Shown in pieces: positions 1 through 64,000 of a stretch of 64,000 bases of DNA; position 1 is the first letter of the stretch, and each line of letters opens with the position of its first letter. The notes under the pieces are model-generated. The model was not told where the DNA came from. It saw only the letters and a program-made list of their open reading frames with translations, and did not search any database. The stretch is from NCBI GenBank assembly GCA_018817425.1, contig JAHITX010000011.1, forward strand, positions 1 to 64,000, in the 5' to 3' direction. Origin of the DNA: Pseudomonadota bacterium. GTDB lineage: Bacteria > Desulfobacterota > Desulfobacteria > Desulfobacterales > RPRI01. Both the position numbers and the translations under genes were made by a program.

Positions 1-137
1 ACTTTCAAAACGTTTCAGTTTGGTCAAGCTCAAGGCGGGCGAAAATTTCAACCACAGGAATACATTTAGTATTTCGAGGATTGAAATTTGAGCCCAACGC
101 AGAGATCGGCCAAAATGGGGCGTTTTGAAACTGGCTC
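1..137 (+). repeat. MITE copy 1 (left end cut by the window)
   Basis: First of four copies of a ~142-bp element. It matches the copy at 53268-53404 almost base for base over 137 bp, so only the first five bases (GAGCC) lie outside the window. The right end carries the terminal inverted repeat CGTTTTGAAACTGGCTC. The next bases are AAGA, which would be the target duplication if the unseen left flank also ends in AAGA. It lies just upstream of the first glycan gene. Confidence 0.9.
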
Positions 138-170
138 AAGAATATTTATTAAATAGAATTGAGGTTAATC

Positions 171-1979
171 ATGAAACAATCTGACGACTCATTCAAGTAC
201 GACGTGGTGCTGTCTCTGAATTCGTTAACTCGATTAAGGCAAAGTTTGCCGGAAATAGAAAGGCTCTATAAAGAAAAGCAAATTCTATCGGCAACTTTAA
301 ACCATCGCTTTTATGATCTACATGAAAAAAATTATATAAAGGGTACCATAGAAGCACATAACCTTGATCACATCATGTTTTCAATGAGGCCGAGTTCAAA
401 TAAACTTCTGAGTGATTTTGATCATGATTATATTTATCACTTTAAAAATTTATCACAACTCGTGTTTGTTCTCCAATGCATGGGGCGATATAATATTCCC
501 GAGGCTATTATTGCTTCCAATAGCTTATTAAATTTAGGAGATCAAAAATCCATATGTGTGGCAGAAATTGAAGGGCAAATTTTATCCTTTCTCGATGATT
601 TTTCAAATCGGTTTTCGAAAAATATAAACTTGCATAAACAATTTTGCTGGTTGTTTTCAGTCGACAGTATTCTGCCGAAGGTACGTAACCAGAAATTAAC
701 ATTCTTGAATTCGTTTCAGGCAAGGCCTTATTCCTCAAAATACATTTACAATGATTATCAAATCAATAATTTAGAGAAAAACTTATTCTGGGTAGGGTTC
801 GATCCTTCCTTTAAAGACGTGCCTTTGGATAAAGAATATCCCGAGACAAAGTGGACAACCCTATTTAAAAATAGTGATGCAGGGAAAGGTATTTATGAGC
901 CTTATATAAGATATTGCAATAGATGTTGCCTCCCTGAAACTATGGAAGGAATATCTTTTGATGAAATGTGTGTTTGTGAACCCTGCCGTTCTTCAGAAGA
1001 TAAAATGCATATTGACTGGGAACAAAGAAGGAAAGGAATTGATGGAATTGTTGACTCATTCCGATCCGACAATTATTACGACTGTATGTTACCAATGAGT
1101 GGGGGGAAGGACAGTACTTATCAAGCACATATTCTTGACAAGGTGCTATGTGTGACTCCTTTGGCCGTTACACATGGCCAGAATTGGTTGTCACTTGCAG
1201 GAAGGTATAATCTAGAAAATTGTCTGCAGAAATTTGATTTAGATCATATTGTGTTTAATATGAATCGACTTGTTATAAACAAAATGGCCCGGAAATCTAT
1301 AGCTGCTATTGGTGATGCCTGCTGGCATTGTCATATAGGTGCCGGAACGTTTACGATTCAAACGACAATAGCATGGGAATTGGGTCTAATGTGCTGGGGT
1401 GAATCCCTTGCAGAGGAGGACGGTCGGAGTACTCATAAAGATCAAGAAGAAGCTTCGTTGTTATACAATCTTGAAGTTTCAGCTTTGGTTAAAGCTGAAG
1501 ATATGGCAGATGAGTTTACTTCCACAAAGGATCTTTCTCCTTGGATTTACCCATCAGAACAAACCTTGAAAGACAAGAAGATACGATATCTACATTTAGG
1601 AAACTATTTTTTTTGGGATGAAGAACGTCAAGTCGAGTTTGTAAAGCGGAATTATGAGTGGATGGATGCCCCTGTTGAAAATTCCTATAAGCGTTATAAA
1701 AGTGTCGAGTGCGTGATGGCAGGGGTTCATGATTACTCTAACTTTATCAAGCGAGGCATAGGTCGTTCAACCGTTCAGGCTGCTCAGGATGTTCGGCGTG
1801 GGTTGCTCACAAGAGAGGAAGGATTTGAAATAGCAAAAAAATATGATACACAGCGCCCTCATGCTCTTGATTTTTATTTACAACTGACCGGGCTCTCCGA
1901 AGAAGAGTTCGAAGACGCTACCAAAAGAGCGCGTTCGATCAGTAAATATGCTAACAAACTTAATGGAGTAGAGCTATGA
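171..1979 (+). CDS. N-acetyl sugar amidotransferase (WbuX/PseA-like) with long N-terminal extension
   Basis: Predicted ATP-pyrophosphatase of the N-acetyl sugar amidotransferase family, which uses ATP and ammonia to turn a sugar N-acetyl group into an acetamidino group in surface-glycan synthesis. The family's cysteine-rich region (CNRCCLPETMEGISFDE) begins near residue 249, and the PP-loop motif SGGKDS is at about residues 310-315. Further conserved-looking Cys/His (CWHCH) follow. Family members are usually about 380 aa; here roughly 240 N-terminal residues precede the core and match nothing I recognise. I chose ATG 171 over the in-frame TTG at 159 because GAGG sits six bases before it. The stop overlaps the next gene's ATG (ATGA), indicating translational coupling to an amidase. 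The HisH/HisF-like partners that commonly accompany this family are not in the window. Confidence 0.85.
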   Translation: MKQSDDSFKYDVVLSLNSLTRLRQSLPEIERLYKEKQILSATLNHRFYDLHEKNYIKGTIEAHNLDHIMFSMRPSSNKLLSDFDHDYIYHFKNLSQLVFVLQCMGRYNIPEAIIASNSLLNLGDQKSICVAEIEGQILSFLDDFSNRFSKNINLHKQFCWLFSVDSILPKVRNQKLTFLNSFQARPYSSKYIYNDYQINNLEKNLFWVGFDPSFKDVPLDKEYPETKWTTLFKNSDAGKGIYEPYIRYCNRCCLPETMEGISFDEMCVCEPCRSSEDKMHIDWEQRRKGIDGIVDSFRSDNYYDCMLPMSGGKDSTYQAHILDKVLCVTPLAVTHGQNWLSLAGRYNLENCLQKFDLDHIVFNMNRLVINKMARKSIAAIGDACWHCHIGAGTFTIQTTIAWELGLMCWGESLAEEDGRSTHKDQEEASLLYNLEVSALVKAEDMADEFTSTKDLSPWIYPSEQTLKDKKIRYLHLGNYFFWDEERQVEFVKRNYEWMDAPVENSYKRYKSVECVMAGVHDYSNFIKRGIGRSTVQAAQDVRRGLLTREEGFEIAKKYDTQRPHALDFYLQLTGLSEEEFEDATKRARSISKYANKLNGVEL

Positions 1980-3361
1980 TTAGATTACCCAAGGTGCGTT
2001 CTTCTGATTATTGTTCGATTGCTGATAAAATTTCTAATTTAAGATATTGTGAAGAAATTGTTCAATATTATGAAGATTTTATTGAACAATATAAATTGCT
2101 GGATAACAAGTATTCGTTTTCGGAAAGTGTAGACTTTGATTTTATTTTTGAACAGTTAGAGGAAAACCTTAAAATCCGTGATCGAGAATTGTTTGGAATT
2201 CCTTTTGGCATAAAGGATGTGTTTAATACAAAAGTTCTCCCCACATCTATGGGGAGTCAAATTTGGGAGGGATTTAAGGCAGGGAATAATGCTAGAATTG
2301 TTGATGAAATTGTTGATCGTGGAGGAATTGTTTTTTCAAAGACAACGACGGCAGAATTTGCAGTTCACTTTATCCAAAACAACAAAACAATTAATCCACA
2401 TAATGCTTCCCGGATCACTGGGACATCTTCGGCGGGTTCAGCTGTTGCCGTTGCATGTGGAGCACTTCCAATATGTCTTGGGACACAAACTGCAGGATCG
2501 ATCATTCGCCCCGCAAGTTTCTGTGGTGTGTTTGGATTCAAGCCTTCTTTTGGGGCTTTCGATAGGACAGGTTGTCTGAAAACAGCAGATACACTTGATA
2601 CTATTGGTTTTCTCGGTTCAGATATCTCTGGGCTCCAAAGTGCTTTCTTATCAACTTTTCAACAAGATTTAAGTTATCCTCTTGCACAAAACTTTTTTCT
2701 GGAGCAAAGAAAAAAAAGCGAGAAAGGGCTATTGAAAATAGGTGTGATCAGCGACCAATTTAAGGGGTATCAGGATTTTGATTCACATGTGAAAAATGAC
2801 TTTTCAAAGGCAGTTGATCTTTTGCAAACAAAAGGCAGTGATGTTTCTTTAATGAAAAATGTGGAATTTATAAATGATATACATGAGATGCATTACGCCA
2901 TTTATTGTAAGTCCCTTTCATATTATTTTCAACAAGAGGTAAAACAAGGAGCCGCGATAAGTAAAATAATGTCTGAGATGATTTCTTTGGGAGATCAAAT
3001 TCCTATCGAACAATATATAAGTGCGATTAAACAACAGCCTGAATATCGTCATCAGTTCGATGATGTATTTCGAGATTATGATTTTATTGTCACACCGTCA
3101 ACGGCATCTGTTGCACCGCTCATCGAGACACAGGATGAACAGACTGGAAGGTCTGTTGAAAAAGATGATACGTGTCTTATTTGGACATTTCTTGGGTATC
3201 CAACACTCAGCATTCCTGCCTTTTGGTCAGAAAAGCATCAAATGCCTTTTGGGCTGCAGATCATTGCTCCGAAATATTGCGACTTGCCACTCTTGGAATT
3301 TGGTGAACATATAATGAAATGTTTGAGTGATGATGTATATGACGAATATGGAACCATTTGA
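1976..3361 (+). CDS. amidase-signature family hydrolase
   Basis: Member of the amidase-signature (GatA-like) family, which hydrolyses amides through a Ser-cisSer-Lys triad. Visible elements are the Lys in GIPFGIKDVF (about Lys80), the serine-rich stretch GTSSAGSAVAVA (about residues 150-158) and the nucleophile region GTQTAGSIIRPASF (Ser about 175), followed by GVFGFKPS. The length of 461 aa is normal. The start codon lies inside the stop of the sugar amidotransferase gene, so the two are probably co-translated. My inference is that it releases ammonia from an amide donor for that enzyme, as GatA does in GatCAB, or that it trims an amide on the glycan. The substrate cannot be read from sequence. 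Confidence 0.85.
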   Translation: MIRLPKVRSSDYCSIADKISNLRYCEEIVQYYEDFIEQYKLLDNKYSFSESVDFDFIFEQLEENLKIRDRELFGIPFGIKDVFNTKVLPTSMGSQIWEGFKAGNNARIVDEIVDRGGIVFSKTTTAEFAVHFIQNNKTINPHNASRITGTSSAGSAVAVACGALPICLGTQTAGSIIRPASFCGVFGFKPSFGAFDRTGCLKTADTLDTIGFLGSDISGLQSAFLSTFQQDLSYPLAQNFFLEQRKKSEKGLLKIGVISDQFKGYQDFDSHVKNDFSKAVDLLQTKGSDVSLMKNVEFINDIHEMHYAIYCKSLSYYFQQEVKQGAAISKIMSEMISLGDQIPIEQYISAIKQQPEYRHQFDDVFRDYDFIVTPSTASVAPLIETQDEQTGRSVEKDDTCLIWTFLGYPTLSIPAFWSEKHQMPFGLQIIAPKYCDLPLLEFGEHIMKCLSDDVYDEYGTI

Positions 3362-3367
3362 GAATAT

Positions 3368-4447
3368 ATGAATATTATAAGAATTGATGATGCTAACTTT
3401 GAAGAATTTTGGCAATTATTTATCAAAGAAAATATAAATGTAGGGGTTTTTTATTCACTTACTATTTTAAATCAAGAATTGGAATATGGCAAAAAGAATG
3501 AAGCAGAGAACAAATCATTTATAATTTGTATAGATAATAGTCCTGTTGCAATAGTGCCCCTACTTCTTGAAAAATCTGATGGTTTAAGGTTCTTCTGGCC
3601 CAATTTAGGTGTAAGCCCCTTGTTTTGCCCTGTAGTTAGCTGTTTGTTGGGTCAAAAGATAAGACGAAAAATAAGGAACTTTGCTTTTGAGGAAATTCAT
3701 AGCCTGGCAAATCAGTTTGAGGTTGCAAAAGTTATGCTGTCTATCCATCCGTCTGAATATTTTTATGAAAAAGAGTATTTCAATTATTTAACTAAATATG
3801 GATTTATAGATGCTTCTATTGGTACTCAGATAATAGATTTGACAGAAAAATTGGACACATTGAAGGCAGGCCGCCGTAAACATTGTAAGGCTTTAGTTAA
3901 TAAAGGTTTAAGGGAGTATACGTTTTTTGTGATGGACAAAGATTGTGCTGACTATGAAATACACGAAAGATATCGGTTAATGCATGCTAAAGCTGCCGGC
4001 AGGGTCACAAGAACCAAAAAAACTTTTGATTTGCAGTATGAATCGCTCACCAAAGGTGAAGCCACTTTGATTGGCACTCAATATCGTGGAAAAGATGTTC
4101 AGATTATCTATTTTGACCATCTTAACCAATATGTTAATTACTCTTCTTCTGCAGACGACCCTGATTTCAATAGCTGTGATGTTCCAACAGCTCACTCATT
4201 ATTATGGTATGCCATTGAGTACTTTAAGGATAAAGGGTTTAAGTATTTTGAGTTGGGTTCGCAGTTTTATGGACACCAGTTATTTAACCATCCTTCAGAA
4301 AAGGAGATTAATATTTCATTTTTTAAAAGAAGTTTTGGTGGAATGACAGTTCCTTTTTTTATGGGTGTTAAATATTATAACGAAGATTATATGAAAGCTG
4401 ATATGGAAAACCATTTTCAAAAATTGGTTAAAAGCAGGCAAGTATAA
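3368..4447 (+). CDS. FemAB/GNAT-like acyltransferase
   Basis: 359-aa protein resembling the FemAB-like peptidoglycan/exopolysaccharide acyltransferases built from paired GNAT folds. The C-terminal half contains the run YAIEYFKDKGFKYFELGSQ followed by a lysine/phenylalanine-rich strand (SFFKRSFGG), a layout typical of this group. Enzymes of this kind transfer an aminoacyl or acyl group from tRNA or CoA to an amino sugar or peptide. It starts six bases after the amidase stop, so it belongs to the same operon. A role in acylating an amino group of the surface glycan is inference. Confidence 0.65.
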   Translation: MNIIRIDDANFEEFWQLFIKENINVGVFYSLTILNQELEYGKKNEAENKSFIICIDNSPVAIVPLLLEKSDGLRFFWPNLGVSPLFCPVVSCLLGQKIRRKIRNFAFEEIHSLANQFEVAKVMLSIHPSEYFYEKEYFNYLTKYGFIDASIGTQIIDLTEKLDTLKAGRRKHCKALVNKGLREYTFFVMDKDCADYEIHERYRLMHAKAAGRVTRTKKTFDLQYESLTKGEATLIGTQYRGKDVQIIYFDHLNQYVNYSSSADDPDFNSCDVPTAHSLLWYAIEYFKDKGFKYFELGSQFYGHQLFNHPSEKEINISFFKRSFGGMTVPFFMGVKYYNEDYMKADMENHFQKLVKSRQV

Positions 4448-4511
4448 AACCACACATCGATGTGTAATCCTTTGTATGTTGAATTAAAATTTTAGTTTTG
4501 ATGGAATTTTT

Positions 4512-6167
4512 GTGAAAAATAAAATAGCTGTATTGTTGAATCATCCGAAGGATTTTGATTTTATAAAAAAAAAAATTGGGAAAAATATTTTACTTATTGC
4601 TCATGAGCAACATACTCGTCAAATTCTCAAACAGGTTTCATTAGAGTATTTTTATGAACCGAGTCAAGGTGATCCTGCAAAATTTGATGAAGTAAAATAT
4701 TTTACTTTGAATTGGCACCGTGATGAAAATGGAAGAGATTTGTCATTTAATCAGGGTATTTCGCCAGGGCAAATTATCAGCGGCTCTGCATGGATTGCAT
4801 TTGCCAGCTATTATCGGGAATATAACGCCCTTAAGAGGTGCTTGGAACAGATAGATATCCTCAATGTCTCCAAAAATGAACATCCCCGGTTTCTCCAGGT
4901 GGCCAAAACTTTTGGCGACCAAGTTCGAATATACGATCCTGGGCACTCGCAACCTTGTTTGAAAAGTGCGTGTGCAGAACGTGTTTTGAATGAATTTCCA
5001 TTGATTAGACGTTTTTCTTTGGTGGCTCGGTGTCTTCAGAAATTGATAATGCCGTTGGTGAGACAACGAAAACACCTTTATGTACCGGACTGGACTAGTG
5101 ATAAGGTTGCGCGCAATGATCCGCATGGGTTATGCCAGAACTCGGGAATGCCCTGGAAAGGTTTCTACTTTTCGCATAAAACCAATTTTTTCAAAGAAGC
5201 AGAGCAAGTGTTTCCGGAAAAATTGGGTGAGCATGCTGCTGTGTCTCACCTGGGGGAAGTTCTGAGCAGAATCGGAGCCAAGTGGGATGACAATCTGCTT
5301 TTTTTATGCAGCAAATACCTTAAGGAAACTTATCTAAAGTATAGGTCGATGTTTATAAGAACATACGCCATTTACCGGGAATTGCTTCATTATTATCAGC
5401 CCAGTCTGATCTCGGTTCCAGGCGAAGCCTTCGAGCCTTATACCATTATCCTTCAGATAGCCAAATCAATGGGAATTACTACCCGGTATCTGGGAGATGG
5501 GTTCGGGATTTTGGCAACAGAACCTTTATTCTTAGACGATACTGGAAAAAATTGGTTGTTTGATGAATTTGCCGGGCTTGGCAAGGGAGGGCGGGATAAT
5601 TATCTCCTTGGTGGGGCAAGACCTGAGCAATGTTTGCTAATGGCAGCCCCGTTGTTAAGCCATCATAAAAATTTGCCGGTTCAGGATAAATGTTATGATG
5701 CGATTGTCATGACATGGATACCCATGCATTGGAATCCTTATTCCCGAGAGGAATTTGGCGGGCAAATGACAGCAGATGTTATCCGTTTACTGATGGCGCT
5801 TGGTAAACAAAGGATTGCCGTGAAAATCAAAGCAGAATCTCAACGTGGATTTTATGAAACAATACTTAAGGCCGAAGGGCTTTTAGAAAAAGTCGAAATT
5901 CTTTCTGGAATGTTTTATAAGCATGTCCTGAAAGCGGACATTATTATTGGTGGAATTTCCAGTGCTGTGGCAGAATCTTTTTATCATGGGATTCCTTATT
6001 ATATTTATGAACCATATGAAAATGGTTATTCAAACGCCATGATTGAGAAATCATGTATTGTTAGTCCAGAACCTGTGTCCAGAACTATTAATGATTTGAA
6101 AATTAATATTATTAAAGGACGCATTGCCGTGGGAGTAACCCGTGAATATATGTTTGGAAGTGCTTAA
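4512..6167 (+). CDS. putative GT-B-type surface-polysaccharide glycosyltransferase
   Basis: 551-aa protein without a family I can name firmly. The C-terminal third has a donor-site-like run (DIIIGGISSAVAESFYHGIP) resembling capsule, polysialyl and glycerophosphate transferases, in which a Ser/Glu-containing loop precedes a helix near the nucleotide site. No signal peptide or membrane segments are evident. The start is GTG 4512 with only a weak upstream GGA; no better in-frame start is visible nearby. It lies between the FemAB-like gene and the ABC flippase. A transferase acting on the same cytoplasmic glycan is likely; sugar and linkage are unknown. Confidence 0.5.
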   Translation: MKNKIAVLLNHPKDFDFIKKKIGKNILLIAHEQHTRQILKQVSLEYFYEPSQGDPAKFDEVKYFTLNWHRDENGRDLSFNQGISPGQIISGSAWIAFASYYREYNALKRCLEQIDILNVSKNEHPRFLQVAKTFGDQVRIYDPGHSQPCLKSACAERVLNEFPLIRRFSLVARCLQKLIMPLVRQRKHLYVPDWTSDKVARNDPHGLCQNSGMPWKGFYFSHKTNFFKEAEQVFPEKLGEHAAVSHLGEVLSRIGAKWDDNLLFLCSKYLKETYLKYRSMFIRTYAIYRELLHYYQPSLISVPGEAFEPYTIILQIAKSMGITTRYLGDGFGILATEPLFLDDTGKNWLFDEFAGLGKGGRDNYLLGGARPEQCLLMAAPLLSHHKNLPVQDKCYDAIVMTWIPMHWNPYSREEFGGQMTADVIRLLMALGKQRIAVKIKAESQRGFYETILKAEGLLEKVEILSGMFYKHVLKADIIIGGISSAVAESFYHGIPYYIYEPYENGYSNAMIEKSCIVSPEPVSRTINDLKINIIKGRIAVGVTREYMFGSA

Positions 6168-6254
6168 GTAAATACATTTATCAGGATCTTTTTCTTTCAT
6201 TCTTATGCTATGCTTGCTGCGACAGGTCGTCATTTAATTTTAATCGGATAAATT

Positions 6255-8021
6255 ATGTTTAATATTTTTCGAGGTTTTTTTAGTCTGTATCCTTTTCAGG
6301 TCAGTGTCTTGTGTATATCGCTGTTGTGTATGAATTTGATAGAAGGAATTGGGCTTGGATTGCTGATTCCAGTATTTCAAAAACTTATCGGCGCCTCAGA
6401 TGCTTCCAGCCGCTTCATTGAATGGTTTGATCGAATGTTTTTTTATATACACCTGAAACCCACCTTTTTGAATACCTTGATTTTATTGTGTGTTGTTTTT
6501 TTAATAAGGTGTGCTGTTTCTTTATGGGGGAGGCATATTAGTACTAAGATATCTTCAGATTTTCAGTTTGAAATAAAACAAAAAACTTATAAAAAACTGT
6601 TGGATGCACGGCTTGACTTTTTCTGGGCGCATCGTCAGGGTGATTTGATGAATATTTTGACAACTGAAGCAAACAGAGCCTCGTCGGCTTTTTTCCAGAC
6701 CGCCCAATGGGTCTCAACACTGTTGTCTGTGTTTATATATATAGGATTAGCTATATTTATATCAGGGTGGCTGGCTTTAGTTGCTGTGATAGTTGCTATT
6801 GCTGTCTTATCTCCACTTACTCTGATAGCCCGAAAGGCCAGAAAATATGGTGATCTGACAACCGAATTGAATGAAGAAATTCAACATGAGCTTCTCAATG
6901 TTTTAGGAGCCATTAAGGTTTTGAAAGGCGCTTCAAATGAAAAAGATGCATTGCGACGATTTAAAGTGCAAAATAAGCTATTCAGAGATGTCTGGTACAA
7001 AATAGCCTTTAGTGCGAATTCGATTAACATCTATTCACAGCCCATAGCCGTAATAATATTGAGCTTTTTTATCTATGCCGGTGTCAAGTTAAATGTTGGT
7101 ACTGTAGAGATAATGGTTTTTTTACTGGTGCTTTTACGATTGATCCCCACCATAGCAGCCCTTCAGGGGCTGCAGCATAATGTAAACAGTAATATGCCGG
7201 GATATGAACGTATTACCTCCCTTTTACGGGAATTGGATAATGCAGGAGAACGACAGGGAGGCTTGAAAGTGAATCCCTTGGAAAGGAAAATAGAGTTCAA
7301 GGGAATATCGTTTGAATATACTGAAGGTAAACGAATTCTGAATGAATTAAGCCTTAGCATTCCGGCAAATAAGACCACATCCATCGTAGGGCCGTCAGGT
7401 GCTGGAAAGTCAACTCTAGTAGATTTGATTCTGGGGTTTTATACTCCTCAGAAAGGAAAAATCCGCATCGATGATCAGAACCTTGAAGCAAGTGACCTGA
7501 ATTCATGGCGGAATCAAATTGGATATGTGTCCCAGGAAGTTGTGTTGTTTAATGATAGCATAAAGGCCAATATTTCATGGGGAGATGAAAATATATCTGA
7601 TGAAGAAATTGTCGCAGCTGCCAAAATGGCAGCTGCCCATGAATTTATTCTTGAATTAAAGAATGGTTATGACACGGTGATTGGTGATCGAGGTGTTAAG
7701 ATATCAGGAGGACAGCGGCAGCGACTTGCGCTGGCCCGGGCATTGGTAAAGAAGCCTAAAATTTTAATCTTAGATGAGGCAACCAGTTCCTTGGATCATC
7801 ATTCTGAATTGGATATAAAACGGTCAATAGAGGTAATGAATCGCTCTAAACAAATAACAATCATCATAATTGCTCATCGTTTTACAACCGTACAGGAATC
7901 TGACCAGATATTTGTTCTGGACCAGGGGAGGATCGTTGAACAGGGCAACTGGGAACAACTAACGTCAAATCAGGGCGGGTATGTTGCCCAAATTAATTCA
8001 GGAAAGGAAGAAATTAATTGA
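6255..8021 (+). CDS. ABC exporter half-transporter (MsbA/PglK-like flippase)
   Basis: 588-aa fusion of an N-terminal membrane domain (about six helices over residues 1-310) and a C-terminal ATPase. The ATPase shows Walker A GPSGAGKST (Lys about 385), signature ISGGQRQRLALARAL and Walker B LILDEATSSLD, then the H-loop IIIAHRF. This organisation fits homodimeric lipid or lipid-linked oligosaccharide flippases such as MsbA and PglK. In this locus it is the best candidate for moving an undecaprenyl-linked glycan across the inner membrane; I see no Wzx-type flippase in the window. The stop overlaps the next start (TTGA). Confidence 0.9.
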   Translation: MFNIFRGFFSLYPFQVSVLCISLLCMNLIEGIGLGLLIPVFQKLIGASDASSRFIEWFDRMFFYIHLKPTFLNTLILLCVVFLIRCAVSLWGRHISTKISSDFQFEIKQKTYKKLLDARLDFFWAHRQGDLMNILTTEANRASSAFFQTAQWVSTLLSVFIYIGLAIFISGWLALVAVIVAIAVLSPLTLIARKARKYGDLTTELNEEIQHELLNVLGAIKVLKGASNEKDALRRFKVQNKLFRDVWYKIAFSANSINIYSQPIAVIILSFFIYAGVKLNVGTVEIMVFLLVLLRLIPTIAALQGLQHNVNSNMPGYERITSLLRELDNAGERQGGLKVNPLERKIEFKGISFEYTEGKRILNELSLSIPANKTTSIVGPSGAGKSTLVDLILGFYTPQKGKIRIDDQNLEASDLNSWRNQIGYVSQEVVLFNDSIKANISWGDENISDEEIVAAAKMAAAHEFILELKNGYDTVIGDRGVKISGGQRQRLALARALVKKPKILILDEATSSLDHHSELDIKRSIEVMNRSKQITIIIIAHRFTTVQESDQIFVLDQGRIVEQGNWEQLTSNQGGYVAQINSGKEEIN

Positions 8022-8952
8022 AGGCTGATTCATTATTTGACTTTAACTTGTGCCCAGAGTGCCGAAAGCCTTCTGTGCCAAAAATCAGGCCATTTTGTTC
8101 TATTAAACATTTTGCTGAAGAAAGGGTCAGGTGGATAGTTGTTTATGATATTTTAACTCCCGTAAAAAAGAATCGGTTTATTAAATATGCAAGGGAAATA
8201 ATAAAAAGATCAGTTGAATTGATAATCGGTTCAACTGAATATCAATTTGTTGAAGGGATTATCGACTCTATTGAGAATAATGATGAAATTAGAGTAAAAC
8301 AATCATTGCTTAATTCTATTAATCGATATGATTTTGAAAACCATTTTTCTGATGGCCGACAGTTATACTATCAAGCTCAATTGTTAGTTTTATTTAGGTT
8401 GATTGAAACAATATTATTCCTCAATGAATCGGCTATTGAGAGGCAGAATGATTCTTTTTTGGATCTTGGTGATTCAAACGGATTATTTATGAATGCAATG
8501 GAAGTGAGAAGTGGATTAAGCTCAAATATTCGATTTGAGTGTTGCCGAATGATTTATTATAATGGCATCTCAGCTATTCAGAGTGATGCCCAGATACTTC
8601 CGTTTAAGAAAGATTTGGTTATCTTTTTTGCTTCGAGCTTTTTGAACACGTGCCCAATATAGTTCTGCTACTACAAGAAATGGGGCGAGTTGCGAAGAGA
8701 AGTCTTTTTATTTCGATTCCTTATGTATCGAATAGCCGAGTTTGTACAAAAGGATATAGCAAAGGAAGATCAAAATCTGATCATATGTTTGAATTGAGTG
8801 TTACCGATTTTAAAAATTTATTATCTCAAGTCGATTTAAAGGTTGTCAGAGAAAAGTATCTTTGTCCCCATTCTCCCACAAAACATATATTAAAAAAGTG
8901 GCTGCGCCCAAATATTCCACATTGGGTTATGTTTGAAGTTATATCAACATGA
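8018..8952 (+). pseudogene. SAM-dependent methyltransferase, split by a frameshift
   Basis: Two overlapping frames make one class I methyltransferase. The first (8018-8662) carries a SAM-site-like FLDLGDSNGLF and runs to DLVIFFASSFLNTCPI. Reading the same DNA one frame over from about 8632 gives FELFEHVPNIVLLLQEMGRV, the usual methyltransferase strand after the acidic loop, which continues in frame to 8952. A single lost base near 8625-8635, in or beside the run of T, explains the break. Near residue 20 is a Cys pair (NLCPEC). The first frame starts at TTG 8018 behind GGAAAGGAAG and overlaps the ABC gene. The lesion may be genuine decay or a homopolymer sequencing error. Confidence 0.75.
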
Positions 8953-9047
8953 ATTCATATACAGTTCAGCTGTAGGGGGACTGTCGATTTTTTGCTTGTT
9001 TGGTCCTTATTTTACTGAAATTTCCCAACCTTTTTAGGATGATTAAC

Positions 9048-9773
9048 ATGACAATAAATTTAGAGAAACAAGATGTTTTATATACCGAAAAAATATATGC
9101 CGTTATCTGCGCTCGAGGAGGCTCAAAACGGGTCAAGAGGAAAAATGTTTTGCTTGTACACGGAAAACCTCTCATCGTCCATACAATAGAGCTGTCAAAA
9201 TCCTGTAAGCTTTTTGACGATGTAATCGTTAATTCAGAGGATGCTGAAATATTGCAAATTGCCGAACAGTTGGGCGTTACAACTTATAAAAGGCCCGGCT
9301 CTCTTGCTCTTGATACTATTTTTCTTATTGATGTGATCAAAGAGATGATTGATTCCATGAAATTAGATGACTCACAGATCATAGGGATTCTTTTTCCGAC
9401 CTGTCCATTACGGTCGATCGAAGATATTGAAAACGCCCTCTCTCTTTTTATGGAGAATGGCGGTGATACACCTGTGGTTAGTGTGACCAGTTATGAATAT
9501 CCAATACAGGTTGCATTAAATATCAGAGAAGATAATAGGCTCGAACCGGTTTTTCCTGAAGACTATCAGCGGTCTACAAGGCATAATGCCCATAAAAAAA
9601 GTTATCACGCAAATTATTCAATAATTTTCAATACGGTTGGGAACTTAAAAAAACAGATAAATCTTATTGGGAATGACCCCATTCCCTATATCATGCCCTA
9701 TGAAAGGTCAATCGACATCGATGAGCCGTTTCAGTTAAAAATTGCAAAAGCTCTGCTGGCCTTTAAGGAATAA
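9048..9773 (+). CDS. CMP-acylneuraminate-type cytidylyltransferase
   Basis: 241-aa cytidylyltransferase of the NeuA/PseF/LegF family, which joins CTP to an ulosonic acid to give CMP-sugar. The N-terminal CTP-binding loop reads ICARGGSKRVKRKN, followed by GKPLIVHTIE, VNSEDAEI and the family's FPTCPLRSIEDI. ATG 9048 is preferred because AGGA lies eight bases upstream; in-frame starts at 9000 and 9039 are poorer. No NeuB-type synthase is visible in the window, so the activated acid is either made by genes outside it or by the aldolase encoded at 13873. The next gene follows after two bases. Confidence 0.85.
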   Translation: MTINLEKQDVLYTEKIYAVICARGGSKRVKRKNVLLVHGKPLIVHTIELSKSCKLFDDVIVNSEDAEILQIAEQLGVTTYKRPGSLALDTIFLIDVIKEMIDSMKLDDSQIIGILFPTCPLRSIEDIENALSLFMENGGDTPVVSVTSYEYPIQVALNIREDNRLEPVFPEDYQRSTRHNAHKKSYHANYSIIFNTVGNLKKQINLIGNDPIPYIMPYERSIDIDEPFQLKIAKALLAFKE

Positions 9774-9775
9774 TT

Positions 9776-10759
9776 ATGGAATTGCAAAATAAATTTTATA
9801 TTTTGGTTACCCCCGAGGTTGATGATGAATTTGTCGAGTTGATGGTTCCGCTCCTGGATTCAAGGTTTGAATGGATACGGGTGGACCCATTAGGGGATAG
9901 TGAAGGATTTTACAATCACCTGAAAAAAGCTGATTGTTATATTACAAAAAATAAGGACTTGGGCGATACGGAATATAAAATTGCTGGCAACCTAAAATTA
10001 TTTCAGTTGCCCATTGCAGGTTATGATGCTGTAAATTTATGTCGAGCACAAAAATATGGAATTCCTGTGGCGAATAATGGCGGGGCAAATGCTGTGTCGG
10101 TGGCAGAACATTTTTTTCTTCTTACTCTTGCTCTCTACAGACATTTATTGAATCACCATAATTCTGTGATGGACGGATCATGGATAAACTTAAAACACAG
10201 TAACTTGGAAATGGCCGGGAAAGAATTAGGAATAGTAGGGTTAGGGAATGTCGGCAGACAGGTGGCCATTCGTGCCCAGGCTTTCCAGATGAATATAGCA
10301 TATTATGACATCATACGGCCTGACCCGGCATTCGAGAAAAAGTACGGTTTAACCTACAAACCTCTTGAAATTTTATTGCAAGATTCAGACATCGTTACGT
10401 ATCATGTGCCGCTCACTTCCAAAACAAGAAACATGATCAACGAGGTAAGTTTAGGATCCATGAAATCAACCTGCGTCCTGATAAATACATCACGTGGTGA
10501 GATTCAGGATGAAGATGCAATTTATGATTGCCTGTCCCAGGGGCGACTCCTTGGAGCAGGGCTTGATGTGTTTAATGAAGAGCCGCTTCCGCGTGATTCC
10601 AAGCTTCTTACTTTAGGCAATGTTATTTTCACTCCGCATGCCGGACCAAGTTATGAGACTCGATTTAAAGCTGCACGAAATGTAGTCGAAAATATTCGTA
10701 GAATTGTCAGCGGAAATACACCCGTAAATTTAGCTGTTGATTATGAATCAATTGGCTGA
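9776..10759 (+). CDS. D-2-hydroxyacid dehydrogenase (SerA-like)
   Basis: 327-aa NAD-dependent D-isomer 2-hydroxyacid dehydrogenase. The Rossmann motif GIVGLGNVGRQVA lies near residues 150-162, the signature INTSRGEIQDEDA carries the catalytic Arg, and LGAGLDVFNEEPLP has the Glu followed by the TPHAG His. It lacks the C-terminal ACT regulatory domain of many phosphoglycerate dehydrogenases. Candidate substrates in this setting are 3-phosphoglycerate, glycerate/hydroxypyruvate or a longer 2-hydroxy acid. It is packed two bases after the cytidylyltransferase and heads a run of three-carbon-acid enzymes. Confidence 0.88.
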   Translation: MELQNKFYILVTPEVDDEFVELMVPLLDSRFEWIRVDPLGDSEGFYNHLKKADCYITKNKDLGDTEYKIAGNLKLFQLPIAGYDAVNLCRAQKYGIPVANNGGANAVSVAEHFFLLTLALYRHLLNHHNSVMDGSWINLKHSNLEMAGKELGIVGLGNVGRQVAIRAQAFQMNIAYYDIIRPDPAFEKKYGLTYKPLEILLQDSDIVTYHVPLTSKTRNMINEVSLGSMKSTCVLINTSRGEIQDEDAIYDCLSQGRLLGAGLDVFNEEPLPRDSKLLTLGNVIFTPHAGPSYETRFKAARNVVENIRRIVSGNTPVNLAVDYESIG

Positions 10760-10814
10760 AAAATTATGATAAATAGGAAATCATACAGTCTTTAATAGAA
10801 ACAAGGAGAAAAAG

Positions 10815-11846
10815 ATGCGTATTGGTATTAATGGTTTTGGCAGGATTGGTCGGGCAATTACTCGAATAATAGTGGAAAATAAATCTTTAGATATTGTGGC
10901 AATTAATGATATTAATCCTGATCCAAGTAATCTTGCATATTTGTTAAAATATGACACCACTTATGGTCGCTTATCAGAAAAGATCTGGGCTGATGAGCGC
11001 AAACTATATATCAATAATGAAACTGAAATTGCACTGTATTCTCAAGAGGATGTAACTAAAGTCCCTTGGGATAAACATGGGGTTGATTTTGTTATTGATG
11101 CTTCGGGCGTTAAAAGTTGTCTCCAGAAATTGCATAGTTTACAGAATCTTGGTGTTAAAAGGTGTGTCGTGACCAATTCTCCTGAGGACAGTAATATTAA
11201 ATCGATAGTGATGGGTGTTAATGAAAAGACCATTAATTTAGATGATTATATATTATCATCAAGTATATGTGACGCAAATGCTTTTGTTCCTGTAATGAAC
11301 TTGCTTCAGGAAAATTTTGGTGTTGATCATGGCTTCGTCACTACTTTACATCCGTGGCTTGGATATCAAAATTTATTAGACGGACCTTCCATGTCTGTTT
11401 CCGACCCGGGCCATATTCATTCAACCTATGTTTTGGGTCGTTCCAGTATTAATGCGTTGATCCCCAAAACGACTACTTGCATTAGTGCCTCTTGCCGTGC
11501 TTTGCCGTGGCTGGATGGTAAGTTTATGTCTCTGTCTTATAGAGTCCCTACAATGATTGTCTCGTCTGCTGATATATCGGTTAAACTTGAAAAGAACGTA
11601 ACCCGTGAAGAGATTAAAAGGGTATTTGAGAACGCGGAGCAAATCCAGCAATATAAGATTATTAAGAATGTTAATGAGCCGTTGACCTCTATAGATTTCA
11701 CAGGAAGTGAATATTCAGCCATCGTTGATCATAGATGGCTTATGGTGAACGGTCATTCCTATTGCAAATTTATCCTTTGGTACGACAACGAATGGGGGTA
11801 TAGTTCTCGGGTTATTGATTTAGTACATTATCTGGGAACACTATAA
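10815..11846 (+). CDS. divergent glyceraldehyde-3-phosphate dehydrogenase-like protein
   Basis: 343-aa GAPDH-fold protein. The NAD motif GINGFGRIGR at the N-terminus is canonical. The active-site Cys is at about residue 152 but in the context SSICDANAF rather than the usual SCTTNC, and the catalytic His is at about 179 in TTLHPWLGYQN rather than TTVHAYT. The phosphate-site region normally reading TGAAKA appears as TTCISA. Both catalytic residues sit at canonical positions, so it is probably an active aldehyde or semialdehyde dehydrogenase with altered substrate binding. Clear RBS AAGGAG before the ATG. It is embedded in the glycan locus beside dehydrogenase, kinase and aldolase genes, so it is unlikely to be the housekeeping enzyme. 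Confidence 0.85.
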   Translation: MRIGINGFGRIGRAITRIIVENKSLDIVAINDINPDPSNLAYLLKYDTTYGRLSEKIWADERKLYINNETEIALYSQEDVTKVPWDKHGVDFVIDASGVKSCLQKLHSLQNLGVKRCVVTNSPEDSNIKSIVMGVNEKTINLDDYILSSSICDANAFVPVMNLLQENFGVDHGFVTTLHPWLGYQNLLDGPSMSVSDPGHIHSTYVLGRSSINALIPKTTTCISASCRALPWLDGKFMSLSYRVPTMIVSSADISVKLEKNVTREEIKRVFENAEQIQQYKIIKNVNEPLTSIDFTGSEYSAIVDHRWLMVNGHSYCKFILWYDNEWGYSSRVIDLVHYLGTL

Positions 11847-11902
11847 AATTAGCTGGGTTTATTGCATCTTCCTCAATTTTGATTCATACTAAATGGGATG
11901 TC

Positions 11903-12643
11903 ATGGAAAATCGGTTTTATGTGCTTGACTTTGATGGGGTAATTTGTGACTCCAGAGCGGAATGTATGATAACCTCCTTTAATGCCTATAATAGATTTAA
12001 TCACTCAAAACAAAAAAAGGTTTTTACCTGGGAATGTATTCCTGAATTTCAAAGGGAACTTTTTTTTAAATACAGGTACCTTGCCCGGGTGGCAAAAGAA
12101 TTTAAATTACTTTGGGATTTGATTCTAAACGGTCACTCTATAGATGTAAATTTACCTTTAGGCGAGCAAGCAGATGACGATGAAACCCAATTGAATTTCT
12201 ACCACACATTGTTTTATGATGAACGTTCTTTCTGGATGGGTTCTGATATCGGGTCGTGGTTGCAACATAACCCTCTTTATCCTGGGATCGCTCAAAAAAT
12301 CACTTCATTGCAGAATCAACATTCGTTTGGAATTATCTCAGCTAAGGACAGTTATTCCATTGCGACAATCCTTCAGGCGAATTCAGTATCCATTGATAAA
12401 AATAAAATTTTTGGCAGCGAAGCTGGAGATAAACCAGGTCATTTCAGAACCTTGCGTCTTTCAAATACTGAAGATAATATAATTTTTATTGATGATAATT
12501 TAGACAATTTGTTATTAGTACAAAGTTTAGTAACCACTCCTTATCTATCTCTCTGGGGATATAATTCCCAAAGATGCGTGGAGCTTGCTCAAGAGTATAG
12601 AATTAAAACCTTATCGCAAGAAGAATTTTTGCATATGGATTAA
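11903..12643 (+). CDS. HAD-superfamily phosphatase
   Basis: 246-aa haloacid-dehalogenase-type hydrolase. Motif I is DFDGVICDS near residue 10 (nucleophile Asp and acid/base Asp), a Ser-containing IISAKDS matches motif II, and IIFIDDNLDN matches motif IV. ATG 11903 with upstream GGGA is preferred over an in-frame TTG at 11879. Such enzymes dephosphorylate small metabolites or sugar phosphates. It lies between the GAPDH-like and glycerate kinase genes, so a phosphorylated C3 acid or the phosphorylated sugar precursor is the likely substrate. This is inferred from position. Confidence 0.75.
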   Translation: MENRFYVLDFDGVICDSRAECMITSFNAYNRFNHSKQKKVFTWECIPEFQRELFFKYRYLARVAKEFKLLWDLILNGHSIDVNLPLGEQADDDETQLNFYHTLFYDERSFWMGSDIGSWLQHNPLYPGIAQKITSLQNQHSFGIISAKDSYSIATILQANSVSIDKNKIFGSEAGDKPGHFRTLRLSNTEDNIIFIDDNLDNLLLVQSLVTTPYLSLWGYNSQRCVELAQEYRIKTLSQEEFLHMD

Positions 12644-12710
12644 TCTTTTTTTGGGAGAGGAATTGTATGTTCTCAGAAAAATTCAGCCTTTTTTCCATCA
12701 CAGAAACAAT

Positions 12711-13853
12711 ATGAATATATTAGTAGCCAGCTGCGGACATAAAGATTTTTTAAACCCGGTTGAAGCCTGTCAGGCTATTGTGGGTGGATTGAATCGTTGG
12801 TCCTCTAACCATGGGATTGAAGTTGCTCCCATGGCTGATGGGGGGGATGGAACTATTGATGCTCTTATTGCCGTCAAAAAAGGGGGAATAGTAATTGTAG
12901 AAACCCATGATGGTCTTTTTCGAACGAGGGGGGCCAAGATGGGTGTTAGTGAGGATCAGAAGACGGCAGTGATTGAAATTGCTGAGGCTGCAGGCTCAGC
13001 AATATTGCAGCCGCATGAGCGTCAGACCATGATTGCAACGTCTTTTGGTGTGGGGGAATTAATTATAGCTGCAGCCAGATTAGGTTGTAATCGGATTGTT
13101 ATTGGGCTTGGCGGATCCATTGTCAGTGATTGTGGTATTGGAATGGCTCAAGCTTTAGGTGCAGTTTTTCTTGACAAAAAAGGCAATCGTCTTGCGCCAA
13201 TTGCTAATGGTGGTTTCAATGCCCTCAGCTTGAAGTCGATTGACAATATTGTGCTTGATGATCTTAAAGTAAATGTTGATGAGTTGGAAATTCATATTGC
13301 TTCAGATGTTGCAATTCCTTTACTTGGGTCAAATGGGCAGGCAAGGACATTTGGCCCACAAAAAGGAGCGAATATTGTTGAAATAGAGTATTTGGAAGAA
13401 GGTTTCGCAAATTTAGTTCAAGTTTTTCGTGAACGTTTCTTTAAAGATATTGACATTCCTTTGGCCGGGGCGGCGGGTGGACTTGGAGCTGGGCTGTTCG
13501 GATTTTTAAACGCAAAATTGTATTTAGGGGCACAATTCATTGCCGAGGAAATGGGCTTGGCCGGGAAAATATCTAATGCGGATGTTGTTATTGTCGGGGA
13601 AGGATGCCTGGATGAGACGACCTTGTGCAATAAAGGTCCTTATTATATCAGCCAGTTGGCAAAAATGAATAAAAAGAAGTTTATTGCTGTAGTTGGTAAC
13701 GTTAATAAATCTGCCGATTTCTCCTCCTTTTATGATCACATTAGCTGTTGCTCTGATTTTTATGATAAGAATGAAATATTAACCGCAACAAAGATAAAAA
13801 AAACATTGGGGAAAGCAATTTATAAAGTAATGAGTGAATTGTTTATTCAATAA
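12711..13853 (+). CDS. glycerate kinase (GlxK/GarK family)
   Basis: 380-aa glycerate kinase of the two-domain GlxK/GarK type, which phosphorylates D-glycerate with ATP. Recognisable runs are PMADGGDGTIDAL, GLGGSIVSDCGIGMAQALG, the FGPQKGA loop and GAAGGLGAGLFGFL, then VIVGEGCLDETTL near the end. The start at ATG 12711 gives the standard family length; an upstream in-frame extension to 12585 overlaps the HAD gene and is not needed. In E. coli the same family works with an HpcH/HpaI aldolase (GarL) in glucarate breakdown, and an HpcH/HpaI aldolase gene follows directly here. Confidence 0.9.
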   Translation: MNILVASCGHKDFLNPVEACQAIVGGLNRWSSNHGIEVAPMADGGDGTIDALIAVKKGGIVIVETHDGLFRTRGAKMGVSEDQKTAVIEIAEAAGSAILQPHERQTMIATSFGVGELIIAAARLGCNRIVIGLGGSIVSDCGIGMAQALGAVFLDKKGNRLAPIANGGFNALSLKSIDNIVLDDLKVNVDELEIHIASDVAIPLLGSNGQARTFGPQKGANIVEIEYLEEGFANLVQVFRERFFKDIDIPLAGAAGGLGAGLFGFLNAKLYLGAQFIAEEMGLAGKISNADVVIVGEGCLDETTLCNKGPYYISQLAKMNKKKFIAVVGNVNKSADFSSFYDHISCCSDFYDKNEILTATKIKKTLGKAIYKVMSELFIQ

Positions 13854-13872
13854 TAATTTAAGAGGTTGTAAC

Positions 13873-14742
13873 ATGTCCCGAATCAATAAAATTATAGAAC
13901 TGTTAGAAAGCAAACAGCCCGCATATTACATAGGCACCGGTGACTTTACCTATGAAAATGGCAAAAAACTTTCCCAAACTTATGTTGATTATATCAGATT
14001 AAATACTGAACATGGCCCTTTTGATCTCGCTGGAATTGATGCATTTATGAGAGGTCTAATTGACGGAGGTCCTACAAAAAGTGGACACCGAACTCCTGCG
14101 GTTATTGCAGAATTACCTATTGATGGTACAGATGAAGTTACTGTTAGATGCAATGCATGGATGATTAAGCAGTTGCTTGCTTTGGGGCTTCATGGCTTAA
14201 TTTTATGCCATGCCGAAAATCCGGGAGCTGTTCGTGCCTTTGTGGAATCGGCAAGATTTCCTTTTAATTCAATTGGAGTTGGTGATAATTTAGAGCAAGG
14301 TAGGAGAGGGCATGGTGGAGAAGATAATGCATCAAACATATGGGGAATCAGTAAAGAAGCATATTTGGAAAAAGCTGATGTATGGCCTCTTAATCCAGAT
14401 GGAGAACTTATTCTTGGTATTAAGATGGAAAATAAACGAGCTTTGTTGAATGCTGAAAAAACAGCATTGGTGCCAGGCATAGCATTTGGAGAATGGGGGC
14501 TGAGCGATATGTCCATGTCCTTTGGATATAGAAAAAAACCCGACTTCCCACTTCCCATTGAATTAGAAGAAGTCAGAACAAAAATTTGGAATGCATGTAA
14601 AAAAGCAGGGCTTTATTTTTTAGGAATAGTCACTCCAGACACCGTAACCGAAATGATTGATAGAGGTCTAATGCTGTGTAGGCCGACTGAGGAGTGGGCT
14701 GTAGAAATTGGCCGGAAATATACAGGAAAAAATCTTTCTTAA
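13873..14742 (+). CDS. HpcH/HpaI-family aldolase
   Basis: 289-aa class II pyruvate aldolase of the HpcH/HpaI family. The family landmarks are an E-H pair in NTEHGPFD, VTVRCN carrying the substrate Arg, the GLILCHAENPGAVRAFVESA helix with RFPF, and PGIAFGEWGLSDMSMSFG near the C-terminus. These enzymes join or split pyruvate and an aldehyde to give 4-hydroxy-2-oxo acids. ATG 13873 follows AGAGG; the longer in-frame start overlaps glycerate kinase. In a biosynthetic cluster the enzyme could build a 2-keto-3-deoxy acid for CMP activation. That is inference. Confidence 0.82.
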   Translation: MSRINKIIELLESKQPAYYIGTGDFTYENGKKLSQTYVDYIRLNTEHGPFDLAGIDAFMRGLIDGGPTKSGHRTPAVIAELPIDGTDEVTVRCNAWMIKQLLALGLHGLILCHAENPGAVRAFVESARFPFNSIGVGDNLEQGRRGHGGEDNASNIWGISKEAYLEKADVWPLNPDGELILGIKMENKRALLNAEKTALVPGIAFGEWGLSDMSMSFGYRKKPDFPLPIELEEVRTKIWNACKKAGLYFLGIVTPDTVTEMIDRGLMLCRPTEEWAVEIGRKYTGKNLS

Positions 14743-14788
14743 GATTGTATTTGCTAAATTAATTAACAGAGGTCCAGCCAGAGCAAAA

Positions 14789-15730
14789 ATGCCAATGAAA
14801 ATAACAGAGAAGATTTATAAAGAGTATGTTAAAAATTATGAGCCGTTTCCTTGGGACAGACGTGAAGATGTACCTTTTCCAGAGTTTCGTGGAAAGCACA
14901 CACTTCTGATAAGTTTTATACGATATTATAAGGTGCTGGAATATCTTCAGTCTTGTTGTTCTGGCAAGCCTGTAGAAAGTATAGTTGATGTCGGACCTTT
15001 TCCGGGGATAATGGTTCAATTGATTAAAGAATTTATGGGTAAAGAAATTAAATATATGGGAGTTGGTTTACATTTTTCTGATGAATATTTACTGGCAATG
15101 GAAAAGCTTGCAGCTAAATTGTTTTCAACAGATTTTGATCCGGAGTTTATCGAGGCAGAAGAATGTAAAGAATGGCCAGTTGAGGAGAATGACGTCTGTT
15201 TGCTCTTAGACGTGATTGAGCACCTTGTCAACCCTGTGTATTGTCTGGATAAAATTAATCATTCGTTGAAGGTGGGCGGACATCTTATTCTCACAACTGA
15301 TAATATGACACCTTTTGGAAGGGTGTATTCGATGGCTAAAACCGGAGGGTCTCCCAATGTACATCCCATGCAATCAAGCCTGTTTTATCGAGGAGCATGG
15401 CGGCCGCATTTCAGGGAGTATTCGAAGGATGAGTTGATCTTCTATCTGCAACACTGTGGATTTAAGGTGGTAAAGCATGAGTATTTTGAAAGAAAACAGG
15501 CCTGTTTTTATCTTGATAAGAAAGGAAATGTTTTCGAAAAATCTAAATATACCGGGCTAAAGGGGGCCATAAAAAAAATAATTGTGACATCTGTTCCGCA
15601 TCTCAGAGATCATCAGATTCTAATTGCAGAAAAGAAAATAGATTATAAAGATAATGTTTGTAATCGGCCCCAACCAACCCACTCCAAGGAAGAATGGCTC
15701 AAAATGAGAGCCGAGGCCAAAGTCTATTAG
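14789..15730 (+). CDS. class I SAM-dependent methyltransferase
   Basis: About 313-aa methyltransferase. The SAM-binding motif is SIVDVGPFPGIMVQL, followed by the conserved LLLDVIEHLVNPV strand and a later strand HLILTTDNM. The later part, rich in aromatic and basic residues (RPHFREYSKDEL), probably forms the acceptor cap. ATG 14789 was chosen because upstream in-frame codons run into the aldolase gene. It likely methylates a sugar or acid of the glycan; O-, N- and C-methylation cannot be separated from sequence alone. Confidence 0.8.
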   Translation: MPMKITEKIYKEYVKNYEPFPWDRREDVPFPEFRGKHTLLISFIRYYKVLEYLQSCCSGKPVESIVDVGPFPGIMVQLIKEFMGKEIKYMGVGLHFSDEYLLAMEKLAAKLFSTDFDPEFIEAEECKEWPVEENDVCLLLDVIEHLVNPVYCLDKINHSLKVGGHLILTTDNMTPFGRVYSMAKTGGSPNVHPMQSSLFYRGAWRPHFREYSKDELIFYLQHCGFKVVKHEYFERKQACFYLDKKGNVFEKSKYTGLKGAIKKIIVTSVPHLRDHQILIAEKKIDYKDNVCNRPQPTHSKEEWLKMRAEAKVY

Positions 15731-15800
15731 ATGCCTGCCATCAAGTATACAAATTTACCACCCCTTGTTCGGGGCTCCGAGGTTTTCTTATAATCTGCGC

Positions 15801-17750
15801 ATGAAGATTTTAATAATAGGCATCTCTAAAGATAATCTGGAAAAGTTAAAATATAATGGTTTTGATTTTGTCTTCTCGTTGGATGATCGTGTTACACATG
15901 AGGATATAACGCTATGGATGGGGCGCAATCAAGAGAATAGTAATGTTTTTCAGAAAGAAGAATATTTTAAAGAGCTGCATACCAAATCATTGGATCGTGC
16001 TGTGGAGTATTATACAGATTTTGTAGCTGAGTGGCCTGAAAGTTATGTAGATGATTCAGGTAAAAATTTTAAAGAACAATTTCAGTGGAATCGGATGTCG
16101 ACATGGTGGATTTCCAAAATAGTCGAAAAAAATCCACCGTCTGTGAATCAATCTTATTATCTTATTGCATATCTTTTGTTTCTAAAAAGTATTATATGCA
16201 AAGAGTGCGATATTACAGTGGCAACTGATGATAAAATATTTGCAAAGGCCATTAAAAAGAACTGGCCTGGACTGAAACTATTTATTTTATATGATCTGAA
16301 AAATAAAATAACAGCAAGAATCTCTGAAACAATAAAACAGTGCTTAAGGGTAGTCGGTTATTATATTCAGCTTGAGATTTTCAAATGGTTGATTGGAAAT
16401 GGTGATTTCGAATGTATTTCAAAAGCAAAAAATAATATATTTTTTGTTACATTATATCCTATCAATTGGGTATGGCAAGGTGATTATAAAGTTGACAGAT
16501 TATATTCAGATACTCCTTTGCTCGATGAGAAATTCGATTTTAAATCGGTATATTTAGTTTCATTCTCTTATTTGCCTTTAAAACTTTTGTTAAACCCTAA
16601 AAAGCTCAAGGCTAATTTAGATAAACTTTCAAGCGAAACACAGAGGCCGGTTGTTTTTTTAGAGTCATTTATCTTGCGACGAGATCTGTTTAAAATTTAT
16701 TTCAATTTTATTGAGCAGTTTAATAGCTACGCAAAGATGAAAACGAAAAATTTTAAAGAATCCTTTTGGTTCAGAGATCTCAATGTGGAAGCTTTGTTTC
16801 TACCAATAATTCATAATGGAGTTAAAGAGCAGCAGAAGTTTGGGATTGCTTTTCAGCGTTTCGCAGAACAATTTTTATCACCCCAAATGTATATAACATA
16901 TGCTGATACTAGAATTCAGGGCAGAGTAATGGCTCATTGTATAAAAATGGCAGATAAAAATAATTTGCTAATTGGTATTCAACATACAACATATTATAAA
17001 AACAAGTTATATCCTTACCATCGGAGAAGGGAAATAGAACAGCAAACTCATTTTGATGCAATACAGCGAAGTCCGATTATTGATGGGTTTTTTATCCAGG
17101 GAATGCAATATAAAAAAATTTTAAAGCAATTTTATCCTACAAAAAAAATACGAATTATAGGATCCCTTAAATATGATAGTTATTATGAACTATTAAAAAT
17201 AAAGGCATCTATTAAAAAAGAAGTCGTGAGTGCATTGGAATTAAAGTTAGATCAAAAGGTCATTTGTATTGCACCTTCAACTAATGATATAAGTCTTCTT
17301 ATGCTTTTTTTAAAGAAGACCATAAGAGTATTTGATGGTACAAAATTGATTTTAAAACTCCACCCCACAACCGATGTTGAAATATTTAAGAGTGATATTC
17401 ATTTTCAAGAATTAAATACAGGTATACAAATTATCAGCAATTTGTCCACTCCCCATCTGCTTTTAGTATCTGATTTAGTGATTTGTGCAGATTCAACAGT
17501 TGCTATAGAAGCGCTTATCTTTGGTTCCCAGTCAATACGCATTACAAAGCCTAAAAGACTTCCCCCATATGATATGGAACCTGAAATTCCCTGTTTTAGT
17601 GATTCGAAAAGTTTTATTGAGTGGTATGCCAAATGGGAGACAGGTTCAACAATAGGCAAAAGTGATCTGGCGGAAAAATATTTATATAAAATCGATGGGC
17701 AAACAAAAAATCGATTTTGGCAAGCTCTTCAAGAAATTAAGAGTATTTAA
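15801..17750 (+). CDS. putative surface-carbohydrate biosynthesis protein, GT-B-like C-terminus
   Basis: 649-aa soluble protein. The N-terminal part includes QWNRMSTWWISKIVEKNPP, which resembles a Leptospira surface-carbohydrate family (LIC13510-like) from memory; this is tentative. The C-terminal half looks GT-B-like: LILKLHPTTDVEIF and then SDLVICADSTVAIEALIFG, a typical donor-site loop of capsule and glycerophosphate transferases. ATG 15801 replaces a weaker TTG at 15765. It is followed eight bases later by an acetyltransferase. The base composition is noticeably AT-rich. The role is probably glycan chain transfer; donor unknown. Confidence 0.5.
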   Translation: MKILIIGISKDNLEKLKYNGFDFVFSLDDRVTHEDITLWMGRNQENSNVFQKEEYFKELHTKSLDRAVEYYTDFVAEWPESYVDDSGKNFKEQFQWNRMSTWWISKIVEKNPPSVNQSYYLIAYLLFLKSIICKECDITVATDDKIFAKAIKKNWPGLKLFILYDLKNKITARISETIKQCLRVVGYYIQLEIFKWLIGNGDFECISKAKNNIFFVTLYPINWVWQGDYKVDRLYSDTPLLDEKFDFKSVYLVSFSYLPLKLLLNPKKLKANLDKLSSETQRPVVFLESFILRRDLFKIYFNFIEQFNSYAKMKTKNFKESFWFRDLNVEALFLPIIHNGVKEQQKFGIAFQRFAEQFLSPQMYITYADTRIQGRVMAHCIKMADKNNLLIGIQHTTYYKNKLYPYHRRREIEQQTHFDAIQRSPIIDGFFIQGMQYKKILKQFYPTKKIRIIGSLKYDSYYELLKIKASIKKEVVSALELKLDQKVICIAPSTNDISLLMLFLKKTIRVFDGTKLILKLHPTTDVEIFKSDIHFQELNTGIQIISNLSTPHLLLVSDLVICADSTVAIEALIFGSQSIRITKPKRLPPYDMEPEIPCFSDSKSFIEWYAKWETGSTIGKSDLAEKYLYKIDGQTKNRFWQALQEIKSI

Positions 17751-17757
17751 ATTGGAT

Positions 17758-18357
17758 ATGCAATACATTAAAAATTTTGTTAAAAGAAATGAATTTTTGA
17801 TGAAGATTTATCTTTTTATGTGGCCAGCTCTGGAGGACCTTAAAACAAAACGGATTCGTACAGCAATTCCACTGTATATCGGAAACTTACTACCGGACTT
17901 ATTTTTTTGTGACAGAATTCGCGCAGTTCTTCTTTGTATTGCTGGTGCCAGACTTGAGGAGATTAATTCGAGCATGGTTCGACAGGGATTTTTTATCGAG
18001 TGTGCTTCAAACCTGTCAGCTGGAAAACATTTTCATGTCAATCGAAATAGCTATTTCTGTGGGAATGATAAGATCGATATCGGATGCTATGTGACGATCT
18101 CACATAATGCACAGATCCTGACCATGCACCACAGAGGTGAAAAACATGAGCAACTTGTTTTTAAACCGGTTGTTATCAAAGACTACTGTATAATTTATGC
18201 GGGGGCGATAATTCTTCCTGGAACAGTATTGGAACAGTATGTGGTTGTGGGTGCTGGGGCTGTGATTTCAGGGCAAACTAAGCCAGGCGGAATTTATAAG
18301 GGAAATCCAGCGCAATTCATAGGTTTTAGAAGAGATGTAGATCTTAATGGAAGCTGA
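17758..18357 (+). CDS. left-handed beta-helix acyltransferase
   Basis: 199-aa protein of the hexapeptide-repeat acetyltransferase fold. The C-terminal part shows the imperfect six-residue periodicity (IGCYVTISHNAQILTMHH, then VIIKDY..IYAGAIILPGTVLE and VVVGAGAVIS) ending in KPGGIYKGNPAQFIG, as in Maa/WcaF-type O-acetyltransferases. ATG 17758 is preferred; the longer reading frame starting at 17662 overlaps the preceding gene by about 90 bases. It most likely O-acetylates a sugar of the polysaccharide using acetyl-CoA. Confidence 0.82.
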   Translation: MQYIKNFVKRNEFLMKIYLFMWPALEDLKTKRIRTAIPLYIGNLLPDLFFCDRIRAVLLCIAGARLEEINSSMVRQGFFIECASNLSAGKHFHVNRNSYFCGNDKIDIGCYVTISHNAQILTMHHRGEKHEQLVFKPVVIKDYCIIYAGAIILPGTVLEQYVVVGAGAVISGQTKPGGIYKGNPAQFIGFRRDVDLNGS

Positions 18358-18411
18358 AGTTTATTGGCAGATAAGGCAAAATATTGGAAGAAGCAGGAGG
18401 GAAAATTCCCT

Positions 18412-19650
18412 ATGAGAATTGCTGTTTATTGGGAATCAGAGCTTTGGGGTGGAAGCGATAGCCACCTATTGACATTACTAAAAAATTGGCCGGATCAAAA
18501 TGATAGGTTTACGATTTTATACAATCGGAATAATCAAGGGCACGAACGCATTTCTGAGGACCTTCAGAATTTAAAATATGTTAAAAGCGTAGCGTTTTCC
18601 CCTGTGTTTGATATTGTGGCTAAACATAATTTTATAAACAATTTTGTAGCCAAATTCAGAAAAATATTGAATTATATGGCAAAGCCATATTTTTTTTGGA
18701 AAATGGTTAGGAAATGTCGAAAATTGTTAGTTGAGCATGGCCCTTTTGATGGTGTCCTTGCTGACAATGGCGGTTATCCAGCGGCTTGGGGAGCTTTGGC
18801 TGCAATTATTGCAGCAAAGCAGATAAATCTACCCAAAAGACTTTTACTTATTCATCATGCAGCAACAAAACCAGGTATATATACATGGGAGATTTTTGAG
18901 CATTTTGTTGATCGAATGATTTGCCGTAGTGCCACTGACCTGGTTGCCGTGTCTCAGGCCACGCGACAGACATTAATCGACTATCGCTGGTTTAATACCA
19001 CTATTAATCCCATTCGCGTGATTTATAATGGTATTGATTTGCAAGATTCAGGAAAATTGGGTAGTGCACCTGAAAGCATGAATTTGCGCCAAGTATTTTC
19101 CTTGGGGGATTCGATAATCGTCGGTATTGTGGGCAGAATTGAACGTGTTAAAGGACATGAAGATTTGATTGCTGGCTTTGCTCTTCTTTCGAAGGAGTAT
19201 CAGCAAAAGATGAAATTACTGATTATAGGTTCTGGCGACTCGGGGGAGATTGAGCGATTAAAAAAACTTGCTAATTATTTGAAAGTGCAAAATTTCCTAT
19301 TATTTACCGGCTACCTTCCTGGATCTTCTCAAACTATAATTGTCCAATTGAATTTGCTGGTAGTTATGGCAAAAGACTTTGAGGGGTTTGGGCTAAGTAT
19401 CGGCGAAGCAATGAGCGTGGGAACACCTGTGCTCGCGACTCGGGTGGGCGCTATCCCTGAAATCATGAATGAACGAGTGGGGTCCTTAGTTTGTCCCGAA
19501 TCACCTTATGAAATATGCGATGCTTTGGTTACGTTTGTTGAGAATAGAGAAATATCTAAACAGAAAGCAGTATTGGCGAAGCAACACATCAGGAAATTCA
19601 GTGCTGAACGGATGGCCAAGCAGTTTCATATGCTATTTGCTTCAAAATAG
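18412..19650 (+). CDS. glycosyltransferase family 4 protein
   Basis: 412-aa GT-B retaining glycosyltransferase. The N-terminal acceptor domain starts RIAVYWESELWGGSDSHLL. The C-terminal domain has VGIVGRIERVKGHEDLIAGF and the donor-site signature FEGFGLSIGEAMSVGTPVLA, carrying the E-x7-E pattern of GT4. RBS GGAGG sits upstream of ATG 18412; an in-frame TTG at 18364 is rejected. It transfers one sugar of the repeat unit; donor unknown. Confidence 0.88.
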   Translation: MRIAVYWESELWGGSDSHLLTLLKNWPDQNDRFTILYNRNNQGHERISEDLQNLKYVKSVAFSPVFDIVAKHNFINNFVAKFRKILNYMAKPYFFWKMVRKCRKLLVEHGPFDGVLADNGGYPAAWGALAAIIAAKQINLPKRLLLIHHAATKPGIYTWEIFEHFVDRMICRSATDLVAVSQATRQTLIDYRWFNTTINPIRVIYNGIDLQDSGKLGSAPESMNLRQVFSLGDSIIVGIVGRIERVKGHEDLIAGFALLSKEYQQKMKLLIIGSGDSGEIERLKKLANYLKVQNFLLFTGYLPGSSQTIIVQLNLLVVMAKDFEGFGLSIGEAMSVGTPVLATRVGAIPEIMNERVGSLVCPESPYEICDALVTFVENREISKQKAVLAKQHIRKFSAERMAKQFHMLFASK

Positions 19651-19797
19651 AGGATAGTTTCTCCACGATAACGTTTATCATTACAAGATCGCCCCATTAA
19701 TAAGCTGGCTTGCAATACCCGACCTTTAGACTTCCCAAAACGGGGAGGGCGTGGGCAATTTTATGAGGTTAAACAAGGAAACAAAGGATCGTTAGAG

Positions 19798-20700
19798 ATG
19801 ACAAAACAAAGAATTTATATTTCTGGGTGTGGTGGAATGTTAGGAGAAGCGTTTTACAGGCAATTTAGAGCTGAATATGAATTGAAATGCACAGATATTG
19901 ATGTAAATGAAGACTGGCTTTCGCACCTCGATTTTAGGGATTTTGACGTATACAGGGAGGATGTATGCAGCTTTGATCCCGATTATCTTTTCCATCTTGG
20001 TGCTTATACTGATTTGGAATATTGTGAATTGCACCCCGATGAAACGTATGTAACCAACACGCTTTCGGTAGAAAATGCGGTTTATATAGCAAACCAATTA
20101 AATATACCTGTTTTATATATAAGCACTGCAGGAATTTTTGATGGAGGCAAAGTTGCTTACGATGACTGGGATAATCCCGCCCCATTGGGCCATTATGCCA
20201 GATCTAAATATGCAGGAGAGTTATTTGTTAAAGAAAATGTAAGAAGGCACCTGATCTGCAGAGCTGGGTGGATGATGGGGAGTGGGCCTAAAAAAGACAA
20301 GAAATTTATTCAAAAAATAATGAAACAAATAAAAGAAGGCAAAAAAAAACTATATATAGTGAATGATAAATTTGGGACTCCAACATACACTCATGATTTT
20401 GCAAAGAATGTAAAATCATTGATAGAAAAAGAATATTGGGGCCTATATAATATGGTTTGTGATGGAGAAACGAGTCGTTTGGAAGTTGCTAAGCAATTAC
20501 TCGGTATATTGAATCTTGATAACAAGATCAAAATAAATGAAGTTTCTTCAGATTACTTTAAAAAGGAATATTTTGTCGAAAGGCCACCATCAGAAAGACT
20601 TTTGAACAGAAAGCTCAACTTACGAGGCTTGAATATTATGCGAGATTGGAAAATTGCCTTGAGAGAATATATCAACGATTATTATAACGACTATCTATAA
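19798..20700 (+). CDS. RmlD-like SDR sugar reductase
   Basis: 300-aa short-chain dehydrogenase related to dTDP-4-dehydrorhamnose reductase. The NAD(P)-binding Gly-rich loop is YISGCGGMLGEAFYRQ, the YxxxK catalytic pair appears as YARSKYAGE, and the C-terminal part (LNRKLNLRGLNIMRDW) matches the RmlD tail. It probably reduces the 4-keto group of a nucleotide-activated deoxysugar. A 147-base gap with no feature I can identify separates it from the previous glycosyltransferase. Confidence 0.82.
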   Translation: MTKQRIYISGCGGMLGEAFYRQFRAEYELKCTDIDVNEDWLSHLDFRDFDVYREDVCSFDPDYLFHLGAYTDLEYCELHPDETYVTNTLSVENAVYIANQLNIPVLYISTAGIFDGGKVAYDDWDNPAPLGHYARSKYAGELFVKENVRRHLICRAGWMMGSGPKKDKKFIQKIMKQIKEGKKKLYIVNDKFGTPTYTHDFAKNVKSLIEKEYWGLYNMVCDGETSRLEVAKQLLGILNLDNKIKINEVSSDYFKKEYFVERPPSERLLNRKLNLRGLNIMRDWKIALREYINDYYNDYL

Positions 20701-20732
20701 AAAAGTATCAACCTTGATTGGCTTATTTGAAT

Positions 20733-21662
20733 ATGAAAAAAGTAAGTGTAATAATCCCGGCCTACAATAAAGCAGCCTTGACCATCAAGACGATTAAGAG
20801 CGTCCTTGGTCAAACATATGGAAATATTGAAATTATTGTCGTTGATGATGGCTCGACAGATGACACGAAGAATAAACTTCAATTGTTCGGAGATAAAATT
20901 CATTATATATACAAACAGAATGGCGGAGCATGCAGTGCGCGTAATGTAGGCATAAAACAAGCAACAGGAGAATATATTGCGCTTATTGATTGTGATGACA
21001 TTTACTACCCTGAGAAAATTGCAAAAAGTGTTGAGTGCTTGGAAAAGAAAAGTGATTATGGCTTTGTATATACTGGAGCGTATTTAATAAACGATGACGG
21101 TGATGTCATTTCAGAACACCGGATCTCAGATTGCCTTGCTTCAGGATGGATAGCATCAAGATTGATCTTGTGTAACTTCGTTTGTAATTCGACAGTTGTT
21201 ATAAGAAAAGAATGCTTTAAAGAAGTCGGATATTTTGATGAAAATATATTTATACCAGCAGATTGGGATATGTGGTTAAGGCTCTCAGAAAAATACAAGG
21301 CTTCATATATTGATGATAAACTTACCGGTTATAGACTTACTGATAGTTATACAGCATCAAACATGGAAACGGGGCTCAATGAAATCAATTATGTTCTTAA
21401 TAAGGCGCTCAGCAGAAACAATCACCTTTATAGTGGATTAATAAAAAGGTGTCTATCAACCGTGTATTTCACATATGGCGTAAACTATGCAGTAATGCAA
21501 GATTTTAAACAATCACGGGAAACATTGTTAAAATCCGTGTTAAATAAACCATATGGTTTGAGGGGGATTCTTTTATTGGGGGGAATGTTATTTGTTCCAA
21601 AATTATGTTGTAAGATCATCCTCTATCTGAGACCTAACAAATATCACCTAATTTCCGTCTGA
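20733..21662 (+). CDS. glycosyltransferase family 2 protein
   Basis: About 309-aa GT-A inverting transferase. It starts VSVIIPAYNKAALTIKTI, followed by the DDGSTDDT loop, ARNVGIKQATGEYIALIDCDD with the DxD-type metal site, and a later WDMWLRL motif. A hydrophobic C-terminal stretch may associate with the membrane. ATG 20733 is chosen over TTG 20718. It adds a sugar to the lipid-linked oligosaccharide. Confidence 0.88.
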   Translation: MKKVSVIIPAYNKAALTIKTIKSVLGQTYGNIEIIVVDDGSTDDTKNKLQLFGDKIHYIYKQNGGACSARNVGIKQATGEYIALIDCDDIYYPEKIAKSVECLEKKSDYGFVYTGAYLINDDGDVISEHRISDCLASGWIASRLILCNFVCNSTVVIRKECFKEVGYFDENIFIPADWDMWLRLSEKYKASYIDDKLTGYRLTDSYTASNMETGLNEINYVLNKALSRNNHLYSGLIKRCLSTVYFTYGVNYAVMQDFKQSRETLLKSVLNKPYGLRGILLLGGMLFVPKLCCKIILYLRPNKYHLISV

Positions 21663-21717
21663 TCTCCTGATTTGGACAGGGTTCTGTAAAAAGACCCATT
21701 CGATAGGCGAGTTAAAC

Positions 21718-23055
21718 ATGTGTATTAATAAATTTAAACTTAGAGAGAATGTTTTTATCACATCAATATTCGTAATCATCCTAGAATATCAACTTTCTTT
21801 TGTTCATACTTTCCTATTTGACAGAATAATCAAGATAGTATTTATTGCTATCTTGATTATATTTTTTAAAAATATTCGTGATAATAAGAAGAATATTTAT
21901 ATTCAAAGAGTCACCAAAATTTATTTAGCAATTTTCTTCGTAATGATTGTCAGTACTGTAGCAAATCTAAGTGTGCTATCGGTTTCTTTTTTGATTAGGT
22001 ACTCTCTGCTTTTACTAATCGTTTTTATCTTATTGTATAAGGTCCATCCGTATTATTTTTCTGATAGAATTATAAAATTCGTAATATTAATAGGAGTTGC
22101 TTTTTCTCTTAGTTCTATTGTTTTATGGATATTAGTTTTTTTAGGCTTTGAACCTCATTATTTTAACATTTCTTCGGAACGATTTACGCGTATCGATAAG
22201 TTTAGTTATTTGTGGGGTGATTTGCACTATGCTTTTAGTGGTGGTGGTATCGGTGGTTTTACCAGAGTGTGCAGTTTTTTTGAGACACCAAACAGATATG
22301 GCAATTTTTTGATATTCCCCATATTTGTGAGTTATGGCTATTTTGTTTTGAAAAGGCGATTTATATACTTAATCGCTTGTGTTTTATGCTCGGTGGTGAT
22401 GTTCTTAACGTTGTCACTCACGATTTTTTTGGTCGTTATGGCAGCAATTTTGTTAAGTATTTTCTTTACTATGGTTTGTAAAATTAAAGAGTTTAAAATG
22501 GTTCCTAACTTAGCTGGGTTTGGCGGACTTATATTGGCTTTGATTTTAATGATATGTATCTTTGAATTTTATCAAATTCAATATGAAAAAGGTGATAGTC
22601 CAGTATTTCGTGGAGGTGAATACAAAACACTATTTCGCGCATTTTCACAACAGAAAGAAGCTTTCATTCCCAAGATAGAGAGACCTTTCGGAGAAGGACT
22701 GGCATATATGAAGAATGGGAAATTGTATACTTCTCAATATGGATTTGTGCGATGGGTTGTTTTACTTGGATACCCTGGATTAATTTGTTTTATCATTTTT
22801 ATAACGTATATGTTTCAGGTTCATGTTTTTCCGGCACTTATACATAGGCCTCTCCGTATTGAATACTACGTTGCATTGGCTTTTTTTGCTCAAACAATTA
22901 GTGGAATTGAAGAAGGCTCATGGCTTTCTACCAACTATTTATTTACTACTGCAATATTGGTATTATTAAAGAAATACGAGTTTAAAGAAAGGAAAAGATT
23001 TCACTGCGTACGGCGGTTGGAACGGGTCAAAATGAAAATGAGACCCCCCTATTGA
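21718..23055 (+). CDS. Wzy-like O-antigen/polysaccharide polymerase
   Basis: 445-aa polytopic membrane protein with roughly 10-12 hydrophobic segments and a large hydrophilic loop around residues 285-340, the layout of Wzy/O-antigen ligase-type proteins. Sequence identity in this family is low, so the call rests on topology and context. RBS AGGCGAG precedes ATG 21718. It would polymerise the flipped repeat unit in the periplasm. Polymerase and ligase (WaaL) cannot be told apart here, but its place among glycosyltransferases favours a polymerase. Confidence 0.72.
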   Translation: MCINKFKLRENVFITSIFVIILEYQLSFVHTFLFDRIIKIVFIAILIIFFKNIRDNKKNIYIQRVTKIYLAIFFVMIVSTVANLSVLSVSFLIRYSLLLLIVFILLYKVHPYYFSDRIIKFVILIGVAFSLSSIVLWILVFLGFEPHYFNISSERFTRIDKFSYLWGDLHYAFSGGGIGGFTRVCSFFETPNRYGNFLIFPIFVSYGYFVLKRRFIYLIACVLCSVVMFLTLSLTIFLVVMAAILLSIFFTMVCKIKEFKMVPNLAGFGGLILALILMICIFEFYQIQYEKGDSPVFRGGEYKTLFRAFSQQKEAFIPKIERPFGEGLAYMKNGKLYTSQYGFVRWVVLLGYPGLICFIIFITYMFQVHVFPALIHRPLRIEYYVALAFFAQTISGIEEGSWLSTNYLFTTAILVLLKKYEFKERKRFHCVRRLERVKMKMRPPY

Positions 23056-23089
23056 TGAAAGATGTTGGATTATCACAAAATGTGAGGGA

Positions 23090-24022
23090 GTGTTGAATAA
23101 AGCAAAACAAATTGCATGTGTAACCGGTGCTTTCGGGATGGTTGGAAGTAAAATTGTCCAGCGATTAGTATTGGATGGGTATAAAGTTAGAGCATTAAGC
23201 CGGAGCAAATATTTTGATGTTCCAGATGTTGAATTGTTCTGTGGTGGGCTTGAGGATGAAGAAGTTCTCAAATCTTTTTTGAGTAATACCGACCTTCTTT
23301 TCCATTGTGCTGCTGAATTATATGATGAATCTAAAATGTGGAATGTTAATGTTCTGGGAACCGAGCAATTGTTGCGTATCGTTAAGGAATCACACATTCA
23401 GTACTTATGCTATTTAAGCAGTGCTGGCGTGGTGGGGCGAACAAATGTGAAGTTGGTTAATGAAAAAACTATCTGTAAGCCGCAAAATGCCTATGAGCAA
23501 AGCAAGTGGGCGGCTGAACAACTTGTTGCAGAGGGTATTGACGGTTGCACAATTGTAATTTTGCGACCAACGAATGTGATAGATAATAAACGACCTGGAG
23601 CTCTTGGTTTGCCGATGCGCAACTCGTGGTTGGACCGATTTAAAGTGTTTTTAAAGGGTGGAGAATGTGCGCACATTGTGCATGCAGAAGATGTTGCCGA
23701 AGCTGCAATGTATTTTATTTCTCGCCCGTTTAACACCCCCCGGTGTTTTTTTGTTTCCTGTGACAATGAACCACTGAACACGTTTGCAGGGTTAAGGGCT
23801 CTTTATAGAGCCATTGAGAATAATCGCCCTGTTGGTAGTGTTCGGCCAGCGCTGCATCTACCGTTGATTGTTCCTCATATATTACGACAACTGCGGCGCG
23901 GTAAAGGAAACCGAGGTGATGTCCGATATTCTTCAGAAAAAATCATGTCTGAAGGGTTTAAGTTCTCTATTGGCACAAAAGGAGCTGTGACGGACTTACT
24001 TTCAACACGTGGCTCCAAATAG
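23090..24022 (+). CDS. NAD-dependent epimerase/dehydratase (extended SDR)
   Basis: About 310-aa extended SDR. The N-terminal loop is VTGAFGMVGSKIVQRL; the catalytic Tyr/Lys motif reads YEQSKWAAEQL after the serine strand LSSAGVVG. The start is GTG 23090 or the next codon TTG 23093, both just after GAGGGAG. It probably epimerises or reduces a nucleotide sugar. It is followed two bases later by a GT4 gene, suggesting coupled translation. Confidence 0.8.
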   Translation: MLNKAKQIACVTGAFGMVGSKIVQRLVLDGYKVRALSRSKYFDVPDVELFCGGLEDEEVLKSFLSNTDLLFHCAAELYDESKMWNVNVLGTEQLLRIVKESHIQYLCYLSSAGVVGRTNVKLVNEKTICKPQNAYEQSKWAAEQLVAEGIDGCTIVILRPTNVIDNKRPGALGLPMRNSWLDRFKVFLKGGECAHIVHAEDVAEAAMYFISRPFNTPRCFFVSCDNEPLNTFAGLRALYRAIENNRPVGSVRPALHLPLIVPHILRQLRRGKGNRGDVRYSSEKIMSEGFKFSIGTKGAVTDLLSTRGSK

Positions 24023-24024
24023 TT

Positions 24025-25200
24025 ATGAGAATATTAAATGTTAATATGTCTCTCGATCCTGTAACCGGTGGGGGAGGAGCAGAACGGACTTTTCAATTAA
24101 GCCGATCTCTGGTTAAATCAGGCATAGAATGCACTGTTCTTACCACCGATTTAGGGCTAACTGCTGAACGTATAAAAGCATTGGATGGGGTAAAGGTTGT
24201 TGCGTTACCTTGTTTACTTAAACGTTTTTATATTCCTAAATTTTCATACAAAAAGATAAAGAATATTGTAAAGGATGCTGATGTTGTCCATCTTATGGGC
24301 CATTGGACTTTTATAAACGCCCTTGTTTACTCCATTGCGCATTGTCTTAATAAGCCATACGTGGTTTGCCCTGCCGGGACACTTCCGATTTATGGTAGAT
24401 CCAGGATCATTAAAAAGATTTACAATTACGTCATTGGCAGCAAAATAATTCGCAATGCAAACGGCCATATTGCAATAGCTGTAAACGAAATTGATCAATT
24501 CCAAACTTACGGGGTCGAGGCGGGTAAAACATCCATTATTCCCAATGGCATCAATGTTGAAGATTTCCAGACAGCGAATATTGCTGATTTCCGAAGAAAA
24601 TATGGCTTTGGTGATGCTCCTTTTATGCTGTTCGTGGGACGATTGAACTCAATAAAAGGGCCGGATTTGTTGTTACGTGCTTTTTGCAATGTAAAAGATA
24701 AATTTTCAAATTATCATCTGGTCTTTGTCGGGCCTGATGGCGGAATGCTCTCCGAGTTAAAAGATATGGTTGTTGAGTCCAGCGCCAGCGACCGGGTCCA
24801 TTTCCTCGGTTATCTGGGAGGTGCAGATAAGTCTCAGGCATATCATGCCGCTGACGTTTTAATTATTCCTTCCAGGCAGGAAGCCATGTCAATCGTGGCT
24901 CTTGAGGCCGGCATTACAGGGACACCTGTATTGCTGACAGACCAATGCGGTTTTGATGACATAGGCGCTATCGACGGAGGCGATGTAGTCCCAGCAACTG
25001 TGGATGGGATCAGCAGAGGTCTTATTGAAAACCTTAAGGACCCTGTTAAGCTAAAATTAAAAGGGGAAAATTTAAAGAAATATACATTGGAAAATTTCAC
25101 TTGGGATTCTGTAATATGTAAATATATGACATTATTTCATCAAATATTTGATGAAACTGGAAGGGCCAGTCAAGAATTTAGGGATAGAATACGTAAATGA
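24025..25200 (+). CDS. glycosyltransferase family 4 protein
   Basis: 391-aa GT-B transferase. The N-terminal GGGGAERTF loop, central VGRLNSIKGPDLLLRAF and C-terminal IPSRQEAMSIVALEAGITGTPVL (with the Glu pair of the GT4 donor site) are clear. It directly follows the SDR gene. The specific sugar is unknown. Confidence 0.88.
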   Translation: MRILNVNMSLDPVTGGGGAERTFQLSRSLVKSGIECTVLTTDLGLTAERIKALDGVKVVALPCLLKRFYIPKFSYKKIKNIVKDADVVHLMGHWTFINALVYSIAHCLNKPYVVCPAGTLPIYGRSRIIKKIYNYVIGSKIIRNANGHIAIAVNEIDQFQTYGVEAGKTSIIPNGINVEDFQTANIADFRRKYGFGDAPFMLFVGRLNSIKGPDLLLRAFCNVKDKFSNYHLVFVGPDGGMLSELKDMVVESSASDRVHFLGYLGGADKSQAYHAADVLIIPSRQEAMSIVALEAGITGTPVLLTDQCGFDDIGAIDGGDVVPATVDGISRGLIENLKDPVKLKLKGENLKKYTLENFTWDSVICKYMTLFHQIFDETGRASQEFRDRIRK

Positions 25201-25260
25201 ACCAGTATCCCTCGAAAGACTTGCTCAAGATGCTGACCAATTAAAGGAGAATTAAATATT

Positions 25261-26149
25261 TTGAAAAAAGTTTTAATTCTGGGTGGTACCGGAATGTTGG
25301 GGCATGCACTATTTGTGCAATTGTCATTAGGATAGTTTAAGTGTCTATGCGACTGTACGAAGCCCTAAAGGCCTCTCGCGGTGGTTTTCTCAAGATCTTT
25401 TAAAGAAAATATATGCGGACGTGGATGCGAATAACTATGATTCTGTTACCAATATCATTGCCTCAATACAGCCGGATATTGTGATTAATTGTATCGGCTT
25501 GGTCAGCGAATTCCGTATAGAAAATGATCTTCTATCGTTGATTAATGTAAATGCAAGATTCCCTCACCGACTTGCATTCCTTTGCCAAACTGTCGGTGCT
25601 AAACTGATTCATATTAGCACAGATGGTATATTCGATGGGAAGAAAGGTATGTATACCGAAAGTGATGAGGTGAATATTTCTAATGTTTACGGGATGTCGA
25701 AGTTTTTGGGTGAAGTGAATTATCCCCATTGCTTGACATTACGAACTTCAATCATAGGCAATGAATTAGAAGGAAAATCAGGGTTAGTTGAGTGGTTTCT
25801 TGCTCAGGATGGAAACGTGAGAGGCTATTCAAGGGCCATGTATTCAGGATTCCCAACGATTGAACTTGCAAAAATTATCAGTGGCTATATTTTGCCGAAC
25901 GATAATCTATACGGGATATATCATGTCTCTTCTGAACCCATATCAAAATATGATTTGTTGTGCTTGATCGCTGACAGGTATGGGAAAAAAAATAAAATTG
26001 AAGCTTTTGATGAAGTTGTGATGGATCGTTCTCTCGATTCTTCGGCCTTTCGATCTTTAACCGGATATGCACCACCATCATGGCCGGAATTAGTCGATAA
26101 AATGTATTCCGATTACATCAAATATAAGGGGTGTATGTATTATGCTTAG
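25261..26149 (+). pseudogene. RmlD/WbvR-like 4-keto-sugar reductase with 5' frameshift
   Basis: The N-terminal Rossmann loop starts at TTG 25261 (KKVLILGGTGMLGHALF) but meets a stop (TAG) at 25333. Shifting frame by one base there gives DSLSVYATVRSPKGLSRWFS, which continues without interruption to 26149 through INCIGLVSEF, STDGIFDG and YGMSKFLGE (catalytic Tyr/Lys). So one full-length RmlD-like reductase is broken by a single-base change near 25325-25335. The apparent ORF from ATG 25421 lacks the cofactor loop and would not be functional. RmlD-like reductases of this kind act with a 4,6-dehydratase and a 2-epimerase in UDP-L-QuiNAc/L-FucNAc synthesis, and remnants or relatives of both follow. 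Sequencing error is possible. Confidence 0.78.
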
Positions 26150-26312
26150 CCTCGAAAATAAAAAGATTCTTGTAACGGGCGGTACCGGTTCAATGGGGAG
26201 GACATTCGTGGACAGAGCCCTTGATTTTGAAGACACGGTTGCCCTTCTCAAAAAACATCATCTTATGTCAGAGGATGTAAATTTGCAAAATCGTCGGGAA
26301 TTGCTTCGTTAA
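26142..26312 (+). pseudogene. remnant of a UDP-GlcNAc 4,6-dehydratase (FnlA/WbjB-type)
   Basis: 56-codon ORF starting inside the stop of the previous gene. Its first 23 residues (KKILVTGGTGSMGRTFVDR) match the cofactor loop of FnlA/CapD/PseB-type dehydratases, which are normally about 340 aa. The remaining residues (DFEDTVALLKKHHLM onwards) do not continue that domain and may be the C-terminal end fused by an internal deletion. The catalytic core is absent, so it cannot be active. Order reductase - dehydratase remnant - methyltransferase - 2-epimerase suggests a former UDP-L-FucNAc or L-QuiNAc cassette. Confidence 0.7.
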
Positions 26313-26363
26313 CATACCAAATACAAACAGAATTTTTATTGTTAATAGTTTAAGGAGATTGTG

Positions 26364-27647
26364 GTGTTCATAACAAATAAGCCAATAGGGGAATTTATCA
26401 GACGTGATACCTGCCGATTTTGTCAGGGCACAAATTTAGTTAATATACTGGATTTTGGCAATATGCCCTTAGCTGGTGGTTTTCTTAAAGAAAAAGATTT
26501 CGCCAATGAAAAATATTATCCACTGGATCTCAACTTCTGTCAGGATTGTTATCTGGTTCAAGTAAGCAACGTTGTTTCGGCTGAAGTTTTGTTTCAGGAA
26601 AATTATTTCTTTTTTTCTTCTGCCATAGGAACCCTCGTCAATCATTTTGCAGAGTTTGCCGGAGAGGTCAAAAAGCGTTTCTTAGAAACGATACCCCAAC
26701 CCTCTGTATTAGAGATCGGGTGTAATGATGGTGTCTTACTCAAGCCGTTAGCGGCAATGGGAGTTCGCTGTGTCGGCGTAGATCCCGCGACAAATGTGGT
26801 AAAATCATTAATTAACGCAGAAGATTTTATTGTTATTAACAATTTTTTCAGCGAACAATTAGCATATCAGATAAGGGAAAGATACGATCTATTTGATGCA
26901 GTCCTCTCAAGTTATTCTTTTGCCCATATCGACGACATGGTTGATATCATGAAAGGGGTAAAGTGCTTACTCAAAGATGACGGCGTATTTATAGTTGAAA
27001 TTTATTATCTGGGCACCCTGATTGACGAGATGCAGTATGACATGATTTATCATGAACATATGAGCTATTATTCCCTGACTGCACTAGTATCTTTCTTAAA
27101 ACAGTTTGATATGGAAATATTTGATGCTAAATATATTCCAGGAGTCAGATCCGGTTCTGTACGTTTCTACGCGAAAAATATCGGTCAACGGACTGAAATA
27201 ATTTCATCTGCTGTTACAGATATGATGCAATATGAAAAAGATAAAGGGTTTGAGAAGATAGATGCATACTCTGAGTATGCTGCAAAGGTAAATGCAACAA
27301 GGGACCAGCTTTTAAACCTGCTTGATCGCCTGAAAAATGAAGGCAAGACGATTATTGGATATGGCGCATCCGGTAGAGGAACAATTATCATGAATTACTG
27401 CGGTATTGATGGACGATATCTGGATTATGTTGTTGATGATGCACCTGCAAAACACGGCTTCTTCACCCCTGGAACCCACGTGCCCATAAAGCCGTGGGAA
27501 TTTACGACTGAATCAGATTTTCCTGATTACATTGTGCTGTTTGCCTGGGCTTTTACCGATGAAGTCATCAAAAAGAGACAGGATTATCTTAAAAAGGGGG
27601 GGAAATTTATCATCCCGCTTCCGGAAGTCAGAATTGTGTCGGAGTGA
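26364..27647 (+). CDS. zinc-binding SAM C-methyltransferase (TylC3-like)
   Basis: About 427-aa three-part sugar methyltransferase. The N-terminal zinc-binding region has CRFCQG and CQDC pairs within the first 60 residues; the SAM domain reads SVLEIGCNDGVLLKPL; the C-terminal Rossmann-like region contains IIGYGASGRGTII and VDDAPAKHG. This is the layout of C-methyltransferases acting on keto-deoxysugars such as TylC3. Two GTG codons (26361, 26364) are possible; the second has better spacing from AAGGAGA. It likely adds a branch methyl to a 4-keto-sugar nucleotide. Confidence 0.87.
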   Translation: MFITNKPIGEFIRRDTCRFCQGTNLVNILDFGNMPLAGGFLKEKDFANEKYYPLDLNFCQDCYLVQVSNVVSAEVLFQENYFFFSSAIGTLVNHFAEFAGEVKKRFLETIPQPSVLEIGCNDGVLLKPLAAMGVRCVGVDPATNVVKSLINAEDFIVINNFFSEQLAYQIRERYDLFDAVLSSYSFAHIDDMVDIMKGVKCLLKDDGVFIVEIYYLGTLIDEMQYDMIYHEHMSYYSLTALVSFLKQFDMEIFDAKYIPGVRSGSVRFYAKNIGQRTEIISSAVTDMMQYEKDKGFEKIDAYSEYAAKVNATRDQLLNLLDRLKNEGKTIIGYGASGRGTIIMNYCGIDGRYLDYVVDDAPAKHGFFTPGTHVPIKPWEFTTESDFPDYIVLFAWAFTDEVIKKRQDYLKKGGKFIIPLPEVRIVSE

Positions 27648-27676
27648 AATTTTTTTGAAAAGAGCGGAGAAATAAA

Positions 27677-28759
27677 ATGAAAGTAATGACAATAATGGGC
27701 ACTCGGCCCGAAATGATTAAAATGTGGTCGGTATTAAAAAAGTTGGATGACCTGAACTTTGATCATATAATGGTTCATACGAGCCAGAATTTTACCAGGG
27801 AACTGAAAGATTTTTTCTTTGAGGATTTAGAACTGAGGGCGCCTGATTATGATCTTCAGATTGATACAAGTTCATATGGCAGAGAAGTCGCCGATGTTAT
27901 CCGGAAAAGTGATGAATTGTTTGAAAAAACTAAACCTGATGCATTAATCGTCTTAGGAGACACTTATAGCGGACTATCAGTATTACCGGCTGCTAATCGT
28001 GGGATAAAAATATTTCACATGGAGGCCGGGTTAAGGGCATGGGATAAGCGGATGCCGGAGCAGAAGAATCGTATTTTAATTGATCATATATCAGATATAT
28101 TGCTTCCGTTTAACCAGTATCACAGGGAAAACCTTATCAGGGAAGATATTCACCCGTCAAAAATATTTGTCTCCGGTAATACAACGTTTGAAGTCATGCG
28201 GGTATTTCAGGATAAAATTAAGAATAGTAATATACTTAACACTTTGAAATTAAGCCCCAAAGAGTATGTTTCAGTGACCGCGCATAGAAAAGAGAATGTC
28301 GATGATATGGAGTCTCTTCAGGCAATTCTGAAAGGTCTCGGCTTGATTTATGAAAAGTTCAAAAAAGAAGTTATTTATCCTATGCATCCTCGGACAAAAA
28401 GCAAAACCAAAGATATCTCAATTCCAAAAGGAATAAGAATTATTGATCCATTGGGATTTTACGATTTTAATCATCTCAGCATGAATGCATTCTGTCTGCT
28501 TGGAGATTCCGGCACTACGCCCGAAGAAGGCCTGTTCTATAAGGTGCCGTGCGTCAGCCTGCGAAAGACTACGGAACGACCTGAAACCGTTGAGGCTGGA
28601 GCGCATATCGTTGCAGGGATTGAGCCTGTTAACATTGTGGAAGCGGTTGAAACTGCTGTCAGCATGGAATGGAGTGCAAGATATGATCTGTATGAGGATT
28701 TCAGCCCCTCTTCAGTTGTCATCAATGTCCTGAGAAGTCAAATTACTAATTATTTTTAA
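27677..28759 (+). CDS. UDP-GlcNAc 2-epimerase family protein (WbjD/FnlC-like)
   Basis: 360-aa non-hydrolysing UDP-N-acetyl sugar 2-epimerase. Typical blocks are MGTRPEMIKMW at the start, the VLGDTYSGL loop, HMEAGLRAWDKRMPEQKNR with catalytic acidic residues, and GDSGTTPEEG with the UDP-binding region. WecB makes UDP-ManNAc; WbjD/FnlC and WbvD perform the last step to UDP-L-FucNAc/L-QuiNAc. The MGTRPE...W form and the neighbours (RmlD-like reductase, dehydratase remnant, WbuB-like transferase) favour the latter group. RBS GGAG is present. Confidence 0.85.
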   Translation: MKVMTIMGTRPEMIKMWSVLKKLDDLNFDHIMVHTSQNFTRELKDFFFEDLELRAPDYDLQIDTSSYGREVADVIRKSDELFEKTKPDALIVLGDTYSGLSVLPAANRGIKIFHMEAGLRAWDKRMPEQKNRILIDHISDILLPFNQYHRENLIREDIHPSKIFVSGNTTFEVMRVFQDKIKNSNILNTLKLSPKEYVSVTAHRKENVDDMESLQAILKGLGLIYEKFKKEVIYPMHPRTKSKTKDISIPKGIRIIDPLGFYDFNHLSMNAFCLLGDSGTTPEEGLFYKVPCVSLRKTTERPETVEAGAHIVAGIEPVNIVEAVETAVSMEWSARYDLYEDFSPSSVVINVLRSQITNYF

Positions 28760-28765
28760 TTGCCA

Positions 28766-29956
28766 ATGCGAATATTGCTCTTTGTCGTATATTATTTGCC
28801 CAGTACCATGTCGAGTGCAACGCTTATTCATGATCTTGCAGTTGAATTCCATCGATTGGGCCATGAACCTATAGTGGTAGCACCTGATGAGAACATTTTG
28901 CAAGAATATCAGGTATCATGCGAAAATGGCATAAAGGTTTTAAGAATTCGGGCTGGTAAAATAAAATCAGCGACAAGATTTGTTCGTGCCTTCAACGAAA
29001 TCAGGCTTTCAAAAACTATTTGGAAAAAGGGAAAGCACTTTTTTGATGATAATCCCTGCGATTTAATTATTTATTACTCACCATCAATTTTTTTTAGCTC
29101 TCTTGTAAAATGGTTGAAAAAGAAATTTACCTGTCCATCCTATTTAATCCTTGGCGATATTTTCCCAGAATGGGCAGTGGAAACCGGGGTCTTGCGAAAG
29201 GGCTTAATTTATAGATATTTCAAATATAAAGAACAGCAAAATTACGAAGCAGCAGATATTATCAGAGTTCAGTCTCCAGCTAATCTGCTGTATTTTAAAG
29301 AAAATGGACTGGATAAGAAGTATCGTTTAGAGGTGCTTTACAACTGGATATCCCTAACTAAAGAACATGCTCCGTGCGCTTCATATCGTGTTCGCTTAGG
29401 ATTACAAAATAAAGTAGTTTTTTTTTATGGCGGCAATATCGGTGTCGCCCAGGATGTAGATAATATTATACGTCTTGCAGATAATTTGCGAAATGAATCA
29501 GCCGCTTATTTTTTGATCGTCGGCGGCGGAAGTGAAGTAAACCGATTAAAGTCGTTAATAAATTTGAAGGGATTGACTAATATTGCTATACACGATCCTG
29601 TGAATCATCAGGAATACATGTCTATGCTCTCTGAGTTTGATGTGGGTTTGATCTCTCTTGATCGTCGCTTAAGATCGCATAATTTCCCAGGGAAGATGAT
29701 GAGCTATATGTTTCATGCCAAGCCTATATTAGCCAGCATAAACCATGGAAATGACATAAAAGAAATGCTGGAAGATAAACAAGCGGGGTTGGTCTGCATC
29801 AACGGAGAAGATGACAAACTCGCTGATAATGCAAGAAAGTTATTAGTAGATGAGAATTTGCGTTGTCAATTAGGTAACAATGCGCGTACTCTCCTGGAAA
29901 ATACGTTTTCAGTTTCAAGGGCTGCGGAACAAATCTTAGCTCATTTTATCGAGTAA
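28766..29956 (+). CDS. glycosyltransferase family 4 (WbuB-like)
   Basis: About 396-aa GT4 transferase. It opens with RILLFVVYYLPSTMSSATLI, a form seen in WbuB-type L-FucNAc transferases, has FFYGGNIGVAQDVDNIIRLA in the second domain, and ends with a C-terminal donor region (FPGKMMSYMFHAKPILA). ATG 28766 or TTG 28760 directly follows the epimerase stop. In E. coli O26 the order fnlA-fnlB-fnlC-wbuB occurs, so position after the 2-epimerase supports an amino-sugar acceptor or donor of that kind. Confidence 0.78.
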   Translation: MRILLFVVYYLPSTMSSATLIHDLAVEFHRLGHEPIVVAPDENILQEYQVSCENGIKVLRIRAGKIKSATRFVRAFNEIRLSKTIWKKGKHFFDDNPCDLIIYYSPSIFFSSLVKWLKKKFTCPSYLILGDIFPEWAVETGVLRKGLIYRYFKYKEQQNYEAADIIRVQSPANLLYFKENGLDKKYRLEVLYNWISLTKEHAPCASYRVRLGLQNKVVFFYGGNIGVAQDVDNIIRLADNLRNESAAYFLIVGGGSEVNRLKSLINLKGLTNIAIHDPVNHQEYMSMLSEFDVGLISLDRRLRSHNFPGKMMSYMFHAKPILASINHGNDIKEMLEDKQAGLVCINGEDDKLADNARKLLVDENLRCQLGNNARTLLENTFSVSRAAEQILAHFIE

Positions 29957-30054
29957 ATTAGCATGTACCTGATATAGCGAGACGAATTTTAAAAAGTAAA
30001 GATTCTAAATTTATGCTTTTGGCATAAGTATTGAAATTGCCTGGAGGTCTTTAA

Positions 30055-31011
30055 TTGCATCATGTGCTTGTTACCGGAGCAACCGGTTTTGTAGGAACAG
30101 CACTTTGTAAAGAACTGGTCAATAAAAAATGGGCTGTTCGTGCTTCTATCCGGTCACGTATCAATATACAAAGTCTTCCCGAAGAAATTGAAATAACAGA
30201 ATCAGGTTCAATCGGTCCTGATACGGACTGGTCGAAAGAATTGGTAGATGTAGAAACAATAGTACATCTTGCCGGACGGGTCCATGTTATGGAGGATTTA
30301 TCTTCTGATCCTCTTTCTGAATATCGTTTTGTAAATACAGCCGGAACAGAGAGGCTTGCACGCTGTGCAGCTTTATCTGGTGTCCGGCTTTTTATTTTTA
30401 TAAGTACAGTTAAAGTGAACGGGGAAGGTCGCGAAACTCCTTATACCGCAAAAGATGTTCCTGAACCACAAGATCCATATGGTCTGAGTAAATTGGAAGC
30501 TGAAAAAAAGTTAAAATCAGTTGCTGATGAAACCGGCATGAAGGTAGTAATTATCAGAATTCCGTTGGTCTATGGGCCGGGAGTTAGAGCAAATTTTTTA
30601 AAATTGTTACAGTCTGTTGACAAAGGAATTCCACTTCCGGTTGCCGGTATTAAAAATAAACGAAGCATGATATATCTGGGTAATCTCGTTGATCTTATTA
30701 TAAAATGTCTGGCATATAAAGGAGCAGAACAAAGGATCTATCTTGTGAGCGATGGACATGATATATCTACACCGGAGCTCGTCAGGCAAATCGCAAAATC
30801 ACTTGGGAAACCGCCAAGATTGTTTTATGTACCTCCATTTATGTTACGGCTTGGGGGTTTCTTAACCGGAAAATCTCATACCATAGAAAGACTTGTGGGT
30901 TCTCTTTACGTTGATGCATCAAAAATCAGAAAAGAATTAAATTGGAAGCCTCCTTTTACATTGGAACAGGGTCTCAAAGAAACAGCAGAATGGTACAAAA
31001 ACCGGAGTTGA
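30055..31011 (+). CDS. NAD-dependent epimerase/dehydratase (WbpV-like)
   Basis: 318-aa extended SDR. HHVLVTGATGFVGTALCKEL forms the cofactor loop, FISTVKVNGEG the catalytic Ser/Thr strand, and DPYGLSKLEAEKKL the YxxxK motif. It resembles reductases/epimerases such as WbpV that act with a phosphoglycosyl transferase to prepare UDP-QuiNAc or UDP-GalNAc. TTG start 30055 has a strong GGAGG seven bases upstream. It lies just before the initiating transferase, the usual order in O-antigen clusters. Confidence 0.82.
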   Translation: MHHVLVTGATGFVGTALCKELVNKKWAVRASIRSRINIQSLPEEIEITESGSIGPDTDWSKELVDVETIVHLAGRVHVMEDLSSDPLSEYRFVNTAGTERLARCAALSGVRLFIFISTVKVNGEGRETPYTAKDVPEPQDPYGLSKLEAEKKLKSVADETGMKVVIIRIPLVYGPGVRANFLKLLQSVDKGIPLPVAGIKNKRSMIYLGNLVDLIIKCLAYKGAEQRIYLVSDGHDISTPELVRQIAKSLGKPPRLFYVPPFMLRLGGFLTGKSHTIERLVGSLYVDASKIRKELNWKPPFTLEQGLKETAEWYKNRS

Positions 31012-31115
31012 AAAATTGATGACTGTTTTTACTGGAATACTTTACAGTAAAATTGTATTTTTATTATCAACGCATAATCTTACATAATCTTATAAGATAG
31101 TTTTCCTCTTTTATT

Positions 31116-31676
31116 ATGAAGCGGATATTTGATTTTATAATTTCTTTAATACTTTTGGCTATTTTATTTCTGCCTGTGCTGGCAATAGCTTTGCTCATTA
31201 AAACAACTTCAAAAGGACCGGTTTTTTACTGGTCCGACAGAGTAGGCATTAACAACACTATATTTAAAATGCCGAAATTCCGCACTATGAAAACAAATAC
31301 TCCTGCTGTTGCGACACATCTTTTATCAGATCCTGAAAAACATGTAACTTCTGTTGGCAGATGGCTCAGGAAAACAAGTCTGGATGAACTCCCCCAGATA
31401 TTCAGTGTGCTTAAGGGGGATATGAGCTTTGTTGGACCGAGACCGGCTTTGTTTAACCAGGATGATCTTATTGAACTCAGGACCTCAAAAGGGATACACA
31501 CTCTTATACCCGGCATTACGGGCTGGGCACAGATAAATGGCAGGGACGATCTCCCGATTCCTGTAAAAGTGGACTTTGATTATTACTACCTGCAAAACCG
31601 CTCTTTTATGTTTGATCTTAAAATATTGGCAAAAACCGTAATAAATGTTTTATTCGGCAAAGGCGTTCAGCACTGA
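31116..31676 (+). CDS. monotopic phosphoglycosyl transferase (PglC/WcaJ C-domain type)
   Basis: 186-aa bacterial sugar transferase that moves a phospho-sugar from a UDP-sugar to undecaprenyl phosphate, starting the repeat unit on the inner membrane. The N-terminal hydrophobic re-entrant helix (LILLAILFLPVLAIALLI) is followed by PKFRTMK, the catalytic pair LDELPQ (Asp-Glu) and SFVGPRPAL, then PGITGWAQINGR. The small size matches the PglC class. This is the last gene of the glycan run; about 310 bases separate it from the convergent kinase. Confidence 0.93.
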   Translation: MKRIFDFIISLILLAILFLPVLAIALLIKTTSKGPVFYWSDRVGINNTIFKMPKFRTMKTNTPAVATHLLSDPEKHVTSVGRWLRKTSLDELPQIFSVLKGDMSFVGPRPALFNQDDLIELRTSKGIHTLIPGITGWAQINGRDDLPIPVKVDFDYYYLQNRSFMFDLKILAKTVINVLFGKGVQH

Positions 31677-31989
31677 CAGTCTGATAAGCTCATATTTGCT
31701 ACAGGTATGTGTGAATCCAAGAAAATCAAAAGTTTCTGGCTTACTCTTGCCCCTTTCTTTTCTTCTCTCTACTGCGTATCTTCCAACGGGGGTTTAAAGC
31801 CCGGTATGAAAGTAATGTGAATATCGAAACAACTCCATGATACAATTCCCATAATCACCCTTTTCCTGAGGGGAATTTGAGGATGAGAACTTTTTTTGAG
31901 GGGAAATGAATATTGATTGGCTTTTCTGATTATAAGTTAACAGGAACATATAATGCGACAGTAGTATATACTAGTGTGGCGCTGAATAG
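31677..31989. other. convergent intergenic gap
   Basis: About 310 bases between the phosphoglycosyl transferase and the convergent hybrid kinase. I see no gene or clear terminator. The only pattern is TGAGGGGAA occurring twice about 27 bases apart, near 31868 and 31895. An ORF from 31913 runs into the antisense of the kinase gene and is not credible. Confidence 0.4.
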
Positions 31990-34305
31990 TTACGTTACTG
32001 TCAACATATCATTTAACACTTTACCCAGGTCATTGTCATTAAAAGGCTTGGGCATCATGCCTTTGAAACCATATTCACGAAAATTTGACATGACCGGATC
32101 ATCAGAGTAACCGCTGGAAACGACGGCCTTTACTTCAGGATCTATTTCAAGCAATATCTTTATAACATCCTTTCCTCCCATACCACCGGGAATGGTTAAG
32201 TCCAGTATGATGGCATCATAGGGTTCTCCGGATTCCCGGGCTTTTTTGAACATTGCAATTGCTTCATCGCCATCTTTTGCGAAACCTGCTTCATAACCCA
32301 GCATCTCCAGCATTTCTTCAACCATCATTCTTAAATATTTATCATCATCCATCATAAGTATTTTACCATTGCCTGTTAACAGGGCAGGTTCTTCTTTTGT
32401 CTGAATTTCTTTTCCGGAAGCAGGCAGGTAAATGTAAAATGTAGTTCCATAATCTGGTCGAGAGTTTACCGATATGTGCCCGGCGTGCTTTTTGATAACA
32501 GAATAGGCTGTTGCAAGTCCGAGACCCATTCCCGTTTGCTTGGTTGAAAAATAAGGATCAAATATCTTTGAAAGATAATTTTCGGGTATGCCTATCCCAT
32601 GATCCTTGATAGTAATCATGATGTATCTGCCCGGTTGGATAGGCAGGTTATGTTTCTCTTCTATTAGTTTGTTTTCGGCACGAATCTGTATGACTCCACC
32701 ATCCGGCATAGCCTGGTTCGCGTTTATAACAATATTGTTAATGACCTGGCTTATCTGTCCTGCATCGGCCTCAACCGGCCAGAGATTATTTGCTATAGAA
32801 AAATCGCATTTTGATTTTGAGCCGGTCAATACAAAGAGTGAGGACTCTTGCAGAATTTTAGCAATTGAATAAACTTCCTTTACAGGTGCTCCGCCTTTAG
32901 CAAAAGTCAATAACTGCATTGTTAGTGTCTGTGCCCTCTTAGATGCAGCTTCCGTAGCACTCAAAAGATCAAATATCTTATTGCCAGATTTCACATTCAT
33001 CTTAGCAAGGGAAATATTTCCCAAAATGACTGTGAGTATATTATTGAAATCATGAGCTATGCCTCCTGCAAGTATCCCAACGGATTCAAGTTTTTGAGCC
33101 TTCAAAATATCTTCTTCCGTACGTTTGCGCTCGGAAATGTCATCGAACACCACGATAAAATACTCCTTATCCGGTGAATAGACGGAGAAATCAAACCAAA
33201 CGTTTATGGCGCTAGCATAGTATTCGAAGCGCTCTGGCTGGCCGGTCAATGCCACACGGGCAAAGCGTTTTAACAACTCGGAATCGGCTTCACGGATGCC
33301 GGGAATGACCTCTGAAACCTTCTTCCCGACAACATTATTCAATCCCGTCTGGGTTTTGAATGCATTGTTGACAACAAGATAGATAAAGTCCTGCGGTTGG
33401 CCGTTCTCGAAAAGCATCCGGCAATACGCGAATCCCTCCAACATATTTTCAAAAAGCGTCCGATAGCGTGTCTCGCTCTCACGAAGCGCCGTTTCTCTTA
33501 CCTTTAAGGATTCCGCCATATTATTAAAGGCTTTTGCAAGTTCACCTATTTCATCTTCTGTCTCAACAGGTACCTCCTCGACCACTCCTTCCGTTCCTAA
33601 TATTTTAACACTTTTAGTTAATCTGTTAAGAGGTTTTGTTATTCTATTTAATGCGATGTATGCAGTTGCAGAACCAATTATCAGGAAAACAATACCCATC
33701 AGGATGCTTTTAAATAAAATATCATTGAACTGCTTATGCAGCATTTCCTTATCCATCGTAATCTTGACAAATCCAATAAGACGGTCACTTTTCTGATGAG
33801 GATTTTTAATAAAAAACATGGATTCTTTTACAAGGTGACCTGAGCTTGAGATTACAGGTGCCCAGAATTCTACATAGCTCTTATCCTCAAGATAAAAGGG
33901 GGAGGCAGACTTTTTCAATTTCTCAAATATCTTATTTCTTCCTTGTCCATCTCTTTCGTTTGACTTTTCTGAAATTCTTGTCTTAGGTCTTTCTTTACTA
34001 TTCAACAACTTCCCATCCAGATTAAACACAGAAACATCTAAGACATTCTCCTGTTGGAAAATTCCCTCCGCAGGGCCCTCAAGCAGTTCTTTATTTTCCG
34101 AAAATACACCAAGCCTTGAGTTATAAGCAAGAACGCTTGTAAGTACTTTTCCATCTCTTATAAGATTGTCTGTCAGGGTTTTAACCTGGTGATGAATAAA
34201 TAAAGACGTGAATGAAACAGAAATAACAAATATAAAAAGGGAAATAGCAGCAAAGACCTTTATGCGGAAATTTTCATTCAAGATTTTAAGTAAATTCAGC
34301 CTCAT
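31990..34305 (-). CDS. membrane hybrid sensor histidine kinase with receiver domain
   Basis: 771-aa inner-membrane hybrid kinase. The order is TM helix (about 18-40), periplasmic sensor region, second TM helix (near 190-215), HAMP, a PAS domain, HisKA with GGIAHDFNNILTVILGN (phospho-His), HATPase with GIGIPENYLSKIFDPYF and GMGLGLATAYSVIKKH, and a C-terminal receiver with LDLTIPGGMGG (phospho-Asp) and the conserved Lys in MPKPF. The receiver is not followed by a DNA-binding domain, so output must pass to another protein. The ATG at 34305 has AAAGGA in front and lies just after the stop of the upstream binding-protein gene; a longer start at 34356 overlaps it. Confidence 0.92.
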   Translation of the reverse strand: MRLNLLKILNENFRIKVFAAISLFIFVISVSFTSLFIHHQVKTLTDNLIRDGKVLTSVLAYNSRLGVFSENKELLEGPAEGIFQQENVLDVSVFNLDGKLLNSKERPKTRISEKSNERDGQGRNKIFEKLKKSASPFYLEDKSYVEFWAPVISSSGHLVKESMFFIKNPHQKSDRLIGFVKITMDKEMLHKQFNDILFKSILMGIVFLIIGSATAYIALNRITKPLNRLTKSVKILGTEGVVEEVPVETEDEIGELAKAFNNMAESLKVRETALRESETRYRTLFENMLEGFAYCRMLFENGQPQDFIYLVVNNAFKTQTGLNNVVGKKVSEVIPGIREADSELLKRFARVALTGQPERFEYYASAINVWFDFSVYSPDKEYFIVVFDDISERKRTEEDILKAQKLESVGILAGGIAHDFNNILTVILGNISLAKMNVKSGNKIFDLLSATEAASKRAQTLTMQLLTFAKGGAPVKEVYSIAKILQESSLFVLTGSKSKCDFSIANNLWPVEADAGQISQVINNIVINANQAMPDGGVIQIRAENKLIEEKHNLPIQPGRYIMITIKDHGIGIPENYLSKIFDPYFSTKQTGMGLGLATAYSVIKKHAGHISVNSRPDYGTTFYIYLPASGKEIQTKEEPALLTGNGKILMMDDDKYLRMMVEEMLEMLGYEAGFAKDGDEAIAMFKKARESGEPYDAIILDLTIPGGMGGKDVIKILLEIDPEVKAVVSSGYSDDPVMSNFREYGFKGMMPKPFNDNDLGKVLNDMLTVT

Positions 34306-34315
34306 TTCATTTCCT

Positions 34316-35218
34316 TTAGTTAATGACCCTTGCTTTCCTGATAACTTTTTCTTCAATACTAATTCCTAACTTTTTTGCTACATTAAGATTAATCGTTATG
34401 ATTGCTTTCCTTGCATCTACCTGCTTACCGTTTAATATATTACTTCCAGAGAGTATCTTTTTAGCCATCTCTCCTGCCTGAGAACCCATATCAAAAGCAT
34501 CTACGCCTATCGACATTAGCGCTCCAATCTCCACATACTTTTCCGAAAATGCAATGATAGGTATTTTGTTTTCAAGGGAGAATAGAAGCATAAATTCAAC
34601 TGTTTCAGGGGTAATAACCGTCAGATCCGGGAGCATCCAGAAGGCATCTATCTTTCCTTCCATATCCTGTATTAATTGAGGAACATCCTTGGAATTATAA
34701 ACTTGCTTATCAACCAGTTCAATAGCAAATTTACCAGCGGCATCTTTTGACTCTTTTGCAAGATGGCCTGTTCTATCCTTGTCATATAAAAGGCCGATAG
34801 CTTTTAATTCCGGCATTACGGATAAAAGAGTAGCTAACTGCTCTTCCTGGGAAATATGCATACCGACACCGACGATATTCTTTTCCCCGGAGAGTATAGA
34901 CAAGGGATTTAAGACCATGACATATATAACTGGAATATCTTTTATTCTTTTTATCTTCAAGAGGGCGTCCATCCCTATTGCAAGAACCATATCGGGACTG
35001 ATCATATTGATCTGTCTTGCAACATCTGCACCTTGCAATTCTGAGATAATAAGCCTTTTAATCTGGGTATCGCAAACATTTTTGAAACCCTCGATGGCAT
35101 CTTCGTACGGTTGTACTCTGCTACTTTGGACGACCACAACCTCTTGTCCGGCCCAGGCTAAATCCTGACAAAGAGTTAAAAATATTAAAATAACCAGTAT
35201 GGAAAGTTTTCTTATCAC
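34316..35218 (-). CDS. periplasmic ABC-type substrate-binding protein
   Basis: 300-aa protein of the ABC_sub_bind family with a signal peptide (KLSILVILIFLTLCQDLAWA, cleavage near residue 23). Its body shows the two-lobed binding fold, with VLAIGMDALLKIK and later IPIIAFSEKYVEIGALMSIG. No ABC permease or ATPase lies beside it; instead the next gene, nine bases downstream, is a membrane sensor kinase. That pairing suggests a ligand-sensing role in which the bound protein signals to the kinase. The ligand is unknown. It is transcribed divergently from the TonB-dependent receptor. Confidence 0.85.
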   Translation of the reverse strand: MIRKLSILVILIFLTLCQDLAWAGQEVVVVQSSRVQPYEDAIEGFKNVCDTQIKRLIISELQGADVARQINMISPDMVLAIGMDALLKIKRIKDIPVIYVMVLNPLSILSGEKNIVGVGMHISQEEQLATLLSVMPELKAIGLLYDKDRTGHLAKESKDAAGKFAIELVDKQVYNSKDVPQLIQDMEGKIDAFWMLPDLTVITPETVEFMLLFSLENKIPIIAFSEKYVEIGALMSIGVDAFDMGSQAGEMAKKILSGSNILNGKQVDARKAIITINLNVAKKLGISIEEKVIRKARVIN

Positions 35219-35297
35219 TATATTCTCATATGCTGGCTTGGAATGTATGCAAACGAATTCTCAAGTTTTTGTAAAAAAATATATTAATTGCTTGAAA

Positions 35298-35340
35298 ATA
35301 ATAAATTAAATTGATAATAAATTAAAATAATAATAAATTA
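35298..35340. repeat. three ATAATAAATTA copies phased at 16 bp
   Basis: The 11-mer ATAATAAATTA occurs at 35298, 35314 and 35330, exactly 16 bases apart, inside the AT-rich region between the divergent binding-protein and TonB-receptor genes. The last copy ends 34 bases before the receptor ATG. It could be a set of protein-binding sites or only AT-rich slippage. Confidence 0.6.
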
Positions 35341-35374
35341 TTAACATAAATTATTTGTTCTGAAAACTCTTTTT

Positions 35375-37348
35375 ATGAAGAAAACAGAAATGAATTATTC
35401 ATGTAGCCATTTTCATAAAATATGCATCTTCTTGCTTTGTTTTGTTCTTACAATGACTGCCTTTTGTGGGGCTTTCGCTGCCCAGTCTCAAGATGAAATG
35501 GATGTTCTTCGCCTGTTTTATAAGGAAAAAGATCTTGTTGTGTCTGCTACCAGACATCCTAAACCCATTTCTCAGGTTGCGGAAAACATCACGGTTGTCA
35601 CTGCAAAAGAAATAGAGGAGATGAATGCCCATACGGTGGCGGAAGTTCTTGCAAGAATACCCGGACTGTTTGTTGTTTCCAGCCAGGGTACAGGCATTTT
35701 CGGCTCAACTTCCCTCACAAAAATTCAGGGTACTGAAGACATGCACGTACTTGTTCAGGTGGATGGGATGACCTGGAATTTCTTAAGCAGCGGAGCAGCC
35801 GAGACCAATTCAATTCCTGTCGGCATTATTGAGCGCATAGAGGTCATTAAAGGACCGGCATCATCTGCCTGGGGTTCAGCCCTGGGAGGTGTTGTTAACA
35901 TCATAACAAAGGCAGCGGGAAGCTCTGAAAGACCTTCTGGTTCAGTAAGCACTTCTTATGGTGAAAAAAATACGCAGGATTACAGGGCCGAGATCTTTGG
36001 AAAAGAAGGAATTGTGGGTTATTATCTGTATGCCGGCAGGCAATATTCAGAAGGTCAGATGTCTTCGAGAGACTTTGATACCAATAGCTTTTATTCAAAA
36101 TTTCATATCCCTTTTTCAGAAAATATGGCCATGGGTTTTAGCATGGGCTACAGTGACCCGCAAAACTCACTGGGTGATTTCCCCACCGGAGACATCAGTT
36201 CAACAAACAGCAGCCGAACTTTTTTTACAACAGCTTACTTTGACGCATCCATTACCGAGAAATTTGATTTGAATATATCATTACATAATTTCAAACAAAG
36301 AAGCGATATAGTGAATAAGGCCTTGGGGCTGGGGCTTTATGGTACGCTCGGGCAATTTGTTTCTGATAACCTTTATGAAGAAAAAACTACCGGAGGAAGC
36401 GGCAAACTTGTATATAAGCACGGAATGCACACAGCCGTTCTTGGTGTTGATGCTGACAGTGGTAAGCTCGATCAGACATTTGTCTCAGGGGCCTATCTAC
36501 AATCGAAAAATGCTCCGGCAAAATCAATAACACATCCCGATGTTGACCGGTGGGCGGTATACTTTAACGATACTATAGTAATCGACAGATTGTCGATTAC
36601 ACCCGGTATCCGCTACGATCATAACAGCATTACCGGCTCCTTTACAAGCCCCTCTCTGGGAGCTACCTACCGGCTTGGTGAAGATTCAATTTTACGGGCT
36701 TCTGTGGCAAGAGGCTTTACCATGCCTCCCCTTTCCTGGACCTCAGGAGGAGGATTATTCCTTGATCCGAATTCATCCCTTAAGCCTGAAAAGGTCTGGT
36801 CTTATCAGGCAGGTGCGGAATCAACCGCTTTAAGGTATTTCTGGGCTAAGGTTATGGTGTTTCACCATAAGATACAAGATGTCCTCAAAAAGGAGCCGTA
36901 TGCTGGAGGAGCACCGGCATTTAATGATTTGATTATCAACAGCGGGTCAAGCAGGCGGCAGGGAATTGAGCTTGAAGCGGAAACGGTTCCCATATATAAT
37001 TTTTCTTGCCGGTCCGGGTTTGTCTATGTGGATATTAATCCTGCCACCGAGGAAGGATCTGAAAGAATTTACACATGGAATATAGGTTTAAAGTATAATG
37101 ACAAAAAATCTTTCTATGCTCAGCTCTTCGGCCACTATGTGTGGTGGGACTTTAATTCTGCGGCAGGGGCAAGTTACGATGATTTTATATGGGACTTTAA
37201 TCTAAGCAAAAAAATCTGCTCTAACCAAAAAACTGCAACGGAAATATTTTTTACAGCTCACAACATATTTAACGGATCTCAATATACCTTTAGCGATATT
37301 AAAAATCCGGAAAGATGGCTTGAAGCCGGAATACGATTCTCATTTTAA
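35375..37348 (+). CDS. TonB-dependent outer-membrane receptor
   Basis: 657-aa outer-membrane receptor. A signal peptide (hydrophobic stretch about 18-35, ending AFAAQ) precedes a TonB-box-like DLVVSATR. The plug domain follows (ITVVTAKEIEEMNAHTVAEV, then ERIEVIKGPASSAWG and GGVVNIITK). The rest is beta-barrel with the terminal aromatic RFSF expected of barrel insertion. The general form is that of BtuB/siderophore-type receptors; the ligand is not evident. It lies between the sensor pair and the RiPP precursor, so it may take up a metal complex or the mature peptide. That link is inference from position. Confidence 0.92.
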   Translation: MKKTEMNYSCSHFHKICIFLLCFVLTMTAFCGAFAAQSQDEMDVLRLFYKEKDLVVSATRHPKPISQVAENITVVTAKEIEEMNAHTVAEVLARIPGLFVVSSQGTGIFGSTSLTKIQGTEDMHVLVQVDGMTWNFLSSGAAETNSIPVGIIERIEVIKGPASSAWGSALGGVVNIITKAAGSSERPSGSVSTSYGEKNTQDYRAEIFGKEGIVGYYLYAGRQYSEGQMSSRDFDTNSFYSKFHIPFSENMAMGFSMGYSDPQNSLGDFPTGDISSTNSSRTFFTTAYFDASITEKFDLNISLHNFKQRSDIVNKALGLGLYGTLGQFVSDNLYEEKTTGGSGKLVYKHGMHTAVLGVDADSGKLDQTFVSGAYLQSKNAPAKSITHPDVDRWAVYFNDTIVIDRLSITPGIRYDHNSITGSFTSPSLGATYRLGEDSILRASVARGFTMPPLSWTSGGGLFLDPNSSLKPEKVWSYQAGAESTALRYFWAKVMVFHHKIQDVLKKEPYAGGAPAFNDLIINSGSSRRQGIELEAETVPIYNFSCRSGFVYVDINPATEEGSERIYTWNIGLKYNDKKSFYAQLFGHYVWWDFNSAAGASYDDFIWDFNLSKKICSNQKTATEIFFTAHNIFNGSQYTFSDIKNPERWLEAGIRFSF

Positions 37349-37404
37349 AACAGTTCATTCATATGTTTTTGCTGTTATTACAATGTTATAAGCCTTGTAT
37401 TTAA

Positions 37405-37419
37405 ATTGGTTAAACCAAT
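37405..37419. promoter_or_regulatory. 15-bp perfect inverted repeat (possible operator)
   Basis: ATTGGTT-A-AACCAAT has seven-base arms around a single base, 20 bases upstream of a sigma-54-like promoter in front of the peptide precursor. Regulator-binding site is a guess; no regulator gene adjoins. Confidence 0.4.
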
Positions 37420-37438
37420 AAAATTTAAGTTCTGTTGT

Positions 37439-37455
37439 TTGGCATAAACTTTGTG
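37439..37455 (+). promoter_or_regulatory. sigma-54-like -24/-12 promoter for the precursor peptide
   Basis: TTGGCAT-AAACT-TTGT matches the sigma-54 pattern TTGGCAC-N5-TTGC except for the last base of each block, with exact GG-to-GC spacing. It would start transcription about 12 bases further on, giving a leader of roughly 90 nt before the precursor ATG at 37556. No enhancer-binding protein gene is adjacent. Confidence 0.45.
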
Positions 37456-37499
37456 ATATTTAATGAAGCTGCGTTAAAAAAGGTTATAACTTTTTGCAA

Positions 37500-37519
37500 A
37501 CATGTTAAGACCAACATGT
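37500..37519. promoter_or_regulatory. inverted repeat in the precursor 5' leader
   Basis: ACATGTT-AAGACC-AACATGT has perfect seven-base arms with a six-base loop, about 37 bases upstream of the precursor start. It could be an operator or an mRNA hairpin. Confidence 0.45.
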
Positions 37520-37555
37520 AATATAAACAGCATTTATAAAAAAAGGAGGTATGTT

Positions 37556-37681
37556 ATGGCAGAAGAAAAAAGAGAAGAAACCAAAGAACAAATAGCAGTA
37601 CTTGATGAAGGCATTAAGATGGATGATATTGTAGATTCTTTTGGGATTTGTTGTTCTGGCCCACTTACTCCGTTTAGATAA
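37556..37681 (+). CDS. 41-aa RiPP precursor peptide (geopeptide-like)
   Basis: Short gene too small for routine calling. The start ATG 37556 has a strong AAAGGAGG seven bases upstream. The peptide has a charged, Lys/Glu-rich leader (residues 1-29) and a distinct C-terminal core GICCSGPLTPFR with adjacent Cys32-Cys33, two Pro and a terminal Arg. A terminator-like hairpin and then a radical-SAM/SPASM maturase gene follow, the classic layout of a modified-peptide system with excess precursor. From memory the CC-x-G-P-x-x-P ending recalls geopeptide precursors, which I cannot confirm here. The core is presumably cross-linked or otherwise modified at Cys or neighbouring residues, then cleaved; no protease gene is adjacent. 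Confidence 0.8.
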   Translation: MAEEKREETKEQIAVLDEGIKMDDIVDSFGICCSGPLTPFR

Positions 37682-37691
37682 TTAATTTTTT

Positions 37692-37724
37692 AAAAAAGGG
37701 GGAGTGCCGCTTCCCCTTTTTTTT
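37692..37724 (+). terminator. Rho-independent terminator/attenuator between precursor and maturase
   Basis: AAAAAAGGGG pairs with CCCCTTTTTT around a short GC-rich loop, and eight T end the structure. It sits 11 bases after the precursor stop and 18 before the maturase start, so most transcripts should stop here while some read into the maturase. Confidence 0.85.
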
Positions 37725-37741
37725 AACTTTCTCTATACTCT

Positions 37742-39049
37742 ATGAAATTTTCACGATACCTCAAGGTATATCCTTACGAAGAAAGCCCAAGCCAACTGTT
37801 GCTTTTTTCCACCCGTAAGATGTCAAAGATCATCCTTAATAAAGAAACGTATCAGGCCATTGAAAATAATGTTGAGCTTTCTCCTTCCGATGAGGCTTTG
37901 TTATCAAAGCTTGGCATGATAGTTCATGACAAAGAGGAGGAAAAGCAGGCCGTTTTCAGACTTTTCGATAATCTTAATACAAAAAATAACGGTGTGCATG
38001 TCATAGCTGTTCTTAATCTGGACTGTAATTTTGCATGCACATACTGTTATGAAGGGGGCATGAAGGGAAAGCTCTATATGTCGGATGAAACTGCGGATCA
38101 TCTTGTAGATTTCATCAAAAAAAAATTCCCGCGCCATAAAAAATCTCTTCTTATAGATTTTTTCGGAGGAGAGCCCCTTTTGAGCATTGGCCTTATTAAA
38201 CGTATTTCCAAAGCATTAAGGTCATTTACCGAAAGCAGAGGAGCCTCTTACAGCTTTACCCTTGTCACAAATGGTTCTCTTTTTACCAAAAAGACGGCAG
38301 AGGAGCTGGTTGCCTTAGGGCTTGAAGGTGTTAAAATCACTTTAGACGGCCCTGCCGAAACTCATAATCAATCAAGGCCTTTTAAATCAGGTGCCAAAAG
38401 CTTTGCTACCCTCATCAAGAATATCAAAGAGACTTGCGATCTTGTAAAAATTGGCATAGGTGGAAATTTTACCAAGGACAACTACGATAAATTTCCTTTG
38501 CTTCTTGATTATATGGCAAGAGAAGGGCTAACGCCGGATAAAATTGCCTCAGTAAAGTTTGACCCTGTAATGAAACAGCCCGAAGGGAATTTTTCGCTGC
38601 CCGAATACGGAAGCGGCTGTACTTCAGTTAATGAGCCATGGCTGATGGGTGTTGTTGCGTACTTGCGTGAAGAGATTTTAAAAAGAGGATACAATACGCA
38701 AAAGATTATGCCCATGACCTGCATGGTAGAATCTACAAACTCCTATGTGGTAAATTTCGATGGCGTTGTTTGCAAATGTCCTGGTTTTATAGGTAAAAAA
38801 GGTTATGAAGTCGGAGATCTTCTGACAGGCACAAAAGATTGTGCCTCTTATAAGCCCGGTATCTGGAAAAACGAGGACTGCGCCGGTTGTGAATATTTGC
38901 CTCTTTGTTATGGAGGATGTAGGTATATGACGTTTTTGCGCAATGGAACTATAGATACGGTTGATTGCCAAAAAGCCTATCTTGATGCCTCACTTGAAGC
39001 ATTGGTCAAGCAGGACATTAAATATAAATTAAAAGCGGATAACCGATAA
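37742..39049 (+). CDS. radical SAM/SPASM peptide maturase (geopeptide-type)
   Basis: 435-aa radical-SAM enzyme. Residues 1-90 form an N-terminal region likely to hold the precursor leader. The 4Fe-4S motif CNFACTYC (Cys95, Cys99, Cys102) is followed by FFGGEPLL and TLDGPAETHN, typical of peptide-modifying anaerobic maturases. The C-terminal SPASM region carries further cysteines (CKCPG, CAGCEYLPLCYGGC and a last Cys in DTVDC) for auxiliary clusters. It starts 60 bases after the 41-aa precursor. Known relatives form thioether, C-C or C-O bonds, or epimerise residues, in short peptides. Which bond is made here is unknown; the general class is clear, the geopeptide subtype is from memory. Confidence 0.9.
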   Translation: MKFSRYLKVYPYEESPSQLLLFSTRKMSKIILNKETYQAIENNVELSPSDEALLSKLGMIVHDKEEEKQAVFRLFDNLNTKNNGVHVIAVLNLDCNFACTYCYEGGMKGKLYMSDETADHLVDFIKKKFPRHKKSLLIDFFGGEPLLSIGLIKRISKALRSFTESRGASYSFTLVTNGSLFTKKTAEELVALGLEGVKITLDGPAETHNQSRPFKSGAKSFATLIKNIKETCDLVKIGIGGNFTKDNYDKFPLLLDYMAREGLTPDKIASVKFDPVMKQPEGNFSLPEYGSGCTSVNEPWLMGVVAYLREEILKRGYNTQKIMPMTCMVESTNSYVVNFDGVVCKCPGFIGKKGYEVGDLLTGTKDCASYKPGIWKNEDCAGCEYLPLCYGGCRYMTFLRNGTIDTVDCQKAYLDASLEALVKQDIKYKLKADNR

Positions 39050-39096
39050 GGCCAATCGCACCGTTTTTTTCTACTGTTTGCAAATTCGTCAAAAAT

Positions 39097-40398
39097 TCAA
39101 TCCGGCAGCATATCATAAAAATACAGCATAGTATCCGAGCGCGTAATAATGCCTATTATGCTCCCGTTTTCAACAACCGGAAGCCTTCCTATATCATGCT
39201 TCGCCATTAGTTTTGCAGCCTGAATAGGGCTTTTTCCCGGATCGATTGTTACAATTTTTGTGCTCATAAATGCTTTTACGGGAGATACCAACTGAGATTC
39301 TTTTTTTATTTTAATAAAATCTCTGCGTGAAATTACTCCAACCAGTTTTTCTCCTTCAACAACAGGAAGCCCGGTACAGCCCTTTTTCTTCAGTATGGAA
39401 GCAACCTTTCCCATAGACATGTCAGATTCTACAGTAAAAACCGGAAAAGACATTAAATCGCTTATCTGTACGGATGCCTGCTGATTGCCTTCAATGAGTT
39501 CTGTGATCCATTCCTCAACCGCATTGGGATTAACTGATTTCAACATTGCAGAAGCGGCACCGGGATGCCCTCCTCCGCCCATGCTGCGCATGATTGAACC
39601 AACATCTAAACCTTCTGCATTACTGCGGGCAATAACCATACACCTGTCTTTTTCTTTATTGCTGAATATTCCGAATGTAGCATCAACATTTAAAATCTCT
39701 CTGTACATACCTACAACAACGGCAAGGCTGTTTACATGTCCTTTAATTGCAAGTTTATTAATGCTGATAGAATAGCCGTTTATTTTTGATCTTTTTGCAG
39801 TTTGCAACATTTCAAACAGAATATTTTTTTGTTTTTCCCCGTATGCCTGGCGCAAAAAAGAACTGACAATGTTTAAGTCCGCCTTTTTTTCAAGAAGAAA
39901 ACCTGCCATATAGGCATCTTCTGCTGTTGAAGATGAAAAGCTAAGATGCCCTGTATCTTCATAAAGGCCGGTTAGAAAAAGAGTTGCCTGCATAGGAGAT
40001 ATTTTCTTTTTTTCTTTTTTCAGCCTGCGCACCATAAGAGTTATGTTTGATCCGACTTCTTCCCGGCACTTCCACGCTGCTGTTATATCACCGTCACCTC
40101 TATGGTGATCCCATAATATGATCTCAAGATCTTTTCTTGTTGAAAGTGCATCTAACCGGTCAAGACGGTTCCAGTTGCTTGTATCAACAACAATTAATTT
40201 TTTAACCTTATCAAAATCAATTTCAGCGGGTGAATGCATATCAAATATGTCTTTATGGATAGAAAGAAAGGCCTTGACATTGGGATTTATCATTTTTGGA
40301 AGAACACAAACAGCATCGGGATATAAAATTGTTGCAGCAATCATGGATGCAAGAGCATCAAAATCCGTGTTTTTATGTGTTGTAATAATTTCCATCAA
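39097..40398 (-). CDS. DHH/DHHA1 phosphoesterase with CBS pair
   Basis: 433-aa protein. The N-terminal DHH domain shows THKNTDFDALAS, VVDTSNW and DHHRGD metal-binding motifs, then a DHHA1 domain with GGGGHPGAASAM. Two CBS repeats (about 313-430) end the protein. In many Deltaproteobacteria such a DHH-CBS unit is fused to a CCA-adding/poly(A) polymerase domain giving about 880 aa; here nothing follows the CBS pair. It may act as a nanoRNase or cyclic-dinucleotide/pAp phosphatase gated by adenosine nucleotides. ATG 40398 or 40395. It converges on the maturase gene. Confidence 0.85.
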   Translation of the reverse strand: MMEIITTHKNTDFDALASMIAATILYPDAVCVLPKMINPNVKAFLSIHKDIFDMHSPAEIDFDKVKKLIVVDTSNWNRLDRLDALSTRKDLEIILWDHHRGDGDITAAWKCREEVGSNITLMVRRLKKEKKKISPMQATLFLTGLYEDTGHLSFSSSTAEDAYMAGFLLEKKADLNIVSSFLRQAYGEKQKNILFEMLQTAKRSKINGYSISINKLAIKGHVNSLAVVVGMYREILNVDATFGIFSNKEKDRCMVIARSNAEGLDVGSIMRSMGGGGHPGAASAMLKSVNPNAVEEWITELIEGNQQASVQISDLMSFPVFTVESDMSMGKVASILKKKGCTGLPVVEGEKLVGVISRRDFIKIKKESQLVSPVKAFMSTKIVTIDPGKSPIQAAKLMAKHDIGRLPVVENGSIIGIITRSDTMLYFYDMLPD

Positions 40399-40947
40399 TA
40401 GCAGTCCGCAATTCTTTACTGTTTATCTTAATTCCCAATATTTTTAACACAAAGAATATATTAAGTACAGAAAATTGATAATATCTTGTAATATATAATT
40501 ATATTCTTAAGTGTTCTTAAATGTAAATGTTACTCAAAACAAGCTTCTGAAATAATATATCGGCAGTTTCTATAAAAACGATAATAAAATAATATATTTC
40601 CCGCTTATAGCTTTTCACAAAACAACATTCTTATTGATACTTACTACATGACCGGTCATTGAATCCGGCTATCATGCAAAACAAACAGATTTGCTAAAAT
40701 CAATGTAATTATATCTTAAAAAAATATTGACATATTAGACATAGCATGATGAATAGAGTTTATCTTAACTCTTCTAAAATATTCAGATTTAGACATTTGC
40801 TTTAATAAGTTGTTCAGGTGCCGGGTATGACTACATTTGAAGCTAATCGATCAGTATTTATTATAAACAAGGTTGGGTCTGCTACAATTTTTTAGTATTT
40901 TCTTGTTTTTCGAATTATATTCTGCAGGTCTTTGATTGAGGAGTGAT
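40399..40947. other. 549-base AT-rich divergent intergenic region
   Basis: Lies between the DHH-CBS gene (leftward) and the diguanylate cyclase gene (rightward), so it should contain promoters for both. TTGACA near 40727 with a weak downstream element is the only promoter-like sequence noticed. No ORF, RNA gene or strong hairpin was recognised. Confidence 0.4.
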
Positions 40948-42384
40948 ATGACGAAATCAAAAGAAGAAAAAAAAGCGTTTATTATTACCAGAGATTCCGA
41001 TTTTCGTGATGCCCTTGCGTCAGGTCTGGATGAGCTTTCTTACAAAATCATAGTCCACAAAGATGCTTCCAATGCCTTTTCAGAATTGGAGAATGAGTTA
41101 ACGACGGCCCTGGTTATCATAGATCGCGAATGTTCCAATGATAATACAGATTCGGAAATTTACAGGTTAAATAAAAAATGTTGCACGAGCATGAATCAGA
41201 TAGTTGTTCAGGTGTATAATGAAGATAATCACAAAATTAGCAGTGTATCTGCAAGTAAGGCGGATTTTTTTATGTTCAAACCTGTTAATCCCGAATTGCT
41301 CCGGTGCCAGCTTCTTGCCGCAGACAAGCATAGATATAACTTATTAGAACTGATGGAAATCAAGGAAAAAGCGGAAATACACAAAAAAGAATTGGTTTTG
41401 ATGGAGCAGCAACATGAAGATGCGTTTTCAAGGGCAAACACCCTGACGGTTGAATCGGAAATATCCCGATTGGAGTTGGACCAGATTTTCAAAACCGTTG
41501 CAGGCTGCATAATGCTCATTGATAAGGATTGTAATGTCATTCGCGCTAATGATGCTATTTCAAAGGTTACCGGCTTGACAAGAATAGAGCTTCAGGGGAA
41601 AAAATGCTTTGAGACCTCTATTTGCGGATGTTGTAATACGCCGAAATGCCCTTTTGCCAGGATACAAGGAGGCGAGGCGCGCGTTGAAATTGAAATACAA
41701 AAGACACTTCCAGATGGTGAAATCGCACACTATATTATCATCGCAACACCTCTTCGTACCTTCGGCCCTGAATTTGTGGGTATCGTCACATTCCTGACGG
41801 ATATCACGGACCGGGTAAAAGCTGAAAAATCCCTTATAGAAACAAAAGAAGCTTTAAAAATAAGTGAAGAGAAATACAAACAGCTTAGTATTGTGGATGA
41901 CCTTACCGGGCTTTTTAACAAGAGGTGTCTTGATACACAACTTGAAGGAGAGATCTCAAGAGCACTCAGATATGGCCGGCCTCTATCACTTCTCCTTATG
42001 GACATTGATAACTTCAAAACTGTTAATGATACTTACGGTCACAGCCAGGGTGATAAGGTTTTGGCAGGATTGGCCCAGGTACTAAGAAGTTGTATCCGGG
42101 ATTCTGATTTAGCCTTCCGATACGGAGGCGAGGAATTCGTTGTTATCCTTCCTGAAACTTCGGTTGAAAATTCCACTAAAGTAGCAGAGAGAATCAGGCA
42201 GTCTTGTGCTTCTTTTTCCTTTTCTGTGAATTCTTCTGAGGAATTTGCTGTGACTTTGAGTATCGGGTGCACCCAGTATGTACCGTGTGAAAAGCAGCAA
42301 GCCTTTGTCTCAAGAGCAGACAAACACATGTATTGTGCAAAAAATGAGGGAAAGAACAGGGTTATCTGCGACAATGAAGGATAG
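40948..42384 (+). CDS. diguanylate cyclase with receiver-like and PAS domains
   Basis: 478-aa cytosolic signalling protein that would make cyclic di-GMP. An N-terminal receiver-like domain (about 8-130) is followed by a coiled linker (EIKEKAEIHKKELVLMEQQ), a PAS domain with a cysteine cluster (CGCCNTPKCP) that could bind metal or sense redox, and a GGDEF domain. The catalytic motif is RYGGEEFVVILP (GGEEF about 393-397), with an RDSD I-site five residues before it, so product inhibition is likely. ATG 40948 follows GAGGAG; an in-frame TTG at 40936 lies within that RBS region. Confidence 0.92.
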   Translation: MTKSKEEKKAFIITRDSDFRDALASGLDELSYKIIVHKDASNAFSELENELTTALVIIDRECSNDNTDSEIYRLNKKCCTSMNQIVVQVYNEDNHKISSVSASKADFFMFKPVNPELLRCQLLAADKHRYNLLELMEIKEKAEIHKKELVLMEQQHEDAFSRANTLTVESEISRLELDQIFKTVAGCIMLIDKDCNVIRANDAISKVTGLTRIELQGKKCFETSICGCCNTPKCPFARIQGGEARVEIEIQKTLPDGEIAHYIIIATPLRTFGPEFVGIVTFLTDITDRVKAEKSLIETKEALKISEEKYKQLSIVDDLTGLFNKRCLDTQLEGEISRALRYGRPLSLLLMDIDNFKTVNDTYGHSQGDKVLAGLAQVLRSCIRDSDLAFRYGGEEFVVILPETSVENSTKVAERIRQSCASFSFSVNSSEEFAVTLSIGCTQYVPCEKQQAFVSRADKHMYCAKNEGKNRVICDNEG

Positions 42385-42452
42385 CATCCTTTTTTCAAGC
42401 TTTGTCAAAGCAGACAGAAATTTATGCAAACATGTAATATGAGAAAATTGCT

Positions 42453-45005
42453 ATGAACTTATTTAAAAAACACCCTACTCTTTTTATGGGAATAGGCATC
42501 ACTATACTTTTTTTATGTATAAGCTTATTTCGTACCGATTTTCTTGATACTCTTGAATATAAACTCTACGATGCTATGATGGGATTACGCGCAGACCCTG
42601 AATCATCAAGCAACATAGTAATAGTTGATATAGATGATGATTCGATTGAAAAAATCGGTCGATGGCCCTGGTCACGTGATATTATTGCGAATGGCATCAA
42701 AAAGATAAATTTGGGAAATCCCAAAGTAACAGGGCTCAATCTTATACTCAGCGAACCTGAAGAAAGCACCGGATTAAAAACTGTTGAAAAACTGGAAGAC
42801 AAATTTACAGCCATTTTTTCAAAAGATACCGGAAAAACATATAGCAATTACCTTAATGTTTTGCATGAGACCAGAGAAAAACTGGATAATGACAAAAAGC
42901 TTGCCCAGGCAATCAGCGAATCCGCCAATATTGTTTTGCCATTTTATTTCAAAGAATCTGCCGTAACGGGCAATGATACAAAAGAAGCCGATGATATATT
43001 ATACGAATATTCAATCCAGAAAATAAAAAGTCCTTCCGGCGCGTTACACTACCGGGCTGATAAAATAATACTTCCTCTTCCTTCATTTCTTAAAGCATCG
43101 GCAGGTATAGGTCATCTTAACTTCGGCAATGACATGGATGGTATTGCAAGAAGAGAACGTCTCGTCTATGAATGTCGTGGACTTTATTATCCATCATATA
43201 CCTTAAAGCTTGCTTGTGCCTACCTTGATATTCCAAGGGAAAAACTTTCAGCCGAATTGGGTTCAAGCGTTACTCTCGGTAATCTTAAAATACCTACTAC
43301 TTTTGCTTCGGAGCTTCTTATTAATTTTAAAGGTCCCCGCGGCGCATTTAAAAAATATTCATTTTTTGATGTTATAAACGACAAAATTCAGCCGGATGTT
43401 TTTAAAAACAAGCTTGTTCTTGTCAGTGCATCCGCAGCCGGAATCATGAACCCTATCAGCACGCCAACCGATCCGGCTTTACCTGTGGGCGAGTTTTCCG
43501 CTAATGCCGTCTGGACAATACTTAACAACAATTTTATCTTGCAGCCATACTGGTCACCGGTTGTTGAACTTGCGGCCATAATTATAATAGGCCTTATTAT
43601 CACATTTGTTTTTTCAAGATTAAAAGCAAAAACAGTTGGTGCCGCATTCATTATAATGATCATATTGCTTATAGGAAGTTCGGCATACTTTTTTGCTTCC
43701 AAAGGATACTGGGTCCGCGTTGCTTATCCTGCTCTTGAGCTTGTCATTGGCTATATTGGAATAATAAGTCTTAGATATTTTGTAACCGAATCCAAAAAAG
43801 ATAAAATCGAAGTGGAATCGGCTGAAACAAACCGGATGCTTGGGCTTTCTTTTCAGGGTCAGGGCATGCTTGATATGGCCTTTGATAAATTTCGGCGAAT
43901 TCCGGTAGATGATCAGATGAAAGATATTCTTTATAATCTTGCACTTGATTATGAAAGAAAAAGACAATTCAACAAAGCCGCAGCAGTATATGAATATGTG
44001 GAAGGACATGACAAAAAATTTAAAGATGTTTCGGAAAGAAAAAAGAAACTAATCAAAGCCAGTAATACTATGGTATTCGGGGACGGTATGTTCGGTGCAT
44101 CCCCTTCTTCAGACGGTTTTCTTTCAACAGCCACAGGAACAAAACCCACACTGGGCAGATACGAAATACAAAAACAACTCGGAAAAGGAGCAATGGGAAT
44201 TGTCTACCTGGGGCTTGACCCCAAGATAAACCGGACAACGGCAATAAAAACTTTCCAGTTCAGTGAAGAAGACCATACGTTGGAAGAAATTCAAAATATG
44301 AAAGAAAAATTTTTCCGGGAAGCAGAAAGCGCCGGAACTCTTTCACATCCGAATATTGTAACTATTTACGATGCCGGAGATGATCAGAACCTCGCATACA
44401 TAGCTATGGAATATCTTGAAGGTGAAGACCTGGAAAAATATACCGTAAAAGAAAATCTGCTTCCTATCCCCAAAGTTATTGATTATATTGCAACCGTTGC
44501 TGAAGCACTTGATTATGCCCACCAAAAAGGAATTATTCACCGCGATATCAAACCGGCAAACATAATGCTTTTAAAAAGCGGGATAGTTAAAATAACTGAT
44601 TTCGGTATTGCGAGAATAACTGCTACTTCACAGACTCAAACCGGTGTTATCAAAGGCACGCCGTATTACATGTCGCCTGAACAGTTTTCAGGAGAAAAGG
44701 TTGATGGAAGATCTGATATATTCTCTTTAGGAACAATGCTGTTCCAGCTTTCAACCGGTCAATACCCTTTTGCCGGGGACAGCCCTGCTGCATTGATGAA
44801 TCAAATCATGAATGTAAAACATCCCGACCCGAAACAGATCAACCCAAAGATAATAAAATCTCTTGTAACAGTCATTGACAAAGCATTGGAAAAAGAAAAG
44901 GAAAAACGTTATAAACGGGTATCTATGATGGCATCAGATCTTAGAGCAATCGGCAAAAGAATTGATGAGGTTATCGCCAGGATGAAACCGAAAAGTAATG
45001 TTTGA
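42453..45005 (+). CDS. CHASE2-sensor Ser/Thr protein kinase
   Basis: 850-aa membrane kinase. One N-terminal TM helix, a periplasmic CHASE2 domain starting VDIDDDSIEKIGRWPWSRD, and three TM helices (about 365-445) lead to a cytosolic linker with TPR-like helices (about 460-530) and a Hanks-type kinase. The kinase has GKGAMGIVY, the ATP lysine in TAIKTF (about Lys599), HRDIKPANIML (catalytic Asp about 698) and DFGIARI, then GTPYYMSPEQ. It is followed on the same strand by PP2C, FHA and DUF89-like genes, forming a phospho-signalling set. The sensed stimulus is unknown. Confidence 0.93.
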   Translation: MNLFKKHPTLFMGIGITILFLCISLFRTDFLDTLEYKLYDAMMGLRADPESSSNIVIVDIDDDSIEKIGRWPWSRDIIANGIKKINLGNPKVTGLNLILSEPEESTGLKTVEKLEDKFTAIFSKDTGKTYSNYLNVLHETREKLDNDKKLAQAISESANIVLPFYFKESAVTGNDTKEADDILYEYSIQKIKSPSGALHYRADKIILPLPSFLKASAGIGHLNFGNDMDGIARRERLVYECRGLYYPSYTLKLACAYLDIPREKLSAELGSSVTLGNLKIPTTFASELLINFKGPRGAFKKYSFFDVINDKIQPDVFKNKLVLVSASAAGIMNPISTPTDPALPVGEFSANAVWTILNNNFILQPYWSPVVELAAIIIIGLIITFVFSRLKAKTVGAAFIIMIILLIGSSAYFFASKGYWVRVAYPALELVIGYIGIISLRYFVTESKKDKIEVESAETNRMLGLSFQGQGMLDMAFDKFRRIPVDDQMKDILYNLALDYERKRQFNKAAAVYEYVEGHDKKFKDVSERKKKLIKASNTMVFGDGMFGASPSSDGFLSTATGTKPTLGRYEIQKQLGKGAMGIVYLGLDPKINRTTAIKTFQFSEEDHTLEEIQNMKEKFFREAESAGTLSHPNIVTIYDAGDDQNLAYIAMEYLEGEDLEKYTVKENLLPIPKVIDYIATVAEALDYAHQKGIIHRDIKPANIMLLKSGIVKITDFGIARITATSQTQTGVIKGTPYYMSPEQFSGEKVDGRSDIFSLGTMLFQLSTGQYPFAGDSPAALMNQIMNVKHPDPKQINPKIIKSLVTVIDKALEKEKEKRYKRVSMMASDLRAIGKRIDEVIARMKPKSNV

Positions 45006-45208
45006 TTGTGTATTCATCTGGTATAATATGCATGGCAGGGTGTGAATAACACTTTAAAACTTTATAATTAATCTTAAAAGAAATATATATTTATCTTGCT
45101 TGACCCCAACAACTTTTTATTATATAAGGGAAAAGTTAGATTGTTTTAAATTTAACAGATCGAATCCACATTATCTTTTGTATTCGTATATATAGGAACA
45201 TAGCTTAC

Positions 45209-46030
45209 ATGGCAGTTGTTGAATCAGCAGGCATTAGTGATGTCGGAAGAAAAAGAAAACAGAACGAAGATGCCATATATATCGACAATTCCATGAACCT
45301 TTTTGTAGTTGCTGATGGTATGGGCGGACACAATGCCGGAGAAGTGGCCAGCTCTATTGCTGTGGATACTATCCGTGATTATATGAAACGTTTTGAAGAT
45401 AATACTATTGGTGTCGAGGAGCTTAAAGATTCTGATATCTCTCTTTCAAAAGACGCTAACCGGCTTATTTCAAGTATTCATCTTGCCAATAAAGGAATTT
45501 ATAGTTTATCTAAAAGCAATGAAGCATATGAAGAAATGGGAACAACTGTTTCAGCGGTTCTTTTTACTGAAAATAATTTAATTGCAACCAATGTGGGCGA
45601 TAGCCCGATTTATCTTATACATAATGGTAGCATAGAACTACTATCTGTACCACATACTGTTTTAGCTGAACAGATGGCTATTGATCCGCAAAGGGCCAAA
45701 ATGCTTGAGCACCATTTCAAGCACATGTTAACCCGGGCTGTCGGCATAAAAGAAACGATAGAGCCTGATATATACGAAACTCCCTACTTCCAGGGAGACG
45801 TATTAGTATTAAGCTCAGACGGACTATCAGACAATGTTACGCCTGAAGAGATACTTGAAACAGTAAGACAAGAACACCCTCAGAAGGCATGCAGTTTGCT
45901 CGTTGATCTTGCAAATGAACGCGGCGGCAATGATAACATAACCGTTATTGTTTTAAAGGTTAAGAATAAAAAAAATCGAAACGGCCTGATGAAAGGATTG
46001 ATGTCAAAGCTAAAAAACTTTTTTAAATAG
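45209..46030 (+). CDS. PP2C-family protein phosphatase
   Basis: 273-aa Stp1-like Ser/Thr phosphatase. Metal-binding aspartates are in NEDA (about Asp21), VADGMGGHNAGE (about Asp36), SSDGLSDN and RGGNDNITV (about Asp242). No TM segment. It would reverse the action of the CHASE2 kinase encoded 200 bases upstream. The C-terminal tail is strongly basic. Confidence 0.93.
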   Translation: MAVVESAGISDVGRKRKQNEDAIYIDNSMNLFVVADGMGGHNAGEVASSIAVDTIRDYMKRFEDNTIGVEELKDSDISLSKDANRLISSIHLANKGIYSLSKSNEAYEEMGTTVSAVLFTENNLIATNVGDSPIYLIHNGSIELLSVPHTVLAEQMAIDPQRAKMLEHHFKHMLTRAVGIKETIEPDIYETPYFQGDVLVLSSDGLSDNVTPEEILETVRQEHPQKACSLLVDLANERGGNDNITVIVLKVKNKKNRNGLMKGLMSKLKNFFK

Positions 46031-46069
46031 TTTTTTATTATTACTAACCTTTTTAAATGAGGTATTGCA

Positions 46070-46786
46070 ATGCCGACTCTAACACTTAAATTCAAAGATA
46101 ATGTTATTTCCGAATACGTTCTTGAAAAAGAGAAATCGATTAATATCGGAAGGCGGGAAGATAACAATATTGTTATCGACAATCTTGCCGTATCCGGTCA
46201 CCATGCCAAGATAGATTCGGTTGGTGAAGGTTTTTTGTTAACCGATCTTCAAAGTAAAAACGGCTCCTTTGTTAACGAACAGTATGTAAGTTCACACTGG
46301 CTTCAACATGGAGATAACATTACAATAGGCAAACATAGTCTTTCTTTTCAATACAAAGATACTGAAACCAAACCCGAAGCCACCGCTTCAGAAGATATGG
46401 ATCAGACTATGGTTATGGATACCGATGCGTACAAATCTATGCTTGCTAAGAGTACTCCTAATGCCGCTTCACTACAGGCAGCTAAAACTCAGATAACTGA
46501 ACCTGCCGCTATGCTATCATTTATATCAGGGGGAACAGGAGAAATAGGGCTATTAAAAAAACTTTTCAAAATTGGAAAAGCATCAACAAATGACATAGTA
46601 GTAGGCGGATTTCTGGTAGGCAAGGTTTCAACCACTATAAGCAAAAGGCCAAGCGGATATTTTTTAAGTCATGAAAGCGGGTCAAAACCAAAAGTCAACG
46701 GAACTGCTGTAAGTGAATCTGTTAAACTTAAGGATTTTGATGTTATAGAAATCGGTTCTGCAAAGATGAGATTCTTGTTAAAATAG
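46070..46786 (+). CDS. double FHA-domain protein
   Basis: 238-aa phosphothreonine-reader. The N-terminal FHA domain is canonical: INIGRREDNNIVIDN, SGHHAKI and LTDLQSKNGSFVN. A linker with an acidic DQTMVMDTD run, possibly a kinase site, leads to a second FHA-like domain (FKIGKASTNDIVVGG, then KVNGTAV and DVIEIGSAKMRFLL). That domain lacks the Arg and the SxxH of a phospho-binding site, so it is probably structural. It follows the phosphatase gene after 39 bases. Confidence 0.9.
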   Translation: MPTLTLKFKDNVISEYVLEKEKSINIGRREDNNIVIDNLAVSGHHAKIDSVGEGFLLTDLQSKNGSFVNEQYVSSHWLQHGDNITIGKHSLSFQYKDTETKPEATASEDMDQTMVMDTDAYKSMLAKSTPNAASLQAAKTQITEPAAMLSFISGGTGEIGLLKKLFKIGKASTNDIVVGGFLVGKVSTTISKRPSGYFLSHESGSKPKVNGTAVSESVKLKDFDVIEIGSAKMRFLLK

Positions 46787-46970
46787 CTTATATGTTGTGA
46801 ATATTGTCATTGATTTTGTTGTTTCAAATAATTTTAATGCGAGAGTTGATAATCTTCGTATCAATAGTAATGTTTTTTTGCAAAACACTATATACTTCTA
46901 TTTTTCCCCATCCGCTTCATTTCCCAAGACTGCCCAATTTTTATTTTCCATTTAACACAGGAGACCTTTA

Positions 46971-48779
46971 ATGGAATTTTTTCATAATGACAAACCAACA
47001 ACACCGGAACAAAAGAGCATCTACACAGAAGGTGAAAATCCCGAGAAAGATGCCTGGTATGTCGCTTTTTTTATTGAAAATCACCTCGATTATAACTCAT
47101 ATCCCGAACAGGTTGCAACTCCCGAACAGGTGAGGTTTATGGTTTATACTCAAGAAGACGAGCGTTATTATCCATGTTCCGATAAAATGTTTGAAAGCAT
47201 AATGAATCGTAATGATCAAGCTTTTGTGCATGAAAAATATAATGCTGTTCTTGAGCGGATACTTAATGTTGTAGATGATCAGATAGAAGATGAAAACGAA
47301 AATAATTTTCTCAAATCTTTAATACAAATTAAGTTCATGCATGAAACAAAAGATACTATTATGCTCCCGTCGCGTCTTGAAAAGCGGCTGCTTAGAATAT
47401 TCATCAATCATTCAAACATACTAGATCCTTATTTATGTGACAAAGCCTTTCGGAATGTTTCTACCAGAAAAACCTTGAAATCGGAATCCTGCAAAAAAGC
47501 CTTAAACATTGTAGACCCATCATATTTTAAAGATATTCCAGGTACAATTTCCGATATCAGAAAACTGGCTGACTACCTTGAACTTAAAAGACTATTTACT
47601 CTTTGTGTAGAAAATTCCCTTTGGACATCCGCTAAATCGGCCGGATATACTGAAGAAGATTTTTTGAAAATATTCGAAAGAAAATTTACAGGAAATGGAG
47701 CCGAACTGCTTTTTGACCTTCTTTGCAAAAGCGACAGTAATAGCGGGCAGGAGTTGCGCAAGAAGATTCTATGGCTTATAGACGAAGCCGGTGAAGCTGT
47801 TGTGGATATAACAATCGTAAAATATCTTGCAAAACTTGGTCATAAAATAATTCTGGTGTTTAAGGAAGGGCCTCTTTTTACAAAAGCTACTTTTTATGAT
47901 GCAATGGGAGATGAAACCATGGCTGAAGATCTTAAAGGAACATATTTTATAAAAGACAGCCATCTGGGGAAAAATGAACTGATCAGGATTATAAGAAGCG
48001 ATAATGATATCATGGCAATATCGGACGGAATTTTTGAAAATATAAATCTTCTTCTTACATCTACAACTTTTGCCAGGTTTTTCAAAGAAGTCGATTTTAT
48101 TATTTCAAGGGGTTATGACCAGAAAAGGCGGTTTTTCAACTCCCATTTCCAATTCACACAGGATATTTTTAATATTTCATCCGGTGAAAACGATTCGGTA
48201 AATATAAGCTACAAACCAAAACATCCTTCTGTGATTAAATTTTCCTATGAGAGTTTAGAAATAAAGGCAAATACAATTATCAACCAGATGTCTGAATCTA
48301 AGAAAAAGGGTATGACTGTTATTTTTTACAGTGGCATAATTGGTTCTATCCCAGGAAAAATTAAAATGGCCAAAAAAATTATGTCCGTTTTCATCCAGCA
48401 TCTTAGGGAACGCTTTTCTATGACATTTATAATTAATCCTTCAGAATACTACGAAGAAGGGATGGATGCCGATGATCTGATGTATATGTGGGAAATAGTA
48501 CAAAGAAGCGGTTTGATCGACATATGGAGATTTCAGACATATGATGACATAGTTGAAACTTTTCAGATCCTGGGAAGAAAAGTTCCTCCCGAATGGGTAG
48601 GTAAAGATGCAACGTTTAGCACCGGGTGTACAAAAGAGATGAAAATAGCAAGTGAAGTCCTCAAAAAACATCCCGAAATGCAAATCAGTGGTCCTTCAGA
48701 AGATAAATTTATGAGACGAAATGAATATGGAGTGGGCAAGATGTATGACCAGAGGCTTGGCGCTATCTGCAATTTCTAA
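46971..48779 (+). CDS. divergent DUF89/ARMT1-like protein
   Basis: 602-aa protein. The central part recalls the DUF89 damage-control phosphatase fold: LIDEAGEAVVDITIVKYL (Asp about 271) in place of the family's DNAGE, HKIILVFKEGPLFTKATFYDA in place of the G-P-I-x-NDAT block, and VDFIISRGYDQKRRFF in place of the aD-viaKG-gN-E block. So two metal-site positions (Asn of DN, Asp of NDAT) differ. About 260 helical residues precede this core, and a C-terminal region rich in Met/Glu follows. It ends the kinase-phosphatase-FHA run. Family assignment is by motif shape only. Confidence 0.5.
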   Translation: MEFFHNDKPTTPEQKSIYTEGENPEKDAWYVAFFIENHLDYNSYPEQVATPEQVRFMVYTQEDERYYPCSDKMFESIMNRNDQAFVHEKYNAVLERILNVVDDQIEDENENNFLKSLIQIKFMHETKDTIMLPSRLEKRLLRIFINHSNILDPYLCDKAFRNVSTRKTLKSESCKKALNIVDPSYFKDIPGTISDIRKLADYLELKRLFTLCVENSLWTSAKSAGYTEEDFLKIFERKFTGNGAELLFDLLCKSDSNSGQELRKKILWLIDEAGEAVVDITIVKYLAKLGHKIILVFKEGPLFTKATFYDAMGDETMAEDLKGTYFIKDSHLGKNELIRIIRSDNDIMAISDGIFENINLLLTSTTFARFFKEVDFIISRGYDQKRRFFNSHFQFTQDIFNISSGENDSVNISYKPKHPSVIKFSYESLEIKANTIINQMSESKKKGMTVIFYSGIIGSIPGKIKMAKKIMSVFIQHLRERFSMTFIINPSEYYEEGMDADDLMYMWEIVQRSGLIDIWRFQTYDDIVETFQILGRKVPPEWVGKDATFSTGCTKEMKIASEVLKKHPEMQISGPSEDKFMRRNEYGVGKMYDQRLGAICNF

Positions 48780-48832
48780 TTCTTTTTTAAGACTTGATCG
48801 ACTTTCAATATTAGCTAAAAAGACTATTTAAA

Positions 48833-49020
48833 GAGCCAGTTTCAAAACGCCCCATTTTGGCCGATCTCTGCGTTGGGCTCAAATTTCGCACGAAGTGACA
48901 CGTAGTGAAGCATAAGCGCTAACCTTTAGCGCTATCCTCAAAATACTAAATTGTATTCCTGTGGTTGAAATTTTCTCCCGCCTTGAGCTTGAGCAAGCTG
49001 AAACGTTTTGAAAGTGGCTC
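48833..49020 (-). repeat. MITE copy 2, inverted and enlarged by 46 bp
   Basis: Reverse-orientation copy, 188 bp, flanked on both sides by TAAA (4-bp target duplication). Ends are GAGCCAGTTTCAAAACG and CGTTTTGAAAGTGGCTC. A 46-bp segment absent from the other copies interrupts the centre, starting near 48889; it contains CACGAAGTG/CACGTAGTG and the hairpin AGCGCTAA-CC-TTTAGCGCT. The 380-base gap from 48780 to 49159 holds this element and the promoter region of motA; nothing else was seen. Confidence 0.92.
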
Positions 49021-49159
49021 TAAAGTTTTACTATATTGTGCCGATAAATAAATAGACAGCTGTTTAGCACCTCGGAAGTAAAACGTTGGATTTTTTTATG
49101 GGTATGTATGTGATCCACTTCAAATACTTCCTTATTCAATCGGAAAGGGAAAAAAAGAG

Positions 49160-50011
49160 ATGTTTGTAATTATAGGTATTGTAGTGGTTATTGTAAGTGT
49201 TTTTGGGGGTTTTGTGTTGGAAGGAGGCCCTTTAGCTGTCATTATACAGCCGGTTGAATTTTTGATTATAGGTGGTGCAGCACTTGGAGCGCTTTTCATT
49301 TCGGCCCCGGCCAGCCTTCTTAAAGATGTAATGGGTAAAATAATTGGTACAATGAAAGGCTCTTCAATAAGCAAGCAAACATACCTTGATCTTTTAAAGC
49401 TCCTGTTTGATGTTTTTCAGTTAAGCCGTAAAGACGGACTTATAGCTCTTGAGGGCCATATTGAAAATCCTGAAAAAAGCACAATTTTTACCCAATACCC
49501 TAAATTTTTAAATAATCACCATCTTCTTCATTTCATATGTGATACATTTCGTCTTGTAGTGCTTGGAGGGGTAGCTGCCCACGATATGGAAGCTCTTATA
49601 GACTGTGATATTGAAACTCATCACAGCGAAGGATCAAAACCGGGCATGATTCTTCAGAAAATCGGTGATTCAATGCCTGGGCTTGGCATCGTGGCTGCTG
49701 TGTTAGGTATTGTTATAACAATGCAGGCCATTGATGGTCCGCCTGAAGTAGTTGGACATAAGGTTGCGGTTGCTCTTGTAGGAACCTTTCTTGGCATATA
49801 TCTTTCGTATGGTTTTATTCAGCCACTTGCCACAAATATCGATTTGGCCAATGATGATGAATCTAAAATCTATGATGCAATCAAGGCGGGTATGATAGCC
49901 TTTGCAAAAGGACTAAATCCTATAATAGCAGTAGAATTTGCAAGGCGCTCTATTCCAAGTGATTACAGGCCTGAATTTCAGGAAATGGAAAACCATGTAA
50001 AGGGTAAATAA
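49160..50011 (+). CDS. motA: MotA-type flagellar stator protein
   Basis: 283-aa inner-membrane proton/sodium channel subunit of the flagellar stator. Four TM helices are visible: two near the N-terminus (FVIIGIVVVIVSVFGGFVLE; FLIIGGAALGALF), then after a cytoplasmic loop GLGIVAAVLGIVITM and VALVGTFLGIYLSYGFI. The conserved Pro of the third helix is in SMPGLGIVAA. It overlaps no neighbour but MotB follows after one base. No other flagellar gene is in the window. Confidence 0.93.
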   Translation: MFVIIGIVVVIVSVFGGFVLEGGPLAVIIQPVEFLIIGGAALGALFISAPASLLKDVMGKIIGTMKGSSISKQTYLDLLKLLFDVFQLSRKDGLIALEGHIENPEKSTIFTQYPKFLNNHHLLHFICDTFRLVVLGGVAAHDMEALIDCDIETHHSEGSKPGMILQKIGDSMPGLGIVAAVLGIVITMQAIDGPPEVVGHKVAVALVGTFLGIYLSYGFIQPLATNIDLANDDESKIYDAIKAGMIAFAKGLNPIIAVEFARRSIPSDYRPEFQEMENHVKGK

Positions 50012-50012
50012 A

Positions 50013-50873
50013 ATGAACGATGAAACACTTCCCCCGATTATAGTTATTAAGAAAAAAAAAGGCCATGGCGGTCATCACGGAGGAGCATGGAAGGTTGCAT
50101 ATGCAGATTTTGTTACTGCTATGATGGCACTATTTATAGTTTTATGGATTGTAGGACAAAGCAAAGAGGTAAAACAATATATCGGCGCCTATTTTAATGA
50201 CCCGGGAATTTTTGAGTCCGGCAGAACCGGAGGTATTCTCCCTGAAAAGGAAAAAGCTATGTCCTTGCCGCCTTCGCCGATACCGGCAGACAAACGTGCC
50301 TTTGAAATGGAGACACTAAAAGCAGAAGCGTCAAAAATCTCAAAAACTATAGACCAGACTCCGGAATTTGACAGGTTTAAGGATAAGATTATGGTATCTG
50401 TGTCAAATGAGGGTATGCGAATTAATCTTGTTGAGGCATCCGAAGGCCTTTTTTTTGATATAGGCAAGTCTCAAATAAAGCCTGAAACGGTAAAGTTATT
50501 ACATGTACTTGCAGCATCACATCTGGGCAAACTAAAAAACGGAATCATAATTGAGGGCTACACAGATGCAAGGCCCTATGTATCTTCTTCCGGCTATTCC
50601 AACTGGGAACTAAGTACTGAAAGAGCCAATAGCGCAAGAAAGATACTGGAAGAAGGCGGCTTGCGAAAGGATCAGATACTTGAAGTGCGAGGTTTTGCAG
50701 ACAGAAATCTAAGGCTTCCTGATAAGCCTTTAGACTTTTCAAACAGAAGGGTAAGCATTCTTTTACCCCTGTCATGGTCTGATAAAAAGGGATCTGCGCA
50801 AACGGATCAATACGCACCCATTAATATGTCTAAACCTGAGATACAGAAAATTGGTAATATTGTTAGGGAATAA
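50013..50873 (+). CDS. motB: MotB-type stator protein with OmpA domain
   Basis: 286-aa partner of MotA. The single TM helix AYADFVTAMMALFIVLWIVG carries the ion-binding Asp at residue 32, the same place as in E. coli MotB. The periplasmic OmpA-like peptidoglycan-binding domain spans about 150-260 (IIEGYTDARPYVSS, then LSTERANSARKILEEGG and VRGFADRNLR). A Gly/His-rich segment (KGHGGHHGGAW) precedes the TM. Its 3' end overlaps the convergent universal-stress gene by 11 bases. Confidence 0.95.
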   Translation: MNDETLPPIIVIKKKKGHGGHHGGAWKVAYADFVTAMMALFIVLWIVGQSKEVKQYIGAYFNDPGIFESGRTGGILPEKEKAMSLPPSPIPADKRAFEMETLKAEASKISKTIDQTPEFDRFKDKIMVSVSNEGMRINLVEASEGLFFDIGKSQIKPETVKLLHVLAASHLGKLKNGIIIEGYTDARPYVSSSGYSNWELSTERANSARKILEEGGLRKDQILEVRGFADRNLRLPDKPLDFSNRRVSILLPLSWSDKKGSAQTDQYAPINMSKPEIQKIGNIVRE

Positions 50874-51750
50874 GTAATACAGGCAATTCGGAGGTTTCAG
50901 CTATCCTGTGAGATATACCGCCCAACCAGTATTGGCTGAGCCAGTCTTTCCCGGTTCTGCCCATCACAATCATAGAAGCATTATTCTTTCGCGAAACATT
51001 GATAAGTTCAGGCACTGTCCGTCCGGAGGTCAGACTTGTTTCCGAATCAATACCCGCATCTTTCAGACGATTTTGGTATTCTTCAAGTCTCTTGCGGCTT
51101 TCTTTTTTAATTTCCTTAAACTGGTCAGGGCTCATAGCTTTAGTTATTTTAAAACCGATATTATGAGCTACTATAATTTTAGAAGCTAATCCCTTAAGAG
51201 ATATCAGAGCTTCAAGTGCGTTTTCCGAAGGGCATGACCAATCTGTAGCAAGCATGGGACGGTCAAAAATATGCTCATTAACCTTTGTTATTATTTCTCC
51301 GTCTTTTTCATATTCAGCCAGGTACTTGTTCATCAATATCGGGATAGGGCTGCGGCGTGCAAGATCCAGCAGGTGTGTTCCCACATAAACTTTTTCCAGT
51401 AGTGAGCGTTTTTTGCTTCCCGCGACAATTATATCCACTTTTTCTTTTTCAGCTATGGAAAGTATTACGGCATTCGGCATGCCGACTTCAATTTGTATTT
51501 TGCTTTTAACACCTTTTTTCGCAAGAATATCAACCCAATTCTCAAATTTATCTGAGACTTTTTTCTTAATTTCCAATTCTTTTTCTTTTTGATAACCTCC
51601 ATAAGGAACAAAAGCGACACTGTCTCTTGGAATAACATAAACCAGCACAACTTCTTTAAGACCAATTGCTCTAAGATCTGTTATCTCCTCAAGAGCGCTA
51701 ATTGCATTGTCTTTAAAACGTGTATTAAACAATATTTTTTCAAATTTCAT
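50863..51750 (-). CDS. tandem universal stress protein
   Basis: 295-aa protein made of two UspA domains. The second has the ATP-binding signature VMGRTGKDWLSQYWLGGISHRIAETSELPVLLIP; the first has VAGSKKRSLLEKVYVGTHLLDLARRSPIPILM. Such proteins bind ATP or AMP and act under stress or ion shift. The next gene in its operon, ending three bases upstream, is a transporter of the Na+/H+-antiporter type; tandem UspA proteins often partner ion transporters. Confidence 0.92.
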   Translation of the reverse strand: MKFEKILFNTRFKDNAISALEEITDLRAIGLKEVVLVYVIPRDSVAFVPYGGYQKEKELEIKKKVSDKFENWVDILAKKGVKSKIQIEVGMPNAVILSIAEKEKVDIIVAGSKKRSLLEKVYVGTHLLDLARRSPIPILMNKYLAEYEKDGEIITKVNEHIFDRPMLATDWSCPSENALEALISLKGLASKIIVAHNIGFKITKAMSPDQFKEIKKESRKRLEEYQNRLKDAGIDSETSLTSGRTVPELINVSRKNNASMIVMGRTGKDWLSQYWLGGISHRIAETSELPVLLIP

Positions 51751-51753
51751 TTT

Positions 51754-53202
51754 TCACCTGCCCCAGAAAAAGATAAAAGTTACTAATATATAAACCGGAA
51801 TAAGTATCAAAAGTGTATATTTGATGATATAGCCGAAAAAGCTGGGCATAGGAGTGCCTGCTTCTTCGGCTATGGATCGTACCATAAAATTGGGGGCATT
51901 GCCGATATAGCTGCAAGCTCCAAAAAAAACAGCTCCTGTAGAAATGGCCTCAAGATATATCGGGTGTTCGGCAATAAGATAAGCTATGGCAGCCGATTCC
52001 GGTAATGATGCGCAATAACTTCCCAAAGCAGTATTGAAAAAAGTCAGATAAGTGGGTGCATTGTCAAGAAAGCTCGAAAATACCCCTGTAATCCAGAAAA
52101 AATGAACCGGATCCTGAACTGAATTAATAATAAAAGCCAGGGCTCCTTTGCTGCCTGCTTTTAAAATCAGCAAACATGGAATCATAGTAATAAAAATACC
52201 AATAAAAAGATAAGCAACTTCAATGATCGGTGCCCATGAAAAATTATTTTCTTCATAAACGGTTATGTTTGTGGTTACAATTGATAAAGTTCCTATCATA
52301 AGTAAAAGCCCGTTACGAACCAGATCCTGCACAGAAGTATGTACACCAAAGATTGATACTTCTCCCCAGTCTGCTATGCCGCTCATAAGAACTGCGCCTA
52401 CAATTGCTGCTATTAAAAGAAAATTGTGCTTTCCCTCTATCCCGAAAGGTACTTTTTTATTTAGGTTTATTGGTGAAGGTTTCTCGCGACGGTAGTGATA
52501 TGAATCCATAAAAAAATAAATTATAAGAAGTAATCCTGCAACCAGAATCATATGAGGAGCAATATTAAGTGTCCAGAAAAAAGGCACGCCATGTAAAAAA
52601 CCCAAAAAAAGCGGTGGATCACCCAAAGGCGTCAGGGCACCGCCTACATTGGCGATTAAAAATATAAAAAAAACCACCATAAAAGTTCTGTTTTTGCGAT
52701 GGCTGTTTGCCCTCAAAAAAGGACGTATCATAAGCATTGCTGCTCCGGTAGTACCCATCCAGGAAGCCAGCAAAGTTCCTATTATAAGCATGCAGGTATT
52801 TACAACAGGAGTCCCAACCAGAGTACCGCGCAGCAAAATACCACCCGATACGGCATAAAGTGACCAGAGCAGTATAATAAAAGGTATGTAATCAATGATT
52901 ATAATATGAAGGATTTCATATAAAGCAATTCCGCGAAATATAGCCAACCCTGGAATGGCTAACAGAGCTGCCCAGAAAAAGGAAATTTTGCCGAAATGAT
53001 GATGCCAGAAGTTTGGGGCAAGAAGAGGAAAAAGAGCTATTGAAAGAAGCATAAAACCAAAAGGTATACAACTCCAGAGCGGAAGAATTTCTCCTATGTT
53101 CATATGATTTGTCGGCGATTCGGTGTCGCTGCCAAAAACAATTGCAGGAATCACTAGTGCTATTAGAAACAAACCGAAAATAATCTTTCTGTCAATCTTC
53201 AT
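51754..53202 (-). CDS. NhaD/CitMHS-type Na+/H+ antiporter-like permease
   Basis: 482-aa polytopic protein of the ion-transporter superfamily, with about 11-12 helices and a signal-like N-terminus (FGLFLIALVIPAIVFG). Loops GTTGAAMLMIRPFLRAN and LDNAPTYLTFFNTALG are the conserved motifs of the superfamily's two re-entrant hairpins. It is similar in shape to a group annotated as sodium:proton antiporters or putative citrate transporters. It shares an operon with a UspA protein. The cargo is likely Na+/H+, with a carboxylate as the alternative. Confidence 0.8.
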   Translation of the reverse strand: MKIDRKIIFGLFLIALVIPAIVFGSDTESPTNHMNIGEILPLWSCIPFGFMLLSIALFPLLAPNFWHHHFGKISFFWAALLAIPGLAIFRGIALYEILHIIIIDYIPFIILLWSLYAVSGGILLRGTLVGTPVVNTCMLIIGTLLASWMGTTGAAMLMIRPFLRANSHRKNRTFMVVFFIFLIANVGGALTPLGDPPLFLGFLHGVPFFWTLNIAPHMILVAGLLLIIYFFMDSYHYRREKPSPINLNKKVPFGIEGKHNFLLIAAIVGAVLMSGIADWGEVSIFGVHTSVQDLVRNGLLLMIGTLSIVTTNITVYEENNFSWAPIIEVAYLFIGIFITMIPCLLILKAGSKGALAFIINSVQDPVHFFWITGVFSSFLDNAPTYLTFFNTALGSYCASLPESAAIAYLIAEHPIYLEAISTGAVFFGACSYIGNAPNFMVRSIAEEAGTPMPSFFGYIIKYTLLILIPVYILVTFIFFWGR

Positions 53203-53262
53203 ATGTTACATTCCTCTTTTAGTGAGGCTGATGTATATTAAATTTGATCTAAAATAACAAGT

Positions 53263-53404
53263 GAGCCACTTTCAAAACGTTTCAGTTTGGTCAAGCTCAA
53301 GGCGGGGGAAAATTTCAACCACAGGAATACATTGAGTATTTCGAGGATTGAAATTTGAGCCCAACGCAGAGATCGGCCAAAATGGGGCGTTTTGAAACTG
53401 GCTC
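53263..53404 (+). repeat. MITE copy 3 (complete 142-bp reference copy)
   Basis: Complete element flanked by AAGT on both sides (target duplication). Terminal inverted repeats GAGCCACTTTCAAAACG and CGTTTTGAAACTGGCTC differ at one base. Internal arms AAATTTCAA/TTGAAATTT and AATAC/GTATT lie progressively nearer the centre, so the whole element can fold as one long hairpin. It carries no ORF. It lies between the antiporter and mtnA genes. Confidence 0.95.
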
Positions 53405-53475
53405 AAGTATTTGTCCTTTTGGAAAACCTATTCTAGGCAAATCACGTTGTCAAGCAAATTACAATTTATGATCTT

Positions 53476-54597
53476 TTAGGCAATTTTAATCTTTATCTTA
53501 TCCGGAAAAAGCTCATTGATATTTTCAGCACTGCAAATCCCCCTTTCGGTGATAAAACCGGTAACAAGCCTTGAAGGGGTAACATCAAATGCAAAATTAG
53601 CAGCAGGACTTTCTTTTGGAGTAATAAGAACGCTTTTTATAATATCTATATCAAGTCCCTGAACATAACGCACTTCATCCGGATCTCGCAACTCAATAGG
53701 CATATCTTTTATATTATCAATATTCCAGTCAAAAGTGCTTGATGGAAGAGCTACATAAAAAGGGATATTATTATCTTTTGCGGCCAAAGCTTTCAGATAA
53801 GTCCCTATTTTGTTGGCAACATCTCCTTTATATGTTGTTCTGTCGGTTCCAACAATTACAATGTCAACCATGCCGTTTTGCATAAGGTGCCCGCCTGCAT
53901 TGTCGGTTATTACCGTATGTTTTACACCGCTTTTTCCCAACTCCCATGCAGTTAATCGTGCTCCCTGATTAAGCGGTCTTGTTTCATCAACCCAGACATG
54001 GACATCCATCCCTTTTTCATGAGCAGCATAAATTGGAGCTGTTGCTGTGCCGTATTCTACACAGGCAAGCCAGCCGGCATTACAATGAGTTAAAATATTT
54101 ACTGTAGCATTATTTTTGTTGCGGCTTATCTTCTCTATTATTTCACGGCCATGAAGGCCTATATCCTTGCAGTTTTTAACTTCTTCTTCAGCTATTATTG
54201 CTGCCTCATCTCGAGCTGCAAAAATTTTATCCTGAATTTTATCAACAGAAAGAACCTTTTTTAATACTCTGTCAACTGCCCATACAAGATTTATAGCTGT
54301 CGGCCTTGCAGATTTTATTCTGTTACACTCATTTACAATAAAATCATTTCCGCCCTGGTTTTTTAAAAGACTAAGTACGGCAAGATAAACCCCGTATGCT
54401 GCCGTTACTCCTATAAGAGGAGCTCCTCTAACGTACATATCTTTAATCGCAGTTATCACATCATCAACGGTTTTAAGATCAACGATGATAAACTTGTGCG
54501 GAAGAAGCCTCTGGTCAATAATTTTGACGGCATCCTGTTTGTCATCAAGCCATATTGGCCGAAGAGGTATTGGGGGGGGGGATTTTGTTTCTTTCAT
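53476..54597 (-). CDS. mtnA: S-methyl-5-thioribose-1-phosphate isomerase
   Basis: 373-aa MtnA, which turns methylthioribose-1-phosphate into methylthioribulose-1-phosphate in methionine salvage. Substrate-site residues are clear in YVRGAPLIGVTAAYG, the catalytic Cys in LTHCNAGWLACVEYGTATAPI and the catalytic Asp in VIVGTDRTTYKGDVANKIGTY. The first codons contain a run of ten C (KSPPPIP), unusual so close to the start. It is last in the - strand salvage operon, 99 bases after adenine deaminase. Confidence 0.95.
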   Translation of the reverse strand: MKETKSPPPIPLRPIWLDDKQDAVKIIDQRLLPHKFIIVDLKTVDDVITAIKDMYVRGAPLIGVTAAYGVYLAVLSLLKNQGGNDFIVNECNRIKSARPTAINLVWAVDRVLKKVLSVDKIQDKIFAARDEAAIIAEEEVKNCKDIGLHGREIIEKISRNKNNATVNILTHCNAGWLACVEYGTATAPIYAAHEKGMDVHVWVDETRPLNQGARLTAWELGKSGVKHTVITDNAGGHLMQNGMVDIVIVGTDRTTYKGDVANKIGTYLKALAAKDNNIPFYVALPSSTFDWNIDNIKDMPIELRDPDEVRYVQGLDIDIIKSVLITPKESPAANFAFDVTPSRLVTGFITERGICSAENINELFPDKIKIKIA

Positions 54598-54696
54598 TGT
54601 TTTTTTGCTTTCGATTTTTTTATAAAATATTAGGGTTCAAGAACAACTTGTGTTTTGCAATAAGCTTTTATTCTCTTTATAAAAAAGTATTCGTTC

Positions 54697-56409
54697 TTAC
54701 GGTTCAAAAAGTGGCACTATACAAAATTTATCAACATCAACAAGCCCTTTATCGGTAATTTTAAGTTCAGGAATTACAGGAAGGGCGAGAAATGAGAGAG
54801 CCATAAACGGATCGGCAAGTAATGAGCCGAAAGATTGAGCAATTGAAACAAGATGTTTCATATCTCTGTCAATATCACAAACGGTTTCATCTGACATCAG
54901 GCCGACAATAGGAAGACAAAGCGTTGCGCAAACATTTCCGTCACATGCTGCTGATAGTCCTCCGCCCATTTGAATAACCGCATTTGCTGCAACTTTCATA
55001 TCTTCATCATTTGTTCCTGCAACAATTATATTGTGGGAATCATGTGCAACGCTTGATGCAATTGCTCCTTTTTTCAGGCTTAAACCTTTGACAAAACCTT
55101 TGCCGATATTACCTGTGCTTTTGTGCCTTTCAATAACACAGATTTTTAAAATATCATTTGATATATCGGAAACAGCCATACCGTTTACAATATTTGTTTT
55201 TGAAACAATATGACGGGTTATAATCTGATCCGGTATAATTTCTATTACTTTTATTTTTTCAGATTTATAAGAAATGGAAAAATCAATATCGCTTATTTCA
55301 ACATTCATTGCAGAAGGCAGCAAAACAGGTTCGGGTTTTCTAACCTCATTTTCTATCACCCCGTTTTGCGCCAAAAGCACTCCTCTTGAATACACCTGCT
55401 CTATTAAAGGATTATTCAAATCCTTAAATACAACAAAATCGGCATGCCTTCCCGGAGCGATAGCGCCTTTTTCATAAAGGCCGAAATAATTTGCAGGATT
55501 TATTGTTGCCATTCGTATTGCAGTAATAGGATCAATTCCGTATCTTACGGCTTCTTGTACCATTGAATCTATATGACCTCTATTGATAATATCGCCGGGG
55601 TGGCGGTCATCGGTACACCACATAATCCGATGAAAATTCTTTTCATTCACAAGAGGAAGCAGAACCGAAAGATTTTTTGCAGCAGTACCTTCCCTTATCA
55701 TTATATGCATTCCGGCTGACAACTTTTCTTTTGCTTCTGCAATTGTTGTGCATTCATGGTCGCTTGAAATGCCTGCCGCTAAATATGCGTAAAGGTTTTT
55801 CCCGGATAAACATGGAGCATGCCCATCGATAGGTTTTTTATGTTTTTTTGAAAGTTCTATTTTAGCAAGGATATCCTGATCGCCGTAAATAACACCTGGA
55901 AAGTTCATCACTTCCGCAAGTGATACAATGCGTTCGTTATTCATATAGGGAAAAAGATCATTAGCAGTAAGTTTTGCGCCTGAAGTTTCCATATCACTTG
56001 CCGGAACACAAGAAGGCAAGGAAAAGTATATATCAATCGGCTGATTCCTGCTTGATTCGATCATATAATCTATTCCGGTTTTTCCCAAAACATTTGCAAT
56101 CTCGTGCGGGTCTGCAACAACACAGGTAGTGCCTCTGGGAAAAATCGCTCTTACAAATTCCGTTATACAGGACATGGAACTTTCTATATGAACATGTGCA
56201 TCAATAAAACCAGGTGCAACAATACTGTTTTTAAGATCAACAATTTTTTTTGCCTTATAAGATCCGAAACCTGAAAAAAACCCTCCGGTAACAGCAAAAT
56301 TTCCGGGCATGATTTCGCCTGAAAACACATTTATGATGCGGGCATTTGTAAAAAGTATGTCTGCTTCTAAATCTCCAAGGGAAGCTTTTATTTTTAAACC
56401 AAGGTTCAT
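54697..56409 (-). CDS. ade: adenine deaminase
   Basis: 570-aa amidohydrolase converting adenine to hypoxanthine. The metal-binding motif DAHVHIESSM lies near residues 70-79, then GHAPCLSG, CTDDRHPGD and a C-terminal adenine-deaminase-specific domain (VAHDSHNIIVAGTNDEDM, QMGGGLSAACDG). Length is normal. It overlaps the upstream MTA/SAH deaminase gene by four bases. With the phosphorylase it routes purine from methylthioadenosine to hypoxanthine. Confidence 0.93.
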   Translation of the reverse strand: MNLGLKIKASLGDLEADILFTNARIINVFSGEIMPGNFAVTGGFFSGFGSYKAKKIVDLKNSIVAPGFIDAHVHIESSMSCITEFVRAIFPRGTTCVVADPHEIANVLGKTGIDYMIESSRNQPIDIYFSLPSCVPASDMETSGAKLTANDLFPYMNNERIVSLAEVMNFPGVIYGDQDILAKIELSKKHKKPIDGHAPCLSGKNLYAYLAAGISSDHECTTIAEAKEKLSAGMHIMIREGTAAKNLSVLLPLVNEKNFHRIMWCTDDRHPGDIINRGHIDSMVQEAVRYGIDPITAIRMATINPANYFGLYEKGAIAPGRHADFVVFKDLNNPLIEQVYSRGVLLAQNGVIENEVRKPEPVLLPSAMNVEISDIDFSISYKSEKIKVIEIIPDQIITRHIVSKTNIVNGMAVSDISNDILKICVIERHKSTGNIGKGFVKGLSLKKGAIASSVAHDSHNIIVAGTNDEDMKVAANAVIQMGGGLSAACDGNVCATLCLPIVGLMSDETVCDIDRDMKHLVSIAQSFGSLLADPFMALSFLALPVIPELKITDKGLVDVDKFCIVPLFEP

Positions 56410-57740
56410 ATCATTATCGGATCTTTTTTAATGTTGGAGGCAAGAAGATTTATTTTATCCATAATATCTTCTATATCCAGGGTTAAAAGCTTTTTATTCT
56501 TTACTACCACTTTCCCGGAAACAACCACATCTCTAACATCAGAGCCTGTTGCCGAATATACTATATGCGAGACAGGATGATACATCGGAATCAAATGAGA
56601 AACATTTGTGTCTATTATAATGATATCGGCCTGTTTTCCTTTTTCTATGCTTCCGGTTTCATTGCCAATTCCTATAGCTTCTGCTCCTTTAATTGTTGCC
56701 ATTTTAACTACGGTTTCGGCATCCATAACTGTGGGGTCAAGGACATTAACTTTATGCAACTTAGCTGCGGTATCCATCTCCTTAAACATATCAGAGTCAT
56801 TATTGCTTGCGCAACCGTCAGTTCCAAGGCCCACTGTGATTCTTTCTTTTAAAATTTTTGGCACAGGCGATATCCCGGATGCAAGTTTCATATTACTCTG
56901 GGGATTATGGGAAACTTTTGAGTTATGCGTTGATATAATCTTTATATCATTTTCATCAATCCAAACAGCATGAACAAGAAGTGTGTTTTCATCAAGAATC
57001 CCTGTTTGCTCAAGATACTTTACAGGTGAAACCGAATGCTTTGCCATAATTGTATCATATTCATCTTTTGTTTCAGCCACATGAATCTGAAATAGTATAT
57101 TGTGAGATGAAGCAATCTGTTTTGCTTTTTTAAGTGTCTCTTCCGAACATGTATAGGGTGAATGACAAAAAATTGAGGGTGTAATCAATGAAGATACGTT
57201 TTGCCATTTTTGCACAAAATTCAGAGCTGTTTTTATATTGTTTGCCGGATCCAAAACTCCTGGTGCGGCAAAATCAATCACGCCATGCCCTAAAACAGCG
57301 CGCATCCCTGATTCAAGCACGGCTTGTGCAACTTCTTCCTCAAAAAAATATCCGTCACAGCAACTTGTAGTGCCCGAAAGAAGCATTTCGGCACATCCAA
57401 GATAAGAAGCAACCCTTACAGTTTCGGGATTCATATACTTTGCTTCTAAAGGGAAAATATAATTATTGAGCCATTCGGAAAGCAAAAGGTCATCGCCTAT
57501 CCCTCTTAAGATAGTCATCGGAAGGTGTGTGTGGGTGTTTACCAGCCCCGGAATTATTATTCCGCCTTGAGCATCAATTATTTCTTTTGCTTCCGGAAGG
57601 GGGGCGGTTAAGGGTTTTGATGATACTTCTACTATCTTGCCGTCAGTAATAAAGACAATGCCGTCTTTTATAATATCAAAATCTTTATTGACCGTTACGA
57701 TTATTCCATTATGAATTATAATATCGTATTTCATGATCAA
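56406..57740 (-). CDS. mtaD: 5-methylthioadenosine/S-adenosylhomocysteine deaminase, copy 2
   Basis: 444-aa TrzN/ATZ-type amidohydrolase. NTHTHLPMTILRGIGDD carries the HxH metal site; IHVAETKDEYD and LGTDGCASNNDSDMFKEM complete the family signatures. It deaminates MTA to methylthioinosine or SAH to S-inosylhomocysteine. A second MtaD lies immediately upstream with a four-base overlap; the tandem pair may differ in preference between MTA and SAH. Start ATG 57740 or 57734. Confidence 0.92.
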   Translation of the reverse strand: MIMKYDIIIHNGIIVTVNKDFDIIKDGIVFITDGKIVEVSSKPLTAPLPEAKEIIDAQGGIIIPGLVNTHTHLPMTILRGIGDDLLLSEWLNNYIFPLEAKYMNPETVRVASYLGCAEMLLSGTTSCCDGYFFEEEVAQAVLESGMRAVLGHGVIDFAAPGVLDPANNIKTALNFVQKWQNVSSLITPSIFCHSPYTCSEETLKKAKQIASSHNILFQIHVAETKDEYDTIMAKHSVSPVKYLEQTGILDENTLLVHAVWIDENDIKIISTHNSKVSHNPQSNMKLASGISPVPKILKERITVGLGTDGCASNNDSDMFKEMDTAAKLHKVNVLDPTVMDAETVVKMATIKGAEAIGIGNETGSIEKGKQADIIIIDTNVSHLIPMYHPVSHIVYSATGSDVRDVVVSGKVVVKNKKLLTLDIEDIMDKINLLASNIKKDPIMI

Positions 57741-59047
57741 ATCATATCCAGCGCAATGTTTCTGACTTTTTCTGCTGCTTTTTTAATATCTAATGTGAGA
57801 AGCTTTCCATTTTCCATAACTACTTTGCCGTTTATAATAGATGTTTTTACATCACTTGCTCTTACGGCATGTACAAGAACAGATACCGGATTATACATGG
57901 GAGTAAGATGCGGCTTTTTTGTCTCAATGATTATTACATCGGCTTTTTTGCCTACTTCGATAGAACCGGTTATATCAGATATGCCAAGGGCCCTTGCTCC
58001 ATCTATGGTTGCCATTTTCAAAACCGATTCGGCATTCATTGCAGTGGGATCAAGAGTACTGACTTTGCCGAGTTTTGCAGCCATATTCATTTCATGGAAA
58101 ATATCAAGATTGTTATTGCTTGCACAACCGTCTGTTCCGATACCCACGCATATTCCCTGTTCCAATAATTTTGGAACAGGCGCAATGCCTGAAGCAAGTT
58201 TCATGTTGCTTTCAGGATTATGGGCAATTTTGGCATCATATTTTTTTAAAAGCGAAATGTCGTTATCGGTCAAATGAACACAGTGACAGGCAAGAAGGTT
58301 TGAAGACAATACTCCGATATCTTCTAAGAATCCAACAGGCGTAAGCCCATATTTTGCTTTTATTTGTAAGATTTCACTTTCAGTTTCTGCAACATGGATA
58401 ACCAGCAAAAGATCATTTTTTTTAGCAAGCAAAGCTGCATTTTTAAGAAGTTCAGGTGCGCAAAGATATGTGGAATGAGGCTCTACGGCAATCTTTATCA
58501 AAGGATCATCGCGATACTTTTCGATAAGCATTTTAGTATATAAAAAGCCTTTTTCTATAGGCCCGTAATTTGGCGAAGGAAAATCATAAAGCACTTCACC
58601 AACTAACGCACGTAACCCTGCATCAGAAGCTGCCATGGCAACATGGTCTTCAAAAAGATACATGTCGCAAAAGCAGGTGATACCTGATTGAATCATTTCC
58701 GCGCAGGCAAGAAGTGCCCCGTCATAAACTCTTTGCTGTGTGAGCTTCGATTCTGCCGGAAAAATATGGTTATTGAGCCAGTCCATCAGAGGCAGATCGT
58801 CTGCAAGACCTCTGAATATAGACATTGATGCATGGGTATGCGCATTTATAAGACCAGGCATAATTATGCCGCCTTTTGCATCAATAACCTTTGCAGCCTT
58901 ATACGAAGAGAGTTCTCCGGTTTTGCCCGTTGCTGTTATGATATCTTTGTTTACAGCCACAGCACCGTTTTCTATTATGGTATTTTCACGGTCCATTAAA
59001 ACAAGTGTGCCGTTTAATATCAGAATATCCGCAGAAAGCTCATTCAT
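57737..59047 (-). CDS. mtaD: 5-methylthioadenosine/S-adenosylhomocysteine deaminase, copy 1
   Basis: 436-aa paralogue of the next gene. NAHTHASMSIFRGLADDLPL, IHVAETESEIL and IGTDGCASNNNLDIFHEM match the family. Same reaction on MTA or SAH. It overlaps the phosphorylase gene by eight bases and the second deaminase by four, so all are translated in a chain. Confidence 0.92.
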   Translation of the reverse strand: MNELSADILILNGTLVLMDRENTIIENGAVAVNKDIITATGKTGELSSYKAAKVIDAKGGIIMPGLINAHTHASMSIFRGLADDLPLMDWLNNHIFPAESKLTQQRVYDGALLACAEMIQSGITCFCDMYLFEDHVAMAASDAGLRALVGEVLYDFPSPNYGPIEKGFLYTKMLIEKYRDDPLIKIAVEPHSTYLCAPELLKNAALLAKKNDLLLVIHVAETESEILQIKAKYGLTPVGFLEDIGVLSSNLLACHCVHLTDNDISLLKKYDAKIAHNPESNMKLASGIAPVPKLLEQGICVGIGTDGCASNNNLDIFHEMNMAAKLGKVSTLDPTAMNAESVLKMATIDGARALGISDITGSIEVGKKADVIIIETKKPHLTPMYNPVSVLVHAVRASDVKTSIINGKVVMENGKLLTLDIKKAAEKVRNIALDMI

Positions 59048-59867
59048 TAATATCTCTTATAACCTTTCTTATTATTACTCCTATTTTGGGAGTTATGTTT
59101 CTTGCTGTTTCAATGATTTCATCAATTGAAGAAGGTGAAGGGTTATCAGGGTTATGAACATTGGTTATTGCCGAAAGACCGAGAATCCTCATGCCGGCAT
59201 GAACACCGGAAATTACTTCCTGCACTGTGGAAAAGCCAACCGCATCGGCGCCTATTGTTTTTAAAAAACGGACTTCTGCGGGAGTTTCAAGGGAAGGTCC
59301 CAAAAGCCCGGCATAAACACCTTTCTTTAAAGGCAGGCCATCTTCTTTTGCTGCATTTAAGGCGGATTCAATTAAATTTTTATCATATACTGCACTCATA
59401 TCAGGAAACCTGACACCCAGGCTATCGTCATTAGAACCAACAAGCGGATTATAGCCGGTCAGGTTTATATGATCTGTTATTACCATTATATCCCCAGAAG
59501 AAAATGATGTATTAAGCCCCCCTGCGGCATTTGTTAAAATCAGGAATTTTACTCCAAGTTCCTGCATAACCCTTATGGGAAAAGTAACCTCAAGAGGCGA
59601 GTAACCTTCGTAGAGATGAAAACGCCCCTGCAGGACTATAACTTCATGTTCTTCAAATTTTCCAACAAGAAGCTTGCTTATATGGCTTTCAACCGTAGAA
59701 ACCGGGAAATTAGGAATGTCTTCGTACCGGCAGGAATAAGAAATATCCATTGCCTGCATGCTCTCACTTAAACCGGTACCGGAAAGAATAGCTATTTTAG
59801 GGATATTTTTGATATATTTTCTTAAAAACGCAGCGGTTTTTTTTGCAATTTTACCTGATGTTATCAT
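59040..59867 (-). CDS. 6-oxopurine nucleoside phosphorylase, likely methylthioinosine phosphorylase
   Basis: 275-aa trimeric-type PNP/MTAP-family enzyme. The phosphate loop reads SGTGLSE, then LQGRFHLYEGY, TNAAGGLN and VGFSTVQEVISGVHAG. The base-recognition strand SAITN carries Asn, as in inosine/guanosine phosphorylases, instead of the Asp of adenine-specific MTA phosphorylases. Together with two adjacent MTA deaminases and mtnA this points to phosphorolysis of methylthioinosine to hypoxanthine and methylthioribose-1-phosphate, the route known from Pseudomonas. In VGFST a Phe replaces the usual Met. Confidence 0.85.
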   Translation of the reverse strand: MITSGKIAKKTAAFLRKYIKNIPKIAILSGTGLSESMQAMDISYSCRYEDIPNFPVSTVESHISKLLVGKFEEHEVIVLQGRFHLYEGYSPLEVTFPIRVMQELGVKFLILTNAAGGLNTSFSSGDIMVITDHINLTGYNPLVGSNDDSLGVRFPDMSAVYDKNLIESALNAAKEDGLPLKKGVYAGLLGPSLETPAEVRFLKTIGADAVGFSTVQEVISGVHAGMRILGLSAITNVHNPDNPSPSSIDEIIETARNITPKIGVIIRKVIRDINE

Positions 59868-59930
59868 ATGATTTTACCAATTTGGAAATGATTTTAATAA
59901 ATTTAGAAATATTTAATATACTCTTTATAA

Positions 59931-60986
59931 TTAGTCAACAATACCGCTGTCTTTAAAATGTGCAAGTTTTAGCGTATCGCCCGAAACAGTTTTTAAATAT
60001 CTCGGCAACATAGGTATTTTTCCTCCTCCTCCCGGAAGATCTTTCATATATTGCGGGACACAAAGGCCGGATAATCCATAAAGAGATTGCATTATATTCA
60101 GCCCATCTTCAATAGTTGTTTTAAAATGAAGGGTTCCTCTTACCGTATCCAGTTGATGTATATAGTATGGCTTAACCCTTATCATAACGAGCTTTTTCAT
60201 CAGAGTCTTCATTATGTCCGCATCGTTATTAATACCGCTTAAAAGCACTGTCTGGCAGCCAAGTGGAATTCCGGCATCAGCAAGAGTAGCACATGCAAGA
60301 GCGGCTTCTTTTGTTATTTCATCCGGATGATTAAAATGGACATTTATAAAAAGAGGATGATAGCAGCGTAATATATCCGCAAGATCTTTTGTAATCCTTT
60401 GAGGAAGCGTGCATGGAATTCTTGTGTGAATCCGCAGTATTTCAATATGGCCGATTGCTCTTAAATCTTTTAAAATATTGCCTAACTTTTTGTCTTCCAA
60501 AAGCAAGGGGTCGCCACCTGAAATCACAACCTCACGTATAGTTTTGGTTTTTTTGATATATTCTATGCCTGTGTTAATTGTTTCATCCGTTATTGCCAAA
60601 GAGTGCCCGACTTTTCTTTTTCTCATACAAAAGCGGCAATACATTGCACATTCGGCAGAAACCATAAAAAGTACCCTGTCAGGATAACGATGAATCAAGT
60701 TTGGTACCGGAGACTGAATTTCCTCACAAAGCGGGTCGGGATCAGTAATAGTATTAAAATCTTCGATTTCTTTCAGATCCGGAATAGCCTGTTTGCCTAT
60801 AGGGCAATTCGCATGTTTGATTAAGGAAAGATAGTAAGGATTTATGCGCATAGGGTATGTTTTTATTATTTTTTCTATATTATTTTTTTCAACCGGCAAT
60901 ATCTCCAAAAGCTCTTCGGATTTTATTATGCTGTTTTGCACAAGATCATGCCAGTCTGAAAAATCTTTATAATTAAATTGTTTCAA
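59931..60986 (-). CDS. KamA-family radical SAM lysine 2,3-aminomutase
   Basis: 351-aa radical-SAM enzyme of the lysine aminomutase family. The cluster motif CAMYCRFC (Cys113, 117, 120) is followed by VVISGGDPLLL. The PLP lysine is in DLPGGGGKIP (Lys323), and acidic residues at the expected lysine-binding places (Asp280 in HQLD, Asp317) are present, which favours true KamA over EpmB. It is shorter than clostridial KamA (about 416 aa). The product would be beta-lysine, used for osmolytes or catabolism; no acetyltransferase (AblB) lies nearby. It precedes the purine genes by 63 bases. Confidence 0.82.
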   Translation of the reverse strand: MKQFNYKDFSDWHDLVQNSIIKSEELLEILPVEKNNIEKIIKTYPMRINPYYLSLIKHANCPIGKQAIPDLKEIEDFNTITDPDPLCEEIQSPVPNLIHRYPDRVLFMVSAECAMYCRFCMRKRKVGHSLAITDETINTGIEYIKKTKTIREVVISGGDPLLLEDKKLGNILKDLRAIGHIEILRIHTRIPCTLPQRITKDLADILRCYHPLFINVHFNHPDEITKEAALACATLADAGIPLGCQTVLLSGINNDADIMKTLMKKLVMIRVKPYYIHQLDTVRGTLHFKTTIEDGLNIMQSLYGLSGLCVPQYMKDLPGGGGKIPMLPRYLKTVSGDTLKLAHFKDSGIVD

Positions 60987-61113
60987 GTTAAATGGGTCCT
61001 TAATAATTATATTTATTAACAGAACAAGAATAGTATATTATTAATTATAATAATCAACTAATTCTGTCGATTAAAGAAAATTTATAAATCAACCATGTTG
61101 AAAAGCTAAAGAA

Positions 61114-61546
61114 ATGAAAAGAAGATGTAAATGGGCAGGCCCTGATCCTGTGAGCCACTTTCATAACGTTTCAGTTTGGTCAAGCTCAAGGAGGGAGAAA
61201 ATATTAACCACAGGAATACATTGAGTATTTCGAGGATTAAAATTTGAGCCCAACGCTTAAGATCGGCCAAAATGGGGCGTTTTGAAACTGGCTCCTGTAT
61301 ATATTGATTATTACGATAACAAGTGGGGCTTTGAAGTTCACGCCGATAGAATTCTTTTTGAATTTCTGGTTCTTGAAGGGGCACAGGCCGGTTGGAACTG
61401 AATTATATTTTTTTAAAAAAAGAAATAATTACAAAAAGGCTTTTAAATTTTTTGATCCCAAAATAATATTTGCCCATGAATCAAATAAGATAGTACCACT
61501 TCTTCCAGATAAAGGCATAATAAGGAACAAACTGTTTTCGTTATGA
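61114..61546 (+). pseudogene. tag: DNA-3-methyladenine glycosylase I (tag), interrupted by a MITE
   Basis: Removing the MITE at 61152-61294 and one copy of its CTGT duplication joins the two flanks into a single frame. It reads KRRCKWAGPDPVYIDYYDNK, which is the Tag N-terminus (family form: RC-W-DPLYIAYHDxEWG). It continues through DRILFEFLVLEGAQAGWN to a TGA that replaces a Trp codon. A second frame, offset after a T run, then gives FKKRNNYKKAFKFFDP and GIIRNKLFSL before stopping at 61546, well short of a full Tag (about 190 aa). So the gene carries an insertion, a nonsense change, a frameshift and a lost 3' end. Confidence 0.88.
61152..61294 (+). repeat. MITE copy 4, inserted in tag
   Basis: 143-bp copy flanked by CTGT on both sides, the target duplication. 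It differs from the reference copy at several bases (for example GAGGGAGAAAATATTAACC and CGCTTAAGATCGG), so it is older or from a diverged subgroup. It has the same outer inverted repeats and orientation as copies 1 and 3. Confidence 0.95.
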
Positions 61547-61549
61547 AGA

Positions 61550-61601
61550 AATAAAAAACGGCCTCGTAAAAATATAAAATTAAATTTTAAACGAAGCCGT
61601 T
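61550..61601 (-). terminator. Rho-independent terminator of the PxxKW gene
   Basis: Read on the - strand, AACGGCTTCG pairs with CGAGGCCGTT (one wobble) around an AT-rich loop and is followed by TTTTTATTTC. It begins just after the stop of the gene ending at 61605. Confidence 0.75.
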
Positions 61602-61604
61602 ATA

Positions 61605-61883
61605 TTATCGTTTGCTTCCGCGTTTGGATGCCTTGATTGGATTAACTTTTGTTTTTGCTACAGCAGCGGTTGCAATATGAGTCGCAAAATTGCAATTCCC
61701 GTTTTTCCACTTTAAGGAAGGTTCCGGATAGGAAGCGCAATACCAGCCAGAAGAGGTTTCGATGCTTTTACCGCAACCTTTGCATTGTTCAATTATTTCA
61801 TGGCATGATCCGCCGTTATATGAACAACCTTTAGCTGCCATAAATGGACATTCCCTACCGTTTTTTATTGTTGTACAAACCAT
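61605..61883 (-). CDS. PxxKW family cysteine-rich protein
   Basis: 92-aa small protein with nine Cys in the first two thirds (CPFMAAKGCSYNGGSCH, then QCKGCGK and WYCASYPEPSLKWKNGNC). The P-x-x-K-W motif reads PSLKW. The family has no known function; the Cys pattern suggests metal or cluster binding. I associate it with Desulfobacterota from memory. ATG 61883 gives the conventional start (VCTTIKNGRECPF); an in-frame GTG at 61895 is possible. The tail is basic (KASKRGSKR). A terminator follows. Confidence 0.8.
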   Translation of the reverse strand: MVCTTIKNGRECPFMAAKGCSYNGGSCHEIIEQCKGCGKSIETSSGWYCASYPEPSLKWKNGNCNFATHIATAAVAKTKVNPIKASKRGSKR

Positions 61884-62406
61884 TCTTATCACCACCTTTT
61901 ACGAAATATAAAAGCAAAAAAAAGACCTATGTAAACACTTTAGGCCTTTTATCAAGCTACTAAATTGTATCGAAGGACTCGAAAGCCCATCAAATTTTTG
62001 GCTTAATATAATCAATATTATTGCTTTGTCAAGAATAATTATCGACAGCAAGGCAAGAAAATCAATAATTATTTTGCCTTAATTCAAATATGATAGACTC
62101 GTAAAAAGCCGGAATATACCTGTTTCGTCATGCCGAACCCGATCCTGCATCCAGTAATTTCAATAGGTTCTGGATACCGGCTTTCGCCGGTATGACGACT
62201 TGAGGTGTTTTTATGAATTCATCAAATATAGCCTGCTTTTTATTGTTACAAAATCTTGTCTAAATTTATTCATTATGATAGAAGCGTTCAGATTTTTGTA
62301 GTTTTTTCGCAATTAAAACAGAAGCCGATTTTTGCTGCAAACAAAGTGTTGGTTTAGATTTCAATAACTTTAGATAAATTTTATGCAAAGGCCTCAGGGA
62401 GAGATT
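61884..62406. other. intergenic region with hairpins and a palindromic repeat
   Basis: About 520 bases between the PxxKW gene and the DUF47/Pit pair. It holds AAAAGACCTA/TAGGCCTTTT near 61920-61953 and AAGGCAA/TTGCCTT at 62050-62080, both imperfect hairpins, and the repeat entered at 62097. No gene and no clear PHO box was seen. Confidence 0.45.
62097..62220. repeat. dispersed palindromic repeat with GTCATGCCG core
   Basis: A second repeat type, seen once here. It has GACTCGTAAAAAGCCGG on one side and GTTTTTATGAATTC on the other (imperfect inverted ends), GTCATGCCG near the left, and the perfect hairpin ATACCGGC-TTTC-GCCGGTAT at 62174-62193. The hairpin resembles the widespread GTCATACCGGCGAAAGCCGG-type intergenic repeats of proteobacteria, from memory. 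Confidence 0.65.
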
Positions 62407-63033
62407 ATGCTAAAACGATTTTTACCAAAAGAAACGGGGTTTTTTGAATTTTTCGAACGGCAAATAGCTCTTACCATAAAAGGAGTCGAAGAATTTTTAG
62501 AGCTTGTAACAAATGCTGATAATATTGAAGAACGGGTAGAACGGATTAAAGAAATAGAACATCAATCAGATAATGTAACTCACGAATGCTATAGCGCTTT
62601 GCGTAAAACTTTTATCACTCCTTTTGATCGCACGGAGATCATTGCCATGATCAAAAAGCTTGATGATATAATGGATGCCACAGATTCGGCAGCTGAGCGC
62701 ATTTTGATATACGAAGTAACGGAATTTCTTCCTGAAATGAAAGAAATTGCACTTTTACTTTTAAAAGCCTCCATGGAACTTCAGCAAGCATTAAAAATGT
62801 TGAATAAGCCCAAAAAGCGGGAGGCCGTACTTAATAGCTGTGTTATTATTCATAAACTTGAAAATAGCGGCGATGATGTTTTACGCAAAGGGCTTGCTAG
62901 GTTATTCAAAGAGGAAAAAGATCCTATTAAGCTTATAAAGTATAAAGAAATACTACAGGATCTTGAATGTGCTACAGATTTTGCTGAGGAAGTGGCTAAT
63001 CTGATTGAAGGAGTAATACTAGAGGAAGATTAG
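62407..63033 (+). CDS. DUF47/PhoU-like phosphate transport accessory protein
   Basis: 208-aa helical protein of the DUF47 (PhoU-like) family, the usual partner of Pit phosphate transporters. Recognisable are EHQSDNVTHECYSALRKTF, FDRTEIIAMIKKLDDIMDAT and the C-terminal ECATDFAEEVANLIEGVI, which carry the E/D-rich metal-binding faces of PhoU proteins. ATG 62407 follows GGGAGAG; a longer start at 62383 is possible. The transporter gene follows after two bases. Confidence 0.9.
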   Translation: MLKRFLPKETGFFEFFERQIALTIKGVEEFLELVTNADNIEERVERIKEIEHQSDNVTHECYSALRKTFITPFDRTEIIAMIKKLDDIMDATDSAAERILIYEVTEFLPEMKEIALLLLKASMELQQALKMLNKPKKREAVLNSCVIIHKLENSGDDVLRKGLARLFKEEKDPIKLIKYKEILQDLECATDFAEEVANLIEGVILEED

Positions 63034-63035
63034 AG

Positions 63036-64000
63036 ATGGCTCCCATATGGTATGTTGTAATATTTACTGTTATTATTGCGCTTGTTTTTGATGTTATCAA
63101 TGGTTTTCATGACGCGGCCAATTCTATAGCCACCGTTGTTTCAACCCGTGTTCTTTCTCCACGACTTGCCGTAATTTGGGCGGCATTTTTCAATTTTATT
63201 GCCATGTTTGTTTTTGCACCAAAGGTAGCGGATACCATCTCTAAAATCATTCATATAAATGCTAATGATCCTGCTTATGTGTATGTAGTATTATCAGGTC
63301 TAATCGGAGCAATTGTATGGGATTTACTGACTTGGTGGTGGGGGCTTCCGACCAGCTCCTCCCATGCTCTGATAGGCGGTTTTGCGGGTGCCGGAATTAC
63401 ATATGCAGGCTTTTCTGCACCAAGGTGGGATAAATTATTTGCTACAATTACTTTTATACCGGTAGCACCTCTTATGGGTTTTGTGCTTGGTTTGCTTTTT
63501 ATGTTCCTTGTATTATGGATTTTCAGGAGATGGCGCCCAAAACAGGTGGACAATTTATTCCGGAAAGGTCAACTTTTTTCTGCAGCTCTTTATTCACTTG
63601 GGCATGGAGGTAATGACGCCCAGAAAACCATGGGAATTATTATTGCCCTGCTGGTTGCTTCCGGCGTCATGGATAGCACAGTCACTCTCAGTCTGAGTGA
63701 TTTTTCCACAGCATGGATTATACTGTCATGCCACCTTGCGATGGCTATAGGTACTGCATTTGGGGGCTGGCGGATAGTTAAAACAATGGGTATGAAAATT
63801 ACCAAGTTAAAACCTGTTGGAGGGTTCTGCGCCGAAACAGCCGGAGCTCTTACACTCTTTTTTGCAACCTATGCGGGGATTCCTGTTTCAACAACGCACA
63901 CCATTGCAGGATCAATTGTCGGAGTAGGATCTACATCCAAGCTTTCAAGCGTAAAGTGGGGTGTAGCGGCACGCATAGTCTGGGCATGGGTTATTACTAT
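63036..64000 (+). CDS. pit: Pit-type inorganic phosphate transporter (truncated by window end)
   Basis: Open frame from ATG 63036 to the window edge without a stop (321 codons visible). The signature IN-GFHDAANSIAT in the first helix and its inverted repeat GHGGNDAQKTMGII later are the paired Pit/PHO4 motifs, with about eight membrane helices so far and a second half containing GIPVSTTHTIAGSIVG. It imports phosphate with H+ or Na+. It is translated with the DUF47 accessory gene. Confidence 0.95.
   Translation, partial: MAPIWYVVIFTVIIALVFDVINGFHDAANSIATVVSTRVLSPRLAVIWAAFFNFIAMFVFAPKVADTISKIIHINANDPAYVYVVLSGLIGAIVWDLLTWWWGLPTSSSHALIGGFAGAGITYAGFSAPRWDKLFATITFIPVAPLMGFVLGLLFMFLVLWIFRRWRPKQVDNLFRKGQLFSAALYSLGHGGNDAQKTMGIIIALLVASGVMDSTVTLSLSDFSTAWIILSCHLAMAIGTAFGGWRIVKTMGMKITKLKPVGGFCAETAGALTLFFATYAGIPVSTTHTIAGSIVGVGSTSKLSSVKWGVAARIVWAWVIT

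Follow-up and report, generated by a model that had tools for sequence, protein, structure and literature searches.

A geopeptide-type peptide–maturase pair and its conserved neighbours, a TonB-dependent receptor, a binding protein and a sensor kinase, in a Desulfobacterota genome

Geopeptides are described in the NCBIfam collection by two models, TIGR04280 for the radical-SAM maturase and TIGR04229 for the precursor. The peptide–maturase pair studied here belongs to this known, uncharacterised family. Our search for literature on "geopeptide" or "TIGR04280" returned no paper, which is weak evidence given that subscription journals were outside its scope. The nearest solved fold is that of the CteA/CteB (SCIFF ranthipeptide) system, whose maturase has an RRE, a radical-SAM domain and a seven-Cys SPASM domain and acts on a Cys substrate. 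SCIFF precursors contain six cysteines, whereas geopeptides normally contain one CC pair, and we know of no TonB module in the Gram-positive CteA/CteB system. RiPPs coupled to their own TonB receptor are known from lasso-peptide loci with a TonB receptor and an isopeptidase; the cyclase, the isopeptidase and the sigma/anti-sigma pair of such loci are absent here. CD0873 and TrpX (PF04392) bind Tyr or Trp in ABC importers, whereas no ABC permease is conserved at geopeptide loci. In CteB the leader forms a β-strand on the RRE, and the product is a Cys-Thr thioether (PMC8326336). Re-import of a RiPP by a TonB receptor has a precedent in methanobactin and MbnT (PMC9601215). Methanobactin resembles the geopeptide in its Cys-based core and in an operon that encodes the TonB transporter, but it is produced by MbnB/MbnC chemistry, whereas the geopeptide would depend on a radical-SAM enzyme and is a putative copper ligand at most.

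The window, a stretch of 64,000 nucleotides of contig JAHITX010000011.1 (assembly GCA_018817425.1), carries the pair downstream of three further genes. The features of the locus are listed below.

31990..34356, minus strand: hybrid sensor histidine kinase (Pfam: sCache-like periplasmic sensor, HAMP, HisKA, HATPase, receiver)
34316..35218, minus strand: periplasmic substrate-binding protein, PF04392 (ABC_sub_bind; Pfam)
35375..37348, plus strand: TonB-dependent outer-membrane receptor, Plug and β-barrel (Pfam PF07715, PF00593)
37440..37454, plus strand: sigma-54-like promoter site TGGCATAAACTTTGT, one mismatch to TGG[CT]A-N7-TGC
37543..37549, plus strand: ribosome-binding site AAGGAGG (from the sequence)
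37556..37681, plus strand: precursor gene (geopeptide-like, 41 aa), an ORF with homologues adjoining related maturases
37592..37612, plus strand: leader motif IAVLDEG (consensus EIxVLDEG; V/I in 44/44 precursors, L in 39/44, G in 42/44)
37649..37654, plus strand: codons of Cys32-Cys33, the sole invariant core feature among precursors
37692..37722, plus strand: intrinsic terminator between precursor and maturase, a 14-bp stem followed by a T-run (−18.0 kcal/mol, z −3.5)
37742..39049, plus strand: radical-SAM/SPASM maturase, TIGR04280, 435 aa (residues 1–82 RRE-like, 95–102 CX3CX2C, 327–409 seven-Cys SPASM)

The preliminary description had proposed a 41-codon gene with a strong ribosome-binding site, a terminator after it and a 435-aa radical-SAM/SPASM enzyme with CX3CX2C. 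All three were confirmed at the positions given above. Their assignment to a RiPP pair of the geopeptide type is supported, as the maturase passes the TIGR04280 cut-off and CC ORFs occur beside related maturases. The precursor frame runs from the ATG at 37556 to a stop codon ending at 37681 and encodes MAEEKREETKEQIAVLDEGIKMDDIVDSFGICCSGPLTPFR. The pair shares with the NCBIfam geopeptide system a maturase above the cut-off, the gene order, the leader and the CC core.

The maturase matches TIGR04280 ("geopeptide radical SAM maturase") over residues 1–429 and model positions 1–428 of 428, scoring 555.5 bits; the curated cut-off is 400 bits over the full length. The next-best profiles (CefB, TIGR04463, Clo7bot and PapB), all of maturases with Cys-containing peptide substrates, score far below their curated cut-offs. 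The radical-SAM cysteines are C95-x3-C99-x2-C102, and the SPASM pattern comprises C327-x13-G341-x4-C346, C380/C383/C389/C393 and C409 (seven Cys), in agreement with the general form CX3CX2C and CX9-15GX4C ... CX2CX5CX3C ... C. All these cysteines are invariant across 33 maturase homologues. At least 10 true relatives were present among the matches listed in one scan of genome contigs (80 loci). Neither a close maturase paralogue nor a second copy of the precursor was found in the window's own genome. In the AF2 model of the maturase (pLDDT 90), residues 1–82 form a bbb-aaa(a) arrangement (pLDDT ~93), that is, the N-terminal three-strand, three-helix PqqD-like domain of an RRE, although this domain searched alone against Pfam gave no match. 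The best fold match of the model is CteB (5why, Z 27.7); as the alignment spans residues 4 to 427, it includes the N-terminal domain. The alignment with TigE starts at residue 1. Since Cys-containing peptides are the substrates of the closest families and folds, and CteB makes a Cys-Thr thioether, the chemistry at the CC pair would most likely be a thioether; a product of the sactipeptide/ranthipeptide type is only suggested by these families and folds.

The window's precursor has no match in Pfam or NCBIfam. TIGR04229, with its curated cut-off of 30 bits, did not match it even at E values of 1–10, and most other precursors that we found also fall short of the cut-off. Weak matches to this model were seen in 10 of 25 relatives; when ten relatives were scanned singly, one passed (Geotalea, L074, 40.5 bits). 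We searched 51 maturase regions with one strict leader plus CC pattern. Maturases lacking a CC small ORF had been named in advance as the observation that would count against the proposed system, which withstood this test: on the sense strand within 700 nt upstream, such an ORF was present at 46 of the 51 loci, compared with 0–1 of 51 in four control regions (antisense, downstream, far). At most of the loci missed by the strict pattern, a CC peptide was recovered by profile search (those of G298 and G278 among them). Precursors outside the pattern include one ~1.8 kb upstream (L176), one on the opposite strand adjoining the receptor (L173) and one with a long Lys-rich leader (L069). Maturase relatives below the cut-off in G049, G153 and G219 all have a CC peptide, and in G049 and G153 the receptor lies within a few kb. 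When 13 genomes were searched whole, every precursor match was located at geopeptide loci. The window locus itself combines the leader and CC core with TIGR04280 and is thus a geopeptide-type pair.

The CC pair is invariant in all 44 aligned precursors, although the search pattern itself required it. The tail after CC is short (7–10 residues); it has G/A at position +2 in 28 precursors, P at +6 in 22 and R at +8 in 24. The conserved leader motif is probably the strand bound by the RRE. Modification of Gly-Pro and Thr-Pro, suggested earlier along with that of the cysteines, is not supported by this comparison: Gly-Pro occurs in only 10 of the 44 sequences and the threonine varies, so that both were rejected as modified sites on grounds of conservation; CC alone is invariant.

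Upstream of the precursors, a strict sigma-54-like motif was found in 8 of 46 cases, with 0.26 expected from shuffled sequences. A sigma-54 promoter can therefore be ruled out as a general feature of these loci, and the window with its one mismatch offers a weak indication that its site may be functional. The sigma-70 promoter scan produced no more matches than shuffled sequences. Regulators of the NtrC or LuxR type adjoin several geopeptide loci.

The genes at 31990–37348 were absent from the preliminary description, which had stated that no protease or exporter is adjacent. That statement is true but incomplete, as the receptor, the binding protein and the kinase belong to the system. The receptor scores 75.7 bits with PF07715 and 115 bits with PF00593, as a TonB-dependent receptor should. 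Its sequence is closest to Cir, BtuB and siderophore receptors and fits no named family; BtuB (TIGR01779) was ruled out at 136 bits against a cut-off of 599.7. Since no Rfam element was found in the window, there is no argument from a B12 riboswitch. The AF2 model of the binding protein (pLDDT 93) has the fold of CD0873/TrpX, with which it also shares the sequence family, and no ABC permease gene lies nearby. Among the kinases, HATPase is present in 30/30 members and HAMP in 25/30; some have a periplasmic sensor domain and about half have a receiver.

In profile-based counts that allowed for contig ends, the TonB-dependent receptor stands beside the pair in 48/48 informative loci, the PF04392 binding protein in 47/47 and a histidine kinase in 44/46. 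Clustering of the neighbours at the 51 loci gave the families of the receptor, the binding protein and the kinase in 46, 42 and 39 loci, respectively. The next real gene family occurs at 3 of 51 loci at most, and two clusters of five reflect nothing but the antisense strands of the binding-protein and maturase genes. A tblastn search with the window's genes likewise placed the receptor, the binding protein and the kinase beside nearly every maturase, and never the downstream DHH-CBS, GGDEF and CHASE2-kinase genes. The geopeptide loci share no conserved gene for an inner-membrane permease, an exporter or a protease. The receptor is on the same strand in loci of the window type and divergent in several other lineages; the linkage thus outlives rearrangement. 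The peptide–maturase pair makes up one half of a conserved module; the other half is in neither TIGR04280 nor TIGR04229. No description of a radical-SAM peptide linked to a TonB receptor, a stand-alone binding protein and a kinase was found in the literature searched, most subscription journals being outside its scope. Separately, the window encodes a CHASE2-Ser/Thr kinase and, directly after it, a PP2C phosphatase (42453–46030), a combination unlinked to geopeptide loci elsewhere.

The receptor clade, defined by scores of at least 590 bits, was traced through 395 genomes of the phylum. It is present in every one of the 31 genomes that have the maturase and in 1 of the 364 that lack it (Fisher p 3e-45). 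Within a set of 60 closer relatives, ten genomes have a maturase, and the same ten have the receptor clade. According to plug-domain counts in whole genomes, the complete genome G340 has one TonB receptor in all and another, G155, has two, each beside a maturase. The joint chance of the adjacency of receptor and maturase in seven genomes is ~1e-21. The receptor and maturase distances correlate at 0.88 (maximum of 2000 permutations 0.35), a value uncontrolled for species phylogeny. Three members of the clade have no adjacent maturase: that of G211, which retains the receptor, the binding protein and the kinase while the peptide and the maturase are absent from the genome, and extra copies in G210 and G354, whose maturases are elsewhere in the genome. 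These sets fit an extracellular product but are no proof of it. Among the precursor matches from the 13 genomes searched whole is an orphan with CIC for CC (L209:9444-9530), located beside the extra receptor set of G210.

This gene content is read most simply if the ligand of the module is the peptide product itself or something that this product carries. We lean towards a modified CC peptide with a dedicated receptor, binding protein and kinase that would import and sense its product. The terminator would provide more precursor than enzyme. The RRE of the maturase would bind the leader strand of the precursor, and a 5'-deoxyadenosyl radical would bring about bond formation at the two cysteines, in all likelihood as a thioether. 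Release of the product could fall to a housekeeping protease and exporter. The product, alone or with a metal or other ligand, would re-enter via the TonB receptor and be caught by the binding protein, and the kinase would signal this to a response regulator (of the sigma-54 type in some loci) that may control the geopeptide locus. Binding of the product by the receptor or the binding protein is what the gene order suggests. Sensing is likelier than bulk nutrition, since no inner-membrane permease is conserved. Proteins related to the binding protein take single aromatic amino acids as ligands, which makes a peptide of 10 residues no obvious fit.

Four other explanations have to be weighed. 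That the small ORF is spurious, or that terminator and ORF are there by chance, is hardly credible: the missing Pfam and NCBIfam matches of the window's precursor would suit it, but the idea is already contradicted by the data, given that position, ribosome site, leader and CC are kept across families and phyla against almost empty control regions. It is also unlikely, though to a far smaller degree, that the receptor, the binding protein and the kinase detect an environmental compound that has nothing to do with the peptide, their only tie to an intracellular geopeptide being its regulation or a shared promoter region. Modules of the same kind do exist without peptide and maturase, and no maturase adjoins the receptors of G211 and of the extra G210 and G354 copies. 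Such independence agrees poorly with a geopeptide-linked clade found in a single one of 364 maturase-less genomes, and with a linkage that is kept despite changes of receptor orientation between lineages. At binding-protein paralogue loci without a maturase, the receptor, the kinase and a second regulator were present in 8 of 10 cases examined, so other ligands can serve such a module as well. From these paralogue loci it would appear to be a general sense-and-import module, to which the peptide-making pair was added in one clade.

The two remaining explanations accept the peptide as the source of the ligand and concern its nature. A chalkophore-like metallophore, that is, a secreted CC peptide that would bind a soft metal (e.g. 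copper) and return via the TonB receptor, the metal status being reported by the binding protein and the kinase, is possible but doubtful. Invariant vicinal cysteines, a dedicated TonB receptor and the example of methanobactin, a Cys-derived RiPP that has a TonB transporter of its own, all speak for it, and G211, with receptor, binding protein and kinase alone, would resemble siderophore "borrowers". Yet the modification may consume the cysteines, the receptor has no conserved set of His, Met or Cys beyond the plug, and permease, storage and metal-enzyme genes are not conserved beside the locus. More improbable is trimming of the core to a small Cys-Cys cofactor or amino-acid-sized signal held by the binding protein, like PQQ from PqqA. 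In its favour are the fold of the binding protein, which is that of proteins holding a single amino acid, the short tails after CC and the presence of a TonB transporter for PQQ in PDB; but the loci have no conserved extra oxidase or protease, and no candidate apo-enzyme was found.

Geopeptides are named families without a role, and the obligate module gives the first concrete idea of the purpose of the product. The link to the receptor, the binding protein and the kinase opens this role to binding and reporter experiments. Where the locus contains the only TonB receptor of the genome, or the only two, it may be the main energised route of outer-membrane uptake; in some bacteria the geopeptide locus would be the sole TonB-dependent system of the cell. 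The bacteria with geopeptide loci include metal-reducing ones, and the precursor family is now far wider than the present NCBI model. Whether the locus represents a new design of signalling or metal scavenging, in which a single locus of Desulfobacterota-type anaerobes and Nitrospirota produces a radical-SAM-modified CC peptide, takes it back up and senses it by means of the dedicated TonB receptor, the stand-alone PF04392 binding protein and the histidine kinase, is in our judgement evenly balanced.

Several related loci deviate from the usual arrangement. Recurring loci with a binding protein, a kinase and a second regulator, or with a kinase and a TonB receptor, contain no radical-SAM genes (L198-L200, L202, L204-L207). 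L154 has two tandem near-identical precursors, 424 and 55 bases upstream of one maturase. In L069 (Nitrospirae) the usual leader is replaced by a long histone-H1-like leader rich in Lys, Ala and Thr; this precursor ends in GAACCMGKPYVLK and lies between ~290 and 52 bases ahead of the maturase start at 8001. The maturases at L168:3628-5790, L170:5019-7097 and L171:9001-11178 share a C-terminal extension of ~290 aa with the motif YLDDFID/YVDDFID; it has no Pfam match, and one of the three, searched alone, had no credible sequence match in PDB. In L195 (G013:C194, ~1447-6834), four successive radical-SAM maturases are distant relatives of TIGR04280 (187–203 bits), and a Cys-rich small ORF (GCCCMCSVTCSNGGGCTYYTPFCPSFG) is located upstream of one of them.
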